Shown here one piece after another: positions 1 to 64,000 of a stretch of 64,000 nucleotides of DNA (positions are counted from its first letter, which is position 1; each line of letters opens with the position of its first letter). Source of the DNA: Promicromonospora soli (GTDB lineage: Bacteria > Actinomycetota > Actinomycetes > Actinomycetales > Cellulomonadaceae); NCBI RefSeq assembly GCF_014653785.1, contig NZ_BNAS01000002.1, forward strand, positions 58,756 to 122,755, read 5' to 3'. The translations under genes were made by a program, and so were the position numbers. The notes under the pieces are model-generated. The model was not told the origin of the DNA. It saw only the letters and a program-made list of their open reading frames with translations, and did not search any database.

Positions 1-29
1 TCGATCAACGGGTTCGGCGGACTACTGGA

Positions 30-1207
<1,178 letters not shown>

Positions 1208-1211
<4 letters not shown>

Positions 1212-2767
1212 GACTGGTTCTCCTGCGTCATGAGTGCCATGAGTCCTTCCTGAGTGGCGGAGTCAACGGAGACCTCGCCAGTGATGCGGCCGAAGGCCAG
1301 CGTGTAGATGCGGTCACAGATGCCGAGGAGCTCGGGGAGCTCCGAGGAGATGACCAGCACGGCCTTCCCTTCGGCAACCAGCTTGTTGATGATGGTGTAG
1401 ATCTCGTACTTCGCACCGACGTCGATGCCGCGGGTCGGCTCGTCGAGGATGAGCACCTCAGGCTTGGTGTTCAGCCACTTCGACAGCACCACCTTCTGCT
1501 GGTTGCCGCCGGACAGCTTGTTGACCTCCACCAGCACGCTAGGGGTGCGGATGTTCATCGACTCGCGGTACTCGCCCGCGACCTTGAGCTCCTCGTGCTC
1601 GTTGACCCAGCCGTTCTTGGCCAGCTTGCCGAGGCTGGCCGCAGAGATGTTGCGGCGGACGTCCTCGATGAGGTTGAGGCCGTAGTGCTTGCGGTCCTCG
1701 GAGACGTACGCGATGCCGGACCGGATCGCGTCCGGCACCGACTTCGGGTCGATCTCCTTGCCGTGCACGTACGCCTTGCCGGAGATGTCGCGGCCGTACG
1801 AGCGGCCGAAGAGGGACATCGCGAGCTCGGTGCGCCCGGCGCCCATGAGACCGGCGATGCCGACGACCTCGCCCGCGCGCACGGTCAGGTTCGCCTTGTC
1901 GACGATGACCCGCCCCTGCTGGGTCGGGTGGTACACGGTCCAGTCCTCCACGCGGAGCACCTCCTCGCCCGGGTGCGAATCGCGCTCGGGGTAGCGGTGC
2001 TCCAGGTCGCGGCCGACCATGCCGCGGATGATCCGGTCCTGCAGGTCCCCCTCCGGGGCCCCGGGGCCGTTCATCTCGATCGTCTCGATGGACTGCCCGT
2101 CGCGGATGATCGTGGTGCGGTCCGCGATCTCGGCGATCTCGCCCAGCTTGTGGGAGATCATGATCGAGGTGATCCCCTGCGCCTGGAACTGCCGGAGCAG
2201 GTCGAGCAGGTGCTCGGAGTCGTTGTCGTTGAGGGCCGCGGTCGGCTCGTCGAGGATGAGCAGGCTCACATCCTTCGAGATCGCCTTGGCGATCTCGATG
2301 AGCTGCTGCTTGCCGACGCCGAGCACGGAGACCGGTACGGTCGGCTCCTCCTTCAGGCCGACGCGCTCCAGCAGCTGGGCCGCCTCCTGGTTGGTGCGGT
2401 TCCAGTCGATGGCGCCGCCGCCCCGCCGACGCTCGTTGCCGAGAAAGATGTTCTCGGCGATCGAAAGGTACGGGACCAGCGCGAGCTCCTGGTGGATGAT
2501 CACCACCCCGCGCGCCTCGGAGTCGTTGATCGACCCGAACTCGGCGTTCTCGCCGTCGAGCACGATGTCGCCCTCGTAGGTGCCGTGCGGGTACACACCC
2601 GAGAGCACCTTCATGAGGGTGGACTTACCCGCCCCGTTCTCGCCGCAGATCGCGTGGATCTCGCCGCGGCGGACGGTGAGGTTGACGTCCTGGAGCGCCT
2701 TGACCCCAGGGAAGGTCTTGGTAATGCCCCGCATCTCGAGGATGTCGGTCGGCGCCGTTTCGGCCAT
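1208..2767 (-). CDS. mmsA: Sugar ABC transporter ATP-binding protein, MmsA/GguA type
   Basis: This 519-residue double-cassette ATPase should power the monosaccharide importer. Cassette 1 has Walker [10 protein letters not shown] and Walker [13 protein letters not shown]. Cassette 2 has a degenerate Walker A (GLMGAGRTE), signature LSGGNQQKV and Walker [15 protein letters not shown]. This asymmetry is typical of the RbsA/XylG/GguA class. I place the start at the ATG at 2767 (MAETAPTD) because AAGGA lies five bases upstream; an ATG or GTG ten codons further out lacks a comparable site. The gene follows chvE after a 162-bp gap containing a strong hairpin, and it overlaps mmsB by four bases. The hairpin would lower its expression relative to the binding protein. 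Confidence 0.93.
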
Positions 2768-2854
2768 GCCAGTCCTTGTCGCGTATTGGTCGCGCACGGA
2801 GGTTCGCGCTTACTTGAAGATGATGCCCGACGCCGGAGCGTGGGGCCCGGGCGA

Positions 2855-2889
2855 GCGCCCCACCCCGGCCTGTGGCTGGGGTGGGGCGC
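2855..2889 (-). terminator. Intra-operon hairpin between chvE and mmsA
   Basis: Arms at 2855-2866 and 2878-2889 form a perfect 12-bp GC-rich stem (GCGCCCCACCCC type) with an 11-base loop. No T run follows on the minus strand. It probably acts as a partial terminator or mRNA-stabilising element that favours synthesis of the binding protein over the ATPase and permease, as is common in binding-protein operons. Confidence 0.7.
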
Positions 2890-2929
2890 CCGTACGGGCT
2901 CGGCGTCGGACCGGGCGTGCTAGGGAGGA

Positions 2930-4087
2930 TCAGCCCGCGTCCTGGCCGGAAGCGACCTCTTCCTCGGTCCAGTAGCCGGTCTCCACAAGGGCTTCGTTGA
3001 TGTTCTCCTTGTAGACGATCACCGAGTCCAGGAGGTACGACGGGACGATGATCTCGCCGTTGTCGTACGACTCGGTGTCGTTCGCCTCGGGCTCCTCACC
3101 GTTCAGGTAAGCCTGGGTGGCGATGACGGCCTGCTCGGCGAGCAGACGCGTGTCCTTGAAGATCGTGGCGTACTGCACGCCGTCGGCGATCATCTTGACC
3201 GACGCGATCTCGGCGTCCTGGCCGCTGACGACCGGCAGCGGCTTGTCGCCCTCGCCGTACCCGGCGTTCTGCAGGGCGGTGATGATGCCGCGCGACAGGC
3301 CGTCGTACGGGGACAGCACGCCGTCCAGGACCTCACCCTGGTTGTACGTCTCGGTCAGCAGGTCCTCCATGCGCTTCTGGGCGGTCTCCTGCTGCCACCG
3401 CAGCGTCGCGGCCTGCTCGATGTCCGTCTGTCCGGACGGGACGACGATCGTGCCGTCGTCGAAGTACGGCTGGAGCACATCCATCGCGCCGTCCCAGAAG
3501 AAGTGCGCGTTGTTGTCGTCCAGCGAGCCGGCGAACAGCTCGACGTTGAACGGGCCCTTGGGCGCGTCCGCGACCTCTTCGCCCTCCGGGCCGACGAGCC
3601 CCAGGCCCGCGAGGACCGACGTGGCCTGCTGCTGCCCGACCTTGAAGTTGTCGAACGACACGTAGAAGTCCACCGTGTCCGAGTCCCGGATCAGGCGGTC
3701 GTACGAGATCACCGGGATGTCGGCTGCCTGGGCGGCGTCGAGCTGCGTGCCCAGCGCCGTGCCGTCGATGGCCGCGATGATCAGGGCGTCCGCGCCGCCG
3801 GTGATCATGTTGTCAACCTGCTGCTGCTGCGTCGGGATGTCGTCGCCCGCGAACTGCAGGTCGACGTCGTACCCGGCTTCCTTGAGGCCCTTCTCGACGG
3901 CGTCGCCGTCGGCGATCCAGCGCTCCGAGGTCTGCGTAGGCATGGCGACGCCCACCATCGGGGTCTCACCCTCGTCGTTGCCTCCGCCGCCACCGGCACC
4001 GCCACCACCGCACGCGGCAAGCGACACGGCCATCGCGCCCGTTGCCAGCGCGGCCAGACCGCGTGTGGCCCACAGCTTCCTTGCCAT
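2930..4087 (-). CDS. chvE: Monosaccharide-binding lipoprotein, ChvE type
   Basis: This 385-residue periplasmic-binding-protein-like lipoprotein should capture sugar at the outer membrane face and deliver it to MmsAB. The N terminus (MARKLWATRG then a hydrophobic stretch ending SLAAC) is a lipoprotein signal with cleavage before Cys. A glycine-rich linker follows, then a type I fold with the start GVAMPTQTSERW and later SGQDAEIASVKMI, typical of ChvE/multiple-monosaccharide binding proteins. The ATG at 4087 is chosen because GAGGAG lies just upstream; ten extra codons are open further out but lack a site. It is the first gene of its operon. Its promoter region contains a class 2 operator. Arabinose is the likely ligand, but this is inferred from context. 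Confidence 0.92.
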   Translation of the reverse strand: MARKLWATRGLAALATGAMAVSLAACGGGGAGGGGGNDEGETPMVGVAMPTQTSERWIADGDAVEKGLKEAGYDVDLQFAGDDIPTQQQQVDNMITGGADALIIAAIDGTALGTQLDAAQAADIPVISYDRLIRDSDTVDFYVSFDNFKVGQQQATSVLAGLGLVGPEGEEVADAPKGPFNVELFAGSLDDNNAHFFWDGAMDVLQPYFDDGTIVVPSGQTDIEQAATLRWQQETAQKRMEDLLTETYNQGEVLDGVLSPYDGLSRGIITALQNAGYGEGDKPLPVVSGQDAEIASVKMIADGVQYATIFKDTRLLAEQAVIATQAYLNGEEPEANDTESYDNGEIIVPSYLLDSVIVYKENINEALVETGYWTEEEVASGQDAG

Positions 4088-4143
4088 GACTTCTCCTCTT
4101 CGAGTTTCTCCGGGCACTTCTCTGCGACCCGGCCGACTACCGA

Positions 4144-4172
4144 TTGTTAACGCTCACACGAGCGTTGGTCAA
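4144..4172 (-). promoter_or_regulatory. Candidate chvE promoter with LacI-type operator in the spacer
   Basis: On the minus strand TTGACC and TAACAA are separated by 17 bases, a good -35/-10 pair (4167-4172 and 4144-4149). The operator TGTTAACGCTCACA (4145-4158, written on the plus strand) covers the -10 and part of the spacer. A perfect 7-4-7 inverted repeat, AACGCTC/GAGCGTT, spans 4149-4166. A bound repressor would block RNA polymerase. The same operator sequence recurs upstream of ytfQ and araB. Confidence 0.65.
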
Positions 4173-4181
4173 AATCGTGTC

Positions 4182-4834
4182 GGGTGAACTCCGCCACGAT
4201 TGATCGGTGACGCTATCACCGTAGTCGCGGTTGAGGAAAAGTAACGACAGGATCTCGGATGGTTACGGCATCGATACCGTCCGGGTCGTGTCAAGGAAGC
4301 CTTGATCCTGGATCCCCCCGGCACACGCCTCCCCGCAGGCCTCCCCGGCGACAGCCCGCCCTGCGAGCACCGCTCGAGGGCAGCAACGCCCCGACCAGCG
4401 GAACTACACAGAGGTAAGGTGCGGTGCCCGATCCGCGCACCGGACCTTGCTCGGCTCCGCGCCGTGGTGGAAAGGGCTTACCAACGCGGCTGCTCAGCCC
4501 GTTACCGGCGACTCTCCAGAGCCCGCAGCACGGCCAGGATCAGGGAAAAGTGTTTCACGTGGCGAGACGTGACACGCGGCACAGTCACGATCTCGGACCG
4601 CAAAAGCGGCAGAACCACCTGAGAAGAACCGGCGGATCTCACCCGCCCCAGCCATGGCGGACGGGGCCGTCGCGTCAACGCCCTAGCGAGATCGTGTCGC
4701 TCCGCGGGTTCGCGCGGATTCTCTTCACCGTTGTAAAAGGCCGGATGGCTTTTGTTGCGAGTACTCGTCGACCTGACAAAAGGGTTCAACGTCGATGATG
4801 GGTAATACGATAGGCAATCCGTTTTAGATGCCAA
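4182..4834. other. Long gap with no recognisable gene
   Basis: About 650 bases between the chvE promoter and the lacI stop codon hold no ORF with coding character. A minus-strand open frame at 4502-4834 is rich in Arg and Ser, lacks a ribosome-binding site and resembles no family I know. An inverted repeat TCACGT-6-ACGTGA lies at 4555-4572. The last 80 bases are AT-richer than the surroundings. The stretch could be long 5' leader, decayed coding DNA or an undetected RNA. Confidence 0.4.
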
Positions 4835-5950
4835 TTACGTAACATTCTGCCGATCACGCGCGGGCGGCCACGCGGACGCCACCACCTCGGTCCCGCCCTC
4901 CTGGACAGCGACCACCCGCTCACGCTCGCCCGGGGCGACGTCGCCCGTCGACTCCCGGCCGATGATCCGCGAGTCGGGCACCACCCTCCGGAACGGCGCC
5001 TGGTCGTCGCCGGCCGCGCCGATGCGCTCCACCATCAGGTCCACGGCGGTGCGCGCGATCTGGTCCCGGCCCGGGTCCACGGAGGACAGGGCGGGGACCG
5101 AGTACTTAGCGTCGTCGACGTCGTCGAACCCGATGAGAGCGACCTCCCGCGGGACGTCGATCCGGTGCGCGTGCAGGGCGTGGAGCGCACCCAGCGCCAG
5201 CGCGTCGTTGAGCGCGAAGACGGCGTCGACCTCCACCCCGTCGTCGAGCATGCGGCTCATCGCCTCGGCGCCCGTGGACCGGTGCCAGAGGCCCGCCTCG
5301 CCGATCAGGGCGGGGTCGTGAGGCAGCCCGGCCTCCGCCAGACCCTCCAGGTAGCCGGTCGTGCGGAGCGCCGCCGACCCGACCTGCTCGCCCGCGTGCG
5401 CCCCGATCAGGGCGATCCGACGGCGGCCGAGCGAAGCCAGGTGCAGCGTCGCCGCCTTGGCCGCGGCCACGTTGTTCATCGTCACGTGGTCGGCGGGCGC
5501 CCCGAACACGCGCTCGCCGAGGATCACCAGCGGGTACTCCACGGTGAACAGGCCGAGGTCGTCGGGCCCAAGGGCCAGCGGCGAGAAGATCAGCCCATCG
5601 GTGAGGTGCCGGCGCCGGCCGGAGAGCACCTCGGTCTCCCGCTCGCGGCTGGCGCTGGTCTGCTCGATGAGCACGGTCCACCCGGCGTCGTCGGCGGCGG
5701 AGATGACGGCGTCGGCCAGCTCCGCGAAGTACGGGAGCGAGAGCTCCGGCACCGCGAGCGTGATCAGGCCGGTGCGGCGCGTGCGGAGGTTCCGGGCGGA
5801 CATGTTGACGCGATAGCCCAGGTCGTCGATCGCCGACTCGACCCGCTGCCGGGTCTCCGCTCGGATGTACGGGTAGCCGTTCACCACGTTCGACACGGTC
5901 TTGATGGACACACCAGCGCGCTGCGCCACATCGTGCATCGTCACGGCCAC
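4835..5950 (-). CDS. LacI-family transcriptional regulator (arabinan regulator paralog 1)
   Basis: This 371-residue repressor should sense a sugar and control the neighbouring hydrolase genes. Residues 5-55 form the LacI helix-turn-helix (recognition region VSIKTVSNVVN). The rest is a periplasmic-binding-like effector domain with conserved stretches DGLIFSPLALG, VFALNDALALGALHAL and VALIGFDDVDDAKYSVPALSSVD. The GTG at 5950 is preceded by GGAGG eight bases away. The gene is divergent from the GH51 gene at 6063, with a class 1 operator in the 112-bp gap. A very similar paralog lies at 27025-28110, sharing the same specificity residues in the recognition helix, so both may bind the same sites. 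Calling it an AraR-like repressor is inference. Confidence 0.9.
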   Translation of the reverse strand: MAVTMHDVAQRAGVSIKTVSNVVNGYPYIRAETRQRVESAIDDLGYRVNMSARNLRTRRTGLITLAVPELSLPYFAELADAVISAADDAGWTVLIEQTSASRERETEVLSGRRRHLTDGLIFSPLALGPDDLGLFTVEYPLVILGERVFGAPADHVTMNNVAAAKAATLHLASLGRRRIALIGAHAGEQVGSAALRTTGYLEGLAEAGLPHDPALIGEAGLWHRSTGAEAMSRMLDDGVEVDAVFALNDALALGALHALHAHRIDVPREVALIGFDDVDDAKYSVPALSSVDPGRDQIARTAVDLMVERIGAAGDDQAPFRRVVPDSRIIGRESTGDVAPGERERVVAVQEGGTEVVASAWPPARDRQNVT

Positions 5951-6025
5951 GCTGCCAGCCTCCGGTTCCGAGTTTTCCCACAGAGTAGAGGACGGCGTCG
6001 CTCCCGCGTCGTCGATCGGATAGTG

Positions 6026-6037
6026 TGCAACGTTGTA
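6026..6037. promoter_or_regulatory. Class 1 operator upstream of GH51 gene
   Basis: TGCAACGTTGTA is a near-palindrome centred on CG, 25 bases before the arabinofuranosidase start. It belongs to the TACATCGNTGTA family seen at five other places in the locus. It lies between the divergent lacI and GH51 genes and could regulate both. Confidence 0.6.
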
Positions 6038-6062
6038 GAGCCCGACCCATCAGCGAGGAACA

Positions 6063-7598
6063 ATGCAGACCTCCCCCGCCCGCGTCCTGTTGCACCCCGA
6101 CTTCACCGTCGGCACCGTCGACCGCCGCCTGTTCGGCTCCTTCGTGGAGCACCTGGGCCGCGCGGTCTACACGGGCATCCACGAACCCGGCCATCCGACG
6201 GCGGACGGCCACGGCTTTCGCCGCGACGTCGCCGACCTGACCCGCGAGCTCGGCGTCACGACGGTCCGGTACCCGGGCGGCAACTTCGTGTCGAACTACC
6301 GGTGGGAGGACGCCGTCGGGCCCGTGGAGCAGCGCAAGCCGTTCCTCGATCTCGCCTGGCGCACCGTTGAGCCCAACGTCGTGGGGACCGACGAGTTCCT
6401 GCAGTGGGCCGAGCGCGAGGGCATCCAGCCGATGATGGCGGTCAACCTCGGCACCCGCGGCGTCGAGGAGGCCGTGGCCCTGCTCGAGTACTGCAACGGC
6501 GAGGCCGGCACCCGCTGGGCCGACCTGCGCATCGCGAACGGCCGCGAGAAGCCGTACGACGTCAAGCTCTGGTGCCTGGGCAACGAGATGGACGGCCCGT
6601 GGCAGGTCGGCCGCAAGGACGCGCACGAGTACGGCAAGCTCGCCCGCAACGCCGGGCGCGCGATGAAGCAGGTGGACCCGTCGATCGAGCTGGTGGCGTG
6701 CGGATCGTCGTCCATGGAGATGCCGACGTTCGGCGAGTGGGAGCGCACCGTCCTGGAGTACACGTACGACCTCGTGGACCACATCTCGATGCACGCCTAC
6801 TACCACGAGGTGGACGGCGACCGCGCGTCGTTCCTCGGGTCGGGCACGGCGATGGACCGGTTCATCGAACGGGTGGCGGCGTCGGCCGACGCCGTGGGCG
6901 CGCAGAGCCGCTCCGACAAGCGCATCACCATCTCGTTCGACGAGTGGAACGTCTGGTACCAGAGCCGCTTCCCGGGCGAGGACAACCTGCCGATCCAGAA
7001 GGACGCGCCGCGCATCATCGAGGACGTCTACTCGGGGCTCGACGCCGTGGTGGTTGGCGACCTCCTGGTCACCCTGCTGAACCACGCCGACCGCGTGCCG
7101 GTCGCCTGCCTCGCCCAGCTCGTCAACGTGATCGCGCCGATCATGACCGAGCCCGGCGGCGAGGCCTGGCGCCAGCCCACGTTCCACCCCTTCGCGACGA
7201 CGGCACGGCTCGCCCAGGGCGACGCGCTCGACCTGCGCGTGTCCGCGCCGACCATCACGACCAAGGCCCACGGCGAGGTGCCTGCAGTGACGGCGGCGGC
7301 CACGCTGGCGGACGGCGCCGTGGCCCTGTTCCTGACGAACCGCTCCGCGGAGCCGGTCGAGGTCGAGGTGGCGCACCTGGGTGCGGCGCTCGAGATCGCC
7401 GAGGGCTGGTCCATGACCGCTGACCACGAGCCCGCCGTCGTCGGGCCCGAGCACGCCGAGAAGGTGACCGCCGAGCACTGGGGCGAGTTCGACGTCGCCG
7501 GGCGCGTGGCCGGCGACGCTGGTGCGTCGAGCACGACGGTGACGCTGCCGCCGGAGTCCTGGACCGCCCTGTCGGGAACCCTCACCTCGCCGAAGTAA
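6063..7598 (+). CDS. abfA: Intracellular alpha-L-arabinofuranosidase, GH51
   Basis: This 511-residue cytoplasmic enzyme removes terminal alpha-L-arabinofuranosyl residues from imported arabino-oligosaccharides. It has no signal peptide. It shows a TIM barrel followed by a C-terminal beta-sandwich, as usual for GH51. The acid/base Glu175 lies in LWCLGNEMDGPWQ and the nucleophile Glu294 in SFDEWNVWY; these numbers equal those of the well-studied Geobacillus AbfA. GAGGA sits three bases before the ATG. The gene is divergent from a LacI regulator, with a class 1 operator 25 bases upstream. A second GH51 of the same type lies at 19983-21494. At the 3' end it runs directly into an intergenic repeat element. 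Confidence 0.96.
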   Translation: MQTSPARVLLHPDFTVGTVDRRLFGSFVEHLGRAVYTGIHEPGHPTADGHGFRRDVADLTRELGVTTVRYPGGNFVSNYRWEDAVGPVEQRKPFLDLAWRTVEPNVVGTDEFLQWAEREGIQPMMAVNLGTRGVEEAVALLEYCNGEAGTRWADLRIANGREKPYDVKLWCLGNEMDGPWQVGRKDAHEYGKLARNAGRAMKQVDPSIELVACGSSSMEMPTFGEWERTVLEYTYDLVDHISMHAYYHEVDGDRASFLGSGTAMDRFIERVAASADAVGAQSRSDKRITISFDEWNVWYQSRFPGEDNLPIQKDAPRIIEDVYSGLDAVVVGDLLVTLLNHADRVPVACLAQLVNVIAPIMTEPGGEAWRQPTFHPFATTARLAQGDALDLRVSAPTITTKAHGEVPAVTAAATLADGAVALFLTNRSAEPVEVEVAHLGAALEIAEGWSMTADHEPAVVGPEHAEKVTAEHWGEFDVAGRVAGDAGASSTTVTLPPESWTALSGTLTSPK

Positions 7599-7601
7599 AA
7601 C

Positions 7602-7755
7602 TCTGGCGAGATAGAACTGTGGCGAGATAGAAGCCCAGCTGGGCTGGGGTATCTATCTCGCCACAGTTCTACTTCGCTGCAGTTCTATCTCGCTGCAGTT
7701 CTATCTCGCTGCAGTTCTATCTCGCTGCAGTTCTATCTCGCTGCAGTTCTAATCC
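7602..7755. repeat. Modular 16-bp palindromic intergenic repeat, copy A
   Basis: Two units of the form GAGATAGAACTGTGGC (7608-7623 and 7624-7639) face six tandem units of the complementary form GCTGCAGTTCTATCTC (7660-7755, the first and last degenerate). The inner inverted repeat forms a hairpin. The element lies in the 175-bp gap between convergent genes and overlaps neither. It may act as a bidirectional terminator. A related element with the same unit fills 30780-30950. Confidence 0.8.
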
Positions 7756-7773
7756 GCCCTACTTCGGCACGGG

Positions 7774-8553
7774 TCAGGTCTTGCTGTCGAAACCGAAGCC
7801 GCCGTCCGCCTCGGCGGCGCGCCAGAAGTCGCGCAGCATCTCCTCCGGGGTGTGGAGATTGTGCCGGCTCGCCACCGGCTCCGCGTCGCCCGAGATGGCC
7901 TTGACCTCGTCGTGGATGCGTTCCATCGAGGTGTCGAGCGACCAGGCGACGTCCGCCGCGAGCTTGAGCGAGTCCGTGAGGTGCCGGGGCACGTCGCCGT
8001 CGTACTTGTAGTAGATCTTGTGCTCGAGGCTGGCCCAGAAGTCCATGGCGATCGTGCGCAGCTGGATCTCGACGATGACGTTCTCGACCCGGTCGGACAG
8101 GAACACCGGGATCTGCACGATGAGGTGCAGCGACTTGTACCCGGTCCCCTTCGGGTGCTTGATGTAGTCCCGCTCCTCCAGGAGCGTCATGTCCGACTGC
8201 TTCAGGATCATGTCGCGGACCAGGTAGATGTCGTTGACGAAGCTGCAGGTGATCCGCACCCCGGCGATGTCGAACATCTGCGCCCGGACGCCCTCCGGCG
8301 TCAGCGGGATGCCCTTGCGCCGGCACTTGGCGACTATCGACTCGAACGACTTGAGCCGCGACCCCACGTGCTCCACGGGGTTGTAGTTCTGCATGTGCCG
8401 GAACTCGTCCCGCAGGATCGAGACCTTGGTCATGACCTCGTCGATCCCGAACTTGTAGGTCAGCACCAGCCGGCGCAGCTCGACCACCAGTGTTCGGAGC
8501 TCGGCAGGATCGGGTATCGGGTGTTCCCGGACGTCCTCGGGGAGCTTGCTCAC
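7774..8553 (-). CDS. Small alarmone synthetase (RelA/SpoT synthetase domain)
   Basis: This 259-residue protein should transfer pyrophosphate from ATP to GDP or GTP to make (p)ppGpp. It carries only the synthetase domain: RLKSFESIVAKCRRKGIP near residues 60-80, the FDIAGVRI motif, then HPKGTGYKSLHLIV and EIQLRTIAMDFWASLEHKIYYK, all diagnostic of RelA_SpoT synthetases of the YjbM/YwaC type. No HD hydrolase, TGS or ACT domain is present. The GTG at 8553 with GGTGG upstream is preferred; the frame stays open through a hairpin repeat to 8685, which is unlikely to be coding. It has no obvious link to arabinose use and may simply sit within the locus. Confidence 0.88.
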   Translation of the reverse strand: MSKLPEDVREHPIPDPAELRTLVVELRRLVLTYKFGIDEVMTKVSILRDEFRHMQNYNPVEHVGSRLKSFESIVAKCRRKGIPLTPEGVRAQMFDIAGVRITCSFVNDIYLVRDMILKQSDMTLLEERDYIKHPKGTGYKSLHLIVQIPVFLSDRVENVIVEIQLRTIAMDFWASLEHKIYYKYDGDVPRHLTDSLKLAADVAWSLDTSMERIHDEVKAISGDAEPVASRHNLHTPEEMLRDFWRAAEADGGFGFDSKT

Positions 8554-8597
8554 AGGACCACCGTACGGGTACGCGGCGGTGCTGGGGGCTGAAAAGG

Positions 8598-8651
8598 CCC
8601 CGCTGGTCGAGCTTGTCGGGACCTGGGTCTCGACAAGCTCGACCAGCGGGG
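8598..8651. repeat. Perfect hairpin repeat with CTGGTCGAGCTTGTCG arms
   Basis: Arms at 8598-8618 and 8631-8651 are perfectly complementary over 21 bases around a 12-base loop. The core CGACAAGCTCGACCAG resembles short palindromic repeats that are abundant in many actinobacterial genomes. It separates the GH43-GH51 gene from the alarmone synthetase and may terminate transcription from the former. A degenerate relative lies at 52344-52383. Confidence 0.7.
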
Positions 8652-8684
8652 GACAAGCCCGACAGCGGGGCCCGCCACTGGCCA

Positions 8685-11600
8685 TCAGCCTGCGTCTGCC
8701 TCCGACAGCCGGAGGAACGTGATCGAGTGGGCCGGGAAGTCGTAGCTGAACCCGGAACCGCCGTCGGACGGCGACACGTCGAGCGTCGTCGGCCCCTCGG
8801 CGGGCACCACCCGTTCGGGCTGGGTCTTGGTGTTCATCGCCGACGGCGCCCCGCTCATCTCGATGACCTCAGCCTCAGGAGCGACCGAGTACCCGTCGAC
8901 CGAGACCGCCGTACGTGCCACGGAGTCGTACGGGTTGACGACCTTGAGCACCAGCTCACCCGTCTCCGCGTCCCGGGTGACCACCTGGTACAGCGACTCG
9001 GTGGTCGGCTCGGTGTACGTCATCTGCAGCGCACCGTCGAGGTAGAGCTTTATGGTCCGCCCGGAGACCACGACCTTCACGTGGTAGTCCCGGCCCGTCT
9101 CCATACGGTGCCCCTCGACGGCCGCGACCTCGTTGGCGGAGCTGTTGTCAGCCCGCTGCAGCGCCTGCCGGCTGTTGTTCCACCCACCGAGGTTCCACCA
9201 GTAGAAGTCGTCCCGGCCGCCGGCGGCGAAGCCGACGAGGAACGCCTCGCTACCGCCCAGCTTCCGGGCGTCGAGCTCCAGGGTGTAGTTGTCCCAGTCC
9301 TTGGTGTAGGCGTCCGTGATGATCGAGCGGGCGTCGGTGACGTTCCCGGCCGACTGCACGTACTCGCCGTTCTGGACACCCCACGTCCCGGCCTGCGGCT
9401 GCCACTGGCCCGCGTCCCCGAACGAGTCGGAGAAGAGCACCTCGCCGGACTCGTTGTCGGTGACCACCACGTCGTCGTACGCGGCCTGGGTGTTCCAGGT
9501 CGAGAGGAAGACGCCACCCGAGATGTTCTCGGGCGCCTCCTCCGGGCCGTCGTGCGTGGACGGGACCACCTGGTCGCCGGTGTTCGTCATGAACATCTTC
9601 TGCGTGTAGTACGACGTCGAGCCCCACGACTGGTCGTTGTCGAACCACATCAGGTCTGGGGACCACTGGACGTAGTCCTCGTTGGCGAACATCGGCGCGT
9701 AGGAGGCGAGCTCCACCACGTCGGCGTTGCGCTCGATACCGGTCATGTACGCGGCCTCGGACAGCGAGTTGGACCAGGCGTTGCCGCGCGAGGCGTACTC
9801 GCCGAGGAACACGTGCGGGCCCTCGCGGTCGTAGGAGTCGTAGCGCTCCGTGTTGCTGAGGAACCACGAGGGGTCGTTGTAGTAGTGCTCGTCGACCATC
9901 TCGACGCCCTGCTCGCGGTTGTACTTCCACAGCTCGTCGAACCGGGCGCCGGCGTCGTCGGGGCCGGTGTTGGAGATCACCGTGACCTCCGGGTGCGCCT
10001 CCTCGACGGCGTCGCGGAACCGCGGGAAGTTGGCCTCGAACGTGCGGGTGTTCTCCTCGTTGCCCAGGCCGATGTACTTCAGGTCGAACGGCTCCGGGTG
10101 CCCCAGCGCTGCGCGCTTCGCGCCCCACTCGGTGTCCACGGACCCGTTGGCGAACTCGATGAGGTCGACGGTGTCCTGCACCCAGCGGTCGATGCGGACG
10201 TCGTCCGTCATCTCGGGGATCCTGCTGCCACAGCCGTTGGCACCCACCGACAGCACGGGCAGCGGCGTCGCCCCCAGGTCCTCGGCGAACTCGAAGTACT
10301 CGAGGTAGCCCAGGCCGTAGGTCTGGTTGTAGCCCCAGAAGTTCCAGTTGGTCGGGCGCTCCTCGACCGGCCCGATGGTCTCCTTCCACTGGTACGTCCG
10401 ACGGCGGTCCGCGCCGTCCGACTCCAGGTACGTGTCGAACGTGCCGACGTTGGTGACGCACCCGCCTGGGAACCGCAGGAAGGACGGGTCCAGCTCAGCG
10501 ACCTTCTCCGCGAGGTCCTTGCGCAGGTCCGACCGCCCGTTGACCGGGCCGACCCACGTGTCGCGCGGGAACAGGGAGACCATGTCGAGGCGCAGCGTGC
10601 CGGCCGCGCCGCCCGTCACCACGAGCCGGGCGTCGTTCGCCGTCCCGCGGGCCGTGAGCTTCGCCGTGTGCTTCTTCCACAGGTCCTCGCCGTTCACCCA
10701 CACCGTGGTGGACGCGTAGGTGGTGCCGCCGTCCGGGGACTCGAGGCTCACCCGGAGCTGCTGTCCCCGGTCGCTGCGCGCGAAGACCGAGAAGTCGTAC
10801 TTCTCGCCCTCCTCGATCGCGAAGCCCTCGTTGTAGCTCGCGTTGCGCACGCCGACGCCGCGGCCGTCGGCCTGGACGGTCAGGTAGGCCCGGTTGGCGT
10901 CGTTGAGCCACTCGCCGCGCTCGGACTGCACCTGGGCGGTGCCCGCGCCTCCGCGCTGCACCACTTCCCAACCCGTCATGCCGGTGAAGTTCCGGTTGTC
11001 CGTGGCCGCGAACTCGAAGGACCGGTTGCGGACCAGCTCGGCGTACAGGCCGCCGTCGGCCGCGTAGTTGATGTCCTCGTAGAAGACGCCGTACAGGTCG
11101 TCGCTCATCTCCGTGCCGGCGGCCGCCGCATCGACGTCGAGCGTGTGCTCCTGGATCGGGGTCTCGGCCGGCGGGTACGCCGCCAGCAGCGCGGCCTTCT
11201 CCTCGGCGGTGATCGGCAGGACCGTCCCGTGCCGGGGGCTGGCCGGCAGGATCGCGTCGAGGTTGGCCGTCCACTTGCCGCTGCTCAGGTCGTCGGACTC
11301 GAAGAGCATGTAGCCCTGGCCGCCGTGGTAGCTCGGCTGGTCCTGCAGCAGGAACCAGCGGTCGTCGGTGAGCGACGGGAACAGCGTTGGCCCCTCGCCG
11401 CCGGTGAACGTGCCGCCCCAGGGGTTGGGCTGCCCGAATCCGACACGCTCGGCGATGAGGTCCCAGCCGTCGCCCTCGGTCACGCCCTGCGTGCGGCGCA
11501 GGTCGGTGGACGACTCCTGCCGCATGCCCATGTACGACTCGTCCTTGGTGAGACGGTAGTAGACGCCGTCCTCCTCCTGGACCGTGGAGTCGATCATGCC

Positions 11601-12302
11601 GAGCCCGTTGCCCTGCGGCTCGTCGATCCACGGCTGCGGCTCCGAGAACGTCTCGAAGTCCGTGGTGGTCGCGTACAGCATGCGCTGGTACGACGTCCGG
11701 ATGTCACGCTCCGCGGGCGGGACGTCGGCCGGGTACAGGGCGGAGGCCCAGTACACGACGAACTCGCCGGCCGCCTCGTCCCAGTACGCCTCGGGCGCCC
11801 ACAGGTTGCCGGCGTTCTCGGGGGCCAGCTCGATCTCGCGCTGTTCGCCCCAGTTCACCAGGTCTGTCGACTCCCAGACCATGAGCGACCGGCTGCCCGT
11901 CTCCTGGGCGTCGCCGAAGTTGCCGCCGCCGTAGATCTGCAGGTCCGTCGCGAGCAGGTAGTACGTGCCGTCGCCGCCGCGGATCAGGAACGGGTCGCGC
12001 AGGCCCTTCGTGCCAAGGTCGGAGCTGAGCACCGGCTTGCCGCCGTTCAGCGTGGTCCACTCCAGCGGGTCCGGTCCGTCCGAGACCGCGAACGAGATGG
12101 TCTCGCCGTCGGCGGTGGACTCGCCCGTGAAGTAGGGGAAGAAGTAGGCGGCGTAGTCGCCGTCCGCAGCGGCGGCCGACGTCGCCCCCACCGCACTGTC
12201 GGACGCCGCGACGGAGACCGCCGCGGTCGGGGCCACGAGCCCCAACGTGAGGGCGCCGGCGAGCAACAGCCGCCGTGATCGCCCTGGTGGGTGCATGTAC
12301 AT
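8685..12302 (-). CDS. Secreted bifunctional GH43-GH51 arabinan-degrading enzyme
   Basis: This 1205-residue exported protein should release arabinose from arabinan or arabinoxylan side chains. A signal peptide (RSRRLLLAGALTLGLVAP then AVSVAAS) covers about residues 8-40. A GH43 five-blade propeller follows to about 365, with the base Asp103 in LRDPF and WAPEAYWDE downstream. From about 390 to the end comes a GH51 enzyme: a CBM4_9-like module at about 420-580, a TIM barrel with acid/base Glu749 (GLGNEEN) and nucleophile Glu835 (FLGEYASRG), a laminin-G-like insert at about 940-1080, and a final beta-sandwich. The ATG at 12302 has GGAG seven bases upstream; another ATG lies two codons in. A class 1 operator covers the start codon. 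The GH43 half resembles the next gene upstream, suggesting duplication. Confidence 0.9.
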   Translation of the reverse strand: MYMHPPGRSRRLLLAGALTLGLVAPTAAVSVAASDSAVGATSAAAADGDYAAYFFPYFTGESTADGETISFAVSDGPDPLEWTTLNGGKPVLSSDLGTKGLRDPFLIRGGDGTYYLLATDLQIYGGGNFGDAQETGSRSLMVWESTDLVNWGEQREIELAPENAGNLWAPEAYWDEAAGEFVVYWASALYPADVPPAERDIRTSYQRMLYATTTDFETFSEPQPWIDEPQGNGLGMIDSTVQEEDGVYYRLTKDESYMGMRQESSTDLRRTQGVTEGDGWDLIAERVGFGQPNPWGGTFTGGEGPTLFPSLTDDRWFLLQDQPSYHGGQGYMLFESDDLSSGKWTANLDAILPASPRHGTVLPITAEEKAALLAAYPPAETPIQEHTLDVDAAAAGTEMSDDLYGVFYEDINYAADGGLYAELVRNRSFEFAATDNRNFTGMTGWEVVQRGGAGTAQVQSERGEWLNDANRAYLTVQADGRGVGVRNASYNEGFAIEEGEKYDFSVFARSDRGQQLRVSLESPDGGTTYASTTVWVNGEDLWKKHTAKLTARGTANDARLVVTGGAAGTLRLDMVSLFPRDTWVGPVNGRSDLRKDLAEKVAELDPSFLRFPGGCVTNVGTFDTYLESDGADRRRTYQWKETIGPVEERPTNWNFWGYNQTYGLGYLEYFEFAEDLGATPLPVLSVGANGCGSRIPEMTDDVRIDRWVQDTVDLIEFANGSVDTEWGAKRAALGHPEPFDLKYIGLGNEENTRTFEANFPRFRDAVEEAHPEVTVISNTGPDDAGARFDELWKYNREQGVEMVDEHYYNDPSWFLSNTERYDSYDREGPHVFLGEYASRGNAWSNSLSEAAYMTGIERNADVVELASYAPMFANEDYVQWSPDLMWFDNDQSWGSTSYYTQKMFMTNTGDQVVPSTHDGPEEAPENISGGVFLSTWNTQAAYDDVVVTDNESGEVLFSDSFGDAGQWQPQAGTWGVQNGEYVQSAGNVTDARSIITDAYTKDWDNYTLELDARKLGGSEAFLVGFAAGGRDDFYWWNLGGWNNSRQALQRADNSSANEVAAVEGHRMETGRDYHVKVVVSGRTIKLYLDGALQMTYTEPTTESLYQVVTRDAETGELVLKVVNPYDSVARTAVSVDGYSVAPEAEVIEMSGAPSAMNTKTQPERVVPAEGPTTLDVSPSDGGSGFSYDFPAHSITFLRLSEADAG

Positions 12303-12309
12303 CGATGTA
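12298..12309. promoter_or_regulatory. Class 1 operator overlapping a start codon
   Basis: TACATCGATGTA is a perfect palindrome, extended to 14 bases (12297-12310). It contains the start codon of the GH43-GH51 gene, and the ribosome-binding GGAG abuts it. A bound repressor here would act as a roadblock, unless transcription starts close by and the message is nearly leaderless. Confidence 0.65.
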
Positions 12310-12371
12310 CTCCTTTGTCATCGGAACGCCCGGCGACATTCGCCGGGCTCGGGCTTCGGAGAGCGGTAGTA

Positions 12372-12411
12372 CCCCGCGCCGACCGGTCATCACTGACCGG
12401 TCGGCGCGGGG
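12372..12411 (-). terminator. Strong hairpin downstream of GH43-CBM13 gene
   Basis: Arms at 12372-12389 and 12394-12411 form a perfect 18-bp stem with a 4-base loop, 18 bases past the stop codon of the gene at 12430. There is no T run. It probably ends that transcript and insulates the GH43-GH51 gene, which has its own operator. Confidence 0.8.
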
Positions 12412-12429
12412 CCTCGTCACGCAGGACGG

Positions 12430-13935
12430 TTACGACGCCGCGTGCAGGATCCACTTCTGGACGGCGTTACCGTTGTCCGTGTACTGGGAGATGCGCGCGC
12501 CGGGTTCCGTGGCGTGGTCGTACAGGTCCAGCGCCTTGCCCGATCTACGGTTCAGGAAAGTCACCGTCCCGTCACTGTTGGTGCGCACCTGGAACTGTTG
12601 GTTGGTTCCTCCGGTACGGGTCCATTGAATGACGTCGGCCCCGTTGGCCGTACTCGCACCCGACACGTCCAGCACGAGCCCCGAGTGCCGTGCCTCGATC
12701 GTGTAGTAGCCGCCACCCGCGTCGGCGAAGCGGAACTGCTGATTGGTGCCGCCCCAGGAGCCCCACTGGGTCAGCCGCGCGCCCGCCGCGGTGGACCGCC
12801 CGGCGATGTCCCACACGAGGCCCGAGTGCGCGGACTCGACCGAGTACCAGGTCCCCGTCTGCAGGGTGTCCGAGCCACCCCACTTCGCGAGCAGCCGGTC
12901 GTACTCGGCCTGGGTGACCGGCAGGACGGTGCCATGCCGCGGGTTGGTGGGCATGTCGTAGTCGGACACCGGGGTCCAGACCCCGGAGGCCAGGTTCGTC
13001 GTCTGGAACGGCACGTACCCCCGGCCGCCGAACTCGTCGATGAACAGGTACCAGCGATCCTCGGTGTTGGACTTGAAGATCGTGGGACCCTCGCCCGCGC
13101 TGACCTGACCCTTTCCGATGCAGTCGGCGATGAAGTCCCAGCTCGTGTCGCGCAGGTCGGTCGCCCGCTCGGCGGTGATGAACTTGCCGCACGGGGAGCT
13201 GCCGGAGTTGGAACGCTCGTCCTTGGTGAGGCGGTAGTACGAGCCGTTGTGCTGCGTCACCGTCGAGTCGATCACCGAGTACCCCGGGTCGACCCAGACC
13301 TGAGCCTGGCTGAACGTGTTGAAGTCACTGGTGGTCGCGTACATCATGCGGTTGTGCGTCGAGCCGGTGTGGTTCGGGTCGCTCTCCGCGTACAGCTTGG
13401 AGGCCCAGAACACGACGAACTCGCCGCGGGCCTCGTCCCAGTACGCCTCGGGCGCCCAGGTGTTACCGGCCGTGGGCGGCGACACCAGCTCCAGCCGCGG
13501 CTGCGACCAGGTCACCAGGTCGCTCGACTCCCACACCACGATGTTCCGCGAGCCGTGCCGCTGGGCGCCGTCCCAGTCCCCGTTGCCGTGAATCTTCAGG
13601 TCGGTGGCGATCTGGTAGAACCGGCCGGTCTCCGGGTTCCGGATGATGAACGGGTCCCGCACACCGCCGGTCCCGACGTTCGAGGTGAGCACCGGCCGGT
13701 TGCCGTTGAGGTCGATGTAGTGCAGCGGGTCGTTGCCGCGGCTCAGGCCGAAGTAGATCTGCTCGCTGTCAGCCGAGCTCTCCCCGGTGAAGTAGGAGAA
13801 CAGGTAGCCGACGTACGGCTCGTCGGCCGCCGAGGCCGCCGGCGCGGTAGCGGTCGCGGCCCCTGTGGCCGCCGCTCCTACGAGCGCCAGCCCCGCGGCT
13901 ATCGCCGCCCACCACCGTGTACGTGGCTTTCTCAT
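12430..13935 (-). CDS. Secreted GH43 arabinofuranosidase with ricin-type (CBM13) domain
   Basis: This 501-residue exported enzyme likely cleaves arabinose from arabinan. A signal peptide (MRKPRTRWWAAIAAGLALVG) is followed by an Ala-rich region. The GH43 propeller spans about 40-350, with base Asp94 in VRDPF and the WAPEAYWDEARGEF motif, both shared with the N-terminal half of the neighbouring GH43-GH51 protein. The C-terminal 130 residues form a ricin-type beta-trefoil with three repeats ending NQQF or QKW, a carbohydrate-binding module. The ATG at 13935 is preferred because GGAGGA lies six bases upstream; further upstream starts have no good site. A class 1 operator lies 63 bases before the start. 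The substrate is inferred from context and similarity. Confidence 0.9.
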   Translation of the reverse strand: MRKPRTRWWAAIAAGLALVGAAATGAATATAPAASAADEPYVGYLFSYFTGESSADSEQIYFGLSRGNDPLHYIDLNGNRPVLTSNVGTGGVRDPFIIRNPETGRFYQIATDLKIHGNGDWDGAQRHGSRNIVVWESSDLVTWSQPRLELVSPPTAGNTWAPEAYWDEARGEFVVFWASKLYAESDPNHTGSTHNRMMYATTSDFNTFSQAQVWVDPGYSVIDSTVTQHNGSYYRLTKDERSNSGSSPCGKFITAERATDLRDTSWDFIADCIGKGQVSAGEGPTIFKSNTEDRWYLFIDEFGGRGYVPFQTTNLASGVWTPVSDYDMPTNPRHGTVLPVTQAEYDRLLAKWGGSDTLQTGTWYSVESAHSGLVWDIAGRSTAAGARLTQWGSWGGTNQQFRFADAGGGYYTIEARHSGLVLDVSGASTANGADVIQWTRTGGTNQQFQVRTNSDGTVTFLNRRSGKALDLYDHATEPGARISQYTDNGNAVQKWILHAAS

Positions 13936-13997
13936 GGTCATTCCTCCGTCACGTCGTTGTGCCAGCAATTCGGCCCGTCGGGAGCCAACAGGATCGT

Positions 13998-14009
13998 TCA
14001 TCGTTGTAC
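13998..14009. promoter_or_regulatory. Class 1 operator upstream of GH43-CBM13 gene
   Basis: TTCATCGTTGTA matches the class 1 consensus TACATCGNTGTA with one change. It lies 63 bases before the chosen start and after the terminator of the upstream transporter operon, where a promoter is expected. Confidence 0.55.
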
Positions 14010-14047
14010 TGCGATTCACGTCTTTGTGGAATGGTCGCGGGCGGTAT

Positions 14048-14092
14048 CACGGCCCTGACTCGGCGCACCGAAAACACCGAGTCAGGGCCGTG
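14048..14092 (-). terminator. Terminator of the ytfQRT-yjfF operon
   Basis: Arms at 14048-14063 and 14077-14092 form a perfect 16-bp stem (core GGCCCTGACTCGG) with a 13-base loop, eight bases after the yjfF stop codon. It should end the transporter transcript. Confidence 0.8.
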
Positions 14093-14099
14093 GGTCCGG

Positions 14100-15098
14100 T
14101 CAGGTCTTGCGGAGGCTCAGCGCGCGCTGGAGCAGCACGAAGATCAGCAGCAGGACGCCGATCACGATCCTGGTCCACCAGGAGCTGAGCGTGCCCTCGA
14201 ACGTGATGATGGTCTGGATCAGACCGAGCACCAGCACGCCGAGCACGGAGCCGAGCACAAACCCGGTGCCGCCGGTCAGCAGCGTGCCGCCGATGACGAC
14301 CGCCGCGATGGCGTCGAGCTCCATGCCGACGCCGGTCAGCGAGTAGCCGGACCGCGAGTACATCGCGAACAGCAGGCCGCCGAGCCCGGCGCACGTGCCG
14401 CTCACCACGTAGGCGAGCACCTTGGTGCGGGCCACGGGCAGACCCATGAGCAGCGCGGACTGCTCGCCGCCGCCGATCGCGTACACCGTGCGGCCGAACC
14501 GCGTGAAGTGCAGGGCCAGGAAGGCGATGCCCACCACGACGAGCGCGATCAGCACGCCGGAGGACATGCGCCACCCCGCGAAGATCTGGACCCAGCCGGC
14601 GAGCTCGACGAACGACGCGTTGTCGATGGCTATCGACTCCGGCGCGATGACGAAGCAGAGCCCGCGCGCGAAGAACATCCCCGCGAGCGTTGCCACGAAC
14701 GGCTGCACCTGGAAGTAGTGGACCATCACGCCGTGCGCCAGGCCGATCACCGTCCCGGCGCCCACGGCGACCGGGAGCACCACGGCCACCGGCAGGCCGG
14801 CCTGGAGCAGGGCCGCGGTGATCACCGTGGACAGCGCCAGGACCGACCCGACCGACAGATCGATCCCGCCGGTGAGGATGACGAACGTCAGACCCACCGC
14901 GAGCACGATGAGGTGCGCGTTGTTGATGAACAGGTTGGACACCACGGCGGGCGTGAGGAAGTTCTCGTACCGGGTGCCGCCCACGATGAGCATGAGCGCG
15001 AGCACCACGAACGTGCCCAATACCGGTAGGTACCGGCGGTCCAGCCGAGTGGGGATCTTCAGCGCGCGGCGCGCGCGGGCGGGGGCCGTCGTCGTCAT
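14100..15098 (-). CDS. yjfF: Furanose ABC transporter permease YjfF
   Basis: This 332-residue membrane protein is the second permease of the YtfQRT-YjfF importer, known in E. coli for galactofuranose. The stretch GGIDLSVGSVLALSTV near residues 70-85 and VVIGGTLLTGGTGFVLG near 265-280 mark the BPD_transp_2 family. Its ATG overlaps the ytfT stop by four bases. In this locus arabinofuranose is a natural ligand because it also is a furanose and is the product of the GH43 and GH51 enzymes; that is inference. A 16-bp hairpin follows its stop codon. Confidence 0.88.
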   Translation of the reverse strand: MTTTAPARARRALKIPTRLDRRYLPVLGTFVVLALMLIVGGTRYENFLTPAVVSNLFINNAHLIVLAVGLTFVILTGGIDLSVGSVLALSTVITAALLQAGLPVAVVLPVAVGAGTVIGLAHGVMVHYFQVQPFVATLAGMFFARGLCFVIAPESIAIDNASFVELAGWVQIFAGWRMSSGVLIALVVVGIAFLALHFTRFGRTVYAIGGGEQSALLMGLPVARTKVLAYVVSGTCAGLGGLLFAMYSRSGYSLTGVGMELDAIAAVVIGGTLLTGGTGFVLGSVLGVLVLGLIQTIITFEGTLSSWWTRIVIGVLLLIFVLLQRALSLRKT

Positions 15099-16159
15099 CG
15101 GGCCTTCACCTCCGTGGAGTCGGGGCGCGCAGCGGGCTGCGGCTCGGGCGGTGTCACGGCCTGGCGGCGGGTCGCCGCCGTGAGCCGCTCCCGCATCCTG
15201 GGTGACTGCAGCAGCGTCACCACGATGACGACCAGGGCCATGAACAGGGGCGTGACCAGCGGCGAGATGCCGAGGACGGTGACGGTCCGCTCGAGCGTCG
15301 CGATGACGAGCGCTCCGACCAGGGTGCCCGACAGGTTGAACTTGCCGCCCGAGAGCGCCGTCCCGCCGATGACTACCGCCAGGATCGCGTCGAGCTCGAT
15401 GAACACGCCGGCGTTGTTGGCGTCGGCGGCCATGGTGTCGGCGCTGATGAGCAGACCCGCCAGGCCGGCGAACAGGCCCGAAGCCGTGTACACGGTCCAG
15501 GTCAGCGTCTTGGACCGCACGCCGGAGAGCCGGCTCGCGGCCGGGTTGATACCCGTCGCCTCCAGGAGCATGCCGAGCGCGGTGCGCCGCACCACGAACG
15601 CGACCACTGCGAACACGCCGAACGCGATGACCGCGGCGACGGGCAGGCCGAGCCAGAACCCCGAGCCGAGCACCTTGAACGGCGCGCTGTTGATGGTGGT
15701 GATCATGCCGCCCGTGATGAGCATGGCGACGCCGCGGCCCGCCGTCATCAGGATGAGCGTGGCGATGATCGGCTGGATCCCGAGGACCGAGACCAGGAAC
15801 CCGTTCCAGACGCCCAGCACGAGGCACAGCGCCAGGGCCATGGCGATCGCGGTGAGCACGGTGACCGGTGACTCGGGGTTCGGCGACGACGCGATGTGCG
15901 ACAGCGCCACCGCCCCAGAGACCGCGACCACAGCGCCGACCGACAGGTCGATGCCGCGCGTCGCGATGACCAGCGTCATGCCGAGGGCGACCAGCAGCAG
16001 CGGCGCCGTCGCCCGCAGGATGTCGACCGGGGCGCCGAACAGGTGGCCGTCCCGGATCGTGATCGAGAGGAAGCTGGGCCGGGCCACCGTGTTGGCGACC
16101 AGCAGGGCGACCAGGGCGGCCACCGGCCAGAACAGGTGATGGCGAAGTACGTTGTTCAC
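15095..16159 (-). CDS. ytfT: Furanose ABC transporter permease YtfT
   Basis: This 354-residue permease pairs with YjfF, giving a heterodimeric channel, unlike the homodimeric RbsC type. It carries TRGIDLSVGAVVAVSGAVA near residues 67-85 and VVIGGTALSGGKFNLSGT near 280-297. The GTG at 16159 overlaps the ytfR stop (GTGA) and has GGAGG nine bases upstream. It ends with a short charged tail. Function is assigned from the gene order ytfQ-ytfR-ytfT-yjfF as well as sequence. Confidence 0.88.
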   Translation of the reverse strand: MNNVLRHHLFWPVAALVALLVANTVARPSFLSITIRDGHLFGAPVDILRATAPLLLVALGMTLVIATRGIDLSVGAVVAVSGAVALSHIASSPNPESPVTVLTAIAMALALCLVLGVWNGFLVSVLGIQPIIATLILMTAGRGVAMLITGGMITTINSAPFKVLGSGFWLGLPVAAVIAFGVFAVVAFVVRRTALGMLLEATGINPAASRLSGVRSKTLTWTVYTASGLFAGLAGLLISADTMAADANNAGVFIELDAILAVVIGGTALSGGKFNLSGTLVGALVIATLERTVTVLGISPLVTPLFMALVVIVVTLLQSPRMRERLTAATRRQAVTPPEPQPAARPDSTEVKAR

Positions 16160-17682
16160 TTTGCCCCACCTCCGGCGATGAGGTCGACCACCTGGTCCAT
16201 CGTGGCTCCTCCTCCATCGATCTCCGCCACCTTGCGGCGGTCCCGCATCACGGCGATGCGGTGCGATATGCGCAGCACTTCTTCAAGCTCAGCGGAGATG
16301 AAGACGACGGACATGCCGTCGGCGGCCAGGTCGGCCACGAGCTTCTGGATCTCCGCCTTGGCGCCCACGTCGATGCCGCGGGTGGGCTCGTCCAGGACGA
16401 GCAGCTGGGGTGCGGTGGAGAGCCACCGCGCGAGCAGCACCTTCTGCTGGTTGCCGCCGGACAGGTTGCGCAGCAGCGCCTCCGGGTTCGCGGGCCGGAT
16501 ACCGAGCTGTTCGATGTACTTCGCGACCAGCTCGTCCACCTGCTTGCGGGGCAGGGGGCGCATCCAGCCGCGCTCAGCCTGGAGCGCGAGCACTATGTTC
16601 TCCCGCACGGTGAGGCCGTCCACGACACCCTCGCCCTTGCGGTCCTCGGACGTGAACGCGATGCGATGGCGCATCGCCGCGCGCGGTGTGCGCAGGCGAG
16701 TCGGCTGCCCGGCCACGCGGGTCTGTCCGACGTCGGCCCGGTCGGCGCCCGTGAGCAGGCGCGCCAGCTCCGAACGACCCGAGCCGAGCAGACCGGCGAG
16801 GCCCACGACCTCGCCCTCGTAGAGGTCGAGGTCGAACGGCTGCACCGAACCCTTGCGGCCCAGGCCGACGACCTGCAGCAGCGGCGTCGCGCCGGCGGGC
16901 CGCTCGACGTGCTCGACCACCTCCTCGGCGGCCTCCAGCACCTCCATGGAGCGGCCGATCATGTGCTGCACCAGCTCGGCGGCCGGCAGGTCCGCGGTGG
17001 CGAACTCCCCCACGAGGCCGCCGTTGCGCAGCACGGTCATGCGGTCGGACACCTCGTACACCTGGTCGAGGAAGTGGCTCACGAACAGGATCGCCACGCC
17101 TTCGTCGCGCAGGGCGCGCATGACCTTGAACAGGTGCGCCACCTCGTCGGTGTCCAGGCTGGAGGTGGGCTCGTCGAGGATGAGCACCTTGCAGTCGCCC
17201 ACCGTGGCGCGGCAGATCGCGACGAGCTGCTGCACCGCCAGGGAGTGGGACCCCAGCGACGACGCCGGGTCGATGCTCAGCCCCATGCGCTTCAGGTGGG
17301 TCGCCGCCTGGCTGCGCATCGCTTGCCAGTGCAGGCCGCCCAGCAGGCGCGGCTCCGCGCCGAGCATGATGTTCTCCGCGACCGTGAGGTTCTCGCAGAG
17401 ATTGACCTCCTGGTACACGGTGCTGACGCCGTGTGCCCGGGCGTCCGCGGGGCCGGTGAACCGGCGCTCGACGCCGTCGACCAGGATCGTGCCCGCCGTA
17501 GGCGAGTGGATCCCGGTGAGGGCCTTGATCAGGGTGGACTTACCCGCGCCGTTCTCGCCCATGAGGGCGTGGATCTCGCCGGGGCGAAGGCTGAAATCTA
17601 CCCCGTCGAGGGCCTTCACCGGAGGAAACTCGACACTGATGCCGGTCATCTCGACGACGGGTGGTGCTGTCTGCTGGGTCAT
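16156..17682 (-). CDS. ytfR: Furanose ABC transporter ATP-binding protein YtfR
   Basis: This 508-residue double-cassette ATPase energises the furanose importer. Cassette 1 has GENGAGKST and [12 protein letters not shown]; cassette 2 has [25 protein letters not shown] and [13 protein letters not shown]. The ATG at 17682 (MTQQTAPP) with GAAGG upstream is preferred over an open extension of 21 residues. It lies 78 bases downstream of ytfQ and overlaps ytfT by four bases. It resembles MmsA at 1208 but belongs to a separate transporter. Confidence 0.9.
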   Translation of the reverse strand: MTQQTAPPVVEMTGISVEFPPVKALDGVDFSLRPGEIHALMGENGAGKSTLIKALTGIHSPTAGTILVDGVERRFTGPADARAHGVSTVYQEVNLCENLTVAENIMLGAEPRLLGGLHWQAMRSQAATHLKRMGLSIDPASSLGSHSLAVQQLVAICRATVGDCKVLILDEPTSSLDTDEVAHLFKVMRALRDEGVAILFVSHFLDQVYEVSDRMTVLRNGGLVGEFATADLPAAELVQHMIGRSMEVLEAAEEVVEHVERPAGATPLLQVVGLGRKGSVQPFDLDLYEGEVVGLAGLLGSGRSELARLLTGADRADVGQTRVAGQPTRLRTPRAAMRHRIAFTSEDRKGEGVVDGLTVRENIVLALQAERGWMRPLPRKQVDELVAKYIEQLGIRPANPEALLRNLSGGNQQKVLLARWLSTAPQLLVLDEPTRGIDVGAKAEIQKLVADLAADGMSVVFISAELEEVLRISHRIAVMRDRRKVAEIDGGGATMDQVVDLIAGGGAK

Positions 17683-17760
17683 CCTCGACCTTCTGTCTGG
17701 CGTGCTGCGGCACCGAGGTGGAGCACCGGCTGGCCGGCGCTCCACCTCAGCGACGATCGG

Positions 17761-18768
17761 TCAGTACTCGCGCGTGGGCAGCGCTTCCTTGGCCGCGGCC
17801 TGGTCGAACGCCTCGTCCTTGACGACGATGCGCTTCTCGACCTCTTCACCGGCGATGACGGCCTTGGCGATCTCCGCCAGGTCCGGCCCGAGGAGCGGGT
17901 TGCACTCGACGATGTAGTTGATCTTGCCGTCGGCGAGCGCCTGCATGCCGTCCTTGACGGCGTCGATCGTGACGATCTGGATGTCCTTGCCCGGCACCAG
18001 GCCGGCCGCCTCGATGGCCTCGATCGCGCCGAGACCCATGTCGTCGTTGTGGGCGAACACGAGGTCGATGTCGTCGTGCTTGTTGAGGAAGCCCTCCATG
18101 ACGGTCTTGCCCTCGGCACGCGTGAAGTTACCGGTCTGGCTGTCGATGATCTCGACGTCCGAGCCCTCGATGGCGGACTCGAAGCCTTCCTTGCGGTCGA
18201 TCGCCGGGGCCGAGCCCGTGGTGCCCTGGAGCTCGACGACCTTGAGGCCCTCGCCGTCGAAGTTCTCGGCGACCCACTGACCGGCCGTCTCGCCCTCCTT
18301 GACGAAGTCGGAGCCGATGAACGACTCGTAGAGGGTCTCGTCCTCAGCGTCGACGGCGCGGTCCGTGAGGATCACGGGGATGCCTGCAGCCTTGGCCTCC
18401 TGGAGCACGGCGTCCCAGCCGGTCTCGACCACCGGGGAGAACGCGATGACGTCCACGCCCTGCGTGATGTAGGAGCGGATGGCCTGGATCTGGTTCTCCT
18501 GCTTCTGCTGGGCGTCGGAGAACTTGAGGTCGAAGCCGTTCTCCGCGGTGAGCGTGTCCTGGATGGACTTGGTGTTCGCTGCTCGCCACCCCGACTCGGC
18601 GCCCACCTGGGAGAAGCCGAGCGTGATGACGCCGTCGTCGGCGCCGGCGGCCGGCTCGCCGCCGGCTGCGGGCTCGTTACCTGCGTCCGAGCTGCAGGCG
18701 CCGAGTGCAAACAGCGAAGTTGCCGCCACCGCCGCGAGGACGGTGCGGGTGAGGGTAGTGCGTGCCAT
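17761..18768 (-). CDS. ytfQ: Furanose-binding lipoprotein YtfQ
   Basis: This 335-residue lipoprotein should bind a furanose sugar outside the cell. The signal ends in ALGAC, a lipobox. The mature part starts ITLGFSQVGAESGWR and includes AQQKQENQIQAIRSYI and VFAHNDDMGLGAIEAI, which are strongly diagnostic of YtfQ. AAGGAGG lies just before the ATG. The first gene of the ytfQRT-yjfF operon, it has a class 2 operator about 66 bases upstream, shared with chvE and araB, so uptake and catabolism are probably co-regulated. Arabinofuranose is the inferred ligand. Confidence 0.92.
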   Translation of the reverse strand: MARTTLTRTVLAAVAATSLFALGACSSDAGNEPAAGGEPAAGADDGVITLGFSQVGAESGWRAANTKSIQDTLTAENGFDLKFSDAQQKQENQIQAIRSYITQGVDVIAFSPVVETGWDAVLQEAKAAGIPVILTDRAVDAEDETLYESFIGSDFVKEGETAGQWVAENFDGEGLKVVELQGTTGSAPAIDRKEGFESAIEGSDVEIIDSQTGNFTRAEGKTVMEGFLNKHDDIDLVFAHNDDMGLGAIEAIEAAGLVPGKDIQIVTIDAVKDGMQALADGKINYIVECNPLLGPDLAEIAKAVIAGEEVEKRIVVKDEAFDQAAAKEALPTREY

Positions 18769-18833
18769 GTCTCCTCCTTGAGAGCCCGCGCGACGTCGTG
18801 CGGGTTACGTGCGGCGAAATTGCCCGCCTCGAA

Positions 18834-18847
18834 TGTTAGCGCTCACA
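18834..18847. promoter_or_regulatory. Class 2 operator upstream of ytfQ
   Basis: TGTTAGCGCTCACA is a LacI-type site differing from the chvE and araB sites at one base. On the minus strand its end supplies TAACAT, a possible -10. Repression by a LacI protein is inferred. Confidence 0.65.
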
Positions 18848-18942
18848 TGGCCGAGTCCATAGCCACCCAAGTCACATTCTAGTAACGAGTCAGGCGCGAT
18901 TCCTCTAATAGAGGAACATTCGGATTTGTGTGACGAAGTGAC

Positions 18943-19986
18943 CTAATTCCTCACCGCCAGGGCGAGCGGCCACCCGTCGTCCGACCACGCCAGCTCCTCG
19001 ACCGCCAGCCGGAAGTCCCCGCCCGACGTGCCGTCGTAGTAGTGAAAGGCGAGGTGCCCGCGGGAGACCGACTGCCCGCCCGGCCCGACCATGGTCCCCT
19101 CTGTGCCGAGCACCGGGGTGCCGCCGCCCAGGACGAGATCCTTCCCGTCCGCGTCCACGTACGGACCCGTGACCTCCCGGGAGCGCCCGACGGCGATGTT
19201 GTAGGTCGAGTCGGTGCCACGGCAGCAGAGGTCGCGGGAGAAGAACAGGTAGTACCAGCCGTCCCGCTCGACGACGTACGGCGCCTCGATCGGGTTGTCG
19301 GGCACGCCTACCCGGCTCGCGACCGTGACGGGCTCGGCCCCTGCCGGCGGCTTCCCGCTGGGCCACTCCAGCGGGAGCAGCTGGAGGCCGCCCCAGAACG
19401 ACCCGAAGAACAGCCACGGGTTCCCGTCAGCGTCCTCGACGATCCCGGGGTCGATCGCGTTGAAGTTGTCCTCGCCAGGCACAGACTCGACGACCATGCC
19501 CTGGTCGGTCCAGCCGTAGGCGGGGTCGTCCGGGTCGGGCGTGGCGCCCGTCCGCAGGCCGATCGCCGAGCGGTTCGACCCGAACGTCGACGCCGAGTAG
19601 TAGAGGTACCAGGTGTCGTCGTGCTCATAGAGCTCGGGCGCCCAGAAGTTCTCGACGCCGTCGATGCTTGCTCGCACCCACTCCGGGTCGGTGTCGGCGT
19701 CCCAGGCGGTGCCGGCGTCCGCCCAGGTGGCCCCTCCGTCGTCGGAGCGGCGCACCTGCGGCGCGCCGAACCCGACGTTGACGTCGCCGGTCGAGTACAC
19801 GAACCACGGCTCGCCCTCGGCCCCGGCGACGAGGGCCGGGTCGTGCACCCGCAGGTCGCCGGCCAGGTCCAGCACCCGGGGCCGCGGCTCCCAGGGCCTG
19901 GTCACCGCCAGAGCCGAGACCGTCGCGGCGACCCCGACGGCCACCGCGACGGACGCCGACACGCCTACCGTCCGCCGGCGGCTCAC
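18943..19986 (-). CDS. GH43 endo-arabinanase-like protein, exported or anchored
   Basis: This 347-residue GH43 enzyme likely cleaves alpha-1,5-arabinan. Residues 5-30 form a hydrophobic segment after RRR (signal peptide or membrane anchor; no clear cleavage site). The propeller shows base Asp in LRVHDPALV, FWAPELYEHDDTWYLYYSAS, FNAIDPGIVEDADG, acid Glu in IEAPYVVERDGWYYLFFS and MVGPGGQSV, the hallmarks of arabinanases. A CCRG motif matches the secreted relative at 28226. The GTG at 19986 overlaps the GH51 stop by four bases (GTGA), coupling an exported arabinanase to a cytoplasmic arabinofuranosidase. A longer open frame upstream only shadows the GH51 gene. Confidence 0.88.
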   Translation of the reverse strand: MSRRRTVGVSASVAVAVGVAATVSALAVTRPWEPRPRVLDLAGDLRVHDPALVAGAEGEPWFVYSTGDVNVGFGAPQVRRSDDGGATWADAGTAWDADTDPEWVRASIDGVENFWAPELYEHDDTWYLYYSASTFGSNRSAIGLRTGATPDPDDPAYGWTDQGMVVESVPGEDNFNAIDPGIVEDADGNPWLFFGSFWGGLQLLPLEWPSGKPPAGAEPVTVASRVGVPDNPIEAPYVVERDGWYYLFFSRDLCCRGTDSTYNIAVGRSREVTGPYVDADGKDLVLGGGTPVLGTEGTMVGPGGQSVSRGHLAFHYYDGTSGGDFRLAVEELAWSDDGWPLALAVRN

Positions 19987-21494
19987 TCCTTCTCCAGGCG
20001 CAGCATCGACCAGGAGACCGGAGGCAGCTCGGCCCGGACCCGGTCGTCGGCCACCTTCGCCGACGTGTTCGGCTGCGGCAGCACGCTCGTGTCGTCGTCC
20101 GCGGTGGCGTGCCAGGTGTGATCGGGGTTGGACAGCGTCAGGGCCTGGGCCACGCGCATGCCCGGGAACCCACGCAGGTCGACGTCGAGCACCACCTGCT
20201 CGGTCAGCGACCGGTTCACGGCGAACAGCACGACGTCGCCGGACTCGGCGTCGTACGTGGCCACGGCGTCGAGCACGGCGACCTCGCCGAACTTGGCGGT
20301 CTCGTGCACGGGCGAGTCGACAGCGAGCCGGAGCACCTCGCCGGCGGCGTGCCGGGCGGTGAGCGCGAACGGGTGGAAGATCGTCTGCTTCCAGATGCGC
20401 CCGCCGGGTTCGGTCATGATCGGTGCGATGACGTTGACGAGCTGCGCGAGGGACGCCGCGTGCACGCGGTCGGTGTTGCGCAGCAGCGAGATGAGCATGT
20501 TGCCCACCAGCACGGCGTCGGCCACGTTGTACCGGTCCTCCAGGAGCACGGGCGCCACGGGCCAGTCGTCGCCCGACGGCGGCCGCGACTCCGCGCGCTT
20601 CTGGTACCAGACGTTCCACTCGTCGAACGAGATGTGGATCCGCTTGGTGTGCTTGCCCGCCGCGCGGACGGCGTCAGCCGTAGCGGCCACCGACTCCACG
20701 AAGTGGTCCATGTCCACCACGGAGGCCAGGAACGACGCCAGGTCGCCGTCCTCCTCCCAGTAGTAGGCGTGCGCGGAGATGTGGTCGACGTGCTCGTACG
20801 CCTCCGTGAGCACCGTGTGCTCCCACTCGCCGAACGTCGGCATGGCCGAGCTCGAGGAGCCGCACACCACGAGCTCGAGACCCTGGTCGATCATGCGCAT
20901 CGCGCGGGCAGTCTCCGCCGCGAGCCGCCCGTACTCCTGGGCGGTCTTGTGTCCGATCTGCCACGGGCCGTCCATCTCGTTGCCCAGGCACCACATCTTG
21001 ATCTTGTACGGGTCCTCGGCTCCGTTGGCCCGGCGCTGGTCGGCCCAGTAGGAGCCGGCCGGCACGTTGCAGTACTCGAGCAGGTCGAGCGCCTCCTGCA
21101 CACCACGCGTGCCCAGGTTGACGGCCATCATGGGCTCGACGCCGGCCTTGGCGGTCCAGCGCATGAACTCGTCGACGCCCACGAGGTTGGGCTCCATCGT
21201 GTGCCAGGCCAGGTCCAGGCGCCGGGGACGCTGCTCGACCGGTCCGACCGCGTCCTCCCACCGGTATCCGGAGACGAAGTTGCCGCCCGGGTAGCGCACC
21301 GTCGATACGCCGAGCTCGCGCGTGAGCTCGATGACGTCGCCGCGGAAGCCGTCGGCATCGGCGGTGGGATGCCCCGGGTCGTGGATGCCCGTGTAGACGC
21401 AGCGCCCGAGGTGTTCGACGAACGAGCCGAAGGTGCGGCGGCGCACGGGCCCGACGACGAAGGCGGGGTCGAGCGAGACGGTGGCGGAGTGCAT
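19983..21494 (-). CDS. Intracellular alpha-L-arabinofuranosidase, GH51 (second copy)
   Basis: This 503-residue cytoplasmic GH51 enzyme is a close relative of the one at 6063. Acid/base Glu173 lies in MWCLGNEMDGPWQIG and nucleophile Glu292 in SFDEWNVWYQ. No signal peptide is visible. I choose the ATG at 21494 (MHSATVSL) because AGGA lies five bases before it; an ATG four codons upstream (21506) has a site that is too close. It is divergent from an oligosaccharide ABC operon, with two class 1 operators between them. It overlaps the GH43 gene downstream. Two GH51 enzymes with the same core suggest different linkage or chain-length preference; this cannot be decided from sequence. Confidence 0.95.
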   Translation of the reverse strand: MHSATVSLDPAFVVGPVRRRTFGSFVEHLGRCVYTGIHDPGHPTADADGFRGDVIELTRELGVSTVRYPGGNFVSGYRWEDAVGPVEQRPRRLDLAWHTMEPNLVGVDEFMRWTAKAGVEPMMAVNLGTRGVQEALDLLEYCNVPAGSYWADQRRANGAEDPYKIKMWCLGNEMDGPWQIGHKTAQEYGRLAAETARAMRMIDQGLELVVCGSSSSAMPTFGEWEHTVLTEAYEHVDHISAHAYYWEEDGDLASFLASVVDMDHFVESVAATADAVRAAGKHTKRIHISFDEWNVWYQKRAESRPPSGDDWPVAPVLLEDRYNVADAVLVGNMLISLLRNTDRVHAASLAQLVNVIAPIMTEPGGRIWKQTIFHPFALTARHAAGEVLRLAVDSPVHETAKFGEVAVLDAVATYDAESGDVVLFAVNRSLTEQVVLDVDLRGFPGMRVAQALTLSNPDHTWHATADDDTSVLPQPNTSAKVADDRVRAELPPVSWSMLRLEKE

Positions 21495-21533
21495 GGAGTT
21501 CCTCATTCCCTGTCGCAGCCGCAGCGGCCGCTG

Positions 21534-21545
21534 TACATCGTTGTA
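21534..21545. promoter_or_regulatory. Class 1 operator near GH51 start
   Basis: TACATCGTTGTA lies 40 bases upstream of the GH51 start and is identical to the site at 28165. It probably overlaps the GH51 promoter. Confidence 0.65.
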
Positions 21546-21576
21546 GACCAGATGCTAGCGTGTGCCGCATCGATTC

Positions 21577-21588
21577 TCCATCGATGTA
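21577..21588. promoter_or_regulatory. Second class 1 operator in the divergent gap
   Basis: TCCATCGATGTA matches the class 1 consensus with one change. It lies 104 bases before the binding-protein gene at 21693 and 32 bases from the first site, about three helical turns. Paired sites could allow looping or separate control of the two divergent operons. Confidence 0.55.
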
Positions 21589-21692
21589 ACTTCAGAGCCG
21601 AAGAGACAACCCGGTACGCTCCGCGACACGCTGCGCCGCCATATCTGGCGGCTCGGCCCGCACCAGCAGCCCGGCTCAAGAGAGGAACCGTG

Positions 21693-23039
21693 ATGAGGAA
21701 GTCACGCCTGACCACCGGCATCGTCGCCACCCTGGTCCTGGCCTCCACCGCCGCCTGCGGCAGTGGTTCGGGAACGGACGACGACGGCAAGCTCACCTTC
21801 ATGTTCCGCGGTGGCGAGGACGAGAAGGCCGCATATCAGGAGGCCATCGACAGGTTCTCCGAGGAGACCGGCGTGGAGGTCGAGGTCATCGTCACCGACG
21901 CCGACCAGTACGCCACCAAGCTCCAGGCAGCGATCTCGGGCAACAACGTGCCCGACGTGTTCTACATCGAGCAGGCCAACCTGCAGTCCTACGTCACCTC
22001 CGGCGTGCTTCTCGACATCACGGACCACGTCGAGGCCGCTGGCGTCGACCTGGACAACCTGTGGGAGTACGGCGTCAACTCCTACCGCTACGACGGCACG
22101 CTCCAGGGCACGCCCGACGGCGCGCTCTACGGCCTGCCGAAGGACGTCGGCCCGTTCGCCATGGGCTACAACAAGACGATGCTCGAGGCCGAGGGCATCG
22201 AGCTGCCGAGCCCCGACGAGCCCTACACCTGGGACGAGTGGCTCGACGTGCTGAAGAAGGTCACCAAGGACACGGACGGCAACAACGAGGTCGACCAGTG
22301 GGGCACCGGCCTCAACGTCCAGTGGAACATGCAGGGCTTCGCCTGGAGCAACGGCGCCGACTGGACCAACGAGGACCGCACCGAGGTCACCGTGGACACC
22401 CCCGAGATGGCCGAGGCGCTGCAGTACATCGCCGACCTGACCACGGTGGACGAGGTCACCCCGAACGCCGAGCAGGCGGCCACGCTGGACACCTACCAGC
22501 GTTGGATGGAGGGAGAGCTCGCCTTCTTCCCCGTGGGTCCCTGGGACGTGAGCGTGTACAACGAGCTCGACTTCGACTACGACCTCATCCCGTTCCCCGC
22601 GGGCTCCACGGGTGAGCCCGCCACGTGGGTCGGCTCGCTCGGCATCGGCGTCTCGGCCACGACCGCCATGCCGGAGGAGGCGGCCGAGCTGGTCACCTAC
22701 CTGTCCGCCGACGAGACCGCACAGCAGACCCTGGTCGACGCCGGCATCCAGGTGCCGAACCTCAAGGACATGGCCGCCGAATGGGCGGCCGAGGAGGGCA
22801 CGAGCCCGGCCAACCGCCAGGAGTTCCTCGACATCGTGGAGGACTACGGCCGCCCGATGCCGGCCGCGATGACCTATGGCGCCGCCTGGTACGACGAGAT
22901 GTGGACCAACATCCAGCCCGTCCTTGACGGCCAGCAGACGGCCGAGGAGTACCTGGCCGAGGTGGAGCCGCGGATGCAGGCTCTGCTCGACGAGTCCAAC
23001 GACCAGGCCGAGCAGGCCGCAGCCGCCTCCGCCAACTAG
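21693..23039 (+). CDS. Sugar-binding lipoprotein of MalE type (arabino-oligosaccharide candidate)
   Basis: This 448-residue extracellular solute-binding protein (SBP_bac_1 type) begins MRKSRLTTGIVATLVLAST and has lipobox TAAC. Conserved features include PDVFYIEQANLQSYV, YGLPKDVGPFAMGYN, TYQRWMEGELAFFPVGPWD and a Glu-rich C terminus. AGAGGA lies eight bases before the ATG. It heads an operon with MalF- and MalG-type permeases, a cytoplasmic GH43 and a YesL-type protein, so arabino-oligosaccharides are the likely ligand. It is divergent from GH51 across two class 1 operators. No ATPase is present in the operon. Confidence 0.9.
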   Translation: MRKSRLTTGIVATLVLASTAACGSGSGTDDDGKLTFMFRGGEDEKAAYQEAIDRFSEETGVEVEVIVTDADQYATKLQAAISGNNVPDVFYIEQANLQSYVTSGVLLDITDHVEAAGVDLDNLWEYGVNSYRYDGTLQGTPDGALYGLPKDVGPFAMGYNKTMLEAEGIELPSPDEPYTWDEWLDVLKKVTKDTDGNNEVDQWGTGLNVQWNMQGFAWSNGADWTNEDRTEVTVDTPEMAEALQYIADLTTVDEVTPNAEQAATLDTYQRWMEGELAFFPVGPWDVSVYNELDFDYDLIPFPAGSTGEPATWVGSLGIGVSATTAMPEEAAELVTYLSADETAQQTLVDAGIQVPNLKDMAAEWAAEEGTSPANRQEFLDIVEDYGRPMPAAMTYGAAWYDEMWTNIQPVLDGQQTAEEYLAEVEPRMQALLDESNDQAEQAAAASAN

Positions 23040-23045
23040 TCCTCT

Positions 23046-23112
23046 TGGGTTGTGGGCGTGATCGTTGCGCCTAAAGCGGTCATGGGGTCGCAACGATCAC
23101 GCCCACAACCCA
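23046..23112. repeat. Structured hairpin repeat, 21-base loop, copy 1
   Basis: Arms at 23046-23068 and 23090-23112 are perfectly complementary over 23 bases (core GTTGTGGGCGTGATCGTTGC). The loop is 21 bases and begins GCCTAAAGCGG. It sits between the binding-protein and permease genes, where hairpins often limit downstream expression. The second copy at 29607-29669 has the same loop length and a compensatory change in the stem. Confidence 0.85.
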
Positions 23113-23134
23113 GGCCACTGCAGAGAGGGATCTC

Positions 23135-24028
23135 ATGGCTGGCACGGCTTCGCGCCTCCATCGGTCCGAGAACCGCTGGGCCCTCGCCTTCGTCGCGGCC
23201 CCGGTGATCGGCTACCTGCTGTTCACGCTGTATCCGGTGTGCTTCGCCGTGTACGCGTCGCTGACGAACTGGAACGGCCTCGGGGTCATGCGGTTCGTCG
23301 GCCTCGACAACTACGTGAAGCTCCTCAGCGACGCGAACTTCCTCGAGTCGTTGTACAACACCTTCTTCTACATGATCGGCATCCCGATCGGCCTGGGTAT
23401 GTCACTCGCCCTCGCCGTCGCGATGAACCGCAAGATCGTCGGCCTGACCGCCTTCCGCACCATCTACTACGTGCCGGTCATCTCGTCTCTCGCGGCGATC
23501 GCGATCCTGTGGCAGTGGGCGTACAACGGCGACTTCGGCCTGGTGAACCAGGCCCTTGCCCTCGTCGGCATCGACGGCCCCAACTGGCTGGCCAGCACGG
23601 TCTGGGCCAAGCCGGCGATCATCCTGATGGCCATCTGGAAGGGCCTGGGGTACTCGATGATCCTGTACCTGGCCGCCATCCAGTCGGTGCCGCGCTCGCT
23701 CTACGAGGCCGCGCAGCTCGACGGCGCCAACGGCTGGCAGCGGTTTCGCACCATCACCCTGCCCATGGTCCGTCCGGTGACGTTCTTCCTGGTGGTGACC
23801 AACGTGATCGGCGGGGCGCAGATCTTCACCGAGATCAACATCATGACGCCCTCAGGCGGACCGGAGTACAGCACCGCGTCAGCGGTCTGGCACATCTGGC
23901 GACAGGCGTTCCGGTACCAGCAGATGGGGTACGCGACGGCCATGGCGATCGTGCTCGGCCTGCTGATCCTCATCATCACCCTGATCCAGTTCAGCCTGAA
24001 CCGGCGCAACAGCTTCGCCATCGACTGA
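23135..24028 (+). CDS. Oligosaccharide ABC permease, MalF/UgpA type
   Basis: This 297-residue permease has six predicted membrane helices and the EAA loop LYEAAQLDGANGWQRFRTITLPM near residues 190-212, which contacts the ATPase. AGAGGGA lies before the ATG. It forms the importer with the next permease and the lipoprotein upstream. Such actinobacterial systems usually share the MsiK ATPase encoded elsewhere. Confidence 0.92.
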   Translation: MAGTASRLHRSENRWALAFVAAPVIGYLLFTLYPVCFAVYASLTNWNGLGVMRFVGLDNYVKLLSDANFLESLYNTFFYMIGIPIGLGMSLALAVAMNRKIVGLTAFRTIYYVPVISSLAAIAILWQWAYNGDFGLVNQALALVGIDGPNWLASTVWAKPAIILMAIWKGLGYSMILYLAAIQSVPRSLYEAAQLDGANGWQRFRTITLPMVRPVTFFLVVTNVIGGAQIFTEINIMTPSGGPEYSTASAVWHIWRQAFRYQQMGYATAMAIVLGLLILIITLIQFSLNRRNSFAID

Positions 24029-24046
24029 GGCGGAGGCGGAGGAATC

Positions 24047-24982
24047 ATGAGTCTCACCACGGCCCAGAGCCGCGACCCCCTGAACACCAAGACCCGCGGC
24101 CTCGCGTCTCCCGGCCGCAAGGCCCCGGGCCGCACCCCGATGAGCCGGACCACGAGCACCCGTATCGGTGACTGGCTGGTCTTCACCCTGCTCTCCGCCG
24201 GCGCGATCGTGATGGTCGCACCGCTGGTCTGGATGGTCTCCACGTCGCTGAAGACCAAGACGGAGGTCTTCGCCCTGCCACCCGTGTGGATCCCCGAGGT
24301 GCCACAGTGGGACACCTACGTCCGGATGTGGCAGGACTCCAGCATCCTCACCGGGTTCCAGAACAGCTTCATCGTGGCCGCCACCGTCACCGTGCTCGGC
24401 ACGATCACCTGCTCGATGGCGGCGTTCGCCATCGCGAAGATGCGGCTACCGTTCAGCAACCTCATCTTCGTCGGCCTGCTGACCGGGATCATGATCCCGT
24501 ACCCCACCCTGATGATCCCGCAGTTCGTGATGTTCTCCCGGATCGGTTGGGTGGACACGCTCCTGCCGCTGATCGTCCCGGCGATCTTCGGCAACATCCT
24601 CGTGATCTTCTTCCTGCGGCAGTACCTGGAGAACGTGCCGAACTCGATCATCGAGGCGGCCAAGATCGACGGCGCGAGCTTCTGGCAGATCTTCTGGCGG
24701 CTGATCTTCCCGATCATCCGGCCGGCGGTGGCCGCCCAGTTCATCCTCTGGTTCATGGCCATCTGGAACGACTACCTGGCGCCGATCCTGTACCTGAACA
24801 CACCGGGGCGGCAGACCCTCCAGGTGGTCATCGCCAACATGAACGTGCAGTACGCGACCCAGCGGGACTACCCGCTGATCATGGGCGCGTCCTTCATCGC
24901 TCTGCTGCCCATCCTCGCGATCTTCCTGATCTTCCAGCGGCAGATCATCGAGTCGGTCGCCCTCTCCGGCACGAAGGGATGA
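24047..24982 (+). CDS. Oligosaccharide ABC permease, MalG/UgpE type
   Basis: This 311-residue permease carries the EAA loop IIEAAKIDGASFWQIFWRLIFPI near residues 202-224. A 40-residue charged N-terminal extension precedes the first helix. GGAGGA lies three bases before the ATG; the gene follows the partner permease by 18 bases. Its stop overlaps the ATG of the GH43 gene (ATGA), linking uptake with hydrolysis. Confidence 0.92.
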   Translation: MSLTTAQSRDPLNTKTRGLASPGRKAPGRTPMSRTTSTRIGDWLVFTLLSAGAIVMVAPLVWMVSTSLKTKTEVFALPPVWIPEVPQWDTYVRMWQDSSILTGFQNSFIVAATVTVLGTITCSMAAFAIAKMRLPFSNLIFVGLLTGIMIPYPTLMIPQFVMFSRIGWVDTLLPLIVPAIFGNILVIFFLRQYLENVPNSIIEAAKIDGASFWQIFWRLIFPIIRPAVAAQFILWFMAIWNDYLAPILYLNTPGRQTLQVVIANMNVQYATQRDYPLIMGASFIALLPILAIFLIFQRQIIESVALSGTKG

Positions 24983-26361
24983 CCACAGCCGCGTGGGGTG
25001 GCCGGCACGTCCACGACCCCACCGTCGTCCGCGACGACGACGGCACCTACTGGATGTTCTCCACCGACGCCCGCTCGGACGGGCCCGTACGCGCCGGTGT
25101 CCAGGTGCGCACCTCGCGCGACCTGGTGGGCTGGACGTTCCACGGCTGGGCGCTCGACGGCGTCCCCGGCCCGGCGTGCGACTGGTCCACGGCAGCCGGC
25201 CTGTGGGCCCCCGACGTCGTCCGCGTGGGCGATCCGGGCTCCGGAAGGGCCGAGTGGCGCATGTACTACTCCGCGTCGACGTTCGGGTCGCGGCGGTCGG
25301 CGATCGGCCTCGCGACCGCGCCGCACCCATCCGGGCCCTGGAGCGACCGCGGCATCGTGATCGCGAGCGACCACGTGGACGGGCCGGCCGGGCTCGGGCA
25401 CCCCAACGCGATCGACGCGAACCTGGTCACCGAAGCCGGTGGGCGGCAGTGGCTCGTCTACGGCTCGTTCTTCGGCGGCATCTACGCGCTGCCGGTCGAC
25501 CCGGCAACGGGGTTCGTGGTCGACGCGCACCCACCCGAGGCGCTGCGCAGGTTTCCGGGCAAGCTGCTGGCGCGCCGCTCGCGTCTCGCCGATGGCGCGG
25601 TCGAGGGCGCGTTCGTCCTCCCCCGGCCCGGCGGCGGCTGGGCCCTCCTGGTCTCGTACGACTCCTTGGCCGGGACGTACCACCTGCGTGCCGCCGTCGG
25701 GGACGACGTCGGCGGTCCGTTCCAGGACCGCGCCGGGCGGCTGATGACCGACGGCGCGCCAGGCGCCCCGGGCGGCGCGTCCGGCGTCGACCCCTGGCAG
25801 GTCGGCGTGCCGGTCCTGGCGAGCCACCGCCTGGCCCGCGGCCCCGGCATCCTCGCGCCGGGTCACGCGTCGGTCCTCACCGAACCAGGGCGACAGCTCG
25901 TGGTGCACCACGTGCGCGACGCCGACGCTCCGACCGAGCACCGCGTCCAGGTACGGCGGCTGGTGTGGACGCACGACGGCTGGCCCCTGGTCTCGCCGCA
26001 GCCCTGGGCCGGTCCGGACCGCGAGAACGACGACTCCGCCACCTGGCCCACCGGCCCGGACGTGCTCGACGGGACGTGGGAGGTGCTCGACGTCGGCGCC
26101 GCGCCCGCCAAGGTGGTCGACGGCCAGGCCGGAGCGCTCGGCGACGTGCTCGACGGCGCGCTCACCGGCGTCGGCCGAGCGCGCCCGCTCGGCGAAGGGC
26201 GGTTCGTCTGGGAGGGCGCTGCCGGCGACGGGACGTCCCGGACGTGGGCCGCCGTCGTCCATCCCGGCTGGGACGCTGTCCGCGACCGTGCCACGCTGTG
26301 CCTGGCAGCGGTGGACGACGCCGGTCGCGTGGTGACCGGCACGAAGGTGAGCGACGAGTGA
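24979..26361 (+). CDS. Cytoplasmic GH43 arabinanase or arabinofuranosidase
   Basis: This 460-residue GH43 protein lacks a signal peptide, so it should act on oligosaccharides delivered by the upstream transporter. The propeller starts at once with base Asp in RHVHDPTVVRDDDGTYWMF, then LWAPDVVRVGD, HPNAIDANLV, acid Glu in VEGAFVLPRPGG and a late GHASVL. A further 110 residues form a C-terminal beta domain as in some endo-arabinanases. The ATG overlaps the malG-type stop by four bases, and its own stop overlaps the next GTG. The specific bond cleaved is not evident. Confidence 0.85.
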   Translation: MTTAAWGGRHVHDPTVVRDDDGTYWMFSTDARSDGPVRAGVQVRTSRDLVGWTFHGWALDGVPGPACDWSTAAGLWAPDVVRVGDPGSGRAEWRMYYSASTFGSRRSAIGLATAPHPSGPWSDRGIVIASDHVDGPAGLGHPNAIDANLVTEAGGRQWLVYGSFFGGIYALPVDPATGFVVDAHPPEALRRFPGKLLARRSRLADGAVEGAFVLPRPGGGWALLVSYDSLAGTYHLRAAVGDDVGGPFQDRAGRLMTDGAPGAPGGASGVDPWQVGVPVLASHRLARGPGILAPGHASVLTEPGRQLVVHHVRDADAPTEHRVQVRRLVWTHDGWPLVSPQPWAGPDRENDDSATWPTGPDVLDGTWEVLDVGAAPAKVVDGQAGALGDVLDGALTGVGRARPLGEGRFVWEGAAGDGTSRTWAAVVHPGWDAVRDRATLCLAAVDDAGRVVTGTKVSDE

Positions 26362-27047
26362 CCGAACCCGGGCCGGACAAGGCGGTGCGCGACACCTCGG
26401 CCGAGGACGAGATCGGCTGGAGCGGCGGCATCATGCGGGTGCTCCGGCATGTCACGCGGCTGGTCGAGGTCAACATCCTGTTCCTGCTCGGGACGCTCGC
26501 CGGCGGCGTGATGCTGGGTGTGTGGCCGGCGTTCCGCGCCGCCAGCGCCGTGCTGCTCGACGGCGATCCCGCCGAGTCCCCGTGGCGCCCGTTCTGGCGG
26601 GCCTGGCGGGACGGCTGGCGACGCGCCAACCTGCTCGGCATCCCGTTGTGGGTAGTGGGCGCGGCGCTGCTGTTCGACTCCCTCGTGCTCGCGCAGATGG
26701 ATGGTCCGGCGCGGGCCGCCCTGCAGCTGGGGCTCGTCCTGGTGGGTGCCTGGATCGCCGTCGTGCTGGCCTATTGGCCTCGGGTGGTGCTGCGCTACGA
26801 CCGGCCCCCGCTCGACACCTGGCGCTTCCTGCTCCTGAGCCCCGCACTCGGCCCCGGTGTCGCCCTCGGTGCCTTGGTGGTGCTCGCGGTGTGCGGCCTG
26901 GTGTCGTACGTGATCCCGCTGCTCGGGCTGCTCGCCGGGGTCGCGGTGCCGCTGTGGCTCAGCGGGCGGATGGTCGACGAGCGCCTGCACCGCATCGACG
27001 AGGCCAGCGGTCCGGCCGACGAGGTCAGCCGGCCTCCAGAGGGCTGA
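26358..27047 (+). CDS. YesL family membrane protein (DUF624)
   Basis: This 229-residue protein has about five membrane helices and the conserved DUF624 opening: MRVLRHVTRLVEVNILFLLG then GVWPAFRAASAVLL. YesL proteins are found in many polysaccharide-utilisation operons next to MalFG transporters, but their role is not established. The GTG at 26358 overlaps the GH43 stop (GTGA). Its 3' end overlaps the convergent lacI gene by 23 bases. It is the last gene of the operon beginning at 21693. Confidence 0.85.
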   Translation: MTEPGPDKAVRDTSAEDEIGWSGGIMRVLRHVTRLVEVNILFLLGTLAGGVMLGVWPAFRAASAVLLDGDPAESPWRPFWRAWRDGWRRANLLGIPLWVVGAALLFDSLVLAQMDGPARAALQLGLVLVGAWIAVVLAYWPRVVLRYDRPPLDTWRFLLLSPALGPGVALGALVVLAVCGLVSYVIPLLGLLAGVAVPLWLSGRMVDERLHRIDEASGPADEVSRPPEG

Positions 27048-28110
27048 CCTCGATGCCCTCCACCCGGCCGGGCAGCACGGCCACGGCCTTCTCGCCGTCC
27101 CCCGGTGCGCCGCCGGTCGACTCCCGGCCGACGATCCGCGTGCCGGGCACGATGCGGCGGAACGGCTTCTCCGTGCCGCCGATCCGCTCGACCAGCAGCT
27201 CGACGGCGGTGCGGGCGATGTCGTCGCGGCCCGGGTCCACCGACGAGATGGTCGGCACGGAGTAGCGGACGTCGTCGACGTCGTCGAACCCGATGAGGGC
27301 GACGTCGCCGGGCACGTCGATGCGCCGCGCATGCAGTGCGTGCAGGGCGCCGAGCGCCATGGCGTCGTTCAGGGCGAAGACCGCGTCGATCTCGACCCCG
27401 GAGTCGAGCATGCGGCCCATCGTCTCCGCGCCTGTCGAGCGGTGCCAGAGGCCCGCCTCGCCCACGAGCGCGGGGTCGAGCGGGATACCGGCGTCGGCCA
27501 GCGCCCGCTCGTAGCCGGTCAGCCGCAGCGCCGCCGAGCCGATGACCTCGCCCGCGTGCGCGCCGACGACCGCGATGCGCCGTCGGCCCGTAGCGATGAG
27601 GTGCGCCGTCGCGGCCCGGGCCGCCTCCACGTTGTTCATGGTCACGTGGTCGGCCCGCGCCCCGAAGACACGCTCGCCGAGGACGACGAGCGGGAAGTCG
27701 ACGTCGAAGCGGCCCAGGTCGTCGGGGCCCAGGGCGAGGGGTGAGAAGAGCACGCCGTCGGTAAGGTGCCGACGGCCGCCCGCGAGCACCTCGAGCTCAC
27801 GCGCGCGCTCGGCCCCGGTCTGCTCGATGAGCACAGTCCAGCCGCGCTCGTCGGCGGCGCGGATGACGGAGTCGGCGAGCTCCGCGAAGTACGGCAGCGA
27901 GAGCTCGGGCACGTTGAGGGTGATCATCCCGGTGCGGCGGATGCGCAGGTTCCGCGCCGAGACGTTCAGCCGGTAGCCGAGGTGGTCGATCGCCTCCTCG
28001 ACACGCTGCCGGGTCTCGGCGCGGATGTGCGGGTACCGGTTCACGACGTTCGAGACGGTCTTGACCGAGACTCCGGCGCGCTGCGCGACGTCGTGCATCG
28101 TCACCGGCAT
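27025..28110 (-). CDS. LacI-family transcriptional regulator (arabinan regulator paralog 2)
   Basis: This 361-residue repressor closely resembles that at 4835: the recognition region is VSVKTVSNVVN, and long stretches such as GEAGLWHRSTGAE and FALNDAMALGALHALHARRIDVP are nearly identical. I choose the ATG at 28110 (MPVTMHDVAQ) with GAAGGA upstream; the longer open frame to 28419 overlaps the divergent gene. A class 1 operator (28165-28176) lies 54 bases before its start, so autoregulation is likely. Because the HTHs are almost the same, the two paralogs may compete for the same sites while responding to different effectors; this is inference. Confidence 0.9.
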   Translation of the reverse strand: MPVTMHDVAQRAGVSVKTVSNVVNRYPHIRAETRQRVEEAIDHLGYRLNVSARNLRIRRTGMITLNVPELSLPYFAELADSVIRAADERGWTVLIEQTGAERARELEVLAGGRRHLTDGVLFSPLALGPDDLGRFDVDFPLVVLGERVFGARADHVTMNNVEAARAATAHLIATGRRRIAVVGAHAGEVIGSAALRLTGYERALADAGIPLDPALVGEAGLWHRSTGAETMGRMLDSGVEIDAVFALNDAMALGALHALHARRIDVPGDVALIGFDDVDDVRYSVPTISSVDPGRDDIARTAVELLVERIGGTEKPFRRIVPGTRIVGRESTGGAPGDGEKAVAVLPGRVEGIEVSPLEAG

Positions 28111-28164
28111 GGGTGCACGTCCTTCCGAGGGGGTCGTGGTCAGGGCATCCGGACGCATATACTC

Positions 28165-28176
28165 TACATCGTTGTA
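28165..28176. promoter_or_regulatory. Class 1 operator between lacI and secreted GH43
   Basis: TACATCGTTGTA lies 49 bases before the GH43 start and 54 bases before the lacI start. It is identical to the site at 21534. An AT-rich CATATACTCTACAT stretch adjoining it could hold a -10 element. Confidence 0.7.
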
Positions 28177-28225
28177 GAACCACTCGGCGCAGCCGCCGAC
28201 GATCCGACCACTACGGAGGACAACG

Positions 28226-29602
28226 ATGTCACCACGCAAGCCACTCGCGGCGCTCGGGGCGTTCGCGATCAGTGCCGCCCTGGCCGTCGCGGCGCCGGCG
28301 TCCGGGGCGGTTGCCGGACCGCCCGGCGGGACGACGGCCGGTGCGCCGGGCGGGATCAGCGTCGTCGGCGACACCTCGCCGGTCCACGACCCCGCCCTCA
28401 CCATCGACGACGACGGCACCTGGTGGGTCTACTCGACCGGCCTCCTGAACCGCGAGAACGGCGGGACCGTCCAGATGTGGTCGTCCCACGACGACGGCAC
28501 CACCTGGGCCTACGAGGGCACGGTCTGGGACGAGATCCCCGCCTGGATCGACGAGCACTTCTCGGACGGCGCGCTGCCGGACAACCTCTGGGCTCCCGAG
28601 ATCTACGAGCACGACGGCACCTACTACCTGTACTACTCGGCGTCCCGCTTCGGTACCAACAACTCCCTGACGGCGCTCGCCACGAACACCACCCTCGACC
28701 CGGACGACCCCGACTACGAGTGGGTCGACCAGGGACCGGTCATCACGTCCCCCGCCCCGATCGAGGACGGCAAGACCTTCAACGCGATCGACGCCGGCAT
28801 CGTCACCGGTGACGACGGCACGCCGTACATGGCGATCGGCTCGCACTGGTACGGCATCTTCCTGGTGGAGATCTCCTGGCCCAGCGGCAAGCCCGTCGAG
28901 GGCGCGCTCGAGAACGCCGTCCACCTGGTCGACCGGTTCGCCCCCGGCAACCGTGTCGAGGCCCCGTACATCTACGAGCGCGGCGGCTGGTACTACCTGT
29001 TCGCCTCGTTCGACGCCTGCTGCGCCGGAGCGGACAGCACCTACAAGGTCGTCGTCGGACGGTCCCGCTCGGTCACCGGCCCGTACCTCGACAAGGAGGG
29101 CCGCAACATGGTCGGCGGCGGGGGCACGGTGCTCCTGGAGTCGAACGGCCCGGTGGCCGGCCCGGGCGGCCAGTCCGTGCACGACGGCGTCCTGGCCTTC
29201 CACTACTACGACGGCGCCAACGAGGAGATCCCGTACTTCCCGACCCTTGGCCTGCACCGGATGGCGTGGGAGGACGGCTGGCCCGTGGTGGACCAGACCC
29301 TGGCCGTGCCCTCGATCAGCGCGGAGCCCGATGACGTCGAGGTGGCAGCCGGCGGCCGCGCGGTCTTCCGCACCCAGGCAGCGGGCACGCCCCGCCCGGT
29401 GATCACCTGGGAGGTGTCGGACGACGGCGGTGCCACCTGGCGCGCGCCATCCGGCGGGCAGCCGGCCACGCGAGGCGACGGCAGCTCGGTGCTGACGCTG
29501 CGGGGGGTCACACCGGACCTCGACGGCCTGCGGGTGCGTGCCACGGCGCAGAACGCCGCCGGCCGCACAACCACCGAGGAGGCGACCCTGACGGTCCGCT
29601 GA
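28226..29602 (+). CDS. Secreted GH43 arabinanase with Ig-like domain
   Basis: This 458-residue exported enzyme has a signal peptide (MSPRKPLAALGAFAISAALA then AAPASGA). The GH43 propeller spans about 50-365, with base Asp in PVHDPALTIDDDG, LWAPEIYEHDGTYYLYYSAS, FNAIDAGIVTGDDG, acid Glu in VEAPYIYERGGWYYLFAS and AGPGGQSV. The C-terminal 90 residues form an Ig-like domain ending in DGLRVRATAQNAAG. GGAGGA lies five bases before the ATG. It is similar in its core to the arabinanase at 18943. It is divergent from the lacI paralog and is probably controlled through the shared operator. A structured hairpin follows the stop codon. Confidence 0.9.
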   Translation: MSPRKPLAALGAFAISAALAVAAPASGAVAGPPGGTTAGAPGGISVVGDTSPVHDPALTIDDDGTWWVYSTGLLNRENGGTVQMWSSHDDGTTWAYEGTVWDEIPAWIDEHFSDGALPDNLWAPEIYEHDGTYYLYYSASRFGTNNSLTALATNTTLDPDDPDYEWVDQGPVITSPAPIEDGKTFNAIDAGIVTGDDGTPYMAIGSHWYGIFLVEISWPSGKPVEGALENAVHLVDRFAPGNRVEAPYIYERGGWYYLFASFDACCAGADSTYKVVVGRSRSVTGPYLDKEGRNMVGGGGTVLLESNGPVAGPGGQSVHDGVLAFHYYDGANEEIPYFPTLGLHRMAWEDGWPVVDQTLAVPSISAEPDDVEVAAGGRAVFRTQAAGTPRPVITWEVSDDGGATWRAPSGGQPATRGDGSSVLTLRGVTPDLDGLRVRATAQNAAGRTTTEEATLTVR

Positions 29603-29606
29603 CCTG

Positions 29607-29669
29607 TGTTGTGGGCGCGATCGTTGCGCCTAAAGCGGGCAGGAGGTAGCAACGATCGCGCCCACAACA
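29607..29669. repeat. Structured hairpin repeat, 21-base loop, copy 2
   Basis: Arms at 29607-29627 and 29649-29669 are perfectly complementary over 21 bases, with a 21-base loop beginning GCCTAAAGCGG as in copy 1. Relative to copy 1 one T-A pair is a C-G pair, so structure is conserved through covariation. It lies between convergent GH43 and acylphosphatase genes and ends five bases before the latter's stop codon, a good place for a bidirectional terminator. Confidence 0.85.
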
Positions 29670-29673
29670 GGCC

Positions 29674-29949
29674 TCACCGGATCATGAAGCCGGTGAGGCC
29701 TCGCGGCGCCACCTCGGTCACGTCGACCGAGACGACGACGGCGCCGCGGGGGCCGCGCCGCATCCACCCGAGAACGTCTTCGACCCCCGAGGGCGGCCCT
29801 TCGAGGACCGCCTCGACCGTGCCCTCGGCGGTGTTGCGGGTCCAGCCGGCCACACCGGCGACCGTGGCCTCCCGCTCGAGGAGGTATCGGAAGCCGACGC
29901 CCTGCACCCGTCCGCTCACCACGACGTGCCGTGCAACCAACGTGACCAT
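29674..29949 (-). CDS. acyP: Acylphosphatase
   Basis: This 91-residue enzyme hydrolyses acyl phosphates such as carbamoyl or acetyl phosphate. The catalytic Arg lies in the phosphate loop GRVQGVGFR and the catalytic Asn in GWTRNTAEGTVEAVLEG, giving the full family signature at the usual length. It has no evident link to arabinose use. Confidence 0.95.
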   Translation of the reverse strand: MVTLVARHVVVSGRVQGVGFRYLLEREATVAGVAGWTRNTAEGTVEAVLEGPPSGVEDVLGWMRRGPRGAVVVSVDVTEVAPRGLTGFMIR

Positions 29950-30089
29950 GACGCCATCCTCACCCGACGATCCCGGCGTCGCCTCCGTCGTGCGGGGGGT
30001 GGCCCGTCATCCCTGCGGCGGATCACGCGGCGAGGCCCGCCGTGATGTGCTGGACCTGACAGGCCAGCCGACGTTCCAAGGAGACCGCG

Positions 30090-30776
30090 ATGGACCTCAG
30101 CCTCGCCGAGGAGTACCTGCTCCTCGCGCTCGACGACACGTCGGGCAAGCCGCTGCTCAGCTCGCAGTACCTGCAGTTCGCCCTGGCCGGAGCGTCGGTC
30201 GCCGACCTCACCCTGCACGGTGCGCTCGAGGTGTCCGACGGCGCCGACGGCGGACGGAAGGGCCGGTTCCACGTGACCGGCCGCGCGACGCCGTCGGACC
30301 CGCTGCAGCGCGAGGTGCTCGACCTGATGCACGACCGCAAGCCCAAGGACGCGATCCGGAAGGTGGGGCAGGGCAGCTTTGCCAGGAGGCTTCGCGACTC
30401 GCTGCAACAGGGCCTGGCCGCCCGGGGTGTGCTGCGCGAGGAGCAGGTCAAGATCCTGGGGCTCTTCCCCAGCACCACATGGACGGCGCACGACCCGGCG
30501 CCGGAGGCCGCCGTCCGCAAGCGCGTGCTGGCCGCCCTGACCGGGCGCGCGGACGCGGACGAGCGGACGGCGGCCCTGGTCTCGCTCCTGCTCGCGACCG
30601 ACCTGACCCGCAAGATCTATCCCGACCAGGACCGTCGTGCGCTGAAGCGCCGCGCGAAGGAGATCGCCGAGTCCGAGTGGGCAGGCGCCGCGGTGAAGCG
30701 CGCGATCGACGACGTCAACGCGGCGATGATCGCGGCAACCGTGGCGGCGACGGGCGCAGCCACAGCAGGCAGCTGA
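30090..30776 (+). CDS. GPP34 (GOLPH3-like) family protein
   Basis: This 228-residue protein starts MDLSLAEEYLLLALDDTSGK, the typical opening of bacterial GPP34 proteins, and continues with LAGASVADLTLHGALEV and a helical C-terminal half rich in charged residues. In eukaryotes GOLPH3 binds phosphoinositide; the bacterial role is unknown. AAGGAG lies before the ATG. The gene is convergent with araA, and the palindromic repeat begins three bases after its stop codon. It may be unrelated to sugar metabolism. Confidence 0.85.
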   Translation: MDLSLAEEYLLLALDDTSGKPLLSSQYLQFALAGASVADLTLHGALEVSDGADGGRKGRFHVTGRATPSDPLQREVLDLMHDRKPKDAIRKVGQGSFARRLRDSLQQGLAARGVLREEQVKILGLFPSTTWTAHDPAPEAAVRKRVLAALTGRADADERTAALVSLLLATDLTRKIYPDQDRRALKRRAKEIAESEWAGAAVKRAIDDVNAAMIAATVAATGAATAGS

Positions 30777-30779
30777 CCC

Positions 30780-30950
30780 GACCCTGCTCTGCCGAGGTAG
30801 AACCAGGGCGAGATAGAACCAGGCCGAGATAGAACCAGGCCGATAGAACCGCAGCGAAGTAGGGCTGGAGCGCACCCTTCAGGGGTTCGCTCCAGCCCTA
30901 CTTCGCTGCGGTTCTATCTCGCCACGGTTCTACCTCGGCAGAGCAGGGTC
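30780..30950. repeat. Modular 16-bp palindromic intergenic repeat, copy B
   Basis: The outer arms (30780-30804 and 30926-30950) are perfectly complementary over 25 bases. The inner part (GATAGAACCGCAGCGAAGTA and its complement) makes a long central hairpin. On the left the unit GAGATAGAACCAGGCC recurs with about 16-bp spacing. The unit is the same as in the element at 7602-7755. The repeat fills the whole gap between the convergent GPP34 and araA genes and its last base overlaps the araA stop codon. Confidence 0.85.
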
Positions 30951-32463
30951 AGAGGCCCTGGGCCAGGCGGTAGTACGCCTGGTTGTGGCGGACCTGGTCG
31001 GCGAAGCCGCGACGCGTCGTGTCCTCGTCGATGACGAGGAGCTCGGTGCGCGCGATGTTCGCGAAGACCTCGAACGCCTCGATGCCCGCTGCGGTCGACA
31101 TGACCGTGTGGTGGGCGCCGCCCGCCGTGAGCCACGACTCGGCGGAGATCTCGAACGACGGCCGCGGCTTCCACATCGCGCGGGCGACCGGCAGCTTCGG
31201 CAGGTCGCGCGGCGGGGTGACGACGTCGACCACGTTGGCGGTCAGGCGGAACCGGTCCCGCATGTCCGCGAGCGAGACGACGACGGCGCCCTCCACGGCG
31301 TCGGCCGAGAACACCATGCGCACCGGGTCCTCCTTGCCGCCGATGCCGAGCGGGTGGATCTCGATCCGCGGCTTCGAGGTGGTCAGCGAGGGGCAGACCT
31401 CCAGCATGTGCGCGCCGAGGATCAGCTCGGAGCCCGGGGTGAGGTCGTAGGTGTAGTCCTCCATGAGGCTCGCGCCCCCGGGGAGGCCGAGCCCCATCAC
31501 CTTGGCCGCCCGCACGAGCACCGCCGTCTTCCAGTCGCCCTCGGCGCCGAAGCCGTAGCCCTTCTCCATGAGGCGCTGGACCGCCAGGCCGGGGAGCTGG
31601 CGCAGGGCGCCCAGGTCCTCGAAGTTGGTGGTGAACGCCTTGGCGCCGGCCGCCTCCAGGAACCCGAGCAGCGCGATCTCCTGGCGCGCGGCGTAGCGCA
31701 GGGAGTCGTGCCGGTCGCCGCCGTCCCGCAGCTCGGGAGCGACGTCGTACTTCTCCTCGTACTCCGCGACCACCTTGTCGATGGCGGCCTCCTCGACGGC
31801 GTCCACCGCCGCGACCAGGTCGTTCACGCCGTGCGTGTTCACCGAGACGCCGAACCGCAGCTCGGCCTCCGTCTTGTCGCCCTCGGTGACTGCCACGTTG
31901 CGCATGTTGTCGCCGAACCGCACCAGCTTGAGCTCGTGCGTCGCCGCCCAGCCGGCCGCGCCGCGCACCCAGGTGCCCACCCGGCGCGTGACAGCCGGGT
32001 TGGAGACGTGCCCCACCACCGTCGTCCGCGCGACGCCGAGCCGCGTGGCGATGTACGCGTACTCGCGGTCGCCGTGCGCGGCCTGGTTGAGGTTCATGAA
32101 GTCCATGTCGATGTCGTCCCAGGGGAGCTCGACATTCGCCTGCGTGTGCAGGTGCAGCAGCGGCTTGCGCAGCGCGTCCAGGCCCGCGATCCACATCTTC
32201 GCGGGGCTGAAGGTGTGCATCCACGTGACGACACCCAGCACCTTGTCGTCGCCGTTCGCGTCCAGCATGGCGCGGCGGATCGCAGGCGAGTCCTTGAGGA
32301 CGGGCTTCCACACCACCTTGACCGGCACGTCCGACGACGCGTCCAGCGCGCGGGCGACCTCCTGGGACTGCTCCGCGACCTGGGCCAGGGTCTCCTCGCC
32401 GTAGAGGTCCTGGCTCCCGGTGAGGAACCAGACCTCACGGTCCGCGTAGGGCTTGGTGCTCAT
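30949..32463 (-). CDS. araA: L-arabinose isomerase
   Basis: This 504-residue enzyme converts L-arabinose to L-ribulose in the cytoplasm, the first step of the pathway. The sequence matches AraA throughout: [16 protein letters not shown] at the N terminus, [72 protein letters not shown] and the C-terminal [13 protein letters not shown]. The length is typical. GGAAGGA precedes the ATG, which overlaps the araD stop by four bases. It is the last gene of araB-araD-araA, and its stop codon abuts a long palindromic element that likely ends transcription. Confidence 0.98.
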
Positions 32464-33236
32464 GCCTGTCCTTCCATGTTCTGTTCGGCAGTGGCCGACG
32501 ACGTCGTCGCGGGCTGGCCGTAGACGTTCTGATAGCGGTCGTAGAGGGAGTCGATGTGCTGCTGCTCGATCGGCACGGGCTCGCCGAGCTGGCGGGAGAT
32601 GTGCACGGTGCGGGCAACCTCCTCGACCATCACGGCGGCCTTCACGGCTGCCCGTGCGTCCTTGCCGATGGTGAACGGGCCGTGGTTGCGCATCAGGACC
32701 GCGGGGCTGCGGTGGCCGCTCAGGGTCTCGACGATGCCCCGGCCGATCGAGTCGTCGCCGATGATCGCGAACGGACCCACCGGGACGGGCCCGCCGAACT
32801 CGTCGGCCATCATCGTGAGCACGCACGGCACCTCTTCGCCGCGTGCGGCCCAGGCCGTCGCGTACGTGGAGTGCGTGTGCACCACGCCGCCCACCTCGGG
32901 CATGTGCCGGTACACGTAGGCGTGCGCAGCGGTGTCCGACGACGGCGAGCGCGTGCCGTCCACGAGGTTGCCGTCGAGGTCGCACACCACCATGCCCGCG
33001 GGGGTGAGGTCGTCGTAGGAGACGCCAGAGGGCTTGATGACGAACAGGTCGGCGCTGCCGTCCGGAGCAGCCGGGTTCGGCACACGCTGCGACACGTTGC
33101 CCGCGGTCCAGACCACCAGGTCCCAGCGGGGCAGCTCGGCGTGCAGGTCCGAGACGACGGCGCGGACGCGCTCGACCTCGTCCTGGAGCGCCTGCGGGTA
33201 GTCGGTCAGGGCCTTCATCTCGGTTCTCGCGTTCAT
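32460..33236 (-). CDS. araD: L-ribulose-5-phosphate 4-epimerase
   Basis: This 258-residue class II aldolase-fold enzyme epimerises L-ribulose 5-phosphate to D-xylulose 5-phosphate, feeding the pentose phosphate pathway. [21 protein letters not shown], the zinc-binding [14 protein letters not shown] and the later [13 protein letters not shown] are typical of AraD. It overlaps araB upstream and araA downstream by four bases each, so the three are tightly coupled. Confidence 0.97.
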
Positions 33237-34900
33237 CGGTCGTTCTCCTGCGTCGTGTCTCGGGTCCGGAGCGCGGCGACGGCGGCGTGCTCGATGGCGA
33301 GCCCCGCGCTGTAGCGCTCCAGGAAGGCGGAGAAGCCCGCCACGTCGTCGGCGTCGGGCTCGACGACGTCGAGCGCGGCGTCCGCGAACACCTCGGCGCC
33401 GAGGTAGGCGCCCAGGTCCTGCTCAGGGGCGGCCGCGCCCCGCGCGGACGCCCGGTACGCGGCGAGCACGGCGATGCCCCAGGCGCCGCCCTCGCCCGCC
33501 GTCCGGCCCACGGCCACGGGGGCGCCGAGTGCGGCGGCGAGCAGGCGCTGGGCCACGCCCTCAGTCCTGAACATGCCGCCGTGCGCGAACATCGCGTCCA
33601 GCTCGACCTGCTCCTCGGCCAGCACGCGCATGCCGAGGCTCAGGGTGCCGAACGCGCTGTAGATCTGGGTGCGCGCGAAGTTCGCCAGCGTGAGGCGGCT
33701 GTCGGGGGTGCGGGTGAACAGCGGGCGCCCGGCCTCCAGGCCGGTGATGGGCTCGCCGGACAGGTAGTTGTAGGCGAGCAGGCCACCGCCGTCGGCGTCG
33801 CCGTCCAGCGCGGACCGCAGGAGCGCCCCGAAGACGGCGTCGGGGCCGGCCGGCTGTCCCAGCGCCGTGGCGAACTGGCCGAACATCTCGGCCCAGGCGC
33901 CCAGCTCGCTGGCGCCGTTGTTGCAGTGCACCATCGCGACGAGATCGCCGGCCGGGGTGGTGACCAGGTCCAGCTCCGGGTGCACCCGCTCGAGCGCCTT
34001 CTCCAGGACGACCATCGCGAAGATGCTGGTGCCGGCGCTGACGTTGCCGGTGCGCGGCGCCACGGAGTTGGTGGCGACCATGCCGGTCCCGGCGTCGCCC
34101 TCGGGCGGGCACAGCGGGATGCCCGGTCGCAGCGTGCCGGTCGGGTCCAGGAGCGCGGCGCCCTCCTCGGTGAGAGCGCCGGCGTCGGCGCCGGCCGGCA
34201 GGGCGCGCGGCAGCAGGTCGGCGATGCCCCGGCCGGGACCGCGGTCGGCCACGACCTCGTCGAACTGGGCCAGCATCTGCCGGTCGTAGTCCTTCGTCAC
34301 CGGGTCGATCGGGAACATGCCGGAGGCGTCGCCGACGCCGAGCACCTGCTGGCCGGTCAGGCGCCAGTGCACGTACCCCGCCAGCGTGGTGATGTGCCGC
34401 ACCTGCGGCACATGCGGTTCAGCGGAGAGGATCGCCTGGTAGAGGTGGGCGACCGACCAGCGCAGCGGGATGTTGTGCCCGAACAGGCCGGAGAGCTCGG
34501 TCGAGGCCTGCTCGGTGGTGGTGTTGCGCCAGGTGCGGAACGGCACGAGCAGCTCGTCCGCCTCGTCGAACGCCAGGTACCCGTGCATCATCGCCGAGAC
34601 ACCGATCGCGCCGACGGCGGTGAGCCGCACGCCGTACTGCCGCTCGACGTCGGCCAGCAGGGCGGCGACGGACTCCTGCAGGCCGGACCAGACGGCGTCC
34701 AGCGAGTAGGTCCACGTGCCATCGACGAGCTGGTTCTCCCAGTCGTGGCTGCCGCTGGCGAGCGGTGCGTTGTCCGGACCGACGAGACACGCCTTGATCC
34801 GGGTGGAGCCGAGCTCGATACCGAGGGCCGTCCGACCCTGCTCGATCGCCTCCCGGAGGCCGGTGAGCCGCCCCACTGCTTCGTCTTGCCGCTCCACCAT
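33233..34900 (-). CDS. araB: L-ribulokinase (FGGY family)
   Basis: This 555-residue FGGY kinase should phosphorylate L-ribulose with ATP. The N-terminal nucleotide loop is [15 protein letters not shown], and later [19 protein letters not shown] and a glycine-rich [17 protein letters not shown] match the family. It belongs to the actinobacterial FGGY type rather than to E. coli AraB; its role is fixed by its place in araB-araD-araA. I place the start at the ATG at 34900 ([10 protein letters not shown]), with GGAG nine bases upstream. An open extension of 36 codons runs into the promoter region. A class 2 operator lies about 95 bases upstream. Confidence 0.93.
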
Positions 34901-34995
34901 GGTGGACCGCTCCGTCCTGCCCGCATCGTCGCGAGGCGTTGCTCGTGTAAAAAGTCGTTCGACCGTCCCGGTAAGCCGTTCACCGTCTACGGCGA

Positions 34996-35009
34996 TGTTA
35001 ACGCTCACA
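34996..35009. promoter_or_regulatory. Class 2 operator upstream of araBDA
   Basis: TGTTAACGCTCACA is identical to the chvE site. On the minus strand its end supplies TAACAT, a candidate -10. It is about 95 bases before araB and is the only operator-like site seen in the gap. Confidence 0.7.
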
Positions 35010-35081
35010 CGATACCTAACGACAACTCGGTACCCAACCCCCCGGCCGGGCGGGACGTGCCGCCCGCCCGCCGAGGCGGAC

Positions 35082-35155
35082 GCCGAGGCAGTCGTCCGGC
35101 GAGGTGTTCACCCAGCGCATGCTGGATGGCTACCTCGCCGGACGACTACCTCGGC
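35082..35155 (-). terminator. Long hairpin downstream of GH43_24 gene
   Basis: Arms at 35082-35105 and 35132-35155 pair over 24 bases with a single mismatch, around a 26-base loop. It lies 29 bases after the exo-galactanase stop codon and should separate that operon from araBDA. Confidence 0.75.
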
Positions 35156-35183
35156 AGGCTCCCGCAGGTCGAGGCCCGGCTCG

Positions 35184-36590
35184 TCAGCCTCGGGTCCACT
35201 GCTGATTGGTCGCTCCGCTGCACGCGTAGGTGATCACCGCGGCCCCGTTGGCCGTCGAACCGCCGTTGACGTCCAGGCACTCGCCCGTCGCGCGCGACCG
35301 GATGGTCACGTAGCTGCCCGACGCGGCGACCACCGACCACTGCTGGTTGCTGCCAGTCCCGCAGCTCTGCTGGGTCACGGTCGTGGCGTTCTCCTGCACG
35401 CACAGCGCGCTGTGCCGGGCCACGAGGTTGTAGTAGCCACCGCCGGCGTTCCGGAACCAGAACCGCTGGTTCCCGCCGCCGTTGCAGTCCCACTGCTTGA
35501 TCTGGGCTCCGGCGGCGTAGGACTGGCTGGTCACGTCGGCGCACCTGCCGGAGTGCCGCGCGGTGAGCGACTCGAACGGCCCGCCCTGCCCGGTGACGGT
35601 GCCCGCAGCCGCGTCGATCACGAGCTCCGGGTAGTAGCCGAACGACATCGACGTCGAGGTGGGGAACGTGATCGGCGCCCACACATAGCGGGAGCCGTTC
35701 ACGTTGGTCCCGATGGAGTTGCCCCAGCGGTCGCCCATGTACAGGTAGGACGTGCCCGAGGTGCCCTGCACCGGTAGGACGAACGTGGTCTGCGAGCCGT
35801 AGCCGGTTGAGTCGCCGGCGTTCTGCATGGCCGACCAGCCCGACGCCAGGTTGCTGGTGGTCGCGTACTTCTGCTGGTTCGGGTTCCAGCCCGTGGCACC
35901 GGAGGTCAGCATGAAGTACGTGCTGCCCCGCTTGAACAGGGCGGGCGCCTCGCGGTGGCCGCCCGGCCACGGGTTGGCGACGAGCGACTGGATGTCGGTG
36001 TAGTCGCTGTTCAGACGGTAGATGTGCAGGTCGTGGTTCTCGTTCGCGGCCGAGTACATGTAGCCGGTGCCGTCGGTGTCGACGAACACGCCGATGTCTC
36101 GGGACATGTGCCCGAGCGGCCGGAAGCTGCGCTGGTAGGTGTAGTTGCCGTCCACCGTGTCGCTCACGGCCACCGCGGCGCGCGCCTCGGAGTAGTCGCT
36201 GCCGTTCTCCTTGTGCATCCACATCACGAACTTGCCCGTGGCCTGGTTGTACATGACCTTGGGCCGCTCGATGTTGGCCACCGCCAGCTCGGGGTGGCTG
36301 GCCTCGGTGAGCACGTGGTTGCGGAACTCCCAGTGCACCAGGTCTGTGGACCGGTAGGCCGACACGTACCGGAACGTGTTGTCAGCGTTCCGGTTCTCGC
36401 CGAACCAGTAGTAGTACGAACCCACCTTGACCACCCCGCCGCCGTGCGCGTGCAGGGGGTTGCCCGACGTATCGGTGAACTGGGTGCCGTTCACCACTGT
36501 CTCGGGCGAAGCTTGGGCGGAAACCGCGCCGGTGGCTGTCGCCAGGACGCAGGCAAGAGCAGCGAGGGCAGCAAAAAGTCGTCGCCTCAC
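35184..36590 (-). CDS. Secreted exo-beta-1,3-galactanase-like GH43_24 with CBM13
   Basis: This 468-residue exported enzyme likely attacks the beta-1,3-galactan backbone of arabinogalactan. A signal peptide (MRRRLFAALAALACVLATAT) is followed by a propeller opening with HAHGGGVVKVGSYYYWFGENR-like residues, then NIERPKVMYN, acid Glu in HREAPALFKR and a Gln in GSQTTFVLPV. These match subfamily 24 of GH43, where the usual catalytic base is absent and a Gln is implicated. From about residue 335 a ricin-type beta-trefoil with three QxW-like repeats follows, the arrangement known in Streptomyces exo-beta-1,3-galactanases. It lies at the end of a MalFG transporter operon. Subfamily and substrate are inferred from motifs. 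Confidence 0.85.
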   Translation of the reverse strand: MRRRLFAALAALACVLATATGAVSAQASPETVVNGTQFTDTSGNPLHAHGGGVVKVGSYYYWFGENRNADNTFRYVSAYRSTDLVHWEFRNHVLTEASHPELAVANIERPKVMYNQATGKFVMWMHKENGSDYSEARAAVAVSDTVDGNYTYQRSFRPLGHMSRDIGVFVDTDGTGYMYSAANENHDLHIYRLNSDYTDIQSLVANPWPGGHREAPALFKRGSTYFMLTSGATGWNPNQQKYATTSNLASGWSAMQNAGDSTGYGSQTTFVLPVQGTSGTSYLYMGDRWGNSIGTNVNGSRYVWAPITFPTSTSMSFGYYPELVIDAAAGTVTGQGGPFESLTARHSGRCADVTSQSYAAGAQIKQWDCNGGGNQRFWFRNAGGGYYNLVARHSALCVQENATTVTQQSCGTGSNQQWSVVAASGSYVTIRSRATGECLDVNGGSTANGAAVITYACSGATNQQWTRG

Positions 36591-36677
36591 GGGACCACAC
36601 TCCTTCTTCGCAGTGCAGGACTCGGTGCAGTACAGGTAGCTCTGTTCGGTGCAGGTAACGCGGGGCAGTGCAGACAG

Positions 36678-36710
36678 GAGCGGGGACCCCGGAGCCCGGG
36701 ATCCCCGCTC
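36678..36710 (-). terminator. Hairpin after binding-protein gene
   Basis: Arms at 36678-36686 and 36702-36710 (GAGCGGGGA/TCCCCGCTC) with additional GC pairing inside form a compact stem 23 bases after the binding-protein stop codon. The gap to the GH43_24 gene is only 142 bases, so it may attenuate rather than fully terminate. Confidence 0.65.
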
Positions 36711-36732
36711 TTGATGGGGATCGACTACGGCA

Positions 36733-38079
36733 TCAGCCGTTGACCGTGAACCCCTGGTCCGTGCCGTACTTGACGTTCTCTTCCTGCCACGCCGCGAGGC
36801 CGTCCAGGAGGGACGACTTGTCGAGGTACGCCTGGCCGACCGTGTCCGCGTAGATGCTGTTCGCGTACGACTGCCACGGCAGGTACTGCCAGCCCTCGTT
36901 GACGTCGGCGCCGGCCGCGCCGAGCACCTCGTTGATCTTCTGACCGCCGAAGTACTCGGACTCGTAGCTGAGGAACTCCTCCGACTCGAGCTCCTTGACG
37001 GTGGCCGGGAAGCCGCCGGTCTCCATGAAGGCCTTGATCGACTCGTCGCTACCGTTGAGCCACTTCAGGAACCCTGCCGCGAGCAGCTTGTTCTCCGACG
37101 CCTCCGGGATGGACTCCGTGCTGCCGCCGTTCTCCGCGTTCGCTGGGGTGCCGTCGTACGTCGGCGTCGGAGCCACGCGCCACTTGCCCTTGCCGTCGGG
37201 AACGCCGTCCTCGAAGACGCCGGGCGCCCACGCGCCGAGCACCACCGACGCGATGGTGCCGTCGCCCAGGGCCTGGTACCACTCGTCGCTCCAGCCCGGG
37301 AGCTGGCAGAGCAGCTCGTCGTCGATGAGGGGCTGGTACATCTCGGCCCACTTCGTGCTGCCCTCGTCAGCCAGGTCGATCGTGACCGCCTCGCCGTCGG
37401 TCTGGAACGGGGTGCCGCCGGCCTGCCAGATCATGCTGGTGGTGAAGCCCGGGTCGCCCGAGTCGTTGCCGATGCACGTGTCGGGGTCGTGCTCCTTGAT
37501 GGTGCGCGCCGCCTCGACGTACTCCTCCCAGGTCGTGGGCACCTCGACACCCGCGGCGTCGAACACCTCCGAGTTGTAGAAGAACGCCATCGGGCCGGAG
37601 TCCTGAGGCAGGCCCCAGATGCCGCCGTTCTGCGTCACCGCACCCCAGGTGGACGGGGTGTACAGGCTCTCGAGCTCGTCGAACCCGTACTCGGTGAGGT
37701 CGGTCAGCTGGCCCGGCAGCTGGAACTGCGGGACGGACTGGTACTCGATCTGCACCACGTCGGGCACGCCCTTGCCGGAGGCGAGGGTGTTCTGCAGCTT
37801 GGTGTTGGCGTCGCCGGCGCCCGTGGTGTCCACGAGCGTGACGTCCACGTTCGGGTACGCCTTCTCGAAAGCGGCGACCTGCGTCTCGGCCTGGGGGGTC
37901 CAGGTCCAGTAGGTGATGCTGCCGCCCTCCTGGAGCGCGGCCTCGATGTCCTCGGCGGTCGCGCCCTCGGCTGCGCCGCCACCGCCGCCTTCCCCGCCGC
38001 CGGAGCAGGCGGTGAGAGAGGCGGCCAGCAGTGTGGCCAGGGCCCCGATCGCAACACGTCGGTTTCGGGTGATGGTCAT
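36733..38079 (-). CDS. Sugar-binding lipoprotein of MalE type (galacto-oligosaccharide candidate)
   Basis: This 448-residue extracellular solute-binding lipoprotein has signal MTITRNRRVAIGALATLLAA and lipobox LTAC, followed by a Gly-rich linker. It contains ITYWTWTPQAETQV, PDVVQIEYQSVPQFQLPGQL and WGLPQDSGPMAFFYNSEVF. AAGGA is six bases before the ATG at 38079; the long open frame upstream is not coding. It follows MalF- and MalG-type permeases and precedes the exo-galactanase, so it may bind galactan or arabinogalactan oligomers. This ligand is an inference. Confidence 0.9.
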   Translation of the reverse strand: MTITRNRRVAIGALATLLAASLTACSGGGEGGGGGAAEGATAEDIEAALQEGGSITYWTWTPQAETQVAAFEKAYPNVDVTLVDTTGAGDANTKLQNTLASGKGVPDVVQIEYQSVPQFQLPGQLTDLTEYGFDELESLYTPSTWGAVTQNGGIWGLPQDSGPMAFFYNSEVFDAAGVEVPTTWEEYVEAARTIKEHDPDTCIGNDSGDPGFTTSMIWQAGGTPFQTDGEAVTIDLADEGSTKWAEMYQPLIDDELLCQLPGWSDEWYQALGDGTIASVVLGAWAPGVFEDGVPDGKGKWRVAPTPTYDGTPANAENGGSTESIPEASENKLLAAGFLKWLNGSDESIKAFMETGGFPATVKELESEEFLSYESEYFGGQKINEVLGAAGADVNEGWQYLPWQSYANSIYADTVGQAYLDKSSLLDGLAAWQEENVKYGTDQGFTVNG

Positions 38080-38129
38080 GGTCTTTCCTTCTTCCACGTC
38101 GTCGTAGTTCAGGTCTTCCGGCATTTCGG

Positions 38130-38993
38130 TTATGCCTTCACGCTGCCCGCGCTCAGGCCGGACTGCCAGTACCGCTGGAGCACCAGGAACGCGATCACGA
38201 TCGGCACGACCGTCAGGAACGAACCGGTGATGACCAGGTTGAACACCGGCTGGGCCCCGATGCCGGATGCGTCCGCCAGCCACTGGTACAGGCCCAGCGT
38301 CAGGGGGTACAGATCCTGGTCGTTGAGCATGATCAGCGGTAGGAAGTAGTTGTTCCACGTGGCGACGATCGCGAACAGCGCCACGGTTACGATCCCCGGC
38401 GCCAGCAGGCGCAGCGAGATGGTGAAGAAGGTGCGCCACTCACCTGCGCCGTCGACCCGCGCCGCCTCCAGGAGCTCAGTGGGCACGGCCTCTGCCGAGA
38501 ACACCCACATGAGGTACAGGCCGAACGGCGACACCAGCGACGGCAGGATGATCGCCCACATGGTGTTGGTCAGGCCCACCTGGCTGAACAGGAGGAACGT
38601 AGGAACGGCCAGCGCGGTGCCGGGCACCGCGATCGCCCCGAGGATGGAGGCGAACACCACGTTGCGGCCGCGGAACCGGTACTTGGCCAGCCCGTACCCG
38701 GCGGCGGTCGCGAGGATCGTGGCGCCACCGGCACCCACCACCACGTAGATCAGCGTGTTGGCGAACCACCGCAGGAAGATGCCGTCGTCGTGCGTGACGA
38801 CTTGACCCAGGTTGTCGAACAGCGCGAACGGGCCGGAGAACCACAGGCCGAACGAGCTGAGCAGCTCTGGCTGCGTCTTGGTGATGCTGAAGAGCATCCA
38901 GGTCAGCGGCAGGACCGAGTAGACGATCAGTGCGCCCAGCAGGACGGTCAGCGTGACCGACTTGCGCGGCCGGAGATAGGAGTAGCCCGCCAT
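38130..38993 (-). CDS. Oligosaccharide ABC permease, MalG type (second system)
   Basis: This 287-residue permease has six helices and the EAA loop LLEAARVDGAGEWRTFFTISLRLL near residues 186-209. The ATG at 38993 shares one base with the upstream stop (TGATG), with GGAAGGA six bases away; a GTG one codon earlier is possible. It pairs with the upstream permease. No ATPase is encoded nearby. Confidence 0.9.
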   Translation of the reverse strand: MAGYSYLRPRKSVTLTVLLGALIVYSVLPLTWMLFSITKTQPELLSSFGLWFSGPFALFDNLGQVVTHDDGIFLRWFANTLIYVVVGAGGATILATAAGYGLAKYRFRGRNVVFASILGAIAVPGTALAVPTFLLFSQVGLTNTMWAIILPSLVSPFGLYLMWVFSAEAVPTELLEAARVDGAGEWRTFFTISLRLLAPGIVTVALFAIVATWNNYFLPLIMLNDQDLYPLTLGLYQWLADASGIGAQPVFNLVITGSFLTVVPIVIAFLVLQRYWQSGLSAGSVKA

Positions 38994-39916
38994 CACGCGT
39001 CCTTCCGGGTCCCACGAAGCTGCACCACGTACGCGATGATCGCCGTCACGAGGCCCATCACGATCGCGACTGTGGCCGCATAGCTCACTTGGTTGCCCTC
39101 AAAGCTCAGGTTGTACGCGTAGATGTTGGGCGTGTAGAACGACGAGATCAGCGCCGGCTGGATCTCCTTGAGGATGTTCGGCTCGTTGAAGAGCTGGAAG
39201 CTACCCAGGATCGAGAAGATCGTCGCGATCACCAGGGCTCCTCGCACGGCGGGCAGCTTGATGGACCGCACGATGCGGAACTGGTTGGCGCCGTCGATGG
39301 ACGCGGCCTCGTAGATCTCGACCGGCACCGTCTTGAGCGCCGAGTACAGGATCAGCATGTTGTAGCCCACGAACTCCCAGGTCACGATGTTGCCGATCGC
39401 CGTGAGGATCCACTGTTTCGTGTACGGGTCGACCAGCGGGAAGCCGACCAGGTCGTTGAGGCTCCCGGTGAGGCCCAGGCGGTCGTCGTACATGAAGCCC
39501 CACATCAGGACGGCGACGACGCCGGGCACGGCGTACGGCAGGAACAGCGCCACACGGAAGAACTCCTTGCCGTGCAGGCGGCCGCTGTCGATCGCTAGCG
39601 CGGCGATCAGCGACAGCCCCAGCATGATCGGGACCTGCACCAGCAGGAACAGCCCGACGCGGCCCGCTCCGTCCCACAGCTTGGGGTCGGTGAAGGCGGT
39701 CACGTAGTTGTCGAGCCCGGCGAAGGTCGTCCCGCCCATGAGCTGGTTGCGAAACAGGCTCAGGTACATCGAGTAGACCAGCGGGGTCACGATGAACAAC
39801 GCGAACACCACGAGGAAGGGTGTCACGAAGCTCCAGCCTGCCGCGGAGACGCGGAGGCTCGGTGGACGTCGGCCTACCACGGGTACGCGGAGGCTCGGTG
39901 GGCGGCGGCCTGGCAC
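38993..39916 (-). CDS. Oligosaccharide ABC permease, MalF type (second system)
   Basis: This 307-residue permease has six helices and EAA loop IYEAASIDGANQFRIVRSIKLPAV near residues 206-229. No ATG occurs before the first helix, so a GTG is needed. The GTG at 39916 has AAAGGGG eight bases upstream; another at 39925 is less well spaced. Its N terminus contains a recent 36-bp in-frame duplication giving two RRPPSLRV segments. It is the first gene of the second MalFG operon after lacI. Confidence 0.85.
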   Translation of the reverse strand: MPGRRPPSLRVPVVGRRPPSLRVSAAGWSFVTPFLVVFALFIVTPLVYSMYLSLFRNQLMGGTTFAGLDNYVTAFTDPKLWDGAGRVGLFLLVQVPIMLGLSLIAALAIDSGRLHGKEFFRVALFLPYAVPGVVAVLMWGFMYDDRLGLTGSLNDLVGFPLVDPYTKQWILTAIGNIVTWEFVGYNMLILYSALKTVPVEIYEAASIDGANQFRIVRSIKLPAVRGALVIATIFSILGSFQLFNEPNILKEIQPALISSFYTPNIYAYNLSFEGNQVSYAATVAIVMGLVTAIIAYVVQLRGTRKDA

Positions 39917-39920
39917 GGGC
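39849..39920 (-). repeat. 36-bp tandem duplication inside permease gene
   Basis: ACGCGGAGGCTCGGTGG occurs at 39849-39865 and 39885-39901. The 36-base units (39849-39884, 39885-39920) match at 31 positions. The unit equals 12 codons and duplicates RRPPSLRV in the cytoplasmic N terminus without shifting the frame. Confidence 0.85.
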
Positions 39921-40007
39921 GGCACCCCTTTCCCCGGACTACAGCGTCCGGAATTGCCTGGACGTCTTGTCCTTGAACACGTCGGACAGCGCTGCCCGGC
40001 GACGGAA

Positions 40008-40021
40008 TGTGAACGTAAACA
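40008..40021. promoter_or_regulatory. LacI-type operator upstream of second MalFG operon
   Basis: TGTGAACGTAAACA is a near-palindrome 92 bases before the permease GTG. Its complement TGTTTACGTTCACA resembles class 2. A weaker match, TGTCAACGCTCGCC, lies at 40060-40073. The adjacent LacI gene is the natural candidate regulator. Confidence 0.55.
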
Positions 40022-40107
40022 TCCTCGTGCGCGGTGACTCTGCCACCGCCTCGCGGACGTGTCAACGCTCGCCACTTGACCGTTCTGTGACTGTTACTTG
40101 TGGACTG

Positions 40108-41148
40108 TCACTTATGCGGCGAGGTCGCGCTCCTTCGTACCACCAGCTCGGGCGCGATCAGCTCCGCCGCCGGGTTCCCGCCGGCGACCGCCGCCAGGAG
40201 CAGCGCCACGCTGCGCCGGCCCAGGTCGACGAAGGGCTGCCGGACGGTGGTCAGCGGCGGGATGAAGTGGCCGGAGCCGTCGACGTCGTCGAAGCCGACC
40301 ACCGACACGTCGTCGGGCACCGAGACTCCGCACTCCCAGAAGGCGCGCAGGAGGCCGAGGGCCAGCTGGTCGTTGGCGGCGAAGACCGCGGTAGGACCGT
40401 CGCCGGCCTTGATTCGCTGCGCCAGGTCGAGGCCAACCATGTAGCCCCGGTCCGCGGTCCAGCCCGCCACCACCACCTCCGGGACGGGGAGGCCGTGCTC
40501 GGTGAGGACCGTGCGCCACGCGTCCTCACGCTCGACGGCGTCCAGCCAGTCCGGCGGGCCCGCGACGTGCAGGATCCGCCGGTGCCCCAGCTCGATCAGA
40601 TGCTCGACGGCGAGCCGCGTACCCGCCCGCTGGTCGACGGCGAGCGGGATGGTCGGCACGTCGGGCTGGATCGCGCGCGCCGCGATCAGAACCACGGGTA
40701 CGGGAGCCCGGAACGAGTCCACGGCGTCGGCGACGTCGGTGTGCGGCGCGATCACCACGATGCCCTCGACCGCCTGGTCCATGAAGTGCTCCAGGGCGTT
40801 GTGCAGGGTGGCGGCGTCGTACTGCCGCAGCGTGGCGACGCTGACGTACCAGCCCTGCTCGCGCGCGGCCTCCTCGACGGCGATCAGGGTGCTCGACGGG
40901 CCGAACAGCGGAGACCCGGTGGTCACCACGCCTACCGTCGTCGACCGCGCGGTGACCAGGGCGCGCGCTGCGCTGTTGCGCCGGTACCCGAGCTGGGCGA
41001 TCGCCTCCAGCACCTTCTCCCGCGTCGCCGGCCGCACGCTCCGATGCCCGTTGAGAACGCGCGAGACAGTCTGGTGGGACACGCCGGCGAGCGCGGCTAC
41101 GTCGGCCATGGCGGGCGGCCGAGTCACTGCGGGTCGAGAGATGGTCAC
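40108..41148 (-). CDS. LacI-family transcriptional regulator (third)
   Basis: This 346-residue repressor has the HTH MADVAALAGVSHQTVSRVLNGHRSV and an effector domain with VVGVVTTGSPLFGPSSTLIAVEEAAR, VFAANDQLALGLLRAF and VSVVGFDDVDGSGHFIPPLTTVRQPF. Its recognition residues (SHQ) differ from the two paralogs, so it should read another operator, plausibly class 2. The start is uncertain: the GTG at 41148 lies seven bases after the proC stop; GTG at 41184 would overlap proC, and an ATG at 41110 also fits the domain. It precedes and probably controls the MalFG-galactanase operon. Confidence 0.85.
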   Translation of the reverse strand: MTISRPAVTRPPAMADVAALAGVSHQTVSRVLNGHRSVRPATREKVLEAIAQLGYRRNSAARALVTARSTTVGVVTTGSPLFGPSSTLIAVEEAAREQGWYVSVATLRQYDAATLHNALEHFMDQAVEGIVVIAPHTDVADAVDSFRAPVPVVLIAARAIQPDVPTIPLAVDQRAGTRLAVEHLIELGHRRILHVAGPPDWLDAVEREDAWRTVLTEHGLPVPEVVVAGWTADRGYMVGLDLAQRIKAGDGPTAVFAANDQLALGLLRAFWECGVSVPDDVSVVGFDDVDGSGHFIPPLTTVRQPFVDLGRRSVALLLAAVAGGNPAAELIAPELVVRRSATSPHK

Positions 41149-41155
41149 GGAGGAA

Positions 41156-41959
41156 TCATCCACCCAGCGCGGCGGCGCGGTCACGTGCAGCGGTCGCGGC
41201 GGTCAGGAACGCGGCCCGCACGCCGCCGTCGTCCAGGGCCCGCAGGGCGGCCGCCGTGGTGCCCCCGGGGGAGGTGACCTTCTCCCGCAGGAGGACCGGA
41301 TGCTCCCCGGACTCGTCCATGAGACGGGACGCCCCGAGCAGGGTCTGGGCAGCGAGCCGGCGTGCGACATCGCGCGTCAGGCCGAGCAGCACGCCGGCCT
41401 CGGCGAGCGCGTCGGCGACGTAGAAGACGTAGGCAGGGCCGGATCCGGAGATCGCGGTGACGGCGTCGAGGTCCTTCTCCGCCGTGCGCACCACCGCGCC
41501 CGTGCCCGCGAACAGGTGCTCGACCGCCTCGAGGTGAGCCTGCGTCGCGGCAGCGCCCGGCGCGATCGCCGTGATACCGGCCCCGATCGAAGCGGGCGTG
41601 TTGGGAACGCTCCGCACGACGGCGACGCCGGCCGGCAGCCGCTGCTCGTAGAACGCCGCGGGGTGGCCGGCCGCGACGGTGACGACCACGGCAGCGGGGT
41701 CGATCGCGGGCGCGATCTCGTCGAGCAGGGCGCCGACGTCCTTCGGCTTGACCCCCACGAGGACGAGGCCCGCACCTCGGACCGCGGCCACGTTGTCGCT
41801 GGTGGTGGCCACCTGGTAGGTCTCCCGCAGGTGCTGGGCCTTGGCCTCGGTCCGCACGGTGGCCACGACGTCGGACGCCGCCCAGCCTGCCGAGAGGGCG
41901 CCCGCGAGCACCGCCTCGCCCATGTTCCCGGCCCCGAGTACTGCAAGTCGCTGGTTCAC
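41156..41959 (-). CDS. proC: Pyrroline-5-carboxylate reductase
   Basis: This 267-residue NADPH enzyme performs the last step of proline synthesis. The Rossmann motif is LAVLGAGNMGEAVLAGAL; VKPKDV, RSVPNTPASIGAG, AISGSGPAYVFYVADAL and EKVTSPGGTTAAAL are the family signatures. It starts with GTG. It is the first housekeeping gene beyond the arabinose locus and the lacI gene follows it by seven bases, possibly by chance. Confidence 0.96.
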   Translation of the reverse strand: MNQRLAVLGAGNMGEAVLAGALSAGWAASDVVATVRTEAKAQHLRETYQVATTSDNVAAVRGAGLVLVGVKPKDVGALLDEIAPAIDPAAVVVTVAAGHPAAFYEQRLPAGVAVVRSVPNTPASIGAGITAIAPGAAATQAHLEAVEHLFAGTGAVVRTAEKDLDAVTAISGSGPAYVFYVADALAEAGVLLGLTRDVARRLAAQTLLGASRLMDESGEHPVLLREKVTSPGGTTAAALRALDDGGVRAAFLTAATAARDRAAALGG

Positions 41960-41981
41960 TAGCCCATTCTCCCCCGTGCCC

Positions 41982-42644
41982 TCATAGGGGGAACGCCGCG
42001 TAGAAGTCCTCCATCGCGTCGGCCGGGCCGGTCGCCCGCAAGACGGCGGTCCCGTTCTGCCACACGACGACGGCCTTCCCGCCCTTGGCCGGCACTATCG
42101 CGTACTGCCCGACCACCTTCTTGCCGACCTTGACGTCGCCCTCACGCTCCGCCTCGCCGGCGGCCGAGGTCCAGGCCGCTGCGGCTTCGCCCGCCTCGTC
42201 CTCCGTCGCCCACTGGCCCGCCACGAGAGCGACCTCGCCGGACCCGCCGTCGGTGTACTCCGCGTTCCAGGCCTCGAGCGCGCCCTGCCCCTTGGGCTCC
42301 TTCGCCTCGGCGAGCGAGCCGAGCGCGAACTGCAGCACCGCCGACGGGAGAGCCTTCTGGAAGGCGCTCTCGTCGCCGCTGCGGTCCACCGCCTTGACCG
42401 TTGGCGTCGGCACCGGGGCCGTGACGGTCACCGTGGGGACCGGCTGCGGCTGCGGCGGCGGCGCCTCGGAGCGCCAGAAACCGGGCCAGGCGAAGCCCCC
42501 GACGAGAAGCACGGCGAGCACGATCACGAGCGTGCCCACGATCACCACGAGCCGACGACGTCGGTACACGGCGGGCGACGGCTTCTTCGCCGCAACCGAC
42601 GCCGTTGCGCCGCTGCGCGGCGAGCTCGCGCGCTGGTCGGTCAT
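41982..42644 (-). CDS. Membrane-anchored protein of unknown function
   Basis: This 220-residue protein has a charged cytoplasmic start, one helix (LVVIVGTLVIVLAVLLVGGF near residues 32-51), a Pro/Gln/Val-rich linker and an extracytoplasmic domain of about 130 residues containing SAVLQFALGSLAEAKEP and VVGQYAIVPAKGGKAVVVWQNG. I do not recognise the family. It precedes proC by 22 bases and is divergent from radA. GGGGGAG lies eight bases before the ATG. Confidence 0.8.
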   Translation of the reverse strand: MTDQRASSPRSGATASVAAKKPSPAVYRRRRLVVIVGTLVIVLAVLLVGGFAWPGFWRSEAPPPQPQPVPTVTVTAPVPTPTVKAVDRSGDESAFQKALPSAVLQFALGSLAEAKEPKGQGALEAWNAEYTDGGSGEVALVAGQWATEDEAGEAAAAWTSAAGEAEREGDVKVGKKVVGQYAIVPAKGGKAVVVWQNGTAVLRATGPADAMEDFYAAFPL

Positions 42645-42758
42645 GTTCCTGGCTCCCCCGTGCTCTGTCCACCGGGTACGCCACGGCGGCTCAAGCGGCA
42701 CCTTATGTCCCGCCACCGACATTCGGGCGCAGGCACGCCCGGCGGGGCGGCCTTGCCG

Positions 42759-42823
42759 GTCCGCGTTGCCGGGTCCGCGTTGCCGGGTCTGCGTTGCCGG
42801 GTCCGCGTTGCCGGGTCCGCGTC
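42759..42823. repeat. 14-bp tandem repeat upstream of radA
   Basis: The unit GTCCGCGTTGCCGG is repeated four times (42759-42814; one copy has a single change), followed by a partial copy to 42823. It lies in the divergent gap, ending 32 bases before radA. Copy number may vary between strains. Confidence 0.9.
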
Positions 42824-42855
42824 TCGTGTCAGTGGTGCCACGTACGGTGGCGCCC

Positions 42856-44289
42856 GTGACCTCATCGACCTCCAAGCGGGCCCGGCCCGCGTACCGCTGT
42901 ACCGAGTGCGGCTGGACCACCGTCAAGTGGGTCGGCCGCTGCGGCGAGTGCCAGGCGTGGGGCACCGTGACCGAGGACGGACCGGTGCAGTCCGGCCCAC
43001 GCACGGCCGCCGTATCCCCTGCGCGCGAGCCGGCCCGGCCCATCGCCGACATCGACGTGGAGTCGGCGCGCGCCAACCCGACCGGTATCGGCGAGTTCGA
43101 CCGGGTGCTCGGCGGCGGACTGGTCCCCGGGGCCGTGATCCTGCTCGCGGGCGAGCCGGGTGTGGGCAAGTCGACCCTGCTGCTCGCGGTCGCGAGCAAC
43201 GTGGCCGACGGCGCGCTGGGCCCCGACGGGTTCGAGTCGCCCCGCACCGTGCTGTACGTGACCGGTGAGGAGTCCGCCGGGCAGGTGCGGCTGCGGGCCG
43301 AGCGGATAGGGGCGCTGTCGCCGACGCTGCTGCTCGCCGCGGAGACCGACCTGGGGACCGTGCTCGGCCACCTCGAGGTGAACCAGCCGGACATGCTCAT
43401 CGTGGACTCGGTGCAGACCATCGCGTCCGGCCAGGTGGACGGCGCGCCGGGCGGCGTCTCGCAGGTGCGGGAGGTCGCCGCGGCGCTGATCGCGGTGGCC
43501 AAGGAGCGGCAGATCCCCACGATTCTCGTGGGGCACGTCACCAAGGACGGCTCGGTCGCCGGCCCCCGCACGCTCGAGCACCTGGTCGACGTGGTCTGCC
43601 AGTTCGAGGGCGACCGGCACTCCCGCCTCCGCATGATCCGCGCGGTGAAGAACCGGTACGGACCCACTGACGAGGTGGGCTGCTTCGACCTGTCGGAGGA
43701 CGGCATCGTCGGGCTGCCCGACCCGTCGGGCCTGTTCCTGTCGCACGCCGGCTCAGGAGTCGCCGGGTCGTGCATCACGGTGACGCTGGAGGGGCGGCGT
43801 CCGCTCGCCGTCGAGGTGCAGGGCCTCGTGGCGCCGAGCCCGCTGACCAACCCGCGCCGCGCGACCAGCGGCGTCGACTCCAGCCGGCTCGCGATGATCC
43901 TTGCGGTGCTGCAGCGGCACGGCGGGCTACGCCTGGCCGACCAGGACGTCTACGCCTCGACCGTGGGCGGCGCCCGGATCACCGAACCGGCGTCGGACCT
44001 TGCGGCCGCGCTCGCCCTCGTGTCCGCCCGCACGGGCAGGCCGCTGCCGGGGGCCACCGTCGCCATCGGCGAGGTGGGCCTGGCCGGAGACCTGCGCCCG
44101 GTCGCGGGCCTGGATCGCCGCCTCGGCGAGGCCGCGCGCCTGGGGTTCGCCCACGCAGTCGTGCCGCACGGGACAGGCGTCAAAGCGCCGGACGGGCTCC
44201 TGCTGGTCGAGGCGGCCCACATCCGCGACGCCGTGGAATGGGCCCAGTCCGCAGGCCATGGAGCCAACGGCGACACGGACGGCAGGTGA
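42856..44289 (+). CDS. radA: DNA repair protein RadA (Sms)
   Basis: This 477-residue ATPase helps branch migration and processing of recombination intermediates. It has a four-Cys zinc finger (CTECGWTTVKWVGRCGEC) at about residues 15-32, Walker A GEPGVGKST near 99, the RadA motif KNRYG near 264 and a C-terminal Lon-like domain. The GTG at 42856 is preferred, with GGTGG upstream. The frame remains open far upstream but that region includes tandem repeats and is antisense to another gene. It is followed 53 bases later by disA, a conserved pair. Confidence 0.95.
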   Translation: MTSSTSKRARPAYRCTECGWTTVKWVGRCGECQAWGTVTEDGPVQSGPRTAAVSPAREPARPIADIDVESARANPTGIGEFDRVLGGGLVPGAVILLAGEPGVGKSTLLLAVASNVADGALGPDGFESPRTVLYVTGEESAGQVRLRAERIGALSPTLLLAAETDLGTVLGHLEVNQPDMLIVDSVQTIASGQVDGAPGGVSQVREVAAALIAVAKERQIPTILVGHVTKDGSVAGPRTLEHLVDVVCQFEGDRHSRLRMIRAVKNRYGPTDEVGCFDLSEDGIVGLPDPSGLFLSHAGSGVAGSCITVTLEGRRPLAVEVQGLVAPSPLTNPRRATSGVDSSRLAMILAVLQRHGGLRLADQDVYASTVGGARITEPASDLAAALALVSARTGRPLPGATVAIGEVGLAGDLRPVAGLDRRLGEAARLGFAHAVVPHGTGVKAPDGLLLVEAAHIRDAVEWAQSAGHGANGDTDGR

Positions 44290-44342
44290 CCGGTTCGTGA
44301 AACGAACTGCTTATAACCCGGTGCGCAGCGTAGGATTTCTTC

Positions 44343-45425
44343 GTGGCCACGACCTCCTCGCATCCTGACGAGCTGCTCCGTGAGACCCTGGCCGCCGTGG
44401 CGCCCGGGACCGAACTCCGCGACGGGCTCGAACGCATCCTGCGTGGCCGTACCGGCGCGCTCATCGTGCTCGGCCTCGATCCGACCGTGGAACAGATCTG
44501 CTCCGGCGGTTTCTCCCTCGACGTCGACTTCTCGGCCACACGCTTGCGCGAGCTGTCCAAGATGGACGGCGCAGTGGTGCTCGACCGGCTCGCCACGCGC
44601 ATCCGGAAGGCCGCCGTGCAGCTGCTGCCCGACCCGACCATCGAGACCACCGAGTCGGGCACGCGCCACCGCACGGCCGAGCGCGTCGCCAAGCAGACCG
44701 GGTTCCCGATCATCTCGGTGAGCCAGTCGATGCGGATCGTCGCCCTCTACGTGGGCGGCCAGCGGCACGTGCTGGAGGACTCGGACACGATCCTCGGCCG
44801 CGCCAACCAGGCGCTCGCGACGCTCGAGCGCTACCGTGCCCGCCTCGACGAGGTGTCGGGCACGCTGTCCGCGCTGGAGATCGAGGACCTGGTCACGGTG
44901 CGGGACGTGTGCTCAGTGGTGCAGCGCCTCGAGATGGTCGGCCGCATCTCCGACGAGATCGCGGGCTACGTGATCGAGCTCGGTGTGGACGGCCGCCTGC
45001 TGGCGCTGCAGCTCGACGAGCTGATCGGCGACGTCGGCGCGGACCGCGAGTTCGTGATCCGCGACTACGTGCTGAACCGCAAGGACCGCACGCTCGCCGA
45101 CGTGCAGGCCGAGCTGTCGGCTCTCACGTCGCAGCAGCTGCTCGACATGAGCCAGATCGGCCGGATCCTCGACCTGCCCGGCGGCGGGGACGCGCTCGAC
45201 GCCGCCGTCGCGCCGCACGGCTACCGGCTCCTGTCCAAGGTGCCGCGGCTGCCGAACAGCACCATCGAGCAGCTCGTGGGGCACTTCAGCAGCCTGCAGA
45301 AGCTCCTCGCCGCGAGCGTGGACGACCTCATGTCGGTCGACGGCGTCGGCGAGCAGCGCGCCCGGACGATCCGCGAGGGCCTGTCCCGGCTGGCGGAGTC
45401 GAGCATCCTCGAGCGGTACGTCTGA
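44343..45425 (+). CDS. disA: DNA integrity scanning diadenylate cyclase DisA
   Basis: This 360-residue protein makes cyclic di-AMP from two ATP and slides along DNA. The cyclase motifs are Asp75-Gly76-Ala77 (KMDGAVV) and Arg108-His109-Arg110 ([10 protein letters not shown]), the same numbers as in Thermotoga DisA. A central helical spine and C-terminal helix-hairpin-helix domain ([22 protein letters not shown]) follow. It starts with GTG and lies next to radA, as in many Gram-positive bacteria. Confidence 0.96.
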
Positions 45426-45446
45426 GACGCACCTGAACCGAGGAGG

Positions 45447-46304
45447 CTAGGGCGCCGGACGCCGAGCCGGTTGCACTGCGGCCGTCGGATCCGCGACCAA
45501 CGCGGCGTTCGACGACTGGTGCTCCGCACGAGCGCTCTCGCCTCGGGGCTTCTCGCTCGCGCCTGTGCTCGGGGCCGCACCCGGACCGTCGCTCGGGTCG
45601 GGCGAAGGGCTCGCGGACGGACTCCCGGACGGGCTTCCCGAAGGCGACGGTGACGGCGACCTCGTCGGCTCCGGCACCGTGTACGTCAGCCGGACCACGT
45701 CGCTGGACGCCCCGTCGACGTCGGCAAGCGTTACCTGTGCGGAGTACTCGCCCGCGGCCGGCTTGGGCTGGCCGGGCTCGCAGCCGGGCACCGACCGGGA
45801 GTCGGACCACCTGGCACTCGTGACGTCGACATCGCCGGGCCCCAGGAGCAGCAGCCGCTCCTCGTCCGGGTCGGCACAGTCCGCGGACGACCAGGCCCGC
45901 TCCGCCGTCGGCTCGCCCACCTCGCCCTGGTACAGGGTCACGGCCAGGCTGCGCCTGGGGGCGTCGACCAGGCACTGCACCGGGCCTTCGTTCCGTACAG
46001 AGACCGTGAACCGGACCGGCACGCCCGGTGTGACCGCCGTGCGGTCGGCGGCGAGCCCGATGTCGAGATCCTCGGGCGCGCACGGCGCTGCGGCGGCGTT
46101 CGGGTCCACCGGGTCCGGTGGACTCACCTTGTCCGACACGATCGGCGGGTCCGCAGCGGGCCACGTCACCGCCACTCCTATGCCGCCGAGCCCCAGCACG
46201 ACCAGCACCGCGATCGACCGGCCCAGCCGTCGCGGGCGCCCGGCGGGAGCGCGCTTCGCGACTCGACCCGGGGGCCGTCCGGCCCGCTCCGGCGCACTGA
46301 TCAC
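45447..46304 (-). CDS. Membrane-anchored protein with Ser/Pro-rich tail
   Basis: This 285-residue protein has an Arg-rich cytoplasmic start, one helix (SIAVLVVLGLGGIGVAVTW near 30-48) and an extracytoplasmic beta-rich domain of about 150 residues with four Cys (PCAPEDLDIGLAADRTAVTPG through LTYTVPEP). A repetitive PSPSPSGSPSG tail follows. The GTG at 46304 is chosen because AAGGGG lies eight bases upstream. The family is not recognised, though the fold suggests an Ig-like sandwich. It is convergent with disA and divergent from mutY. Confidence 0.75.
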   Translation of the reverse strand: MISAPERAGRPPGRVAKRAPAGRPRRLGRSIAVLVVLGLGGIGVAVTWPAADPPIVSDKVSPPDPVDPNAAAAPCAPEDLDIGLAADRTAVTPGVPVRFTVSVRNEGPVQCLVDAPRRSLAVTLYQGEVGEPTAERAWSSADCADPDEERLLLLGPGDVDVTSARWSDSRSVPGCEPGQPKPAAGEYSAQVTLADVDGASSDVVRLTYTVPEPTRSPSPSPSGSPSGSPSASPSPDPSDGPGAAPSTGASEKPRGESARAEHQSSNAALVADPTAAVQPARRPAP

Positions 46305-46396
46305 CTGCTCGACCCCTTCACTGAAAGCTGCCGCCCGAACCAGGCGCGATAAGTCCCGCGTGACGTGCGGTGACGCCAGCGGCACCAAAGTACGAC

Positions 46397-46417
46397 GCCG
46401 CACCGGGCCGGTGCGGC
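46397..46417. other. Short perfect palindrome in the mutY divergent gap
   Basis: GCCGCACCGG and CCGGTGCGGC flank a single G. It may be an operator or simply a GC-rich palindrome; nothing decides this. Confidence 0.35.
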
Positions 46418-46507
46418 AGCCGCGCCGCCGAATCGGTCACATGCCCTGCTTCACTTCACACCGCGCCGGCCTCGGTGGGGCACGGCGGTGCGGCAGGATG
46501 AGTTCCC

Positions 46508-47404
46508 GTGACAGCACGGGAGGCGACTCGACGCACCGAGGTGCGCTCCGGCGTCGTGCAGTGGTTCGACGGCGCCGCGCGCGACCTGCCCTGGCGCGCG
46601 CCGGACCGCACGCCGTGGGGCGTTCTCGTCAGCGAGGTCATGCTGCAGCAGACCCCGGTGGTGCGGGTCGAGCCCGCCTGGCGTGCGTGGCTGGAGCAGT
46701 GGCCCACACCCGCCGACCTGGCGCGGGCCCCGACCGCCGACGTGTTGCGCGCGTGGGGCCGCCTCGGCTACCCGCGCCGCGCGCTGCGCCTGCAGGAGTG
46801 CGCCAGGGCGATCGTCGAACTGCACGACGGCGTGGTGCCGCGCACCGAGCCAGAGCTGCGCGATCTGCCCGGCATCGGCGAGTACACGGCCGCGGCCGTG
46901 CTGGCGTTCGCGTACGGGAAGCGGTCGGTCGTGGTCGATACGAACGTGCGCCGGGTGCTGGCCCGGGCGGTCGGCGGGGCGGCGCTGCCGGCGCCGTCGT
47001 ACACGGCCGCCGAGCGCGCGCTGGCGACGGCTCTCGCCCCGGACGGCGACGTCGAGGCCGCCCGCTGGGCTGCGGCCTCGATGGAGCTGGGCGCGCTGGT
47101 CTGCACGGCGAAGGCACCGAAGTGCGGCGCGTGCCCCGTGGCCGGGCTGTGCGCGTGGCGCAGGGCCGGCTCACCCCCGGACGCCCACGCCGCCCGACGC
47201 CGGACCCAGGCCTGGGCGGGCACCGACCGGCAGGCCCGCGGACGGGTCATGGCGGAGCTCCGGCATGCCGCCGAGCCGGTGGACCGTGCCCTGCTGGTGA
47301 GCCTGTGGCACGACCCGCAGCAGCTCGACCGCGCGATAGCCGGCCTGGTCGAGGACGGCCTGGCCGAACAGGACGAGGCGAACCGCCTCCACCTGCCGAG
47401 GTAG
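46508..47404 (+). CDS. mutY: Adenine DNA glycosylase MutY
   Basis: This 298-residue glycosylase removes adenine mispaired with 8-oxoguanine. LPWRAPDRTPWGVLVSEVMLQQT, the HhH motif LPGIGEYTAAAVLAFAYG with catalytic Asp in VVDTNVRRVLAR, and an iron-sulfur cluster site (CTAKAPKCGACPVAGLC) are all present. It is shorter than E. coli MutY (350) because the C-terminal NUDIX-like 8-oxoG-sensing domain is reduced to about 70 residues, common in actinobacteria. It starts with GTG. Confidence 0.95.
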   Translation: MTAREATRRTEVRSGVVQWFDGAARDLPWRAPDRTPWGVLVSEVMLQQTPVVRVEPAWRAWLEQWPTPADLARAPTADVLRAWGRLGYPRRALRLQECARAIVELHDGVVPRTEPELRDLPGIGEYTAAAVLAFAYGKRSVVVDTNVRRVLARAVGGAALPAPSYTAAERALATALAPDGDVEAARWAAASMELGALVCTAKAPKCGACPVAGLCAWRRAGSPPDAHAARRRTQAWAGTDRQARGRVMAELRHAAEPVDRALLVSLWHDPQQLDRAIAGLVEDGLAEQDEANRLHLPR

Positions 47405-47407
47405 TGG

Positions 47408-47950
47408 TCAGAGCTCCAGCAGCATCCGCGAGTTGCCCAGGGTGTTGGGCTTCACCCGTGCCAGGTCGAGGAACTCGGCCACACCCTCGTCGTAGGAGCG
47501 CAGCAGCTCGGTGTACACCTCAGGGGTCACGGGCGTGCCGTCGATCTCCCGGAACCCGTGCGCGGCGAAGAAGTCCACCTCGAAGGTGAGGCAGAACACG
47601 CGGCGCAGCCCCAGCGTCCGCGCCCGCTCGACCAGCGCCTCGAGCAGCGCGTGCCCCACCCTGCGGCCGCGCCAGTCGCGGTGCACGGCGAGCGTGCGCA
47701 CCTCGGCGAGGTCGTCCCACATCACGTGGAGCGCCCCGCAGCCGACGGCGGTCCCGCCGGCCGAGCCCGCGGGATCGGCGGGATCGATGGCGACCAGGAA
47801 CTCCTGGACCGCCTCGTAGTACCCGACCATCTCGTACGGCCGGAGGATGCGCTCCTGGCTGAGCGGCTCGACCAGGTCACGAATGGTGCGCACGTCGGCG
47901 GGGAGCGCGGGTCGGATCACGGGCGCGACCGGCGCCTCGGATGTCGTCAC
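47408..47950 (-). CDS. argA: N-acetylglutamate synthase (GNAT, Rv2747 type)
   Basis: This 180-residue GNAT enzyme should acetylate glutamate in the first step of arginine synthesis. The acetyl-CoA site is VHRDWRGRRVGHALLEALV, followed by FCLTFEVDFFAAHGFREIDGTPV and the C-terminal DEGVAEFLDLARVKPNTLGNSRM, matching the short mycobacterial ArgA (Rv2747) rather than the long two-domain form. It is convergent with mutY with a 3-base gap and divergent from glpD. Confidence 0.88.
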   Translation of the reverse strand: MTTSEAPVAPVIRPALPADVRTIRDLVEPLSQERILRPYEMVGYYEAVQEFLVAIDPADPAGSAGGTAVGCGALHVMWDDLAEVRTLAVHRDWRGRRVGHALLEALVERARTLGLRRVFCLTFEVDFFAAHGFREIDGTPVTPEVYTELLRSYDEGVAEFLDLARVKPNTLGNSRMLLEL

Positions 47951-47991
47951 GGCGACACACTACGGCCGGGTGCCGATGCCGCGCCCCCGGC

Positions 47992-48026
47992 GCACATCAG
48001 ATGGGCACGTCAGACGGGCACATCAG
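47992..48026. repeat. Three direct repeats at 13-bp spacing upstream of glpD
   Basis: GCACRTCAG occurs at 47992, 48005 and 48018, exactly 13 bases apart, in the divergent argA-glpD gap. They could be regulator sites, but their spacing is not a whole number of helical turns. Confidence 0.4.
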
Positions 48027-48147
48027 GCGATCGCACGCGGCGAAACTGATGGCGAGTCAAGAACGTGAGGCGGGGAACCTTCAACCACACCCCCGCCCGC
48101 AGGGCAAAGGTCTTGCCAAGTCAGGGAATGCGTGGTGAGTTTGGCGC

Positions 48148-49893
48148 ATGGCATCCACACGCCTGACCGCAGAAGCGAGGACGCAAGCGCTGGCAGTGCT
48201 CGAGGCCAGCGTCAGCCCCTCCGCAGAGCTCGACGTACTGGTGATTGGAGGCGGCGTTACCGGCGCCGGTATCGCCCTGGACGCGGTCACGCGCGGGTTG
48301 TCGACCGCCGTCGTCGAGGCGCAGGACTGGGCGCAGGGCACCTCCAGCCGGAGCAGCAAGCTGGTCCACGGCGGTCTGCGCTACCTACAGATGCTCGACT
48401 TCGAGCTGGTACACGAGGCGCTCACCGAGCGCGACCTCCTCCTACGGGACCTCGCACCCCACCTGGTGCGGCCGGTCCCGTTCCTGTATCCGCTGGAGCA
48501 CCGGGTCTGGGAGCGCGCCTACGTCGGCGCCGGCATCGCTATGTACGACATCCTGGCGACGCTCACGCCCGGCCGCCGCCCCATGCCGTTCCACCGGCAC
48601 CTGAGCAAGAACCAGATGGAGGCCAAGTTCCCGGACCTGGCGCACGACGCCGCCGTCGGCGCCGTCCAGTACTGGGACGCGTCCGTCGACGACGCCCGCC
48701 TGGTCGCGACCCTCATCCGGACCGCCGCCAGCTACGGCGCGCACGCCGCGAGCCGCACCCAGGTGGTCAGCCTGACGCAGGGCGCCACGGGAGCGGTGAA
48801 CGGCGCGGTCCTGGTCGACCTGGAGACCGGCAAGGAGATCACCGTCCGGGCGCGGTCGGTCGTGAACGCGACCGGCGTGTGGACCGAGGAGACCGAGGCT
48901 CTGGCAGGTTCGGAGGGCGGGCTGCGTGTGCTCGCCAGCAAGGGCGTGCACCTCGTCGTCCCGCGCGAGCGCATCCGGGGCCACGCGGGGCTGATCCTGC
49001 AGACGGAGAAGTCGGTGCTGTTCGTCATCCCGTGGAGCCGGTACTGGATCATCGGGACCACCGACACGCCGTGGAGCCTCGACCCCACGCACCCCGTGGC
49101 CACCAGCACCGACATCGACTACGTCCTGGACCACGCCAACGCCGTGCTCGCGCACCCCCTGACGAGGGAAGACATCATCGGCACCTATGCGGGCCTGCGC
49201 CCGCTGCTCCAGCCGGGCACCAAGGCCGGCACGAGCAGCGCGAAGGTCAGCCGCGAGCACACCGTCGCCTCGCCGACGCCGGGCCTCACCGTCATCGCGG
49301 GTGGCAAGCTCACGACCTACCGGATCATGGCCAAGGACGCCGTCGATTTCGCGATCGGGCAGCGCTCCGCCGCGCTCCCGTCGATCACGCACCAGATCCC
49401 GCTCACGGGCGCCGTCGGGCTGCGCGCCGTACAGCGCCAGGCGCGCACGTGGGGCAAGCGGTACGGCTGGGCTCCCCCGCTGCTGGACCACCTGCTGCAC
49501 CGGTACGGTGCGAACCTCGCCGAGATCGTCGAGCTGTGCGACGCCGATCCCACGCTCGCCCAGCCGCTCGAGCACGCCGCCGCCTACCTGCGTGCCGAGG
49601 TGCACTACGCGGTGAGCCACGAGGGCGCCCTCCACCTGGAGGACGTGCTGGCGCACCGCACGCGGCTGGTCTACGAGGTCGCGGACCGCGGCACGGAGGC
49701 GGCCGAGGAGGTCGCCGCCGTCGTCGGCCCGCTGCTCGGCTGGGACGCATCGGACGCGGAGCGCGAGATCCGCGCATGGCAGTCGCGGATCGAGGCGGAA
49801 CGCCACGCCGAGGAAGCGCCGGACGACGAGGCCGCCGAGCGGGCCCGGCTCACCACCCAGGACGTGGCGGCCATGCAGCCGCTCCGAAACTAA
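48148..49893 (+). CDS. glpD: Glycerol-3-phosphate dehydrogenase
   Basis: This 581-residue FAD enzyme oxidises glycerol 3-phosphate to dihydroxyacetone phosphate and passes electrons to quinone. The FAD site is DVLVIGGGVTGAGIALDAVTRG, followed by SSKLVHGGLRYLQ; FVIPWSRYWIIGTTDTPW and AGGKLTTYRIMAKDAVDFA are typical. A GlpD C-terminal domain follows. It begins the glpD-glpF-glpK cluster for glycerol use; the gap to glpF is 131 bases, so glpFK may have its own promoter. Confidence 0.96.
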   Translation: MASTRLTAEARTQALAVLEASVSPSAELDVLVIGGGVTGAGIALDAVTRGLSTAVVEAQDWAQGTSSRSSKLVHGGLRYLQMLDFELVHEALTERDLLLRDLAPHLVRPVPFLYPLEHRVWERAYVGAGIAMYDILATLTPGRRPMPFHRHLSKNQMEAKFPDLAHDAAVGAVQYWDASVDDARLVATLIRTAASYGAHAASRTQVVSLTQGATGAVNGAVLVDLETGKEITVRARSVVNATGVWTEETEALAGSEGGLRVLASKGVHLVVPRERIRGHAGLILQTEKSVLFVIPWSRYWIIGTTDTPWSLDPTHPVATSTDIDYVLDHANAVLAHPLTREDIIGTYAGLRPLLQPGTKAGTSSAKVSREHTVASPTPGLTVIAGGKLTTYRIMAKDAVDFAIGQRSAALPSITHQIPLTGAVGLRAVQRQARTWGKRYGWAPPLLDHLLHRYGANLAEIVELCDADPTLAQPLEHAAAYLRAEVHYAVSHEGALHLEDVLAHRTRLVYEVADRGTEAAEEVAAVVGPLLGWDASDAEREIRAWQSRIEAERHAEEAPDDEAAERARLTTQDVAAMQPLRN

Positions 49894-50024
49894 CCCTCCG
49901 AAACCAACGCTCCGAGCCTAAAGGAAACCGCCAACCGAACTACCAGACCGCCGACGGGCCACCCACGAGCCGCCGGGTTCACCTCCGTACGCCGACAGAG
50001 TGGTCGGCAGAGAGCGAGTCAGCG

Positions 50025-50753
50025 ATGAACGCATTCACGGACATCATGGTGCCGGAGTTCCTCGGCACCATGATCCTGATCCTCGGCGGTGCCGGGGTCG
50101 TGGCCAACGCCATCCTTCCCCGGAACAAGGGCTTCGGCGGCGGCTGGCTGATGATCAACTTCGGGTGGGGTCTGGCGGTCTTCGCCGGCGTGTTCGTGTC
50201 GCTGAAGTCCGGCGCGCACATCAACCCGGCCGTAACGCTCGGCATCCTGTCCAGCGGGGCCGAGGAGTTCGCCGAAGGCGTCCCGGCCAACTTCGTCAAC
50301 ATGCTCCTCTACTGGGTCGCGCAGCTTCTCGGTGCCTTCGTGGGCGCCGTCCTCGCGTACCTGACGTACAAGCAGCACTTCGACCTGGAGGCCGAACCGG
50401 CCGTCAAGCTCGGCGTCTTCTCCACGGGCCCGGAGATCCGTTCGTACACGTGGAACTTCGTCACCGAGGTCATCGGCACGTTCTTCCTGGTCTTCGTCAT
50501 CCTGTCGTTCGGTAACTGGCCCGGAGACATGGGGCCTCTCGCCGCGGCGCTCCTCGTGCTCGGTATCGGCGCGAGCCTCGGTGGCCCCACGGGATACGCC
50601 ATCAACCCGGCCCGTGACTTCGGCCCCCGCATCGCCCACTTCCTCCTGCCCATCCCAGGCAAGGGATCGAGCGACTGGGGCTACTCATGGGTCCCGGTGG
50701 TCGGGCCGCTGGTCGGCGGCGCACTGGGCGGCCTGCTGGCCGCGGCCGTCTGA
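50025..50753 (+). CDS. glpF: Glycerol uptake facilitator (aquaglyceroporin)
   Basis: This 242-residue channel has six helices and two half helices with NPAVT near residue 66 and NPARD near 194; Asp after the second NPA is typical of glycerol channels. It lies between glpD and glpK, so glycerol entry is coupled to phosphorylation. The ATG at 50025 is preferred (GAGAGCGAG upstream); upstream reading frames overlap glpD. Confidence 0.94.
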   Translation: MNAFTDIMVPEFLGTMILILGGAGVVANAILPRNKGFGGGWLMINFGWGLAVFAGVFVSLKSGAHINPAVTLGILSSGAEEFAEGVPANFVNMLLYWVAQLLGAFVGAVLAYLTYKQHFDLEAEPAVKLGVFSTGPEIRSYTWNFVTEVIGTFFLVFVILSFGNWPGDMGPLAAALLVLGIGASLGGPTGYAINPARDFGPRIAHFLLPIPGKGSSDWGYSWVPVVGPLVGGALGGLLAAAV

Positions 50754-50795
50754 GCCGGCCCGATCCTCAACACACAGACAAGGGAGTCAACACCG

Positions 50796-52310
50796 ATGGC
50801 TGACTACGTACTCGCGATCGACCAGGGCACCACGAGCACCAGGGCGATCGTCTTCAACCACTCCGGGACCATCGTGTCCAGCGGCCAGATCGAGCACGAC
50901 CAGATCTTCCCGAGGGCCGGCTGGGTGGAGCACAAGCCAGAACAGATCTGGGACAACACCCGCGAGGTGGTCGGCCTCGCGCTGACCAGGGCGAACATCA
51001 ACTACACCGACCTCGCCGCCGTCGGCATCACCAACCAGCGCGAGACCACGGTGGTGTGGGACAAGACGACCGGCAAGCCGGTCTACAACGCGATCGTCTG
51101 GCAGGACACGCGCACGCAGGCGATCGTCGACGAGCTCGGCGGCTCCGAGGGCGCGGACAAGTACAAGGCGATCGTGGGCCTCCCGCTCGCCACCTACTTC
51201 TCAGGCCCCAAGGTGAAGTGGATCCTCGACAACGTCGAAGGGGCGCGGGAGAAGGCCGAGCGGGGCGACCTCCTGTTCGGCAACACGGACGCATGGGTGC
51301 TGTGGAACATGACCGGCGGCCCTGATGGCGGCGTGCACGTCACCGATGTCACCAACGCGTCCCGCACCATGCTCATGGACCTCGACACCCTGTCCTGGCG
51401 CGAGGACATCGCCGCGGACATGGGCATCCCGCTGTCGATGCTCCCCGAGATCCGCTCCTCGTCGGAGGTGTACGGAGAGGGGCGCACCAAGGGCATGGTG
51501 CCCGGCGTGCCCATCGCGGGCATCCTCGGCGACCAGCAGGCGGCGACGTTCGGCCAGGCGTGCTTCGAGGTCGGTACCGCGAAGAACACTTACGGCACCG
51601 GTAACTTCATGCTGCTCAACACGGGCACGGAGAAGGTGCCGTCCGAGCACGGCCTGCTCACCACCGTCTGCTACAAGATCGGCGACGCCGCCCCCATCTA
51701 CGCGCTCGAGGGTTCGATCGCCGTCACCGGGTCGCTGGTCCAGTGGCTCCGCGACAACCTGGGCCTGTTCACGGACTCGCCCGACGTCGAGTGGCTGGCC
51801 CGCAAGGTCGAGGACAACGGCGGCGCGTACTTCGTGCCCGCCTTCTCGGGGCTGTTCGCACCGTACTGGCGACCGGACGCCCGCGGCGCCCTCGTCGGCC
51901 TCACCCGGTTCGTCAACCGGAACCACATCGCGCGGGCCGCGCTGGAGGCGACGGCGTACCAGACCCGCGAGGTCATGGACGCCATGCGCGCCGACTCCGG
52001 TGTGGAGCTCACCGAGCTCAAGGTCGACGGCGGCATGATCTCCAACGAGCTGCTGATGCAGTTCCAGGCCGACCAGCTCGGTGTTCCCGTCGTCCGCCCC
52101 GTCGTCGCGGAGACCACTGCGCTCGGCGCCGCGTACGCGGCGGGCATCGCCGTCGGGTTCTGGAAGGGCGAGTCCGACGTCACCGCGAACTGGGCGGAGG
52201 ACCGACGGTGGGAGCCGGTCGCCGAGGAGGTCGAGCGGGAGCGGCTGTACCGGAGCTGGAAGAAGGCAGTGACCAAGACGTTCGACTGGGTCGACGAGGA
52301 CGTGCACTGA
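50796..52310 (+). CDS. glpK: Glycerol kinase
   Basis: This 504-residue FGGY kinase phosphorylates glycerol. It shows [19 protein letters not shown] at the N terminus, [31 protein letters not shown], the [11 protein letters not shown] loop and [13 protein letters not shown], with length equal to the family's. AAGGGAG lies upstream of the ATG. It follows glpF by 42 bases and is followed by a hairpin terminator. Confidence 0.97.
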
Positions 52311-52343
52311 CCTACCGCTGGCGCAAGGACGCCTCGCTGGTCG

Positions 52344-52383
52344 AGCTCCTTCGCTGGTCGTGGGTGCGACCAGCGACGGAGCT
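52344..52383. terminator. Hairpin after glpK, between convergent genes
   Basis: Arms at 52344-52360 and 52367-52383 pair over 17 bases with one mismatch around the loop TGGGTG. It lies 33 bases after glpK and just before the TetR fragment's stop, so it could serve both. The CTGGTCGAG core relates it to the hairpin at 8598. Confidence 0.7.
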
Positions 52384-52389
52384 ATGGGG

Positions 52390-52629
52390 CTAGGAAGCGC
52401 CTCGCCGTGTCAACCGCACCTCGGCCGTGCCGAGCTCCAGGATCGCGAGCAGGAGCGCCAGCTTGGTCGGGAAGTAGTGGAAGAACGTGCCCGACCCGAT
52501 GCCCGCCTGCCGGCAGATCGCAGCAGTCGTGGCGCCGTCGTACCCGTGCTCGGCGAAGACGGTGAGGGCGGCGTCGATGATGACGAGCCTGCGCGCCTCG
52601 TGGCGCGCAGGATCAACGGTCCGCGCCAC
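52390..52629 (-). pseudogene. Truncated TetR regulator (DNA-binding domain only)
   Basis: This frame encodes about 79 residues: a TetR N-terminal HTH with IIDAALTVFAEHGYDGATTAAICRQAGIGSGTFFHYFPTK, then LALLLAILELG and a stop after RRGAS. The ligand domain of about 120 residues is missing. No remainder follows past the stop; a hairpin and glpK come next. It overlaps the preceding small frame by 17 bases. It is probably a remnant, though a short DNA-binding protein cannot be excluded. Confidence 0.7.
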
Positions 52630-52885
52630 GCACGCCCTCGTCCGCCGACGCCGTCCGGCGCACCTGGATCCGGTCGTCCCGGATGCGCGCCACCAGTCTG
52701 AACGCGGCCAGGTCCGCATCGGTGCGGGCGGCGGCGTCCTTCCGTTTTTCGAGCCGACGCCGGAGCACCTCGTGCTCGGCGGCCGTGAAGCCGGGGCGGC
52801 CGTCGACCCAGCGCTCGAACTGCTGCTCGTGCAGGTCCGCGTCCCGCCACTTGTAGCGGTGCTGCTCCAGAGCGTCCCGGACCAC
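52613..52885 (-). CDS. Small hypothetical protein
   Basis: This 90-residue charged, mainly helical frame (RDALEQHRYKWRDADLHEQQF, then AAEHEVLRRRLEKRKDAAAR) is not a family I recognise. The only starts are GTG and lack a clear ribosome site; in-frame sequence continues 16 codons upstream to a stop near 52931. It may be the end of a damaged gene. It lies between hepT and the TetR fragment. Confidence 0.4.
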   Translation of the reverse strand: MVRDALEQHRYKWRDADLHEQQFERWVDGRPGFTAAEHEVLRRRLEKRKDAAARTDADLAAFRLVARIRDDRIQVRRTASADEGVRGADR

Positions 52886-52930
52886 GGCCTGCGACAGGGT
52901 GTCGAAGAGCCGATTAGAGCAACTACTCCA

Positions 52931-53308
52931 CTAATGCAACAGCTCCTCAACCATCCACGGCACACGCTTCTCCAGCGCGCGCCACACCAGCTCGTCGTCC
53001 ACACCGTCGTAGACGTGGGCTATCAGGTTGCGCATGCCCTTGAGCGCCGGCCATCCGATGTCAGGATGTTGCTCCTTGAACCACTCCGGGAGACGCTCAG
53101 CAACCGTCGCGATGTTCAGGACGATGTGCTCACCGAAACCCCTGCTCCGCTCTCCGTCGAACGTCTGGGCCATATAGGCCTCGTGCCCTTCCGAGACCAG
53201 CCGGCGCGCCTGCTCCCCGAAACGGGCCAGGTCCGCCAGGTACCGGGCTACCTTCTCGCGGTCGGCCGCACCGTCCCCGCCGGTCGACCCCGCAACGCCG
53301 CCCGTCAT
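52931..53308 (-). CDS. HepT-like HEPN toxin
   Basis: This 125-residue helical protein fits the HEPN ribonuclease toxins of HepT (DUF86) type. The catalytic RX4HXY motif is complete: Arg93, His98 and Tyr100 in MRNLIAHVYDGVD. Its ATG overlaps the antitoxin stop by four bases (ATGA), giving coupled synthesis with the antitoxin first. In characterised pairs the MNT partner adds AMP to the motif Tyr. The annotation as toxin is from family knowledge. Confidence 0.85.
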   Translation of the reverse strand: MTGGVAGSTGGDGAADREKVARYLADLARFGEQARRLVSEGHEAYMAQTFDGERSRGFGEHIVLNIATVAERLPEWFKEQHPDIGWPALKGMRNLIAHVYDGVDDELVWRALEKRVPWMVEELLH

Positions 53309-53760
53309 AGCGGCACCGCCTCGGCCGCCGCACGCGCAGCAGCGGGTCCGCGCGCGTCGTCCGGAACCACGTCCACCTGCACGCCGAGCGCTTCCTCGAG
53401 GGCCTCGGTCAGCATCGCCTTGTCGAAGATGTCGAAATCCGGCGGGGTCGTGACCAGCAGGTCGATGTCCGACGCCTCGGTGTCCTCGCCGCGCGCCACG
53501 GAGCCGAAGACGCGCGGGTTGGTCACGTGGTACCGACCGAGCACCACTCGGACCTGCTCGAGCGCGTTCTCCAGCAAGATCGAAGGCCGTACCCGGAGGG
53601 CAGCATCGATTCGAGCGCGGGTCTCCAGCGCAGGGCTGCGGACGCCCTTCTCGATTGCCGCTATCGCCGGCTGCGAGGTTCCGGATCTCGCCGCCAGCTC
53701 ACGCTGCGTCATCCCGGCACGCAAGCGCCGGGCGCGCAGATCCCTCCCGTAGCCGCCCAT
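53305..53760 (-). CDS. XRE-MNT fusion antitoxin (nucleotidyltransferase)
   Basis: This 151-residue protein has an XRE-type HTH at about residues 5-60 (MTQRELAARSGTSQPAIAAIEKG) and a minimal nucleotidyltransferase at about 65-140 with Gly86-Ser87, Asp98 and Asp100 (FGSVARGEDTEASDIDLLV). The fused HTH may let the antitoxin regulate its own operon. It is the first gene of the pair and starts with ATG at 53760, 94 bases from the divergent peptidase gene. Confidence 0.85.
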   Translation of the reverse strand: MGGYGRDLRARRLRAGMTQRELAARSGTSQPAIAAIEKGVRSPALETRARIDAALRVRPSILLENALEQVRVVLGRYHVTNPRVFGSVARGEDTEASDIDLLVTTPPDFDIFDKAMLTEALEEALGVQVDVVPDDARGPAAARAAAEAVPL

Positions 53761-53854
53761 GAACCACAGTATATCGACTTGTGATCAGCCTGCGCGGAGG
53801 TCGATGGCCGGAGCACGCCCGGCCGCGCCGGCCGAGCACCGATAGCGTGAGCCT

Positions 53855-55150
53855 GTGCCTATCAGCTACACCCTTCCCGGCGTCCACATCACCGACCACT
53901 CCGTCGACGTCCCGCTCGACTGGTCCCAGCCCGACGGCTCCCCCACGATCTCGGTGTTCGCCCGCGAGCTCGTTGATCCCACCCGCCGTACCGAGGACCT
54001 GCCGCTCCTCGTGTTCCTGCAGGGCGGCCCGGGCGGCAAGGGACCGCGACCGACCGGACCCGAGGGCTGGGTCGGCACGGCGCTGAAGCGTTTCCGCGTG
54101 GTGCTGCTGGACCAGCGCGGCACCGGGCGGTCCAGCGCCATCCGGGCGGGTGCGCTCACCGCCGTCGGAACGCCCGAGCAGCAGGCCGAGTACCTCACGC
54201 ACTTCCGCGCCGACAACATCGTGCACGACGCCGAACACGTCCGGAAGACGCTCTTCGGCGGACGGCGCTGGACGTCGCTGGGCCAGTCGTACGGCGGATT
54301 CATCACCATGACGTACCTGTCGTTCGCTCCAGAGGGGCTGAACGCGAGCATCGTCACCGGCGGCCTGCCGGGTCTCACGGCGTCGGCCCGGGAGGTGTAC
54401 GAGCGCACGCAGCCGCGCGTGGTGGCAAAGAACGAGCGGTTCCGCGCGCGCTACCCGCACGTCACGAAGGCCCTCGGGCGCATCGCCGACCGCCTCTCGG
54501 ACGGCGGGGTGACGGAGCCCGGCGGCGACACGCTCACGACCCGCCGGTTCCAGACGCTCGGCATGGACTTCGGCATGCAGCCCGGCTTCGACCGCGTGCA
54601 CTGGATCATCGACGAGGCGTTCGACTCCCCGCACGGCGGGCCGCTCAGCGACACGTTCCTCGCCACGGTCGCGGCCGAGACGTCGTTCGCGACGAACCCG
54701 ATGTACGCGCTGCTGCACGAGTCGATCTACGCCCAGCCCCATACCGGCCCGACGGCTTGGGCGGCCCAGTCCGTGCGCGAGGCCGACCCGGCGTTCAGCG
54801 AGGGTGCCCGGCCACTGCTGATGACCGGCGAGATGATCTACCCCTGGATGTTCTCCGAGATCAGCGCCCTGCGGCCGTTCAAGGCCGCGGCGAACGCCCT
54901 CGCGGAGCGGCAGCACTGGGGCGACCTGTACGACCTGCACCGCCTCGCGGAGAACGAGGTCCCGGTCGAGGCGGCCGTGTACTTCGACGACATGTTCGTC
55001 GACTCGTCCCTCTCGCTCGAGACCGCCCAGCACGTAGGCAACGTCGCGGCGTGGGTCACCAACGAGTTCGAGCACGACGGCCTGCGCCTCGGCGACGTCC
55101 TGCCCCGCCTGCTGGAGCGCCTGGACGCCCGGGGCGGCCCGCTCCTCTGA
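53855..55150 (+). CDS. Proline iminopeptidase-like hydrolase (S33)
   Basis: This 431-residue alpha/beta hydrolase likely removes N-terminal proline or other residues from peptides. The oxyanion region is LQGGPGGKGPRP, followed by VVLLDQRGTGRSS and the nucleophile elbow TSLGQSYGGF. C-terminal GEMIYPWMF and the final NEFEHDGLRLGDVLPRL hold the Asp/His region. It starts with GTG, without a signal peptide. Confidence 0.88.
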   Translation: MPISYTLPGVHITDHSVDVPLDWSQPDGSPTISVFARELVDPTRRTEDLPLLVFLQGGPGGKGPRPTGPEGWVGTALKRFRVVLLDQRGTGRSSAIRAGALTAVGTPEQQAEYLTHFRADNIVHDAEHVRKTLFGGRRWTSLGQSYGGFITMTYLSFAPEGLNASIVTGGLPGLTASAREVYERTQPRVVAKNERFRARYPHVTKALGRIADRLSDGGVTEPGGDTLTTRRFQTLGMDFGMQPGFDRVHWIIDEAFDSPHGGPLSDTFLATVAAETSFATNPMYALLHESIYAQPHTGPTAWAAQSVREADPAFSEGARPLLMTGEMIYPWMFSEISALRPFKAAANALAERQHWGDLYDLHRLAENEVPVEAAVYFDDMFVDSSLSLETAQHVGNVAAWVTNEFEHDGLRLGDVLPRLLERLDARGGPLL

Positions 55151-55156
55151 GAGGGG

Positions 55157-55918
55157 TCAAAGCCCTGTTCCGACCAAGCGTCCGGCTCGGCTGCGATGGT
55201 GCCTCGGACGCCGGCGCATCAGCAACGCCTCCGCTACGACCAGCGGAACCGTCCAGCCGAGCCAGTTCGTCAGGGCCATCTCGGTCTGCAGCATCGCGAG
55301 CTCGCTGCCCTGGAACCACGTGTCCACCCGGGGCCCGAGGACCGGCATCCACACGAGATGCCACAGGCGGTTCGTGATGATCGACGTCGTGAGCACGTAG
55401 CTGCGGACCATCCACTCGCGGTGGTCGTCGAACCGGCGCTGTCGGGCGGCCCGGAACCCGGCCACCGTGCACGACAGCCAGAGCACGGCCAGGAACACGT
55501 GGCTCACGGCCGTCATCGGCCCGAACGGCGATGCCGAACCGATGATGCCCGCGAGGATCGACGACGGGATCACACCGCCGAGCACATACACGCGCCCGAG
55601 GCGCCGGTGGACCGTCCGGAACCGGCGACGGAACCACGGCCACACCTGGAAGAACCCGGTGGTCATCGCGATCGTCGCGAAGCCGATGTGCGCCACGAGC
55701 AGCGCGTAGTGCCCGGGAAAGGTCGAAGGCACCAGGCTCTGCTGGGGGTCCAGGCCCAGGTACCGCGGCAGCGAGAAGGCTAGGAAGGCGAGGATGAGCA
55801 CGCCCAGCGGGGCGATCCAGGGCCGGCGCCACCACGGGCGACGTCGCCCGGCGGAAGGGCTGGCGGGGCGAGCCGCGGAGCGAGCTACGACAGCGTCTTT
55901 GCGCAGGTCAGGAGCCAT
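55157..55918 (-). CDS. DUF2306 membrane protein
   Basis: This 253-residue membrane protein has a charged N terminus and about six helices. HIGFATIAMTTGFFQVWPWFRRRFRTVHRRLGRVYVLGG and FDDHREWMVRSYVLTTSIITNRL match DUF2306, whose conserved His residues suggest a heme or redox role, but function is unknown. The ATG at 55918 lacks a strong ribosome site; a leaderless message or later start is possible. It is convergent with the peptidase gene. Confidence 0.8.
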   Translation of the reverse strand: MAPDLRKDAVVARSAARPASPSAGRRRPWWRRPWIAPLGVLILAFLAFSLPRYLGLDPQQSLVPSTFPGHYALLVAHIGFATIAMTTGFFQVWPWFRRRFRTVHRRLGRVYVLGGVIPSSILAGIIGSASPFGPMTAVSHVFLAVLWLSCTVAGFRAARQRRFDDHREWMVRSYVLTTSIITNRLWHLVWMPVLGPRVDTWFQGSELAMLQTEMALTNWLGWTVPLVVAEALLMRRRPRHHRSRAGRLVGTGL

Positions 55919-56039
55919 ATGCCGACCATATGGATGAGACTCGGTCGGGCCCAGCCTGCATACCCACTGCCATGAGGTAGGGCCTGCCCTACCCAGGCTT
56001 CCGGTGCGGCCGAGCCGGCACCGCCGTCGAACGCAGGAT

Positions 56040-56717
56040 TCAGCGTCGCAGGGCCGGCAGCGACGCCACCACGTACCCCTCGACATCCACCACGTCGCCG
56101 CTGGCCAGCTGCGGGTCCCCCGCCGGGACACAAAGAGTGACCTGGAAGCCGTCGGTCTGCACGCGCGCGGCGGTGAAGGCCTGGCCCGTGCTGGAGACGG
56201 CGCGCTGCTCCACCGCCAGCACGACTCCGGTCAGGTGGGCGACGGCGTCGGTCGACGCGGCGTACGCCCCGGTGGGCTCGAAGACCAGGCCGGGAACGGC
56301 GCCGTCGGCCCGTCCGGTCACCTGTACGGAGTTGCCCAGCACGACGACCGACGCCGGGCCGGTTACCGGCTGCTCCGCGCCCGCGAGCAGCGACAGCTCC
56401 TCGAGCTGGCACGCGATCTCGGTGATGACCTCGTCGTGCTGGTTCACGAGCTCGGCCAGCACAAGCCCGCCGTCGATCGCCTGCGGCTCGGAGATGATGG
56501 CGCCCGGCGCGGCGTAGAACGTGGGCGTGACCACCCGCACGAGGTCGCCCTCGGTGGTGAGGATCAGGCGGGCACCGGACTCGTCGGTCCAGATGTGCAC
56601 GCCGACCTCGCCGTCCTTGGCGATGGTCTCCGCCCCGGAGCGGGCAGCCGCGACCATGTCGCGAAAGTCGCTGCGTCGCCAGACGTCCAGTCCGATGCAA
56701 GCCAGGTTCGATGCCAC
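56040..56717 (-). CDS. Hypothetical cytoplasmic protein
   Basis: This 225-residue soluble protein shows no family I recognise. N-terminal LACIGLDVWRRSDFRDMVAAAR is followed by alternating beta segments, including VHIWTDESGARLILTTEGDLVRVVTPTFYA, and a C-terminal nucleic-acid-binding-like barrel candidate (VQTDGFQVTLCVPAGDPQLASGDVVDVEGYVVASL) that resembles an OB fold only loosely. It is 45 bases upstream of the RamB-like stop on the same side, but codon use looks normal, so it is probably real. Confidence 0.7.
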   Translation of the reverse strand: MASNLACIGLDVWRRSDFRDMVAAARSGAETIAKDGEVGVHIWTDESGARLILTTEGDLVRVVTPTFYAAPGAIISEPQAIDGGLVLAELVNQHDEVITEIACQLEELSLLAGAEQPVTGPASVVVLGNSVQVTGRADGAVPGLVFEPTGAYAASTDAVAHLTGVVLAVEQRAVSSTGQAFTAARVQTDGFQVTLCVPAGDPQLASGDVVDVEGYVVASLPALRR

Positions 56718-56763
56718 GGTTGCCTACGCTAACCCGGCTACGCGCGATGGACCCGACGGAGCG

Positions 56764-58248
56764 TTATTCGGGCGCGTGCTTGTCCAGGAACGCGTACACC
56801 TCGGCGTCGTCCACGCCGGGGAACGCGCCGCGCGGCAGGGCCGCGAGGATCTGCTGGTGCATGCGTCCGGACGGCCAGGCCTCGCCGGACCAGCGCTCGG
56901 TGAGCTCGGGAGCCGGGCGCTGGCAGCACGCCGGGTCCGGGCAGGTGGAGACGCGCCGCACCTGTGTGTCCCGCCCGCGGAACCACTTGGCGTGCGCGTA
57001 CGGCACGCCGACCGTGATGGAGAACGCGCCCGACCCGCCGTCGGGCCCGCCGGCCGGCGACATCGAACCCGTCTGGGTGGAGCACCAGAACGTCCCGGCC
57101 GGGGTGTCCGTGTACTGGTAGAACTCGGTGGCGCGGTCGCGCCGTTCGAACGCCTCGCGCGCCGCCCACCGCCGGCAGATCAGCTGTCCCTCGATGGCCC
57201 CCGTGACGTCCTGCGGGAACGGCAGGCCGTCGTTCGCGTAGCCGCGGAACAGGGCGCCGTCGGCCCCGACGCGCAGGAAGTGCAGCGGGATGCCGAGGTG
57301 GTGCGTTGCGAGGTTGGTGAGCCGCATCGCGGCGGCCTCGTGGGTGATGCCGAAGGCGTCGCGGAAATCCTCGACCGCGAGGTCGCGCTCCCGCTTGCGT
57401 GCCTCCAGGAACGGCACGGCCACGAACTGCGGCGCGAGGCAGGCCGCGGCGAAGTACGTGATCTCGACGCGCTGGCGCAGGAACTCGCCGTAGGAGCGCG
57501 GCCGGTCGTGCTCGAGCACACGGTGGGCGAGCGCCTGGAGCGCGAGCGACCGCAGCCCGTGGCCGCCCGGGGTCGACGCCGGGGGCAGGTAGATGCGGCC
57601 GTTGCGCAGGTCGGTCACGCTGCGGGCGGACCGGGGCAGGTCGTCCACGTGCAGCAGCGTGAAACCCATCTGTTCCGCCATCCGGGCCACCGTCCGGTGC
57701 GTCAGCGCGCCGCCCGTGTACCCGGCGGCCTTGACCAGCTGCTCCGCCACCGCCTCGAACTGCGGGTAGTGGTTGTTCCGGGCTTCGCGCTCCAGGCGCA
57801 GCTCGGTGTTGGCGCGCCGTGCCTCCTCGGGCGTGGCGATAGCCATCTGCTCGCGCCGCGCCAGCTCCTCGTGCAGGCCCACGAGCTGCTCCAGCACGGG
57901 CGTCGGCAGCTTCTGGCTGGGTTTGACGGCAGGCACGCCCAGGGTGGTGAACAGCGGACCGCGCTGCGCCCGGTCGAGCGCGATCTCCAGGGCCGCGCGG
58001 CGCGACGGCGGCTCCGCGCTGAGCAGCTCGCTCATCGGCACGCCGAGCGCCTCCGCGATCGACCGGAGGAGCCCGAGCCGCGGTTCGCGCCGCCCGTTCT
58101 CCACGAGCGACAGGAGGCTCGGGGCCGAGCCGACCTTCTCGCCGAGCGCGTCCAGCGTGAGTCCCTGCGCGGTGCGCAGGTGCCGGATGCGGCGGCCCAG
58201 GGTGATCAGGTCGGTCTCGCCGCCGGTCGTCTCGCTCGAGCTCGGCAC
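56764..58248 (-). CDS. ramB: RamB/ScfR-type transcriptional regulator
   Basis: This 494-residue regulator has an XRE HTH (ITLGRRIRHLRTAQGLTLDALGEKVG) at about residues 15-75, an IrrE-like domain (ImmA/DUF955) near 150-310 and a C-terminal DUF2083-like region containing the Cys-rich STCPDPACCQRP. In corynebacteria and mycobacteria such proteins control acetate, propionate and glyoxylate metabolism. The GTG at 58248 has GGAGG six bases upstream. It is divergent from pckG, consistent with control of gluconeogenesis. The exact regulon cannot be read from sequence. Confidence 0.85.
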   Translation of the reverse strand: MPSSSETTGGETDLITLGRRIRHLRTAQGLTLDALGEKVGSAPSLLSLVENGRREPRLGLLRSIAEALGVPMSELLSAEPPSRRAALEIALDRAQRGPLFTTLGVPAVKPSQKLPTPVLEQLVGLHEELARREQMAIATPEEARRANTELRLEREARNNHYPQFEAVAEQLVKAAGYTGGALTHRTVARMAEQMGFTLLHVDDLPRSARSVTDLRNGRIYLPPASTPGGHGLRSLALQALAHRVLEHDRPRSYGEFLRQRVEITYFAAACLAPQFVAVPFLEARKRERDLAVEDFRDAFGITHEAAAMRLTNLATHHLGIPLHFLRVGADGALFRGYANDGLPFPQDVTGAIEGQLICRRWAAREAFERRDRATEFYQYTDTPAGTFWCSTQTGSMSPAGGPDGGSGAFSITVGVPYAHAKWFRGRDTQVRRVSTCPDPACCQRPAPELTERWSGEAWPSGRMHQQILAALPRGAFPGVDDAEVYAFLDKHAPE

Positions 58249-58320
58249 GTCCCCCCTCCGTTCTTTCGTGTGATGGCCGTCACCCGGAGGGACCCGGGAC
58301 AGACCAGTAGGAACCCGCTC

Positions 58321-58337
58321 CTTCACACTACGTGAAG
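58321..58337. promoter_or_regulatory. Inverted repeat upstream of pckG promoter
   Basis: CTTCAC and GTGAAG flank five bases. It lies 11 bases upstream of TTGACA (58349-58354), a likely pckG -35 element. It is a candidate site for the divergent RamB-like regulator, though known RamB sites look different. Confidence 0.5.
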
Positions 58338-58442
58338 ATCGGCGATTCTTGACAGGCCTAGGACTGGAATTCCGGGCGATCCGCACATGAGAGTGGAAAC
58401 AAGCCCGCCACCGTGGCCCGCCGCATGACGATCGGAGCGCAT

Positions 58443-60362
<1,920 letters not shown>

Positions 60363-60369
60363 CTTCGGT

Positions 60370-60419
60370 CGGCCGACGGCGCGACTCTTTCGGGTGGCTA
60401 CCCGTCGCGCCGTCGGCCG
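60370..60419 (+). terminator. First hairpin after pckG
   Basis: Arms at 60370-60385 and 60404-60419 form a perfect 16-bp stem (CGGCCGACGGCGCGAC) seven bases after the pckG stop codon. Confidence 0.8.
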
Positions 60420-60432
60420 TCCGAACAGGTTT

Positions 60433-60476
60433 CCCCGGCCGGGTTATTGAGGCATCCCGGCCGGGGGATCTCTTTT
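60433..60476 (+). terminator. Rho-independent terminator of pckG
   Basis: Arms at 60433-60443 and 60456-60466 form an 11-bp CCCCGGCCGGG stem, followed by GATCTCTTTTTG, a clear T run, rare in this DNA. Confidence 0.9.
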
Positions 60477-60488
60477 TGTGTCCGCGGA

Positions 60489-60995
60489 TCAGCCGCAGAG
60501 CCCGTGGACCGTGGTCGTTCGCGTCTGGCCACGCCAGTCGATCGAACCCCGCGCGGAGACGCAGACCCCGCGGACGCCGCCGACCGAGGCCGGGCCGGTC
60601 CGGTAGCGATAGTCGCCGCCCACGGAGGACGAGCTGCTCGAGCTCCAGACGCGCACCTGCGTGTAGGCCCACCTCCCCCAGGTCGAGCCGGTGTGCGCCG
60701 TCACGGCGCACTTGGTGCCGGTGCTGCGGTTGTAGAACACGTTCAGCCAAGCGATCTTGTAGCCGTTCAGCTTGATGGGCTTGTGCACGATGCGGTTCCC
60801 GGGACACGGGGCGGCCATCGGCGCGGCCGGTGCTTCCGGCGCCGCGACTACCGTCGGGGTCGCCGGTGCTGCCACGGTCGCCGGTGCTGCCCCCGCCGGC
60901 ACCGCCGCTGCCGCGCTGACCGGCAGCACCAGCGTGAATGCCGTAGCCAGCGCCATCGCCCGCTTGCCCCACGGCCTCCGAAGTGCGGTGATCAT
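60489..60995 (-). CDS. Small secreted protein, spore-associated protein A-like
   Basis: This 168-residue exported protein has a signal peptide (MITALRRPWGKRAMALATAF then VLPVSAAAA) and an Ala/Pro/Val-rich linker. The C-terminal 100 residues with three Cys (PCPGNRIVHKPIKLNG, STGTKCAVTAH, GVCVSARGS) resemble Streptomyces spore-associated protein A. GGAGG precedes the ATG at 60995. Its function is unknown. It is convergent with pckG and followed by that gene's terminators. Confidence 0.75.
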   Translation of the reverse strand: MITALRRPWGKRAMALATAFTLVLPVSAAAAVPAGAAPATVAAPATPTVVAAPEAPAAPMAAPCPGNRIVHKPIKLNGYKIAWLNVFYNRSTGTKCAVTAHTGSTWGRWAYTQVRVWSSSSSSSVGGDYRYRTGPASVGGVRGVCVSARGSIDWRGQTRTTTVHGLCG

Positions 60996-61110
60996 GTCTG
61001 CCTCCTTCGATCGACACGCGTGCCGATCGCACGCGCGGCTCACCGTAGTGACGGCGTCCCGGGACCCCTCCCGGGCCGGCGCGCTGACGCGACCGCGCGA
61101 GGCCGCCGAG

Positions 61111-62244
61111 TCAGTACCGCATCCCCATCAGCCCGCGGACGTCGTCCAGCGTGCGGTCCGCAATCTCGTTCGCCCGCGCGTTGCCGCGGGCGAGCAGCTC
61201 GTCAAGGTGGCGCGGACCCGCGGAGGCCAGCTCCCGCCGTCGGGCACGGATGGGGGAAAGGCCCTCCACCACCGTCTCCGTGACCACTGCCTTGAGCCGT
61301 CCCGCGCCTGCCGGGCCCACCTCTTCCGCGAGCGCCTCGGGCGACGTCCCGGCGAAGTACGCGCCGATCTGCAGCAGGTTCGCGATCTCGGGCCGCCGCT
61401 GCGGCTCGTAGGTGATCACGCGCTCGGCGTCGGTCTTCGCGCGCCGGAAGAACGCCGCGGTCTCGTCGTCGGAGGCGCGCAGCTCCAGCGCGTTCCCCCG
61501 CGACTTGGACATCTTGGCGCCGTCATCGCCGAGGATGGTGGTCGACGGTGTGACGAGCGCGTCCGGCTCGGGGAAGTACGGCTGCGCCGCCGCGTACCTC
61601 TGGTTGAAGCGGCGAGCGACGGTGCGGGTCATCTCCAGGTGCGGCAGCTGGTCGGCGCCGACGGGCACGAGGTTGCCGTGGCAGAACAGGATGTCGGCGG
61701 CCTGGTGCACGGGGTAGGTGAGGAGCAGGCCGGAGATGCCGCGCTGCTGCCGCCGCAGGGCGGCCTCCGCCTCGGCCTTCACCGTGGGGTTGCGTTCCAG
61801 CTCGGCGACCGTGACCAGCGACAGGAACGGCAGCAGCAGCTGGTTCAGCGCGGGCACCGCCGAGTGCGTGAAGACGGTGCTGCGCTCGGGGTCCAGCCCG
61901 GCCGCGAGATAGTCGAGCAGCACCTCGCGGACGGTGGCGGGCAGGTTCCCGGTTTCGTCCCGGTCGGTGATGACCTGGTAGTCGGCGACGATGAGGAACA
62001 CCTCGACGCCCAGGTCCTGCAGTCGCACGCGGTTCGCGACGGTCGCGAGCAGGTGCCCCAGATGCAGGGCGCCGGTGGGACGGTCCCCGGTCAGGACGCG
62101 GTACTCCCCAGGTTTCTGGGCGATCAGGCCCTCCAGGACGGCGCTGCGTTCGCGCGCCGCCGTGGCGGAGCGGGTGATGGTGCCCGCCTCGCGTGGCTCG
62201 GCCGACGTCGGCGGAGTGGCGTCGGGCTTCGTGGTCACGGACAT
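61111..62244 (-). CDS. trpS: Tryptophanyl-tRNA synthetase, auxiliary (TrpRS1) type
   Basis: This 377-residue class I synthetase charges tRNA-Trp. The HIGH-like motif is TGALHLGHLL, and KMSKS is AKMSKSRGN. The opening RVLTGDRPTGALHLGHLLATVANRV differs from the housekeeping form (SGIQPSG...GNYIGA). By hand alignment, His43 of Geobacillus TrpRS (VDQHAIT) is Gln here (ADYQVIT, with one inserted residue). Changes at this His give indolmycin resistance in known enzymes, so the protein may be the antibiotic-tolerant type like Streptomyces TrpRS1. AAGGAG lies upstream of the ATG. A Trp-codon leader and a terminator-like hairpin precede it. Confidence 0.93.
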   Translation of the reverse strand: MSVTTKPDATPPTSAEPREAGTITRSATAARERSAVLEGLIAQKPGEYRVLTGDRPTGALHLGHLLATVANRVRLQDLGVEVFLIVADYQVITDRDETGNLPATVREVLLDYLAAGLDPERSTVFTHSAVPALNQLLLPFLSLVTVAELERNPTVKAEAEAALRRQQRGISGLLLTYPVHQAADILFCHGNLVPVGADQLPHLEMTRTVARRFNQRYAAAQPYFPEPDALVTPSTTILGDDGAKMSKSRGNALELRASDDETAAFFRRAKTDAERVITYEPQRRPEIANLLQIGAYFAGTSPEALAEEVGPAGAGRLKAVVTETVVEGLSPIRARRRELASAGPRHLDELLARGNARANEIADRTLDDVRGLMGMRY

Positions 62245-62286
62245 GTGGGTCTCCTTGGGTTTGGAGCAGCCCGCGCACGGCGTCGG

Positions 62287-62333
62287 GCACAGAAAAGTCC
62301 CGGGCTGCGGCGAGCAGCTCGGGACTTCTGTGC
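62287..62333 (-). terminator. Attenuator hairpin in trpS leader
   Basis: On the minus strand, AGTCCCG and GCTGC pair with GCAGC and CGGGACT around TCGCC, followed by TTTT; outer GCACAG/CTGTGC bases extend the stem. It lies 15 bases after the leader peptide stop and 42 bases before trpS. It fits a terminator controlled by leader translation. Confidence 0.75.
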
Positions 62334-62348
62334 GGTGGGCGCGTCAGG

Positions 62349-62393
62349 TCACGGCTGCGAGTGCAGCCGCCACCAGCTCAGCCCGTGCGTCAT
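62349..62393 (-). CDS. Trp leader peptide of the trpS attenuator
   Basis: A 14-codon frame encodes MTHGLSWWRLHSQP with two adjacent Trp codons. No ribosome-binding site precedes the ATG, but TACGGT lies seven bases upstream, with TTCACC 18 bases further, so the message may be leaderless. The bases after the Trp codons can form a hairpin (GGCGGCTGC/GCAGCCG). Ribosome stalling at low Trp-tRNA would disturb this and favour trpS expression. The arrangement matches ribosome-mediated attenuation reported for an auxiliary Streptomyces trpS. Confidence 0.75.
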   Translation of the reverse strand: MTHGLSWWRLHSQP

Positions 62394-62399
62394 GGGGCG

Positions 62400-62429
62400 A
62401 CCGTAGCACCGAGCCCAGGCCTGGGTGAA
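62400..62429 (-). promoter_or_regulatory. Candidate trpS promoter
   Basis: On the minus strand TTCACC and TACGGT are 18 bases apart, placing transcription start at or next to the leader peptide ATG. This is a moderate match only. Confidence 0.45.
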
Positions 62430-62538
62430 CGCTGCCGTGCGAGATGACAGCCCAGGCCATCGACATCCCGGTCCTGGTCGCCCACGGCGACGAACGACCA
62501 GATCGTCCCGATCGCCGAACTGTGGCGAGAATGGACCC

Positions 62539-63045
62539 GTGCCGCACCAGCCTGACGCCTCCGCGCTGCCCGAGTCCCCGCTCGTCCACGTCGTGTACTT
62601 CGAGCCCCGCATCCCCGGCAACACCGGTTCCGCGATCCGGCTAGCGGCCGTCACGGGCGCCCGGCTGCACCTGGTGGAGCCGCTCGGCTTCGACCTGTCG
62701 GAGGCCAAGCTGAAGCGCGCGGGCCTCGACTACCACGACCTCGCCGTCATGGACGTGCACCCGTCGCTCGACGCGGCGCTCGACGCACTGCCGGAGGCGC
62801 GGGTCTTCGCGTTCACCACCCGCGCGACCACCCGCTACACCGACGTCGAGTATCTGCCGGGCGACATCCTGCTGTTCGGGCCAGAACCGACCGGCCTGCC
62901 ACCCGAGGCGCTCGCCCACCTGCGCGTCACCGAGGAGCTGCGGATCCCCATGCTGCCCGGGCGCCGGTCGCTCAACCTGACGAACGCGGCGTCGATAGCG
63001 GTCTACGAGGTGTGGCGCCAGATTGGCTTCGCCGAGGGGGCGTAA
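62539..63045 (+). CDS. trmL: tRNA (cytidine(34)-2'-O)-methyltransferase
   Basis: This 168-residue SPOUT enzyme methylates the wobble nucleotide of certain leucine tRNAs. It shows VVYFEPRIPGNTGSAIRLAAVTGARLHLVEPLGF at the N terminus, LLFGPEPTGLPPE and the knot motif LRIPMLPGRRSLNLTNAASIAVYEVWRQ. The GTG at 62539 is chosen because it gives the normal family length; an open frame of 38 extra codons runs antisense to the trpS leader region. The ribosome site is weak. Confidence 0.93.
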   Translation: MPHQPDASALPESPLVHVVYFEPRIPGNTGSAIRLAAVTGARLHLVEPLGFDLSEAKLKRAGLDYHDLAVMDVHPSLDAALDALPEARVFAFTTRATTRYTDVEYLPGDILLFGPEPTGLPPEALAHLRVTEELRIPMLPGRRSLNLTNAASIAVYEVWRQIGFAEGA

Positions 63046-63112
63046 CGGAGCGACGATCGCAGCCGACGCTACCTCTGGCACCGTATCCGGGCCTGGCAGA
63101 GCACCACGCGCG

Positions 63113-63781
63113 TCACGACAGAAGCCAGGACGCCGACCGGCGCAGGAGCTCCTGGTGCCCCGCCGAGGCGAACGAGCGGGCGTCGTGGCCAAGCGCCGAG
63201 TACACGCTGCGGCCGCCGTGCGCCTCGTTGACCCACAGCACGGGCTGCGCGGCGCCGTCGTCGTCCGGCGTGGTGCCGAGGACTCGCGCTCCCGGGGTCA
63301 CCCGGAGGCGGCAGTACCGCTCGTCGAACGCCTCGACGTCGGGCAGGCCGTCAGTGACCGGATGGCCCTCGGTCACCTCGAACCGCGCCGGACCGATCGG
63401 CGGATGCATCGACTCGCCGGGCACCCACCGCCCGCCGAGCACGGCCGGCCACTCCGGCGCGTCGTAGAAGGTGTTCGCGGCCTGGTGCAGGCCGAGCACC
63501 GCACCCCCGGCCCGCGCCCACTGCGCCAGCCGGGTGTGGAAGCTGAGCCAGTCGTCGTCGGACCCGTCGAAGTCCGCGTCCCGGCGGCCCGAGCCGCCGT
63601 TGACCACCAGGAGGCCGACGGAGTCCAGGTCGTCCAGCGCGTCGCGGAACAGCCCTCGCACCTCGACGGCGCCCAGGTCGCCGAGGATGCCCGCCACCAG
63701 GTGCGACGTCGCCGCGTGGTCGTGCCAGGGGTCCTCGTAGCGCCCGCGGCCGGAAAGAATGAGGATGCGACGCTGCGTCAT
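63113..63781 (-). CDS. ThuA-like domain protein
   Basis: This 222-residue protein has the class I amidotransferase-like ThuA fold: RILILSGRGRYEDPWHDHAAT, LLVVNGGSGRRD, GGAVLGLHQAANTFYDAPEWPAVLGGRWVPG with two His, and VYSALGHDARSF. ThuA proteins are linked to sugar (trehalose or oligosaccharide) metabolism, but the reaction is uncertain. It is convergent with trmL. Confidence 0.88.
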   Translation of the reverse strand: MTQRRILILSGRGRYEDPWHDHAATSHLVAGILGDLGAVEVRGLFRDALDDLDSVGLLVVNGGSGRRDADFDGSDDDWLSFHTRLAQWARAGGAVLGLHQAANTFYDAPEWPAVLGGRWVPGESMHPPIGPARFEVTEGHPVTDGLPDVEAFDERYCRLRVTPGARVLGTTPDDDGAAQPVLWVNEAHGGRSVYSALGHDARSFASAGHQELLRRSASWLLS

Positions 63782-63830
63782 GCGCCCGATCCTGCCACGG
63801 CGCCTGCCCGGGCAGCCAAGCGCCCCATCC

Positions 63831-64000
63831 CTAAGGGACCACCAGCACCTTTCCCCGCGCCTCGCCGGACTCCAGCCGGCGGAACGCCTCTATCGCGTCG
63901 TCGAGCCGGTAGCGCCGGTCGATCCGCGGGCGTACCGATCCGGACGCGATGAGCCCGCTCAGCTCGTCCAGGTCGGGCCGCTGGTTCGGCCGCCAGAAGA
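63831..64000 (-). CDS. Zinc-type/NAD(P)-dependent oxidoreductase, C-terminal fragment (partial)
   Basis: The window edge cuts this gene, leaving the last 55 residues: DLDELSGLIASGSVRPRIDRRYRLDDAIEAF then RRLESGEARGKVLVVP. This is the typical C terminus of medium-chain dehydrogenases such as quinone reductases. The N terminus lies beyond 64000. Confidence 0.85.
   Translation of the reverse strand, partial: FWRPNQRPDLDELSGLIASGSVRPRIDRRYRLDDAIEAFRRLESGEARGKVLVVP

Follow-up and report, generated by a model that had tools for sequence, protein, structure and literature searches.

The window analysed in this study, a stretch of 64,000 nucleotides from Promicromonospora soli, contains two elements, A and B, of a repeat family that we refer to as F1 (Table 1). 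Element A is located between a gene for an alpha-L-arabinofuranosidase and a RelA/SpoT-domain gene that converges onto it, while element B is flanked by a gene of the GPP34 family and a gene for L-arabinose isomerase. Both elements are built from the same module and have the same architecture.

Table 1. Window coordinates of the F1 elements, their parts and the flanking genes.
Feature	Position	Strand	Details
Alpha-L-arabinofuranosidase gene, upstream of element A	6063..7598	+	PF06964, E 2e-36
Element A, F1 hairpin between convergent genes	7589..7768	.	Sequence, TRF arrays, fold
Left arm of element A, three modules (cores 7591-7601, 7607-7617, 7623-7633)	7591..7633	-	Sequence
Apex of hairpin A	7634..7649	.	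Sequence, fold
Right arm of element A, seven modules in 16-bp steps (cores from 7650, 7666, 7682, 7698, 7714, 7730 and 7746)	7650..7756	+	
RelA/SpoT-domain gene, convergent onto element A	7774..8553	-	PF04607, E 1.3e-32
GPP34 family gene, left of element B	30090..30776	+	PF05719, E 5.8e-55
Element B, F1 family	30781..30949	.	Outer arms 30781-30792 and 30938-30949; exact cores 30793-30937
L-arabinose isomerase gene, right of element B	30949..32463	-	PF02610, E 1.1e-78

The repeat at 7589-7768, which spans about 180 bp, is genuine. In the 64-kb window, GCTGCAGTTCTATCTC was matched 10 times with at most three mismatches, as compared to 0.14 matches expected, and none of 100 shuffled sequences reached 10, which rules out chance. 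A period-16 array of 6.2 copies with 92% matches was identified by TRF at 7652-7751, and a second one of 2.1 copies at 7599-7632. The F1 module is 16 bp long and contains an 11-nt core, which reads GTTCTAYYTCG in the right arm and CGARRTAGAAC in the left arm. The original prediction of a 16-bp modular repeat in a gap between convergent genes was thus confirmed by the motif count against shuffles, the TRF arrays and the gene calls, as was the use of the same module near 30780 by sequence, motif matches and TRF, and its description of the layout as non-coding and palindromic is supported. The module numbers and the extent had to be revised. Instead of six direct copies, the right arm has approximately seven modules (by eye), with four exact copies of GCTGCAGTTCTATCTC at 7676-7739, a fifth copy with three mismatches, and degenerate modules flanking the exact copies on both sides. 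The left arm has three modules rather than two, and the extent, given as 7602-7755, was corrected to about 7589-7768, with a left edge that overlaps the last codons and the stop of the upstream gene.

Five of the right-arm cores of element A are exact, while the first and the last are degenerate and followed by a remnant that extends to 7768; the first and third cores of the left arm are off by one base each. The arabinofuranosidase gene ends in the outermost left module (7591-7601), which contains its final codons CCG AAG TAA, stop included. With one exact core on the left and five on the right, element A is the most lopsided of the 40 two-armed elements examined in the P. soli genome. The segment 7584-7776 has a predicted folding energy of -99.8 kcal/mol (z -10.4), equalled by none of 200 shuffles, and the corresponding z value for element B is -15.7 (30 shuffles). 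Searches of 72,556 plasmid records and 50,697 phage records gave no match to 7584-7770 (187 bp), and a plasmid or phage origin of element A was therefore dropped. The absence of a named family, as originally stated, also held: a scan of the window against Rfam at the gathering threshold gave no matches, and F1 was nowhere described in a literature search that had subscription journals mostly outside its scope.

We analyzed the position of the elements relative to genes in 40 stretches of the P. soli genome, chosen around the core matches listed, plus the window, which together contain 48 core clusters; genes were called with a codon-usage caller trained on Promicromonospora. The 42 elements with at least two exact cores are distributed over convergent (29) and same-direction (13) gene pairs, and no divergent pair and no gene interior contains one, while five of the six single-core matches are convergent and one is located inside a gene. 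A multi-core element is present in 27 of the 44 convergent gaps of at least 60 bp, as compared to 13 of 160 other gaps in these stretches (p 6e-13), namely in 13 of 108 same-direction gaps and none of 52 divergent gaps. The elements start at most 30 bp past the upstream stop in 13/13 same-direction pairs, and the median distance from the stop to the outermost core is 10 bp at the 58 ends of convergent pairs. Another 93 clusters were obtained from 92 stretches, among the matches listed, of five further genomes, panici, thailandica, sukumoe, iranensis and sp. AC04 (hereafter the named set), of which 65 are convergent, 24 same-direction, four at an edge and none divergent; the occupancy rate means little here because the stretches were selected for a tandem element, while the orientation is still informative. 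At convergent gene ends, the TAG of a module serves as the gene's own stop codon in 9 of 58 cases in P. soli and in 31 of 130 cases in the named set.

The arrangement of exact cores, inverted in the left arm and direct in the right arm, was observed in 90 of 95 clusters, the remaining five being one-armed. All 40 two-armed P. soli elements fold better than shuffles, with z values from -5.7 to -24.9 (30 shuffles each), and the arms pair over at least 30 bp; one element in P. soli has 47 pairs, 45 of them in a single run. Covariation was examined in 23 symmetric elements, consisting of 13 of 17 from P. soli, from which four with extra degenerate modules were excluded after inspection, and 10 of 10 from the named genomes; part of the centre reads N in two other P. 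soli elements of this set. Across 31 tested pairs, 96.5% of the cells are paired, and pairing falls to 33-42% when the partner is shifted by 1-3 columns. In 64 cells both partners have changed, as compared to 22 in shuffles. Two of the five covariation measures gave no clear excess over shuffles: pairs changed on both sides (11 versus 8.9, with 11 or more reached in 45 of 500 shuffles) and further pair types (21 versus 21.0, with 21 or more reached in 314 of 500).

Two layers can be distinguished in these stems, in that the RR pair and the spacers drift with compensation and 16 of the 31 pairs are invariant. Among 140 spacer pairs, taken where the spacing is exactly 16 bp in the left as well as the right arm, 41% are identical between the arms, as compared to 12% after shuffling (93 of 95 clusters, since both arms are required). 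The invariance suggests that something reads the fixed core. It could alternatively reflect recent descent within the genus, but the same core is found with other spacers in other genera, which argues for constraint or repeated re-amplification. Compensation between the arms could also arise by template switching without selection, which is where the structural argument is weakest.

A GC-rich hairpin at the gene 3' end, as in a canonical intrinsic terminator, is present, while the canonical U-tract is absent: the longest T-run after the hairpin is 0-2 in 79 of 80 tails in P. soli. A standard terminator scan of positions 1-20000 reported solely a short minus-strand stem within element A. From background values for RNA-DNA hybrid energies, the hybrid over the right-arm core has a mean of -7.7 kcal/mol, as compared to -14.3 for the genome, with 0.12% of the windows being weaker, while the hybrid over the left-arm core has -10.9, with 6% of the windows weaker. 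Part of the weak-hybrid argument comes from the core being AT-rich while the genome is GC-rich. As judged by eye, the other hairpin families that occupy the same gaps have no comparable asymmetry between their arms.

We compared the abundance of the core across 13 Promicromonospora genomes, numbered from G000 (P. soli, the genome of the window). The core was identified 218 times in P. soli (112 forward, 106 reverse), against 0 and 3 matches for a reversed-pattern control, and it is present in all 13 genomes with 9-466 copies each, where the reversed control gave 1-6 matches in every one. The highest counts were obtained for G005 (466), G011 (292) and P. soli, followed by G009 (126), G006 (99), G010 (82) and G002 (38), while the other six have 9-20 cores each, barely over background. 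The module is common elsewhere, with one of 48 core clusters in the examined stretches, a single-core match, lying in a gene; it is neither unique to this locus nor randomly scattered in genes.

Most of 198 genomes of the family have about 5-15 core matches, and high counts were also found in other genera, such as 331 in G125, 272 in G118, 129 in G139 and 125 in G170. The strict 16-bp tandem was found in none of eight enriched genomes from other genera and in one of 396 sampled genomes of the order, which is P. soli itself, the sole member of its genus sampled. Measured on the same strand with one mismatch allowed, 124 of 127 core-to-core distances in P. soli and 381 of 389 in the named stretches are 16 bp, as compared to 21 bp in 110 of 123 distances in G125, 20 bp in 6/6 in G139, and 19 bp in 5/5 in G171 and 2/2 in G166. 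These distances explain why the strict 16-bp tandem was not found in the genomes sampled from other genera, where the cores are spaced at 19-21 bp. The core is common to several genera and the period looks like a genus trait, with few distances beyond G125 and Promicromonospora.

In G125, the elements are located a median of 91 bp from the stops in convergent gaps, and convergent gaps are less strongly preferred (8 of 11 gaps versus 11 of 35, p 0.03). Distinct matches were found between divergent genes in G117 (2/5) and G139 (2/6) and inside genes in G166 (3/7), G170 (2/5) and G171 (4/7), and these may be background single cores; gene contexts in the other genera are rough since the caller was trained on Promicromonospora. 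A replichore polarity in G125, with all cores on one strand at 0.56-2.5 Mb, was considered and dropped, as minus-strand matches to a sub-pattern of the core occur in that stretch. In the genus of G125 (stretches L237-L256, e.g., L251 at about 2560-2900), arms of 21-bp modules with the F1 core enclose 188-636 bp. Thirteen of 14 such interiors in G125 share 14-mers with a second hairpin family (GGTGGTGGTGCCGCGTC / GACGCGGCACCACCACC), so that these elements look nested.

Whole elements appear to have been copied between loci. Two P. soli elements on different contigs (L220 and L228) share 95.5% identity, which extends through a palindromic centre of 34 nt, and have unrelated flanks, with the identity ending at gc|CGA and TCG|gc; such near-identical copies at unrelated loci with sharp boundaries point to copying of the complete element. 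They differ at four bases, two per arm, with pairing preserved. One type of centre is common to nine elements from P. soli and the named species, among which one pair has shared flanks. Inspection by eye next to near-identical copies revealed no target-site duplication. The Y1/RAYT transposase gene (PF01797), for which the original prediction had proposed a search, was detected in none of the 13 genus genomes, while the control gave matches in 5 of 14 genomes, and mobilisation by RAYT was therefore rejected; an ancient RAYT gene may since have been lost.

We also compared the sequences that occupy the two gaps in the sister species. The gap of element A could be compared in 11 of the 13 genomes and contains F1 in four of them (G000, G009, G006, G011), with different module numbers, and dispersed hairpins unrelated to F1 in the rest: F2 in G005, G012 and G002, F3 in G010 and, by eye, G003, and F4 in G004 and G007. 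The gap of element B, for which G005 and G006 were not comparable, is occupied by F1 in G000, by a variant 16-bp module in G001, by F3 in three further genomes and by F5 in four; it consists of 35 bp without F1 or the variant module in G011, and the genes abut in G008. The labels F2-F5 refer to patterns that were written after the gap sequences had been read, and F6, F7 and some assignments, including that of G003 and several F4-like gaps, were made by eye; an unsupervised clustering of gaps by shared 12-mers was discarded as it chained 251 of 460 gaps. Since sister species hold other hairpin families at the same gap, what is kept seems to be a strong 3'-end hairpin and not one particular sequence. 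The variant module in G001 (CGAGGTAGTCACAGGG, stretch L145, in the gap orthologous to window 30777-30948) forms the same type of hairpin, and as F1 cores are few in that genome, the core pattern may undercount a wider family.

Several known systems resemble F1 in part. REP elements are described in the accessible text of two studies (PMC3733652, PMC1525189) as extragenic palindromes downstream of genes, between convergent or same-direction ORFs. F1 is similar to these REP/BIME elements in being dispersed, abundant in some species but not in relatives, and located at gene ends, and the 218 cores in the P. soli genome, with palindromic elements at gene ends, amount to many dispersed extragenic palindromic copies. 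F1 differs in having tandem 16-bp modules in both arms and long paired stems. Whereas the stem of a REP element is tagged by GTAG at its foot, F1 ends in GCCGARRTAG ... CTAYYTCGGC, with GTAG or ATAG inside the stem in both arms, and whereas the REP class is linked to RAYT, the genus that carries F1 has no Y1/RAYT gene in 13 genomes. F1 thus appears, from its sequence, to be REP-like in behaviour, with elements that seem to be copied between loci, yet not a GTAG/RAYT REP. Of the original proposal of a bidirectional terminator or REP-like element, the dispersal and the location at gene 3' ends, mostly in convergent gaps, stood, while the link to RAYT did not.

The uptake-sequence terminators of Neisseria and Pasteurellaceae also have a short core in inverted pairs that form tail-to-tail hairpins, according to the accessible part of PMC1852404, but in F1 the core is confined to gene ends, with fewer copies and several modules per arm. 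In Streptomyces, low-U intrinsic terminators (PMC12207403, accessible text) share with F1 long, very stable and covarying stems with few Us; F1 differs in that its hairpins are mostly copies of one family and lie nearer the stop, and dispersed families are not described in that text. Families of bacterial stem-loop repeats with a shared secondary structure, some of them suggested to be terminators (PMC2267715), resemble F1 as well, and the words Actinobacteria, tandem and convergent are absent from the accessible text of that study.

The reading that we favour, with somewhat better than even confidence, is that F1 elements are lineage-specific dispersed hairpins that form transcript 3' ends on both strands. 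Because the T-tract is missing, the term terminator relies on position and structure, by which F1 would probably act as a bidirectional terminator. A polymerase arriving from either side would first transcribe the arm rich in purines, CGARRTAGAAC, which contains TAG stops; the apex would follow, and the U-containing arm GTTCTAYYTCG would come last. In this last arm, every module would provide one unusually weak stretch of RNA-DNA hybrid, and with the hairpin closing behind it the polymerase may then be released without a classical U-tract, leaving a protected 3' end behind and shielding each gene from antisense transcription coming from its neighbour. The arms are envisaged to grow and shrink in 16-bp steps. 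On the simplest account, strong hairpins would be favoured at the convergent gene ends of the genus, supplied by several copyable hairpin lineages of which F1 may be one.

Two-way termination is the likely role, and the nearest alternative is that the hairpins protect 3' ends against 3'-to-5' exonucleases while transcription is terminated at another point, e.g., through Rho. Long stems, with as many as 47 pairs and no T-tract, would suit this, and REP hairpins are reported as mRNA stabilisers in the accessible text of PMC12306157, but any gene end could use protection, and the preference for convergent gaps (27 of 44) over same-direction gaps (13 of 108) better suits termination in both directions; we regard protection as quite unlikely to be the explanation. 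The elements could also be selfish palindromes of the REP/MITE type that survive at gene ends because they are harmless there, with incidental effects on transcripts. Bursts that differ up to 50-fold among species, whole-element copies at unrelated loci, and the overlap with the gene's stop at 9/58 and 31/130 convergent ends are consistent with this. Harmlessness alone fails, however, to explain the 0/52 divergent gaps and the median stop distance of 10 bp; moreover, the same gap in sister species is filled by other hairpin families instead of being left empty, and neither a Y1 transposase (13 genomes) nor, by eye, a target duplication was found, so that a purely selfish nature is unlikely, though not implausible.

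An array of protein sites at the DNA level, such as a roadblock or a nucleoid protein with the fixed core as its site, would account for the 16 of 31 invariant pairs next to spacers that drift with compensation, and for the recurrence of the core at other periods in other genera; since a DNA site requires neither pairing of the arms nor a fixed arm orientation, both of which are present, we consider it very unlikely. The highly improbable notion of a translation-stop cassette, in which 16-bp steps place TAG in successive frames of the incoming gene, is in line with left arms that have stops in two to three frames in 72 of 80 cases in P. soli (controls 14/240) and 152 of 176 in the named set (controls 75/528), and with TAG as the gene stop, in the named genomes, at 44 of 148 ends near elements versus 65 of 455. 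The frame pattern is nevertheless an arithmetic consequence of a 16-mer that bears TAG, and the use of TAG near elements in P. soli is 16/70 versus 50/278. Frame-cycling stops as a reason for the 16-bp period hold in Promicromonospora and fail at the 21-bp period of G125, which keeps one frame, and were set aside as a weak rival. That F1 represents DNA uptake sequences doubling as terminators, as in Neisseria and Pasteurellaceae, where a short fixed core also forms inverted pairs at tail-to-tail genes (PMC1852404, accessible part), is almost certainly incorrect: uptake cores occur in and between genes, generally in 1,000 or more copies according to that text, as compared to 9-466 copies of an F1 core that is nearly absent from genes (1/48 clusters) and forms tandem 16-bp arrays.

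For hairpins that form transcript 3' ends on both strands, a broader scheme is conceivable, to which we assign less than even confidence. The convergent-end hairpins of the genus may behave as mobile, competing families, with several unrelated lineages that burst in different species and replace each other at the same gene ends. A dedicated agent may read the F1 core, for copying or termination, and may have persisted in several genera as the module period changed among 16, 19, 20 and 21 bp. How transcripts end without U-tracts in GC-rich actinobacteria is unsettled, and terminators are usually seen as local and vertically inherited. With different dispersed hairpin families at one gene-end position in sister species, the turnover of terminators by copying could become directly measurable, and the way in which paired spacers drift around a core that hardly varies predicts the bases that may be read by the polymerase, a protein or a mobilising enzyme.

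Among the other families, F4 (GTCAGACGNNCAGGTC) is also dispersed, with 263 copies in G009, 101 in G007, 91 in G010, 46 in G005, 21 in G011, 14 each in G000, G006 and G012, 8 in G008, 6 in G002, 5 in G003, none in G001 and at most one per genome outside the genus; these counts were obtained with a stricter pattern, as the first F4 pattern was loose and also labelled the window gap 29603-29673, which is F2. As in F1, the F4 core has a variable dinucleotide within an otherwise fixed core. The F2 hairpin in the window (TTGTGGGCGCGATCGTTGCG..., 29603-29673) is located between a GH43 gene and an acylphosphatase gene, and F2 is also found in convergent gaps of G002, G005, G006 and G012. A further hairpin with a T-richer tail was identified at 60363-60488 (CCCCGGCCGGG...CCCGGCCGGGG followed by ATCTCTTTTTGT) and, unlike the hairpins in the gaps with turnover, it is kept in the orthologous gap of 10/10 genomes compared (two gene-pair keys).
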